This document shows, piece by piece, positions 1 through 31,334 of a stretch of 31,334 nt of DNA. The DNA lies in NCBI RefSeq assembly GCF_000003605.2, contig NW_003106595.1, positions 539,069-570,402 of the forward strand. The letters are read 5' to 3'. The stretch comes from Saccoglossus kowalevskii. Lineage: Eukaryota > Hemichordata > Enteropneusta > Harrimaniidae. The notes under the pieces are model-generated. The model was not told the DNA's origin, did no database searches, and saw only the letters and a list, made by a program, of their open reading frames with translations. Every line of letters begins with the position of its first letter. Positions within the stretch are counted from its first letter, which is position 1. The position numbers and the translations under genes are program-made.

Positions 1-2014
1 TCTTGGTATCACCCACCCCTGAAAACAAACTCTTAATACCACGCTGAAGCGTTTGGTAATAAGGGCAATCCTAGTGTGTGTCATTTGAATCCTCACTGAT
101 CACTGCGTGTCCCGGAATCTATTGGGTCGCTATCGCCAAGGTAAAAAATCTCCCACCCCTTGGTTATTATCATCGTTTTCGTCGTCAGAGGGATTCACGT
201 CCCAAATTTTGGTTCCCGGTCACCTCTAATAAGCAACCTATCTAACAGCTTGGTTGAATTGATGATAAGCAAACAATCATGGTAGATTGGCCCGACCTCG
301 ATCGGAAACGCAAGGGAGATAAGACTTGATTTCTATAGACACAGATTTTTTTTCAGGTTCGTTGTTGTTTTGGGTGAATATAGAACATGTTCAAGCCCAA
401 AATTGTAGCAATAATGTTCACGTCACTGTACGTTAAAACACACTTTCGAACTTGACAACATTCACTTACAGACCAGTAAGCAAATAGGTAGAAATACCAG
501 TTACATCAATCATGAAGATTGCTGATTCGATTGCTGGCTGAGATAGCTGCATTTAGTGTTCATTTCTATGTAATGTAAAATCATATCGATGCTGTGGGTG
601 GCGAAGGCTGACAGTTTTGGTTCTGTGGCCGGCTCTCATTGTTATGGGTAACTGACATTTGCTGATTTGTGTACTATTCTGACGTGTTCTGGGCTGTATA
701 TAACAGTCACACACTGTCAAGTAATTAGGTTGGTACTGAAGTCTGAATCAGTTAGGCCCTGAAAACCGCGTCATCGCCCAGTATTCCATTAATGAACGGA
801 GTTCACATAACAATCTTATGCTTACAAATAATCTCATAATTATTGACAAGTTGTTACTAACTTATACTAAAATATGATATTTTGGGTACTAACAAATTCC
901 TACTTCCGGTCCGATTAGACTTAAAATACACCACGAAAATTCACTTTTGAGATTTTTGGTATGTGTTGGTTCTTGGTTATTTCAGCTTCGACGTCCTGTA
1001 CTTCCTTTAATAATTCGAATATTCCAGATTGTCTAAAAACGGATAGTTTCGCGATTTCAATATCAAAAACGCATTGGCTTAATTATTTGCTGGGGGATGG
1101 CCACTTAGGTACAAATGAACATGCTCTGTAACTTGCAGCGCATGAACCTAAAACCGTTGGGGTGGGTATATTGCCAAGCAAGTTTATAAAATTATAAACA
1201 AATATTTTCGTAAATAACACTGGCTGCAAAATATGCCTTTGAGAAGTAATACTGATGGAATATTTTATATTGCAATTTCTTTCAATTTGAATTAGTTGTA
1301 TTGCAATGCATTAGTAATAATGTAAATATTTCATTGTTGAGACTGAGTTATACAGTTTGTAACGTACCACAATTTATTTATATTGGAAACCGGTTATGGG
1401 GATTATTAATTTCAATAAACAATATTCAACTATCTTTTGTAACACCTATAAGATCATAACGGTAATGTTTATTGGTCTTTGAAACTAGAGGCATTATCAG
1501 AGCATGGGTCTTATTTTGGAACTCCGGCAGGATGGTATTCCCAGAATAGCGCCAGTTGTTCAAGAAACATTAAACTTTAATTCTCAACAAGGATGATAGG
1601 ACCAGGTACTGAGACAAAGCCCTACTCGCCACGAAACCCACCTGATACGAAACCCACTTACCGCGAAAGCCACTCACCGTGAAGCTACTAGTATTATCTG
1701 CAAAAGTGGGCAATTTATACAACGGTTGATGTGTCTATGATTGACTGCATACTTCTAATGTACATATAAATCGTGTGTTGATATTTCCAAGGATTTTGAT
1801 TTCCTCCTAATCGGAAGCCTTCTTTTTCAAAAACAAGTATAAAAGACGGCAGTGACGCTTAAAAAACGCATATTTCAATCTGAAAAACAACTACAACTAG
1901 TCCGACCATATTTTCAATCATTTGTGTTTTGAAATGATTTTTTTCAGCAATGTCATGTGCATTCTTGTAAGTTTGTTGATTGGCTACTAAATACTTGTAT
2001 ACATATCATTTCAG
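1..2014. other. Non-coding 5' flank or intron of the SLC5-like gene
   Basis: No exon encoding a start codon plus a first membrane helix could be recognised here on the plus strand. The first clear SLC5 exon begins at 2015 with one base of a split codon, so an upstream coding exon must exist, either unrecognised here or left of the window. The stretch is AT-rich. The only local structure seen is a four-copy 16-bp degenerate repeat at 1623-1686. Confidence 0.6.
1623..1686. repeat. Degenerate 16-bp tandem repeat, four copies
   Basis: Four consecutive 16-base units start at 1623, 1639, 1655 and 1671. They share a core like CACNNACCGCGAAACC with several substitutions per unit. It is a small minisatellite about 330 bp before the first recognised SLC5 exon. 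Confidence 0.6.
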
Positions 2015-5000
2015 ATATCTACTTGCAAATCGCAAAATGAGAGCCCTGCCGATAGCAACTTCCTATTTTGTTTCTTTAGCATCCTCGATAGCTATATTAG
2101 GATTGCCCGCAGAGAGTTTCCTGTTCGGTATTCAGTTCATTTTGAGTACAGTGGGTATAGTTATCGGGCATGTTATCTGCGCCTTCACCTTTGTGCCTCT
2201 TGTCCGTGGACTTGATATTATCAGCATATACGAGGTAAATTTAATGTAATGACCAGAAACACGAATCAGACGTCTGACTTGTAGTAATGTGATATTCAGT
2301 GCACTACAATCGGTTTTGGTTTTTTTTTCAGTATTTCAGTCTGCGGTTTCACTTTATTATTCGAATCATGATTTCCTCATTGTTCCTGTTGTGGGTAATT
2401 ATATACATGGCAACAACACTGGTAGGACCAGCTATTGCATTTCAAGCAGGTATTTAGATACAGATATATATTAAAATACATCTTTCTCACTCCCTAGCAA
2501 CGAGAAACAATATATTTGCGATTTTTGGAGCACACATCACCGCCAAAGTACAGTTTTGGGGAATAGTGGTTTATTGCAAGAATCCCACCACTCCTGAATA
2601 TTTCAAGGGCGGCAGCCGTCGTGCCGCATCCTGTTCGATATGGGACTCATGGCGACGTATACAACGCGTGTAAAATGCATTGTTTATTTACATGAAATTC
2701 GAACACGCGCTGCGCGACGACCACCGCGCTTTCAGTGTAACACTAGTGCATGGATAATGTGTTCAGTTCAAATATTTATTTTCAAGCTCAAGGAGTTGAA
2801 TACTGGATTACAGTATTAGCCACTGGCCTGATTTGTACTTTCTATACTACCATAGTGAGTATAATTTTCTAGTTTTGGTATTTGTGTTTAGTAAAAATAA
2901 TATTTTTATAAAGTATAATTATACAATAACCACAATGTGAATAATAATCAGTCGAATACAAATGAAAATAAGTTTCCGTTCAAGTTGTTCACTGGTCTAG
3001 ATTCTAATTTCCACACCACCATAGCGAGTTTATTACGTTGTTATAACTTATAAAGCCAGCTCGGTGTGTGCGGGAAACATCACATGATTGATGATCTAGC
3101 CTTCAAGATGAATATATGTATTATTCTATGCATACAACGCAAAACGGTTGCTTTGTGACATTCATCTAAGCTATTACTACACATTTATTGCTATCTATTT
3201 ATATATGTATGTGTGGTACCTTTGCCTTAACCATTGTTTTTATTTCATTCAGGGTGGCATGAAGGCAGTTATATGGGCTGATGTGTTTCAGTGTATCATT
3301 ATGACGTCATCTGTTCTAGCTGTCCTGGTTATTGGTACGATTAAAGCTGGGGGTATGGCAGAAGTCATGGCGTACAACAATGAGCATGGAAGACTTGATT
3401 TATTTGAGTGAGTTAAGTAAACCGAATGGTATCATATGTTAATGTGTGTCATCGACATTATGCTCTATAGTATCCAATAGGGAGAGTATAACAAATAAAA
3501 TGATAAGCTCAAACATTATTCAACTGTGAGCCCACACTGTAGTTTCTTCATGATTGATGTGTTATTTTATGTGTTTAGGTATATGTCCCGTTTTTGTAGT
3601 TAAGCAAAAATGATTCAAATGGAATTTCATTTGGTGTATAAATATACCTTTGCTATTGATAGTAACATATTGTATATTTTTTCAGCAGCTATGATTTAAA
3701 CTTTCAGTTCGTCTCATTAGCATTTACGTGACAACCTAGGAGGATAGTTATGTCCAATGCGAGTTTCTACTGATATCAGTGCTGTATACAGTAATGCATG
3801 AACTTGTTTACAGATGGGATCCTGATCCAACTCTCCGATATTCATTTTGGTCTTTGATGATTGGTCAGGCTTTTAAGCACATGGCTGGAAGTACAAACCA
3901 AGGCGCAGTGCAAAGAATTCTTGCTTCAAAGTCAACACGACATGCACAAAAGTAATACATTAACGTGAATATTACCCTGATAGACTTAACACTGTTATTG
4001 TCAAGTTAATTTCAAAGGATGTTTCATGCTAATCTATATATCTCTTTTTAATTAAATGAATGTTATAATAAATTAGTGTCTTTTTAATATGTTACCATGT
4101 TCTAATATAACATTGTCTTTTACATCAAACAATGTTACAATGACCAAAGCAAACAGGAAATATATTACTTTTTTTGGGTGTTGATATGTTTGTTCTATTC
4201 ACAGAACATTTTTACTAGCCATCCCGTTTTTTATATTCCTTATTGTTATGTCGATAATCACTGGACTTGTGCTGTTCGCATACTACGATAGTAAGTTATT
4301 AACTATATGGTCAAATTATCAATGAGAATACATAAGCATATACTTATTCTCGATGTGATCATTCATTTAGTCTCATTGATTAACCAACGAATTTCGTATG
4401 TGTATTGTATTGTATTGTATTGTATTGTATTGTATTGTATTGTATTGTATTGTATTGTATTGTATTGTATTGTATTGTATTGTATTGTATTGTATTGTAT
4501 GATATGTTTTCCCATTTATTGCACAGACGACATCATGCCGCTTTTTCCAGCAATAAACAGCACATATATCTGGAGTAAGTAATTAATAATTATTTTAATA
4601 TTTGGTTTATAATACTGACTTTAAATAACAACTGAACGTATGGTGACATTCTGTGAACAATCTGGACGCCGATACTGAGAACTGAACTGCAATAATGAAT
4701 ATTACTCACATGTTCTAGATAACACAATAACAATGATAGACACCAGATATGTACCGAACTATGCAACCCCAGATCAGGTAAGTAGATGTCCAAAAAAACC
4801 TCATACATCGCATCGCAAGTTTCAGTTTCCGCTTCCACAAATTGTATACAACTTTTGTGAAATAATGACTCATCATTACATTGTATTGTTTTTACTAGAT
4901 ATTGGTGTACTTTGTCAGTGCTAACCTGGGTCATATATACGGTATACAAGGCTTGTTCGTCTCATGTTTATTCGCAGGATCACTAAGGCACGTAGTTGGT

Positions 5001-7747
5001 TATTTGGTATAACATGAATATATAACAAGCCTGACAGTAAACTGTTAATCACAAACTTCCCATTGGTTTTACGGTAGACAAATGATTACCTGTTTTTGAT
5101 GGTTATAATACTGAAAAGTATTTTCACTTAACTAATACATGTTACATTTCTGTCATTACGTCACACTATGGTAATTAGATGGGATTTCAATATAAGCTTC
5201 TGCATGGGTATCACAAAAAGAATTCATCCGAGAAGAACACAAACCCCAATATACTATTACGTTGTTACTCTACATGTAAACGTTGTGTCTCAGAGTTTCA
5301 CCCGCAGTTACAATATGCAGTTTACCACTAGACTGAAGCCCGCATTATAACATAATACTGAACCCATTCAAACTGGAAAACAAATTATGACACGACGATC
5401 AACATATCATGTGGTTTTATTACAAAATGAATACATTGTAATTAACGGTAATGCGTTTTATATACCATAGTTCAGTCTCCTCTGGTCTGAACGCTGCTGT
5501 TGCAGTGCTTCTTAGAGATGTGATCCTTCCCTGGCGGAAATGGAGAAGCAAACAATCCGAACAAACTCTCTCCGAAAATGATGCAAAGGACACGGTGATA
5601 TCCAAAATAATTAGTACGTACTGGTCAATAGTGGGGGGAAATCGTTATAAATGAATTGTTATTTTCGTGATTTAATACACTAATTCATTTTTGTTTCTTC
5701 AAAAGCGTTTGTATTTGGCACTATTGTCATTGGTTTGGCATTTGGAATTCGTTACCTTGGTACCTTAATCGTTATTACTTCTAAAGTAATTGGTGTAACA
5801 GGAGGTCCCGTACTTGGCGCGTTCACACTGGGCATGTGCTTTCCTAGAGCCAACACGTGGTAAGTAAACGATTTTCAACACTGATTTTTTTAAACTTGCT
5901 TAGTAAATAAATAGGCCAGGCCGCACAGGAAAAATATAGAGTGGAGTCATATTTTCTTGAGGGACTGCGCATTAATTTTAGACGAATATTCCACCATATA
6001 AAAAGAAAAAGAAATCCGCCGTCTATTCATGAGTGGCAGATTACTAGTATTTGGTCGGTTTTCTACCAGGCATATGAAAAAAGTAATATCACCGATTGTC
6101 CACACCTTAACAGTAATTTCGCATTTTCCCGTTCACGCGACCATGACCTGGAAGCAGATGTCGTATGTGGTTAGGGTAAGCTGTGCCGTTCTTTTTTTAA
6201 ACACCTGATATAATTACTTCATGTTTGTCATTATATTTCTCATACTGATTTGACCGTTGTTGCGTGACCATGGACTTATGAATTAACTTTAATGAATATA
6301 AATAATCGTTTTTGAGTATGTGAAAACAAATAGCACAGAGATTTAAAGGTGCTTACATATACTTTCAGGGGTGCTTATTCTGGTGTAACCGTTGGACTGA
6401 CATGGGGGATATTCGTATTCCTCGGCTCTGTGGTTTCCCACAGCCGAAGATACCATCCCAAACCCATATTTAAGGTTAGTATATACTGCAAATTATGTCA
6501 TTCTCAGATGTGTGTCCATTAATACATCGATTCAATGCGAAATTATATATTTTTTCTGTTATCTAAATATTTTACTTTGACTATATGTAAATAGATTTCC
6601 TTTACATGGTACACCTTTATGAACTGGTTAGTTACAGTGGTAATTGGTGTTGTGGTAAGCGAGATTGCTCGATGCATACAGCCGTCATTGAGAACACATA
6701 CAGTGGACGACAAATTATTACTCTCATGTTTAAGGTAAACATTATCAGTGATAAAAACACATGAATGATTTATGGAACGTGCACTTTGTACTTGTAATTT
6801 GTAAAACCGTATTTATCATACAATCCAGACATGCCGCGCAAGTTTACTGCCAAAGTTGTGTTGTGCAATATGTATGCCTACATACAATTGTCATTACCGG
6901 GGAGTCGGGGGTAGTTGGGCTCGGTGTCTGGTTCATCGTAGTTAATGGTAAAAATATTGAAGTGAATAGTCGCCGAGATGAATTGTTACTACCCTGTTAC
7001 GGGCTCGAGTCAGCTGTCTGTAAATTAGCCACAATTTCATTTTTCTCTCTCACTATCTATATGCTTTCTATGATGAAATACTAAGGCTAGGTCTAATAAT
7101 TTCTTCAGTGGTATCGACACAGCCTAAATGCAGTTTTTGCTCTGTGTTTCTTTCGAGGCCAAGACTGACTGAAGTATACTGTCTTAATTGGATGGTGAGG
7201 GGGAGGGGGGTTCACTTCCAGAGGGAAATATACGATTCCAATATGTATTGAATATATCAAGTAAATGTTTTATTTGAGGGCATTTTTACGGACATGGTAC
7301 CAGTAGCACAGTACTGACTTCAGTCTGGCTAGGCGACATCTGTTTTACGGTGTTTCAGTATTCATGATGTTCGCATATTCAAGCAATTCAAGAGTGTTCA
7401 GGCAACATATCCCGGGGTGTTAGTCCTGAGCAACAACAAGATATTCATGGTGTGTAATGCAATATACTGCCTTGCTTTGTGACTATTAACAATATCTGAG
7501 TGCTTAGGCAAGAGAATTCATGTTCACATTCTCCCATCAACTTTGAACTAAATATGTATGGGTTGTATTATTAAGTATAAGAACTAGTTTAAGAGTTATT
7601 ATTATCCGTTTTCTGTTTCAATTGTCATGTCGTTGTAGGTCAAATGGGTCCAAGCATAAAGGACGACATTCTTACCAGATGGCGTCAAATACAGAACCAA
7701 ACCATGTCACAGAAATAGAATTACAGGAAAAATCCCATATGCTGTAA
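2015..7747 (+). CDS. SLC5-family sodium-coupled solute transporter (SMCT/SMVT-like), 5' partial, 14 exons
   Basis: Plasma-membrane symporter predicted to use the Na+ gradient to import a small organic solute; monocarboxylates or vitamins are the known substrates of the closest remembered relatives. Exons: 2015-2234, 2332-2449, 2787-2854, 3253-3407, 3814-3951, 4205-4290, 4527-4574, 4719-4777, 4899-4987, 5471-5613, 5706-5859, 6369-6474, 6595-6734, 7639-7747. Phases all agree and give 543 residues ending in TAA. Family marks in order: YLLANRKM before a membrane helix, RGLDIISIYEYF, GGMKAVIWADVFQ, GSTNQGAVQR, ATPDQ, GLFVSCLFAGSLSSVSSGLN (the Ser-rich helix expected to form the Na2 site), and GVTGGPVLGAF. 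Human SLC5A8 has about 610 residues, so roughly one exon with the first helix is missing. The ninth intron uses a GC donor. The tail ends KSHML, not a class I PDZ ligand. Exact substrate cannot be assigned. Confidence 0.93.
2606..2730. mobile_element. 125-bp MITE related to the 10.1-kb foldback element, in an SLC5 intron
   Basis: Terminal inverted repeats: left AGGGCGGCAGCCGTCGTGCC, right end read in reverse complement AGCGCGGTGGTCGTCGCGCA. It is flanked by a 4-bp TTCA direct repeat (2602-2605 and 2731-2734). The ends match those of the element at 10092-10783, and an internal piece with ATGGCGAC is also shared. It lies between the second and third recognised SLC5 exons and does not touch the splice sites. 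It looks like an older, internally deleted copy. Confidence 0.75.
4401..4500. repeat. Perfect (TGTAT)20 microsatellite in an SLC5 intron
   Basis: Twenty uninterrupted copies of the pentamer TGTAT fill exactly 100 bp. The array ends 26 bp before the exon that starts at 4527, so it abuts the 3' splice-site region of that intron. The open frame across it (repeating Tyr-Cys-Ile-Val-Leu) is an artefact of the 5-base period. Confidence 0.97.
4988..5470 (+). other. GC-AG intron in the SLC5-like gene
   Basis: The conserved sequence GSLS-SVSSGLN across the junction can be obtained only if the upstream exon ends at 4987 (CTAAG) and the intron starts GCACGT. The acceptor is CCATAG at 5465-5470. The nearby GT at 4991 would put the next exon out of frame. 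GC donors are a known minor class, usually preceded by AG as here. Confidence 0.8.
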
Positions 7748-8337
7748 GCTATGATTGGATTACATAAAAATACTAACTGCAGAACTGGATACAACATACT
7801 ATATTCAAACTGGTCATAAAGTGCAGCGTGTAATGTTGTAACAACTTCTCCGGCGGCGTGTATTTCAGTGTGTCTATTTTGTGTCTTATGTATTTGGCTT
7901 AATCGTGAGCACATTTGCTTCTAAATGCAAGAGTTTGTCATGTAATAGTTCGAATGCATTCTATATGTTGCAATTGTGTTACCTGGGCGCTCATTCCACA
8001 TGCAACATATTTTATGTGTTCTTTATATGTGTTAAACTATTGACAATTGTTTGTACAACAAGTGAAAGTAAATAGGGGTAATCAACCAATATTCAAATAC
8101 TACACCCGATCACTAGTATAGAATTAAAACATAAACAAATATGTACGTTGAATATATAGAGTACTTATATATGATAATTTACACATTTTCTGAAAAGCTT
8201 GCTTAAAAGTGTCTACACTGAAGAGATCTGATCTAATGTGGAATAACATTCTATAATTGATGCACCATTGTATTTTGGCGTAAACTGTTCTGATCTGTTT
8301 TAGTAGGATTCCAGATTGTATAAAATGTAATGCTTGC

Positions 8338-8343
8338 AATAAA
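8338..8343 (+). terminator. Probable poly(A) signal of the SLC5-like gene
   Basis: AATAAA about 590 bp after the stop codon, followed at once by the GT-rich TTGTTGTTGTC. This is the best-placed signal in the 3' flank, implying a 3' UTR of about 0.6 kb. Confidence 0.5.
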
Positions 8344-8457
8344 ACTTGTTGTTGTCAATATCATAGTCAAATAATCCAACTGTAACTTAAGTTATTTGTA
8401 GATGAGGGAAAAAAGTTGTGGTACTAACATTATTTTTCGTATACATATACATATTTC

Positions 8458-8458
<1 letters not shown>

Positions 8459-8500
<42 letters not shown>
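8459..8500. repeat. (TA)21 microsatellite
   Basis: A perfect TA run of 42 bp, followed by a short TG run (TGTGTGTG). It lies just past the predicted SLC5 poly(A) site. Confidence 0.95.
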
Positions 8501-8508
<8 letters not shown>

Positions 8509-8879
8509 ACAGGGAATGTAAATCATGATGAGAGTATGCCGTGGACGAAAATTTCAAAAAAGGTTAATTTTTACCCGTGAAATATATTTTGTTACCCTGA
8601 ACTGATTACCTATAGTAACGCCAACAAATTTTGCAGATTGTACTTCCTATAAGTTGTATAGTGATGAATCAATGGTCATTATATAACCTTGAATCAACGT
8701 GAAAGTGTATTGAAATAAGTGTAATCAAACCCGATTGATTGGATATAATTACTGGCTTATCTGACAGGACCTTTAACGCGTCCGATATGGCATTGGATAT
8801 AACATAGGTAATATAATAAAATATAATAATAAAGTTGTGGGCTGTTAAAGGAGCTATATTCATGTACAGCCCGGGTCAC

Positions 8880-9590
8880 GCTCCATCAAAAGTCGTGGTG
8901 AAGATTCCAGCAGAGACTTACTACGACATACCCCAGACTCCGTTGCCCATATACCAGTTGATGTTCTCCAGGATTCTATTTTTGGGCCATTATTTATTCT
9001 TTTATTAATGCTTTACAGTACAGTGCACATGTTAGGGATTTAGCTTTCAGCGGGTAGAGAAATCGATGACGTTGAGAGAAAACTGCAGTATCCACTACAG
9101 TATACAATATCCAGAATCCAGAATCTAACTAAGTGTCGTATAAAAAACAACTCGAAACCGTCCATTGTCATGCTAAGATATTAGGAGTCAAAATACTGTA
9201 AATGAACATTTTAGCTGGGACGACCAAGTCTCTCACATCCTCAAAAAGTCGGGCATCGCTGTCACCAGATTGAAGAACCTCAGCTAACTTAAAGTGGTTG
9301 CCTTTTTACAAAGCTTTATTTTTACTGAGGCTGCGTTACATTTCAAATTTCAGTCTAGCTTAGCTTCATCTTATTAGAATAATTTTCTTCTTGTGGCTAG
9401 CGTCCATTCCGTAGTTAAACGGCCATTTCGTAATAATTCATTGTATATATACACTAGGCACAGGACGTCGATTTGTAGACGACGTTATAAATACAGGGGC
9501 ACTTATATTTGAAATAACTTACCACATCAAATAACGTTCGTAGCATTAGTGAATTCTTTTAAATATAATTTTAACTGTCTGAGCCGAATT
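8880..9590 (+). pseudogene. Decayed non-LTR retrotransposon (LINE) reverse-transcriptase fragment
   Basis: Near 8957-9015 the plus strand reads VLQDSIFGPLFIL, matching the reverse-transcriptase block usually written GVPQGSILGPLLF. Around 9203-9280 it reads HFSWDDQVSHILKKSGIAV, matching the LxWxxHVxxIxKK region that follows the polymerase in Jockey/CR1/L2-type elements. About 9460-9560 resembles the degenerate C-terminal end of such ORFs. Frames shift and stops interrupt between the blocks, so it is a 5'-truncated dead copy. Its clade and exact ends cannot be set by eye. Confidence 0.75.
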
Positions 9591-10091
9591 CAAATTTGTA
9601 CCTGCTGAGCATGTTACTGCACATGTATGCAATGCATTATGGGAGATACCTGCGTACGAAAGTTGGAGTCAATGTAACAATATTTCACTCGAATACACAG
9701 TTTGATCGGAAAGTTACGTCCAAATATAGTCTCAAGTTATACCCACTCAGTGCTAAAAAGACAAATAAAAATCTCTAAAACGACTCGGAGGATAATGTTT
9801 TTCATTGGACCCCCTTTTGCACTACGCAGATACGTCAAGGAACTGTCTTGCGCACTATGGAACTATTTATAACCTTGGTTTTTTAAACAATAAGCTAATA
9901 TTTATTTTCCGACAAAATATTGGTATATTGGCTCAAAGCGCTATATATCATTTAGGTTTTGGGGTCGGTATATCTGACATAGAGGGCGCATTACCCCAGA
10001 TCAGCTGTAGCCTGAAGATTAGCCTCTTGTCAACAAAACTTTCCTTCCAGGATTTGTAAGCCTTTTTTATATCACTCAACTGAACGATTAA

Positions 10092-10783
10092 AGGGTGGTA
10101 GTCGTCGCGCCACGCATGCGCGAGATATATGGGTCACATATAAACAAAGATGGCGACTTTAACAGTTGCGCAGACCAACGAGTACAAACTGAAAGGTTAC
10201 CAAACTTTAACTAGATAATTTTGTTGGCGATTGGAAGCACAGTCAGCTGGCTCGCACGTGATAATGAAATAAATACGATATTTCCTATATGGGGGCCGCC
10301 ATCTTGAATGACGCATAAAACTAAATAACGGTAACAAAATTCGGCCTAATTCGTCGTTTTTGTGTGGAAAAATCCCTTGCATACGAACACCTAATTACGC
10401 GAAGAACCTAGAACACTGAGCCGGGGTATTTGAAACCGAAATTGTCATCTAAGCGTTAGGCCGTCGCTGATTGGCTGCTGAGCTGGAATGCCAATTTTTA
10501 GTTTTAAATACCCCAGGAAAACTTGTCTCTTATTTAGTTTTATGCGTCATTCAATATAGTCGGCCCCCATATAGTAAATGTCGTATTTATTTTATTATCA
10601 CGTGTGCGCCAGCTGACTGTGATTGGAAGGTATCGAAGGAATCGCCGGTGGTAATTAGTATAAGTGGCGCCCAGAGCAAAACTAATTCTCGTGATTTCTT
10701 TAGAAGAGCACATTGAAATTATAGGAAAATCAATGTTTATCAACACAAATGTCACACATGCGAGGCGCGACGACCACCACCCT
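10092..10783. mobile_element. 692-bp foldback MITE with long inverted arms and TTAA target duplication
   Basis: It starts AGGGTGGTAGTCGTCGCGCC and ends with the inverse of AGGGTGGTGGTCGTCGCGCC; about 28 of the terminal 32 positions pair. It is flanked by TTAA on both sides (10088-10091, 10784-10787). Inside, 10240-10327 is a long near-perfect inverted repeat of 10530-10619. A smaller inner pair is built on GGGGTATTT and AAATACCCC around 10425 and 10510. The whole element can therefore fold back on itself. No transposase frame is present, so it must move in trans. TTAA duplication is typical of piggyBac-type transposases, but these TIRs are not ones I can assign. Confidence 0.85.
10240..10619. 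repeat. Inner inverted repeat of the foldback MITE
   Basis: The left arm 10240-10327 (starting CAGTCAGCTGGC, ending AAACTAAATAA) returns in reverse complement at 10530-10619. This explains why short open frames on the two strands (10197-10382 minus, 10471-10716 plus) carry the same peptide, PPY-KxRIYFIITCxPADC; these are not genes. The left arm contains GCCGCCATCTTG, a match to a YY1-type site. Confidence 0.85.
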
Positions 10784-11079
10784 TTAAGTTACAACCATAT
10801 GGTTTAGGCTTTGATTCTTTTCAACAGCTTTAGTATGTTTTCAGCGTTTTTAGGGGTTGTCACTCATTCCCAACCGTCATAAATGCTGTGGCAACTAGGG
10901 GCATTTTGGCGTGGAGACTTTGCAACATTGTGACGAGTGATGTTGTTTGATGCCTGCGAATGGAAGAAGGCATTTGAGTTGGTTAATATTGCATGTGAAG
11001 GGAGCTTAGTGTTGGTGAAATTAATATCACACATGTATGTGATGTTATACACCATGGATCGTGTTTGAGTATTCACGAA

Positions 11080-11325
11080 GCGTGTGTCACGTGTTTATAT
11101 CTTCTGACGCAACTAACGTCGTTAACGGTTCTGTTCACGCAGTCGCTGTAAATATCGTGTTTGAATATTCTTATTTTCATAAATCCTTGACGATATTCGA
11201 AATTAAACTTGAAATGTTTTGATACCAATATTTTTCAGGAGTAGTTACTTGAAGTAAAGCTCGATCTCGAAGTTCGCGTTCAGTTCAGTTTCATTGTCTG
11301 GTATCGATTACAAATGGTTGCAAAG
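11080..11325 (+). promoter_or_regulatory. Possible upstream promoter and first non-coding exon of gene B
   Basis: A CACGTG E-box lies near 11087. A good 5' splice site (CAAAG then GTGAGC) follows at 11325/11326, with no sizeable open frame. This may be a 5' untranslated exon of the gene coding at 17320-19818. No transcript evidence is available, and the exon start is not defined. Confidence 0.2.
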
Positions 11326-12338
11326 GTGAGCAATTCACACCCCCTCCACGTCGAGTGACTTCTTGACCGTGTCCCGCAGTGTACTTTTTGTTCTTCTAGT
11401 TTACTGCCCTCAACGGCACTTAATCATACTAGTTGTTTTCAATATCTACTGGAAAGCGTGTATTTGGAGGTTAGGCAGTTTTTCAATTGTATGGGTTTAG
11501 ATGTGTAAGTGTATTGTGTTACGAATCAGTAGTAAATAATCCAAACAACGATACTGTGAACTCTCTTGTGCATGTTTCTAAATAAACTACATAGTTATTG
11601 GGAACGAGGACTCATGTTTATATTAGTCGCGAATATATCTATAGCGCTGACTTATTCAAACAATTGGTGACTTACTGTCACACTTAACAAACTGACAGAT
11701 GTGTTCTTGAGAAAATTATGGCAAATTCGACAGTGGTTGATTTCGCGGGGGAAATAGTGCACAGGATCTCGTTACTCCGCAGAGCTCAAGTGCGTGTTCG
11801 CTATTTGAGTTTCGTGGGTACGTTACCATACTGGGTGATGTAGAGTTTGTTATCTTCATGTTCAATTACGCCGAATACAAGTACATTATCACGTGGGGGA
11901 GGAATCTTCAATTATTTCAGCTGCAGGTGTATGGCCTCCTTTCGACGGTGGTAAAGCTCATATTATTCAGTGTTATCTGGAAGTAGAACGAACACAAAAT
12001 CTGGGCATTTCAAACTAACTGGACACAAGTAGTGAAGGTCTGCATTGAAACATCAAAATGGTGAGAATTGTTTGGGAATGAAGATTGCAAACGGAAATAG
12101 CAGGGAAGAATTTAGCTTGAAACTCGTATTTTACGTACTTCCGTAATTTCAGTTAATGGACAATCTCACGTTCGCGTTTTCTCTTGGGAGGATTCGGGGG
12201 AAAGCCCACATGAATATCCTTAAACCGATTACTGTACCCTCATGCCAGAATAAATATCTATATAGGTTGGTGGCGCTGTTTAGCGTGGTTCATTTGTTTG
12301 ACCCACTGTAAAATGGAAAGCGATTCCCTTTTTTTTCG

Positions 12339-12563
12339 TGACGTCACATTGTGTTCGTGATAGGTGGAATAATAGTCTGCATGACAATGGCGGGGGGAAT
12401 GTATTTAAATATGCATGAATGGCGGACCCAACAATGAGAGTGATGTACTGAGTCACGCTGGCATACTGGCAGTGTAAACGAACACACCTCGAAAAAGAGG
12501 ACTTCATAAATAATCTGTACATCTCGTCAATCCACAGAATGTATACTCGCTAGTCTGGACATG
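12339..12563 (+). promoter_or_regulatory. Candidate promoter and 5' untranslated exon of gene B
   Basis: A perfect CRE palindrome TGACGTCA lies at 12339-12346, an AT-rich TATTTAAATAT near 12401, and a perfect AP-1 site TGAGTCA at 12449-12455. A strong splice donor follows (ACATG then GTAAGT) with the exon end at 12563. The order CRE, AT box, AP-1, exon, donor looks like a promoter reading right. Its assignment to gene B rests on orientation and the absence of another plus-strand gene before 17320. Confidence 0.35.
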
Positions 12564-13677
12564 GTAAGTTACTTGTTTCTCACTGTTTCTTTTCCTACTC
12601 ATTCGTGTATTGGACGTTTTATATGAAAAAAAATGCCTGCTTACAAAGTGACGCCATTTTGAAACGTATATCATATGTCGATCGTCAACGCCCAGAACTT
12701 AAATATGTGGATTATAATCCAAGTTAACTCAAAACGTCAAAAAATTATTAAATCACGCATGTATGTATGTTAAACCACGCGCGATTTGCCAATGTCTCTC
12801 CATGCGAATTTACATCGCGTTCTGAATGGGCTGAAAATAATTGTGTTGACCTCCACCTGATGATTCGGCCGGGACGCATACAACGTGTTTATATTTTTTA
12901 AAAGTGACCCAATTTAGTTTCGTAGTCATAGCATGCAGCTGTTTTTTTTTACCTCAATCGTTATATTTAAATCGTTGTTGAAGACTTTGACACGACCTCG
13001 TATTTATAAAAATAACATAAACCCCCCAAAAAGGCTTGATGTAAACGTAATACCAGTATATTGTGTGATGGCCTTGGTGTTTAGTCGAGCAGTGGCATCA
13101 GCCGTCACGGTGTCTGTTTTGTGTATACGACTATGTCGCAAGTAGGCCGTGTTAGAAGGAATGGCCTATATAAAACGAACACGTTACTCGCTTGGCACAA
13201 GTAATTTAAAATACTCTTTGATTCGCGTCGGCTAGCCACCGGTGCTACACACAATACAAGAGGAATCGTTATAGTGAATGAATGTACGTAAGAATAAGTA
13301 TAATTGCAAGGCGTGTGTGACCTCACCGCGCCCAACATTACGAAACGGTACACTGACAACAATGTATACTGCACTAGCTTTAGAAATAAAGCGTCAATTC
13401 TTTCCAAGGTTCTATTTTATTCTTTTATGTCACATGACAGCTAATATAACTGTCTGTAAATGATGTGGTTGTCGCATATGATATTTTACATAATCGTTAT
13501 TTGAAACAAGCCAAGGGTAACATTGTTAGTTTAGGTGCACATAGTCGTACTACTACACAGTACACTTCAAGTTGATATTATCAGAGACGATAGAAATTGA
13601 CCTCCGTTTTGTAATCAACTATCATATACATGTATGATTGGTTTCAAAGATTTAACATGGTCGACGATGACCAGGTG

Positions 13678-13839
13678 CAGTGACGGATCCAGCAAAATGT
13701 ATTTGGGGGGGGGGGTCCAAGCTACGCTTCAGATATACGGATCGTAAATCGCAGAGAAGCTGTGCGTTATCCAGATGATACGAATCGTCATGCGTTTGGG
13801 GGGGCATGGCCCCCCTCGCCCCCTCTGGATCCGCCTCTG
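13678..13839. mobile_element. 162-bp hAT-type MITE with perfect 8-bp target duplication
   Basis: The ends are CAGTGACGGATCCAG and CTGGATCCGCCTCTG, an imperfect inverted pair. Both flanks carry ACCAGGTG (13670-13677 and 13840-13847), the 8-bp duplication typical of hAT transposases. The interior has G-runs near 13706 and 13797 and a C-rich run near 13810. The CAGnGGCGGATCCAG end type is widespread in animal genomes. It is non-coding. Confidence 0.92.
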
Positions 13840-15954
13840 ACCAGGTGGGTGGTTGAGTGGTTGGCTGGAATGGCCATATGATTGCCTGGGACGACTATGA
13901 TATTCAATATTAATGTCATTCTTAATCGGATTTTCTAGAGAGAAAAAAAATGGACGAATGCCATCAATGCCGACAATTCTTTTGGAGACTACTCGAGCTA
14001 TGGTGACTGCAAAGGCAAACCAATTCTGTGATGTTGTATTTTAATGTTATATATATTTGCTAGGCCGTTCAAAATAACCAAGGACACCAACTTTCAACTT
14101 AAAGGCTTTCAATATAAAATAATTAAGTTTCTTTTTAGCTACAAACTATAATTTAATTAAAATGAGGAAAACTATATCGGCGTTGTGCACATTCTGCCAG
14201 TCGGGACTGGAAATAACATAACTTTATTTCACGATTGCATTAGAGTTTTTGGTCACGTTTTGTTAATGGATAAAATACAAAACAGGATGTATGGACTCGG
14301 ACACTTTACGTAGTTACTAGGTAACGATAAACAATGATAGGTAATTTGGATTTCTCTGTAAATTTAGTTATTATTCAAAAATAAACAAAATAAACACAGC
14401 TGCGTTTAGTGATTCCAATAACCTGAAACAAAAGATACAAAACATAAGATTCAAATAACATCAATTTTCTTGTGATTTCAATTTATCACTTTTGAATTAT
14501 GTAGTAATTTACTGACTCAACGTGTCATGTATTTTGTTTGTCCCTTTACTTTTCTGTCTTTTTTTCTGTTTTATATAATACTTCTGCTTGACCTAGATAC
14601 ATAACACGCATTTCAAATGTATATGCTATAATAGGTTTTACTGTAGGTACCTGACTTTATCTTAGCTCAGATAACTATTGGAATCGGTGTGTAGTTTTCG
14701 AGATATGAGTGGGTCATTGAACTGACCGGCGTGTTTTCACGTTTTTTACCAACACACGTCATGATGTGCTGTGTACTCTGAGGCATGCGAATTACCTAGA
14801 TAAAACTAAAAACCTTTGTATGAAAACATGACGCATTTTAGTGAGGGTGTGTGAAAAGATTTCTCCAAGTAGGATTGTTTAAATGTTTGGATAAGAAAAA
14901 TTGGATGACTGAAGGTCCCGAGTGAAAAGTGGACGCCCGAACAAATATACCATGTTCCCCCTCAACCAATACATGGTACCCCGTAATCCAAATCGCGGTT
15001 CCCCATGTCGTTCACCGGCGCAGCCAGACACACAATTGTGGAATGTCACGACAATAGCTGACATTGAACTTAATTATATGAACGCATTTGAACTGTTTGG
15101 ACACAATTGAACTTATGCCCCAATGACGCGAGAAGTTAACGCCTTTTATAGACGGTTGTTTACAACATTGATAAGTCATTTGAATTTTACACCTACTGTA
15201 CCACGTTTGTCGCAACGTCTATTGCTGTTATAGTTACTGTTTAAATGAATCCACAATTTCGACTACAAAATACATGTAAATCGTCAAACATTCGTGGTGA
15301 AAAACTGATATTATGTTTTAAAAATAACCTAACCATGGCAACCGGCCTGTGGTCACTAGAACGCGTCGTGTCAGTGAACTCTTTGGGAAGAAGTGAACTA
15401 TTGGGCGGGATTTTCACATAATTTTTCCCTAATTGAACTTGAGTGTCATCCTCTGATAATAAACAAGTTATCCTTAAGTGTTGAAGACACGTAACATCGA
15501 TGATAATGTATTAATTTGTTTCATTGACACCCCGTGCTAATTTAGCCTACCTCGTATGAGTTGCACACATTCAACGGTAAAGTAAAGCGTGTCCATGGTA
15601 ACATCACACTTCGTACAGTAATCTTATTCGAACAGCGCAGATTTCATTTGTTCTGCTCCTCAGAAACAGTGAATGTCTGTCTGGGTTTTTGTTGTAAATA
15701 GAAAACGCCCATGATGTATTTACATGCGTGAATGATGTACGCAGATACTATAACACGCTATAATCCCATTACGATATTCAGCGTAATAGCTTCCCCGGGT
15801 TCTAATGAGACCCCCTTATACTAAAAACACGACATCCCAGAATCAGTCCTTAGAAAAGAATGCAGTGTGAATCCTTTTTAAAACTATATAAATTTTTATT
15901 TTAAACATTAGGCACCTCACATGATTTATACGTTCTGGTTTCGTTTTATTCCAG

Positions 15955-16018
15955 GAGATCAGGCGATGACGTCAAATTTTATAATTTAGAATATATTTTA
16001 CAACAACAACAACAGCAG
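15955..16018 (+). other. Candidate 64-nt internal 5' exon of gene B
   Basis: A pyrimidine-rich acceptor (TTTCGTTTTATTCCAG) and a strong donor (CAGCAG then GTAAGG) bound 64 nt containing TGACGTCA and an ACAACAACAACAGCAG stretch. One frame is open throughout, ending in Gln repeats, but it does not join in frame to the exon at 17320. I read it as a possible untranslated exon; an alternative or spurious exon is possible. Confidence 0.35.
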
Positions 16019-16614
16019 GTAAGGTAGTTTCCTTTTTATCATGCATCGATATCCTTGCAATTTAAATAATTAATATCCCATTATCGACCACATGACCACC
16101 TTTTCTTGGTCTGTATTGTGAAATTATTATGATACTCGAATTAATTTTATCATTACTCGCAAATACTGGTTCGGAAATAGATGTGTACGAGTTGGCCTAT
16201 ACACATACAATTTTATCGGCGGCAAGGATTCTCCGTGGTCAAATAATACACCTGACGTTCGTCACGGTCTGTGGTAATGTGTAGCCAGTGAGGAGCAATT
16301 TACTTGCCTGCCTTCGTTGAAAAGACTGCCGTCGATCATTGGAGGGAAATTGATTCGGCATGGACGTTCACTGACTGGGAGATTTGCATCTTTTCAAATT
16401 CGGTATAATTACATTTTGACTTTCGTCTTCAGTGGCTTTTTAAAAGAAGCATCCGGACTGTTTCCTTTTTATCTCTACACTTGTGCATACATATTATTAT
16501 TTACTAGTACTAAGTATTGTCACTGTTGTTTTATACAATTGTGTAAACACATAATTTTACCAGGTACCCTAAACCATAGAGTACGACGCGGTCGTTTGTC
16601 GTCCACCGATGATA

Positions 16615-16660
16615 GTGGTGGTGGTGGTGGTGGTGGTGGTGGTGGTGGTGGTGGTGGTGG
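16615..16660. repeat. (GTG)15 trinucleotide repeat
   Basis: An uninterrupted GTG/GGT run of 46 bp. It creates a poly-Gly open frame that is not supported as a gene. Confidence 0.95.
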
Positions 16661-17324
16661 GGAGGGTAAACTAGGTCTAGCTATTCAATGAATCCATCAA
16701 TAATCGTGATAGATTTTATGACATTGCAGAACCACGCGAATGAGACGTTGGCTGTATTTAAATTTCAATGTGGTGTTGTAGCAATATTGGGTTGGTCGCT
16801 GTCAACAACCATCAGTCAGGAACCTGACAAGCCCGAACAATTGTGGACTTGTTAAGGTGGTCGAAATGCCACGTCATGAGTACTGTGAATGGACTCAGAA
16901 ATTATCAATGCCAATACGTTGGTATAGATATGAGCCAGAAACACGACACTGCGATAGATACATCTGTGTGTCCGTTATAATTTCTATACATCAAAACACG
17001 CCCGTTGTGTTGTTTTGCATTTGTTGTATCGTGAGTGTTATGTTGTGTCATTGCCTGGACGTTCATATACCAGGGGGTGTGGTCACATTAAAAAGCTATG
17101 CGCCGTGGTTATTCCTTTGATCTCCGTCTTTTAGGTTGGGCCGATTGTTATCCCTTTCCCTCACTCTAAACTAACAGCCAAGCCTACCAGATCTATTAGA
17201 TCTCTAATTTAGATATTGAATCATGTTTGCAGATGTATTTAAAACTTTGAAGTCCGCTAAAAAAACATACCACTGACATATTATATAATTTTAGCTGTTT
17301 ACGTCGTTTTGATTTTCAGGTAAA

Positions 17325-19818
17325 ATGGATAAAGACACTATCATGATAGTTATTATTACGGTGGCCTGTATAGTGGTCTTCGTTATATTGGTCGTATTTC
17401 TCGTCGTGGCATGGCATGTAATTAAACGAAGGTAAGAAATACAATCGGTCAATATTCATTGAGGGCGCATTCTACAAGAGGCTTGTGTGACAGGTGCTAT
17501 ATATAGTGGTGTTTAATTTCTCAATTAACAAATATATGATTGCATGCAATGCCTATGGTGTACATTTCACGTGGGATCAAGGAGTATTTTATAATAATAT
17601 ATTATTCCCCTCGGCCATAATTTCATAACGTAATACATAAACTTCTTCAACATTTTATTTCAACAGACAAAAAAAGGCAAGGTACGTATAAGCATGTGAT
17701 TTTAGATTTATTTACTTTTGCTCTGTGTGCATGTTCCCATCCTTTTCTTTTTTTGATCCGACACGACAGATGGGCACATTTTCAATTATATAGCGCCCTC
17801 TCGCGACTAAGTCTGTTTTGCTTGAATCAGATAGCTGTTTAGGTTTTATATCCACCACTCTATAGATGTATTCGAATTTTTAAATGTGTGCAACGGGAAC
17901 TCTGCCAGTGAATGACAGGCCATCTCTCTATTGATCTACTACCAGAATACTGAACTTGGGCCACACTCTGACAGACTACTAGAGTAAAACACACACGTCA
18001 CGGAAAATGTTTCTTCATATACCTTGAGTGTATAGACTCCCGGATACACTAATTTGTTAGTTGCTCTTTATAAAACGGCTCTGAAAAAACGGATGTGGAT
18101 CTGGTTGCTTAGCAATTTGGGGGAATGATTTTTCATTTACAACTTGAAACGTTATGGATGAGTGCTAATGACAATTCAAGGAGGGGGGGGGGGCACAATG
18201 ATCATTCGACTATGTTTTGGTCGGAATGGCATATAAACAACAATGGTAGAAAATGATTTTCCATCGATTTACCCAGTCATATTTCCAGAAGAGCTTGCTC
18301 TTAAAAACAAGTAATACATAGAAATAAAAATGTTTGCAATGACTATTCCATGCCAGATAACTCATTGATTCTGAAGTGTGTGAATGACCTGGATCCAGTT
18401 GCTATGACGATAGTATATTTTCAAACATACTTCACCATTGTCAATTAGGATCATTCTGATTCTTTGAGTGAATAAACTATCCAGGACATTATTTCAAAAA
18501 GAAATTAGAACTTGTGTTAATATCTATTCTTGGTAAAAAGAAATATTAATACAGAAGGGCAGCGTAAGTGTTAGTGAGAATAAGAAATTTGTATTGTGAG
18601 CATAGGTCTGTTTTTTCGGAGTACTAGTACCTTGTAGTTTAGTAGTGAAATACACCTGTACACAAAAAGTGGAGTTAATAAATGTGCTTAATTGAAATCT
18701 TATTTTCAAGGTTGCGTACCCTCTTTTTATCTGATTCAGTGTTCAGTTGACACAGTGTGGTCGGCTGCACTTAGGGGGTAACTATTAGTTTACATAATCT
18801 TGTCACAAGAGTGCCAGTTCTCGACAACCCATATTGATCATCCTTCGTTCATTCATTCAGGAACAAAGAAGTTGACGAAATTCAGCATGTGACGGACGTG
18901 GACGAGGTAGACGCTGTCATCAGAGCAGAAGTCGGAAAACACGAACACACTATAACTTCAAACCCAGCGTACGGTAAAGAAGATCTCGTAGAAGCTGAGG
19001 TAAATGACACGTGTTGTTTCACATCCGTTGCAATACCGTGACATTTCGTCATTTCCACCCGACAGTGGCCGAAGTGGTGGTTTTGAACCTAGTCCAGTGA
19101 TGAATATATCAAACCGACGAAATAATGTTCTATGAATCCCATTTTTAGCTGTATGGTCGAGAGATCCGCCACAACTCGTGCCCATAGTTTAGAGCCTTAG
19201 GCCCTCAGCGTCTCCGGTCATTGACTTGGTTTTAAGAGAGAGAGAGAGAGAGAGCATTGTCATTGATGTTGTCTTAACATTATCACAGTTTAAAACTCGA
19301 ACTATCATATGCAATGCAATAATATGTAGTTTTTTTAGATAAATACGAGGGATTAATAAAATAGTACTTATTGCTTTGTTTTTTTGTGTTTTCAGAACGG
19401 CTTGCCATCGGTGCCCGTTGACCTCGCCAGAGAATTTGACGGTGATTTTGAAGAAGGCAAAGAGGTGTCTGAGACTGGTTCGAACTACTCATTCACACCG
19501 GAAAACTTAGAAGATGGCTATAAAAATAAGCTATCAATTTTGGACAAAAACACGTGGGGAGGTGTACACATGAATACGTCAGAAGCAGACGCAGAATTTG
19601 ATTTTAATATGTTCCACCCTATACGTGGGATTCACTCTAAATCGGACGGTAACCTACACAACTCGTCGCTGCAGCGTGGACATCATAATGTGGCGGATCT
19701 TTACGAAGCCGGACAAGCGCTCACCGTGAACGGAGGTTTTCCCGTTACAAATCCCTGTCTCAATAACACTACCGGTTCACGCCTTCTCTGGCAAAAGAAA
19801 CGGTTCAAAAATTTTTAG
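17325..19818 (+). CDS. Gene B: single-pass membrane protein with NPAY cytoplasmic tail, 227 aa, 4 coding exons
   Basis: Family not recognised. Coding exons: 17320-17431 (ATG at 17325, context AAAATGG), 17667-17681 (15-nt microexon), 18861-18999 and 19396-19818; phases 2, 2 and 0 join cleanly. Residues 1-4 are MDKD; about 5-30 form one very hydrophobic helix of mostly Ile, Val, Leu and Phe. KRRQKKAR at 34-41 follows as a stop-transfer signal, placing the tail inside the cell. The tail is acidic at first, then has TSNPAY (73-78), two Tyr at 118 and 129, LSILD (133-137), GLPSVP at 89-94 and LLW at 217-219. NPxY motifs in other proteins bind PTB-domain proteins and clathrin adaptors, so a recruiting or endocytic role is inferred. 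The frame stays open from the ATG back to the acceptor, so an upstream ectodomain exon remains possible. It is a tandem relative of the gene at 23614. Confidence 0.8.
17667..17681 (+). other. 15-nt frame-preserving microexon of gene B
   Basis: ACAAAAAAAGGCAAG sits between a good acceptor (TTTTATTTCAACAG) and a good donor (GTACGT). It adds RQKKA to the basic segment just inside the membrane. The flanking exons join in the same frame with or without it, since AG plus G also gives Arg. It could be a regulated cassette. Confidence 0.7.
19235..19254. repeat. (AG)10 microsatellite in the last intron of gene B
   Basis: A perfect AG run of 20 bp, 141 bp before the last coding exon. Confidence 0.9.
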
Positions 19819-20660
19819 AAATAAAAACTGAAATATATATATTATTTATACGTTCATTTCCGGATTGAACAAGACTTTTTAATATTACATTACATATTAT
19901 TAAAATGGCTTTAGACTATTTATAATATTAATAGTGCTATTACATTTAACAATTACAATTATAACAAATGTAAATAAACTTCCAGAAATAGAAAATTCAC
20001 ATTTTAAAATACAGACTATAAGTTCAAAAGTGGTGATTCATATGCTGTGTGTACCTAGTTGTATCCATGTTCATCTCGTCAATACTGCTTGCTGCCATGT
20101 TTTCTTTGCTTTCTTTGTTCGTTTCCATATTATGATGCTTCAAATTTGACCTTTTATTAACTTTTACCTCATGTTTCAGGAAAAAAAAATTGTTGTATTC
20201 ATAATTTTATTCAAAAAAATGTTACTTAATGTGTAGGGATAGTGAATTGTGTTTATTTGGTAAAAAATGAAGAAAAACACATAAAAAAATGTTTTCGGCG
20301 GTAAATATTACAGTTTTATGTATCTATGTGTACGTAGACACGTCCGTGATATGTTGGATAAGCTCGTCCGATTTGCTGACGTAATAATGCTGCAGTCTAC
20401 CTGATATCTGAGTATTTTCCCAGACTCATTAATCCTTCCATTGTAATGTGTACATTATTTGTTGGTTCGGTGTTTATCAATGATTTCACATTCAGACTTC
20501 TTTACTAATATGTTTATGTTCTTATGTTTTCGTACTGATAATAAGGTTTGTTTTTATCTAAAGCCACCACTTTTACAGTGATGTGGATGAATACTGCCCT
20601 CTACGGAATTTTGTGTTTCGTACATTTTTTCTATGATAATAAATCATTTTATAATAATAA
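19819..20660 (+). other. 3' UTR of gene B with two poly(A) signals
   Basis: AATAAA at 19820-19825 begins two bases after the stop codon, and another lies at 20638-20643. The second is followed by T- and GT-rich sequence (TTTATGTATGTTTCG, later CAGTGTGTGTGC), so the full 3' UTR is probably about 0.85 kb. The first would leave almost no UTR. The stretch is very AT-rich with no coding signal. Confidence 0.5.
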
Positions 20661-22100
20661 TAACGTTGATTTATTTATGTATGTTTCGTTCTTTTGAAAC
20701 CAAATTTGTATTGCAGTGTGTGTGCTTTATGTATAGTGCTCGTTAACAGCCTGTCAGAAGGCTCGTTTTACTTTTAGGACGCTGTGAGTATGTTTTGTTT
20801 GTGGCAATCGACCAAGTGCTTCAAGTCCGCTGCTAAGATGTGATCATGTGTCGGTTCAGTCATCAAGAAGCGTGCGCTGCACTGGTACCATGACGTGACC
20901 ACGAGTCATAAACATCCGGTGACTTGAATGTACATTCTTTTTGACAATAGGGACGTATTGTACTTGTTGTCGAAATTGGCTGCATAAGAATGGGGACACT
21001 GTATAGAGGTTTTCGCGACACAACACCTCCACCACATAATGGGTCGCACTGTTTAATTTGTGCCAAAACAGTAAATCTTCTAAATACACAAGTAGATGCA
21101 TGAAAGTGAACAATTTTAAACTGGTAAACAAATAGTTCAAAACGTAAGGTGAAAATAATCCAAATGTAGGCAGTTCCTCAGTCACTTCCATTTCAATTCC
21201 CTCTCTTTAAAATCCGGTGTGGGCTATAAAAAAATCTTAGTTATGACGAATACTCTAATGATAATTACACGTGACAGGTCGGATTGAAAACTCGTTATAC
21301 GATTAAGTGAAACATAGCATTAACCCTTTCAAATGCTATAGTCCTTAGTTTGGTATGGGTTACGTATTATTTATGTTTCTCCACTTTCGATCATGGCTTC
21401 AACGTCATATTGCTAGTTGGTCATCATTCACTTTATTTCAGACTTCTAAACTGGTCTGACTGGTCTCATTAGGCGGCATGTCCATAGAGCTATGCAATGG
21501 GACCTCCAAGACGAACCGCAGTGATATTACAGTACTCCTGACTGGGAATTAATACCACAAAGTATAAGTTTCACGATTTGTATTTCACACCGTAGGACCA
21601 CTGTATAATACAACATATTAATAGTTGCATGTTGGTGAGATATTAATATCTTTCCCTAATTGATTTCAACTATAGTACCGAGATATGGAAAATCTAGAAT
21701 ATTTGATACAGTGCCAAAAATGTTCATTGTCTGACATTTCTCAGAATCAAATAACCATTACGTGTAATGACAGTTGCACTGAAACTGAATATTGAGAAAT
21801 TAGTAATCGGTATGGCTCTGTTCTGCTTCATATTATTCCCATCACCATGCAACCCCGTTGCTCGGCCCAAGGACACCAATGAAAACAAAACGCTTACACA
21901 CACCGCGTACCGCTTCGCTGGATACGTGGTCAGAGTACATTCTCATTACATTTCCTCACAAAATTTACCTGGAACTTGAATCATGCGAAACAAATGATGG
22001 CGAACTAATTGCGTTTCTGAGAATAAAGGATTTCAGTCAGCTGACTATGGTGGCGCTGGCTGGCGTCATTTCTCTTGCATTTGTGTGACTGTCGCCCACA
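20661..22100. other. Intergenic space between genes B and C
   Basis: No gene supported. A 111-codon ATG frame lies on the minus strand at 20856-21191 (see findings), without recognised family or splice context. The rest is unstructured AT-rich sequence. Confidence 0.5.
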
Positions 22101-22105
22101 TTACT

Positions 22106-22174
22106 CCAATCGGTCGAATACACAAAACGCAGCTGCGACGTCACGTGACCTGTGAAACTAGCGTTTGTGTAAAG
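22106..22174 (+). promoter_or_regulatory. Candidate promoter of gene C
   Basis: A CCAAT box (22106-22110) lies 27 bp before an overlapping CRE-like GACGTCAC (22137-22144) and E-box CACGTG (22142-22147). A splice-donor-like AAAG/GTAGGT comes next at 22174. A stronger donor (ACAAG then GTAAGC) ends a possible exon at 22421. Gene C's coding exon at 23578 opens with a splice acceptor and a UTR, so it needs an upstream untranslated exon. This is the best candidate area. Confidence 0.4.
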
Positions 22175-22753
22175 GTAGGTTTATTACACCACTATAAACA
22201 GGGAACATCTATTTGGAATGAGCGATTTCGTAGCGACAGCTAAGAAAAGCCTACCATCTGAACGATTACTAGTACACAGAGCCTCTCGGTGTTGTAATTG
22301 TGTTCATATCGATGTTCTAACACAAGTGACCTGTGGTTACTAGTATTTGTCAATAACAGTCTCTGGCGCACGTGTCTTTGAACGTTGACACTGGCGAACA
22401 CATTCGTAAATCATCACAAGGTAAGCGTCAACCTCCAATCAATTCATTCCTACGTCGACTCATGGGTCTACGTCTCCATGTAGTAGGGTACTGGCGACTG
22501 GGTGTGTCTGATTGCTTAATCGCCATTGTATGCTATGTATATGATGCGAGAGGGGAAATGTTACCTGGCTTGAAAGCATCATTTCATGTTAGACTGTATA
22601 ATTATATTGAAATGCAAGACTATTAATTCAGTTAAATTAGCCACACGCATATTCATGCGCATGTTCTTTTCGTATGTTTCAATAATATTAACATTAAACT
22701 GCTGACATGGTGTATGTCGTTCGTGCTGAAGTAGGTTATTGCCAAACGACCCT

Positions 22754-22772
22754 GGGGTGGGGTGGGTTAGGG
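22754..22772 (+). other. G-quadruplex motif
   Basis: GGGGTGGGGTGGGTTAGGG has four G-runs with loops of 1, 1 and 3 bases. It lies in the presumed first intron of gene C, on the coding strand. Confidence 0.7.
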
Positions 22773-23613
22773 TGGTGAACTATACTATAGACTATCCTCT
22801 TATCGGCTACATTCATAGCAATATATGGTTAATACCTCGGATGGTGTATAATTTGAACTTGACTTCTAAATATATACAATGAGATTGTATGTACCAGTGC
22901 GTTTTCATATGATGTATTTATTGTATCGCCCGCATGCGCACTGCGTTGTTTTTTACCCAGTCGGACGCATCATCCATGTTTAATTTAGAATATTCAATAA
23001 CAATACGTACCGTATATATAGCAGTATGTTGCCTAAGCAGTCATGTGGTCAACTTCGGTGTCAAGCTCCGGGTGTATGCGCATTCCCCGTTCATTGTGCA
23101 AGGGAAGGGACCGCGATGCCCGGGACGATGGATGGATGTAAGGAGAAATCATGACATACATCAATGTGCCGATATGTACGCTGAATGAAATCGGACATGT
23201 CTTCCGTCAGATTAGCCTAATTCATAATTTTTATATTTTTAAGATTAAGAAAAAAAATTACATTTCCAGAAATGTGCTTGAGCACATCTATAATATCACC
23301 TACCAATACCCGTCCCTTCTCTCCTGGGTGAAGCCTGGGGTACTTCACATCCAATTGAAAAAATAAAATAGAAAGGACGCTTTTTGGCCCAAATATTGGT
23401 TATGGAAGTTAACCCACCCCGGCCTCGACCTCATCAGGCCCCAGAATCTGTTATAGACCACAGTCCCTGAATATGACAATGTTGAGGGACTGTGTATGGA
23501 TACGTCGGAATTTTGGGACACAACTCGTATTATAAAATAAAACCAATCTTCACACCAATAATCATTATTTATCACAGGAACCGCAGTGGAGTTTTGCTGT
23601 CCCAAATTAAGTT

Positions 23614-26050
23614 ATGAATACCGAGTTCTGTTATCGCGGCCGTGGCAATGTAACCAGTCTCTCATGTGAATGTAGCGACAAGCCTCCGGAATTCAAATTA
23701 CCAAAGCCGCAGTACTGTCACGGAGGCAACGCTACGCAAATGGGTAAGATTTGTTTATCACAAGATACGATGTGGGATTGACTTTTTTTTCTTAATTCTC
23801 GGTGAGTCATTAATGTATTAATAATTAAAGAAAAAAACAAACAAATAAATTCTATATATGTATGTGCATATATCCACTCTCTCCTCAAATGTGTTTTTAT
23901 TTTATTTCAGATTCGCAGAATCTCCTCATCGCATGCATCGTCTTGGCCGTACTTTTCATAATAATCATCATAGTGATTGTCGTAATGGTAAAAAAAAGAC
24001 AAAATCAGAGGTAAGATACACACGTGTTTATACCATCGTGCCAATCAGCATGCGAATATCTGATAACAACTGTTGGTTACCGATCTGCAGTGACAATATT
24101 GTCCGCAGGCTTATTCATAAACAGGGACACGTGCATATCATGATGTAATATCAACAGCAACAAACATCGCAGTTATTTTATCTTCGGATACCGAACGACC
24201 GATTGCACGCGCACAAAACGTGAATAAGTGTGACAAATTATAGAAGCAGCAGTATACACAGTGATGACGGATTGTAATACATGATGCCACTATGGTAATC
24301 TAGCCTGACAAAGTCGCGTGAGTTGCGCCCTCCGCAGTGCTCCAAACCCAACACACGAACACGAACGATGTAGTTTTCCACTTCCCCGACGATTTTTTGA
24401 GACTTCACATTTTAATGCCTCTTTCTAAGTACCCTTTGCTAATATTGAATCAAATTGAAATAAATTTCCGTTAATGCTACATATCTCACAGCTGTATCTC
24501 AATTTTCTACCCCGTTGTTTTACAGGAAAGGCGACACGTCAGTGATGTTGAATGCCTCCAGACCAATAACGAACAGTCAGTCAAGTGCGCAACCTCGGTA
24601 TAATATGGACAGGACAGACAACCCAGTATATGAGAGGGATTTGGACAGCGAGGCACAGGTACGCGTCACGAAATAAAGTTAATGTTATCCAGTATAAACG
24701 ATGCAGCTGAGACTGTTTCAGCGGTCTTCCGTGCAATTTAATTTCTGTTGGTCTCCTCTAGTTCATGAACAGAGCAAGTTGGTGAACGTGGCCTTATTTG
24801 TGACATATTAAATTGAATACGAGCAGCAAACGTATTACACAGACACGGTTTGCTTCTCTCCCGACACCGTGACTCATTTGCGCTTTCTAGAATAGTGTTC
24901 GTGTACTCCGGAAAAAGACAATATAATCCGAATGTGACGTACCATTCTTTGTAATCATGTGTTGCTAACGAACACGCCATCTACGTCCGCATGTGGTTGT
25001 TACAGGTTGTGATCATATGAACTTCAAACATTACTATCATGACATAGTCATCACATTGTACTATGGGTAATTCGCATATGAGTAATCCCAAATACCCAGA
25101 TAGTGTAGTATATATGCGGCATATTTACGACCTTTTCTTCCATATACGTGCTGGTATTCATCACATCACAATTACATTGATATATTTAAAGTATCAAGCT
25201 TCATGTAATATTCGTTTTCCTATTATGACATATTGATTTTTATTAACTGATACATGGCCATCGACCGAAGACAGTAAATACGAAACATTTAAATTGTTTA
25301 CAATATTTCAGCGGATTTCCCTCCTAAGTTTCATAGCATTGAACTTGAATACAAAAGCAGCTAAACGCATTTTGAGTTTTAACTAATTCAATAAAATTAT
25401 TTACAGTTGGGTGGGACGCAGTAGTAGTGTGGGATATAGAGACATCTAATATGATTATAAAAGTTACACACTAATAAAAAATGCAACTTATTTTCAATAG
25501 AATTCATATTGCAAAGCTTGCACATGCATTGGCCTCTTTCTAGATCTAGATATTCGTTATGATGTGCAGTCTTGATGGAAATATCTCGTAACAGGGCAAA
25601 ATGATGATGAAACTACTCTCCGAGGCGCGCAATTCCCGGATGTAATATTTTACCTTCTCGACTTTCCAGCAAACATTTACAACTGTCCATACACGCTTAA
25701 AGACGATTTTGTCGAAGACTTTTTTGACTTTACAATTAAAATATACAAGTTTCAAATTATACGCCTTCCAATTAACTTTGCTTTTTCAGAACAAACGAAT
25801 CCAAAATTCTTCGCGTCTCTCCTCGTTAGACGGCCACTCGCTATCCACCCACTATCCGATAGGCACTGACAGAAGTGGCGACAGTGGATTTGTTGACAAT
25901 GCGAACACAGGAGACGATTTCCCGTTAAACAAAATGCCATCTTCACACGAGGAGGAGACCTCCCCTGGTTTCGCTCGAGGGAATGGGATGTTATGGAGGA
26001 ATCAACCCCAATGGCAACAAGGAGTTCAACAACGAACTGCCATGATTTGA
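23614..26050 (+). CDS. Gene C: single-pass membrane protein with Cys-containing outer segment and NPVY tail, 207 aa, 4 coding exons
   Basis: Family not recognised. Coding exons: 23578-23743 (ATG at 23614; in-frame TAA at 23608 fixes the start), 23911-24010, 24526-24658 and 25790-26050; phases 1, 2 and 0. Residues 1-45 hold Cys at 6, 18, 20 and 35 and N-glycosylation sites at N12 (NVT) and N39 (NAT). About 48-70 is a strongly hydrophobic helix, then KKRQNQR. There is no N-terminal signal peptide. The glycosylation sites and basic inner flank suggest a type III orientation, outside N-terminus and inside C-terminus. The tail is Ser-rich with TDNPVY (107-112), LSSLD (131-135), DRSGDSGF (148-155) and MLW (188-190). 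An adaptor or co-receptor role through PTB or endocytic partners is inference. It is paralogous to the gene ending at 19818 by intron phases and shared tail blocks. Confidence 0.8.
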
Positions 26051-26730
26051 ACAAAACTCACCCGGCACTCCCGACACCGAGATGCCAAACTACTAGCGTA
26101 TCTCTTCAAAAGCACCGCTTGATCAGAAAACTGATTCGGTCTTGTCTACCAAGAGCAGTACTTCCTCTCCTTGATGGTGCCCATGAGACTACGGTTTATA
26201 CAATATATTTATGTTTATATTGTTGTCTTTTTTCCGTGCAATAATTTAACTCCAATGTCAGGTCACGTGATGTCAGTGTACCGTATTGTCGATTGTTGTC
26301 GATTTCCATATATATATCTTTATTTATATTGTTGTACATACGTTACTTAAATATATGGGATAGAGCATATAAATGGTAGATTCTACGTTCAGTTGTTTTA
26401 ACTACATGTACACTCATTGGAGCTATTTCATGTATAACTGTCACAGGAATATGCTGCAGACAAAAACAAAAGAATGTGATAGGGATAAAATGTGCGCCCT
26501 CTGCCGGCATATTCAAACTTTTGTTTCGTTTTTCGTGAATTAATATTTTGGTTTGATATATAATTTGAAATAGAAAGGTGTCTATAATAAAATATGGAAG
26601 ATGCTAATTAAACATCTTGACACGAGGCCTGGAAACCAAACTATGCAAATGACAAAACCTGCTTTGTATATACAGCTATTTGATTGCAATGACTAGAAGG
26701 ATGCAATAAAACTAAGTAATAAAATAAAGT
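26051..26730 (+). other. 3' UTR of gene C with poly(A) signals
   Basis: AATAAA signals lie at 26586-26591 and 26705-26710, with further overlapping ones near 26718. No other coding signal was seen. The UTR is probably 0.55-0.7 kb, and alternative ends are likely. Confidence 0.5.
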
Positions 26731-28556
26731 TACGTTGTACATAATATATTTCATAGAATCACTCAATACACTAAACACTATTCATTCCTCTACATTCACC
26801 CGTATTTACTGGGCTTCCTATGTACACACTTTTCTCTGTACGTAATCACAAATCACATTTAGTAACTCTAAGTTTTATTAACAGTTAACCTAACTTTGAG
26901 TTAGTAATAGTTCGAGTTAGTGTCTATTTAGTTTTCAGATTATTGCGGAGAAGACCCACGGACCTACGAAACAATAGGAAGATAACAATGCCATATACCT
27001 GATATGACGTCATACTGATTATGGTGATAGACAGCGCCACCACTCACGATTTTCCAAATGAAATAGAAATTTGTCGGGGAGGGGGAACTTACAGCACCAA
27101 ACGGAAAGTTACGATACAAACGAATGACATTTCATAAACGACATTTTGGCTTCACAGATGCAACATGTACATGTAGTATGCTAAACACAATTCGGCGTAA
27201 TGGAATAAACATGAATTGACATAAAAATAACGTGAAATTTTCAATCATCATTGCGTAAGATAAGTAGAATACTAGTATGAATTTAAAAAAATAACTGTTT
27301 TTATTGAAATAAAATAAAATTTAAAAAAACACAATTTTGAATTGTAAAAATCAAATTAATAATTATATATTTTAATAGTATTGCTTGTCGGACTGGGTGC
27401 CGGACTGCCCAGTGTACAAAATTGGTCTCATTAGAATCAATCCACTGACAGCGGTTTGCAGGTGACATAATTAAAAAGACATTCCGGATAAAACATTGTT
27501 TAAATATGCAATGCCGTCATTTGAAGTTTGACACCAGCAGTCACTGCTGTCCAGCCACTTCATAACAACTTACTTTCTCACTTAAATTTAACATAACTAT
27601 AATACAGGGGATATATTCATGGGTATTTACGACAACAAATGTAGTTACTAAATTTGATTGTCTGCCTTGAAATACAAGGCAAAAACTACACATTTATGGT
27701 AGGGTAAGCTCTGGTTTGTTTAACTGCAAACTCCACGACCATGTCACAATAATACCACACATAAAATAAAGTTGCAACACCTTGCCCATGAAACAGACTT
27801 CTGGCAGACCCACACATTTGAGGGTTAACGGCGGACTTTTTATTGATTTGTCGCCTTTCTTTTGTCTAGATTCACGACGTCGTGCCGTCTTAAAAGCATA
27901 ATAAAACTATGAATTGTATAGCTATGCATTGAGAGTATGGTAAAGGAATTATTGTACTTCATATCTATTCTTTTTTAAATTTATGCATTGGGAGTTGGGG
28001 AAAATGAGTGACTCCGAATCCACATCATTTCCCAGAATGCCCTGCAGTTGATACATTTTACTGTGTTTTTTTCTGTTGAAACAATCATTTCTAATTATTT
28101 TTTAATACTTGACTTGAATCTTTATATTCTCCACATGATACAGATGTATGCGTATATTGTGAAAGCAAGGTATTTCTGTGTTTTTTTCGTGGCTGCTTAC
28201 TTGGGCGGTTATTGACGTATAAGTAAACAATGGCTGCAATGTTTATCACCATTGTCAATCTTTAATGGAAGACTACCGAGCGGGCTATTCGCCAATAATT
28301 ATTAACTTGGTTACACGTTTACAGCTGGACAAGGGCGGCCGAAGATGACCGTGGTCAAAGGGTCATGGTTCATAGCGTTAATTCAACCGCACTATGTGCA
28401 GTTATCAAAAGAAGTTGCGTTTTGCATGAAGGACACGTTTTCGAAAGAAAGTGTAGTTAAAACAAAAATTTTCATATAAACTTCGACATTGAGAAGATGA
28501 AAATCACCCATTCAAACTACACGGGACACAACATAGATATAACTAAAATATCTGAG
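26731..28556. other. Intergenic, no gene recognised
   Basis: AT-rich sequence without a long open frame, recognisable exon, RNA gene or inverted-repeat element by eye. Short A- and T-runs are common (for example around 27295-27370). Confidence 0.5.
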
Positions 28557-28630
28557 TGGCCGATATGGGGATCGAACCCACGACCTCAGCGTTATTAGCA
28601 CCGCGCTCTAACCAACTGAGCTAACCGGCC
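28557..28630 (-). tRNA. tRNA-Ile(AAT), copy 1
   Basis: A 74-nt cloverleaf reads leftward from GGCCGGT to ATCGGCC plus discriminator A. The D arm carries the A-box TAGCTCAGTTGG, the T arm carries the B-box GGTTCGATCCC. The anticodon loop CTAATAA gives AAT, read as IAU after modification. There is no intron. All stems close, with G-U pairs only in the acceptor, anticodon and T stems. The CCA end is not encoded, as expected in eukaryotes. A Pol III terminator (TTTT on the minus strand, plus-strand 28545-28548) follows 8 bases downstream. Confidence 0.97.
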
Positions 28631-29375
28631 AGTTCACGACGACGCTATTGTATTATTCAAATTTAAAAACAAAACGTACATTTCTAAAGAATAATAACAG
28701 TAAAATTATTGCCTGATACATACCTATTTGATAAAAAAGAACACTAAAACATTTTTACTGAGATCTAACCCTCGGACTACACCAGATAAATACTATGACA
28801 AACACTACGTTGTGCAGTTTGACAGACCGTGATTATAAGTCACAGTCACTTTGGGGTGAACATTAATAAATACTAATTAAAAAAAAAATCATTCGCTATA
28901 CGCAGATAAATAAACAAGTTATGAAACATGGCACCTAGTAAATCGACACCTTGTCGGTTTCAAATTTCGATTTTTTACCTTAAAACGCGAAACAAAAATT
29001 TTAGAGGGGATCGGGTGTTACGTTAATAACCATTGTTCATAATCGCTAACTTGATTTTATTCAAAACTGCACTAATCCCGCGTTTTCTGATGATATCCGA
29101 CGATTTCATGAACGAAAATGGCCAGCAGCCAGAATCGAGGGGGATTCGCTCAGAGGTCTGAGTAAATCAAGGAAATTCTCGCTGTTACCCGATTGACTGA
29201 AATGAGTATCATGCGCACTTGATTTAAAGATATTTAATGCAGTTTAACTACATCCAATTTTAGGTTGCATTTGTATATAGTTTGTTAGTCATTTTTGAAG
29301 GCCAGTTTGTTACCCTTGTGATAAGTTGTCCCCTATTTCAAAACAGAAAACCTTATATTGAAACAAAACATTGAG

Positions 29376-29449
29376 TGGCCGATATGGGGATCGAACCCAC
29401 GACCTCAGCGTTATTAGCACCGCGCTCTAACCAACTGAGCTAACCGGCC
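29376..29449 (-). tRNA. tRNA-Ile(AAT), copy 2
   Basis: Identical over all 74 nt to the copy ending at 28630, with the same anticodon, A-box and B-box. The terminator TTTT (plus-strand 29365-29368) lies 7 bases past the 3' end. Both flanks resemble those of the copy at 30758-30831, so these two arose by a duplication larger than the gene. Confidence 0.97.
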
Positions 29450-29570
29450 AGTTCACGGAATTATAGATGCACTGGTAAGTTTTAAAAACTAAACTTAGTT
29501 CAAAAACTGTGAGAAGAGTCGTAGTTTACTGATACTCAAAGTAAAACAACGTAAGTCATCGTAATTTGCT
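29450..29570. repeat. 5' flank of tRNA copy 2, duplicated at 30832-30957
   Basis: Blocks such as AGTTCACGGA, TTCAAAAACTGTGAGA and AGTAAAACAACGTAAGTCAT recur in the same order at 30832-30957, with small indels between them. This is the upstream side of the minus-strand tRNA genes. The similarity continues on the other side of each tRNA for roughly 70-90 bp. Confidence 0.8.
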
Positions 29571-29740
29571 GCTAACATATGACAACAAATAGACGCAATG
29601 CGTGCATACATGCCAAAGATCGCATTTCAAACTGTATTGACTTACGATAATGATATCGATAAACGGGAGTTTAAATATGTTCTTGTGCTGTTTTAATCAG
29701 GACAGCGCTCATGGTAACTATTAAATAAATGCGAATTTAT

Positions 29741-29754
29741 GTGTGTGTGTGTGT
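29741..29754. repeat. (GT)7 dinucleotide run
   Basis: A short perfect GT run between tRNA copies 2 and 3. The remaining sequence from about 29571 to 30670 shows no gene. Confidence 0.9.
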
Positions 29755-30757
29755 CCCCAACGCCATCCACGTTTATGATCAATATTAAACCTCAGACAAT
29801 AAAATAATAGTATGAGATTAAAAAAATGCGACTTTGTTTGTGTGTGCTCCAACCCTATATACACATAAGTATTGGATTCAACGGTGACTGGTTGGAGGAT
29901 TCACGATGAGCATGAAAGGTACATTGTATGTGTGAAGCTGGTACCTATGCTCCAAAATTGGGAAAAGCCTCTAAACACGTAGTACTCGTCGCCTTTAAAA
30001 TGTCACTCCCTATGTTACACCACTCTGACATGATAACGATGACAGTCTGGCTTCGATTTTTCCCTTTTTAGAATATACTTAGTATACCCATTTTATACTC
30101 ACTAAAACAGAAAATACGAGATGTTGTCATGAAGTGAAAAAATAATTAATCAACCCAAATCCAAAGCTGCTTAATTAACATTTATGAAGCTAATATATGG
30201 TAACACAGAGAAATAATAAGCTCAACAACTTTGAACTGAGCAATAAGCTATACAGTTCAATCACAGATTTCACTAAATTTTGTTCTCTTTGTATGACACG
30301 TTACCATTTATTGGTAATAGCAAAGTACTTTTGAATATTCCCCAATGTCAGAATTTTAGACAATTCAGCGAAATCATCGCACATAAATATCATCTTATAT
30401 GACGGATATATATATCATTCATAAAGGCCAATGGAGTGATACAAGTGAAATTAATATAATATTTATAATCATCACATAATTTACACAATAGTTTTTTTAT
30501 TTTGCACTATTTTATCCGGATGAAATGACTTTACACAAACATGCTTTTAAACGTCCAGTTTATAAAAAAAAAATACAAAAGAATCATGACTCTCTGAATC
30601 ATAACCACTTAAACAGACCATTTTCTCTGATATTTCGCAAAATATACACATCAAAATGCGTTACGTATTGGCCAGTTCAAAGATACTTATAAACTTTTGG
30701 GAATATTTTTCCCCTATTTGAACGACAGGAAACGTAACATTGAAACAAAATTTTGAG

Positions 30758-30831
30758 TGGCCGATATGGGGATCGAACCCACGACCTCAGCGTTATTAGC
30801 ACCGCGCTCTAACCAACTGAGCTAACCGGCC
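30758..30831 (-). tRNA. tRNA-Ile(AAT), copy 3
   Basis: The third identical 74-nt copy, anticodon AAT. The terminator TTTT (plus-strand AAAA at 30747-30750) lies 7 bases past the 3' end. The spacing from copy 2 is 1382 bp and from copy 1 to copy 2 is 819 bp, so the array is irregular. Confidence 0.97.
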
Positions 30832-31015
30832 AGTTCACGGAGATATAGCTACACTGTTAAAGATTTAAAAACTAAATCTAGTTCAAAAACTGTGAGAAAG
30901 ACCAATAGTCAGTTGTTAACTGATACTCAGAGTAAAACAACGTAAGTCATCACAACTTTCTGCAGGTGCAGTCAACGAAGCTGTTCGTGCAAAAAGTGTT
31001 CGCGAACGTTTTTCT

Positions 31016-31180
31016 GTGGGCAGGCAAAATTTAATTTAATCAGTGGGAGGGAGAAAAATTTGACTTAATATTTTGGGGAGTGGGTGTGGGTAATGCATTT
31101 TTGGAAGTGGGCAGGCAGAATTGTAAACATATGGTGGGCAGAAAATTATAACTATCAGTGGGTAAAAAGGAACTTGTGGT
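31016..31180. repeat. Degenerate ~27-bp tandem repeat with GTGGG starts
   Basis: GTGGG motifs begin at 31016, 31043, 31080, 31107, 31134 and 31158, with spacings of 27, 37, 27, 27 and 24. The best units read GTGGGCAGGCARAATT. Because 27 is divisible by three, the minus strand shows a repeating Leu-Pro-Thr peptide. I regard this as repeat-derived rather than a gene. Confidence 0.6.
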
Positions 31181-31221
31181 TACAATATCGGGAGGGAGAA
31201 TATAGAGATAATACCCGTAGA

Positions 31222-31334
31222 ATCCCGATGAATCGTCAGGTTGCCAGATTGGGTCAAGCGAGGTCAGTTGTGTCTTTGATATGATGAACGCCACCAAACA
31301 GCGAAGAGTTCAGTGCGACGAAGAAGCCGACAGG
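31222..31334 (+). CDS. Possible partial exon or gene start running off the window
   Basis: A plus-strand frame is open from 31222 to the window end, with two ATGs at 31281 and 31284 followed by NATKQRRVQCDEEADR. Upstream in the same frame the peptide reads SSGCQIGSSEVSCVFDM after a TAG near 31216. An acceptor-like ACCCGTAG precedes it. Composition becomes more coding-like and less AT-rich towards the edge. The family is not recognised; it may be chance. Confidence 0.22.

Follow-up and report, generated by a model that had tools for sequence, protein, structure and literature searches.

The stretch of DNA analysed here, referred to below as the window, comprises 31,334 nucleotides and has the appearance of AT-rich animal DNA, probably that of an invertebrate, with long introns (G+C 0.37, CpG observed/expected 0.97). 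Its first gene, designated A, encodes an SLC5-type sodium-coupled transporter and occupies positions 2015-7747 (about 2.0-7.75 kb) of the + strand. Fourteen exons of gene A were placed by hand, and its first coding exon was not found during this placement. The product of 13 of the 14 exons, joined, gave its best match to the sodium-dependent multivitamin transporter (E 3.4e-82), followed by sodium/iodide cotransporters (E 2.2e-64 and 3.3e-64) and sodium-coupled monocarboxylate transporter 1 (E 2.2e-63). Two further gene models, B and C, lie downstream of gene A, all three being on the + strand, and it is these two that are the subject of the present analysis.

The window also carries several repeats. 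A GTATT repeat of about 21 copies (4396-4500) lies within the transporter gene, and a GTG repeat of about 15 copies (16615-16660) is found upstream of gene B. The element at 10088-10787 is bounded by 44-nt terminal inverted repeats (84% complementary), carries further inverted repeats (64 and 38 nt) in its interior and is probably a non-autonomous DNA transposon. The short element at 13678-13839, possibly a small repeat element, contains a G-run, and its inverted ends of 15 nt match imperfectly. On the minus strand three copies of tRNA-Ile(AAT) with identical letters are located at 28556-28630, 29375-29449 and 30757-30831; their flanks have diverged, copies 2 and 3 retaining some common stretches.

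The coding sequence of gene B (17325-17431, 17667-17681, 18861-18999 and 19396-19818) specifies 227 amino acids. Its membrane exon (17320-17431) follows a CAG acceptor ahead of 17320, contains the predicted start codon (ATG at 17325) and leaves in phase 2 through the donor AAG/GTAAGA (10.4 bits). The frame is open 5′ of this ATG as far as the acceptor. The next block, a putative optional mini-exon of 15 nt and five residues (17667-17681, donor 9.5 bits), is frame-neutral, and omitting it yields a protein of 222 amino acids with the frame kept. The tail exon (18861-18999) is entered in phase 2, left in phase 0 and ends with TSNPAYGKEDLVEAE; the last coding exon (19396-19818, including the stop codon) is an open frame. 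Across the joined exons, the two other frames contain 11 and 18 stops versus none in the 227-codon frame.

Gene C is built in a similar way from the segments 23614-23743, 23911-24010, 24526-24658 and 25790-26050, which together encode 207 amino acids. The start exon (23578-23743, the upstream acceptor being placed by eye) has its ATG at 23614, an in-frame stop just upstream of it, and leaves in phase 1; it encodes a 43-residue N-terminal segment with four Cys residues. The membrane exon (23911-24010) is entered in phase 1 and left in phase 2, the tail exon (24526-24658), ending with TDNPVYERDLDSEAQ, has the phases of its counterpart in gene B (2 in, 0 out), and an open frame including the stop codon forms the last coding exon (25790-26050). 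The alternative frames of the joined exons hold 15 and 6 stops, versus none in the 207-codon frame.

In models B and C together there are six introns, each of the GT-AG type, with donors of 7.1-10.4 bits as scored with a metazoan donor matrix. The lengths of 227 and 207 amino acids given by the first-pass annotation were thus recovered as open spliced frames on GT-AG introns. Codon usage was scored with gene A as the training set, a hydrophobic transporter with unusual residue make-up, and the outcome was given little weight. The score per codon was -0.097 for gene B and -0.212 for gene C, and neither was separated from 72 non-coding open reading frames of the window (mean -0.175, sd 0.093). 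This test is uninformative or slightly negative and lends no support for coding.

The most conspicuous feature common to both proteins is located at the end of the tail exon, where gene B encodes TSNPAY and gene C TDNPVY, that is T-[S/D]-N-P-[A/V]-Y. In both genes the Tyr of the NPxY motif stands exactly 9 residues ahead of the donor. TSNPAYGKEDLVEAE and TDNPVYERDLDSEAQ, each followed by Asn across the boundary, can be aligned gap-free as far as the phase-0 donor, with 6 of the 15 pre-boundary residues identical. The tail exons are of nearly equal length (139 nt in gene B, 133 nt in gene C). Six-frame translation of the window gives seven NPxY words; a scripted search of both strands for exon-like frames (acceptor, phase 2 in, phase 0 out, donor) retained two of the seven, those of genes B and C.

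The settings of the chance tests were chosen after the motif and the real exons were known, and their results are to be read as post hoc. In dinucleotide shuffles of the + strand of the window with the phases fixed, two such NPxY exons occurred in 0 of 1000 shuffles under strict or loose splice sites (mean 0.002 fixed-phase NPxY exons per shuffle), and a separate run of 300 strict fixed-phase shuffles likewise gave none with two. With any phase allowed, at least two NPxY exons were obtained in 4 of 1000 shuffles with strict sites and in 22 of 1000 with loose sites. The donor-anchored block scored 28, whereas its shuffles averaged -8.8 (sd 7.3); for the 15-residue block a best-length test gave p 3e-4 against shuffles, again post hoc. 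An NPxY word alone arose by chance in 1.2% and 1.7% of the shuffles of the two tails. The common tail exon of this phase and motif, to which the first-pass annotation had drawn attention, is present in both genes, and two such exons exceed what fixed-phase shuffles yield.

Outside this block the resemblance fades. The tail exons alone aligned at p 0.03-0.04, and neither the whole tails (p 0.27 local, 0.33 global) nor the last exons (p 0.67 global, 0.85 local) aligned better than shuffles. In a single BLASTP comparison the two proteins matched at E 4e-4 over the membrane segment and the block; when either was run by tblastn against the whole window (E ≤10), the other gene was not listed. The tblastn runs returned, as regards further copies in the window, only the own exons and matches at E 1.7 or worse. 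No nucleotide similarity was reported by blastn between 16001-19900 and 21501-26300 at E ≤1. The motifs LSxLD and [L/M]LW, claimed earlier as common to both last exons, are indeed present in both but in different places (LSILD at 46-50 of 140 residues in B, LSSLD at 10-14 of 86 in C). Each motif alone is rare in shuffles (0.2-1.6%), but was picked after the fact, and the single word on which the last exons agree in 4 of 5 positions is what chance would give (0.67 expected, P 0.42). Given this value and the alignment p of 0.67 and 0.85, the last-exon motifs were rejected as evidence of kinship. Since last exons and whole tails do not rise above shuffles, it is the gene plan and the 15-residue block that carry the case for common descent.

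Each protein has one predicted transmembrane segment (19-residue Kyte-Doolittle maximum 3.62 for B and 3.87 for C) with a basic patch C-terminal to it. In both proteins the segment is preceded by a net charge of -1; the charge that follows it is +6 in B and +4 in C. According to the positive-inside rule the positively charged flank of a membrane segment stays cytosolic, and because the positive charge lies C-terminal of the segment the tail is placed inside. The NPxY block would then sit about 41-49 residues inside from the membrane. About 6 residues of B and about 43 of C are predicted to face outwards, the latter with four Cys residues and two N-glycosylation sequons (NVT and NAT). The statement that almost nothing lies outside the membrane hence applies to B but not to C.

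The region upstream of each membrane exon was inspected for additional coding exons. A simple scan for signal peptides encoded by one exon with a phase-1 end returned one weak candidate per gene, none of them convincing: 16908-17076 for gene B (donor 7.2 bits) and a candidate of 14 residues for gene C (donor 5.4 bits). Possible phase-1 coding first exons are 16866-17076 (7.2 bits) and 11718-11817 (6.2 bits) for gene B, and 23026-23137 for gene C, with a donor of 7.3 bits versus 7.1 bits for the chosen exon. The stretch 16866-17076 (+) is open, with several Cys residues, a hydrophobic run and a mediocre donor to the B membrane exon, and 23026-23137 (+) consists of 37 open codons with four Cys residues and a phase-1 donor at its end. 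Between genes A and B there are four donors of at least 9.5 bits, the strongest at 16018 with 12.3 bits; the interval from B to C has two, of which the one at 22420 scores highest (11.1 bits). Some of these strong intergenic donors could end non-coding first exons of B or C. Entry of the membrane exon in phase 1, as described previously for both genes, could be shown for C only; in B the exon itself contains the ATG, and no coding exon upstream of it was convincing.

Pfam (E ≤0.1) detected no ectodomain family in 7600-17501 or in about 19800-26161, each read in its three + frames, and the four weak matches below cut-off in these frames (DUF4136, HTH_64, FeoB_associated, DUF4064) do not include an ectodomain. 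The minus strand of 7600-17501 contained no Pfam family at E ≤0.1, and the five frames scanned for 26001-31334 (three + and two minus) no Pfam ectodomain. As neither a known ectodomain nor a convincing signal-peptide exon was detected upstream in these scans, an orientation with the N-terminus outside, the C-terminus inside and no cleaved signal peptide (type III) is favoured for both predicted proteins.

Neither protein was assigned to a family. No Pfam model reached its cut-off for B or C, and the PDB offered nothing closer than the ErbB2 and APLP2 membrane segments (E ≥0.56), which is consistent with the earlier view that no named family has this layout, "known family" meaning here Pfam above cut-off and PDB sequence relatives. 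The best Pfam match was TMEM154 (PF15102; cut-off 30.3 bits), with 22.9 bits and E 8.4e-5 for C and 17.3 bits for B; the piece of C made up of membrane and tail exon matched at E 6.7e-5. A first control seemed to speak for kinship: the three whole-tail shuffles scanned, of four made, gave 11.6 bits, 9.8 bits and one unlisted result (E ≤1), versus 20.7 bits for the real tail. When only the tail exon of C was shuffled, 20 of 20 shuffles matched at E ≤5 (4.2e-4 for the first member), and the best of them (6.2e-7) surpassed the real piece. Kinship with TMEM154 was rejected on these grounds, and the match is best read as composition. A viral origin was likewise rejected: for the last exon of B, the only one searched in this way, three pattern matches in viral contigs left none confirmed, and Pfam matches to baculovirus membrane proteins stayed below cut-off. 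Among the matches listed, the open-licence literature on the motif, TMEM154 and amnionless does not describe such a protein pair.

The reading we tentatively prefer, while giving it somewhat less than an even chance, is that B and C are real, spliced and presumably expressed tandem paralogues, forming a type III pair whose NPxY block may dock a PTB adaptor, or an SH2/PTB adaptor once phosphorylated. An old tandem duplication, as proposed by the first-pass annotation, is supported by the phases, the tail-exon length, the common strand, the adjacency and the end-anchored NPxY block. Two unrelated membrane proteins that came to share NPxY and the intron phases by chance or convergence would account for whole tails and last exons aligning no better than shuffles and for the window tblastn not linking B with C; the motif itself also arises in the tail shuffles at the frequencies given above, and at least two NPxY exons in 22 of 1000 window shuffles at the loosest settings. 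Nevertheless, identical phases, the identical 9-residue spacing to the donor and exons of 139 and 133 nt would all have to coincide, and two such exons appeared in 0 of 1000 shuffles with the phases fixed, so that we regard unrelated origins as unlikely. Hardly more probable, and still rather unlikely, is that both models capture just the 3′ portions of larger receptors with overlooked ectodomain exons, the tail then belonging to an endocytic or scavenger receptor of the usual kind. Membrane exons of modular receptors are commonly entered in phase 1, coding could extend upstream from the open frame 5′ of the B ATG, and the three possible phase-1 first exons have donors of 6.2-7.3 bits. Against larger receptors speak the lack of an ectodomain family in the + frames of 7600-17501 and about 19800-26161, the transporter gene A on the same strand, which bounds B upstream, and the in-frame stop just ahead of the C ATG.

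The remaining alternative concerns the tail. NPxY motifs recruit PTB-domain adaptors, and the endocytic form [FY]xNPx[YF] is read by ARH, Dab2 and Numb, according to PMC6912373; the NPxY form of the LDL receptor is FDNPVY (PMC4584282). The block could be a classical clathrin signal of the LDLR type, with B and C working, like amnionless, as co-receptors in endocytosis. In favour of this proposal are the NPxY in both tails and the case of amnionless, a partner whose tail carries the motif (PMC6912373 and PMC8710305). The endocytic consensus is absent from both proteins, however, as Thr occupies its first position (-5 from Tyr), and neither tail has a YxxPhi or a cytosolic dileucine motif. Because of the Thr at the Phe/Tyr place and the lack of these two signals, docking through phosphotyrosine or through a PTB site of the non-aromatic kind is rated above a classical clathrin signal, and we consider the LDLR-type proposal quite improbable.

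If the paralogous type III pair is taken as the working model, the cytosolic tails of B and C would be long, polar and probably disordered, with the NPxY block as a putative docking site for a PTB-domain adaptor, or for an SH2 or PTB domain after phosphorylation of the Tyr. Each protein may lend its signalling or trafficking tail to a postulated membrane partner and so serve as a co-receptor. C might make small extracellular contacts of its own through the Cys-containing segment; for B, contact with a partner would be possible only within or very near the membrane.

A bolder version, which we hold doubtful, is that B and C belong to an undescribed, fast-evolving invertebrate docking family in which only the non-aromatic T-x-NP-x-Y block at the intron boundary is kept and which would lend a phosphotyrosine/PTB site to postulated membrane partners. 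If the pair is real, it would represent a small membrane family with one adaptor-docking motif as its sole visibly constrained part; it would be a convenient, uncomplicated setting in which to study which parts of a tail are preserved by selection, and an example of PTB-type docking that dispenses with the aromatic residue. For now, B and C are two orphan-like genes, unexplained though hardly startling.

In comparison with known systems, TMEM154 resembles C in having one membrane segment, a basic patch and a polar tail, but C remains below the cut-off of 30.3 bits and its real tail falls within the range of its own shuffles. Integrin beta tails use NPxY without an aromatic residue at -5. They share the motif with B and C (PMC6912373 and PMC4584282), whereas no integrin model was among the Pfam matches listed and no PDB integrin match was obtained at E ≤10. 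Receptors of the LDL type are likewise one-pass proteins whose cytosolic tail has an NPxY motif; B and C differ in having Thr at the Phe/Tyr position, and the Pfam scans found no LDLR-type ectodomain for them. Amnionless has a larger ectodomain of its own, and its model was absent among the Pfam matches listed (18 of 18 for B, the best 25 of 28 for C). It lends an NPxY-type tail, with two such motifs, to cubilin (PMC6912373), and a membrane protein lending such a tail to a partner is, by analogy, what B and C may be.
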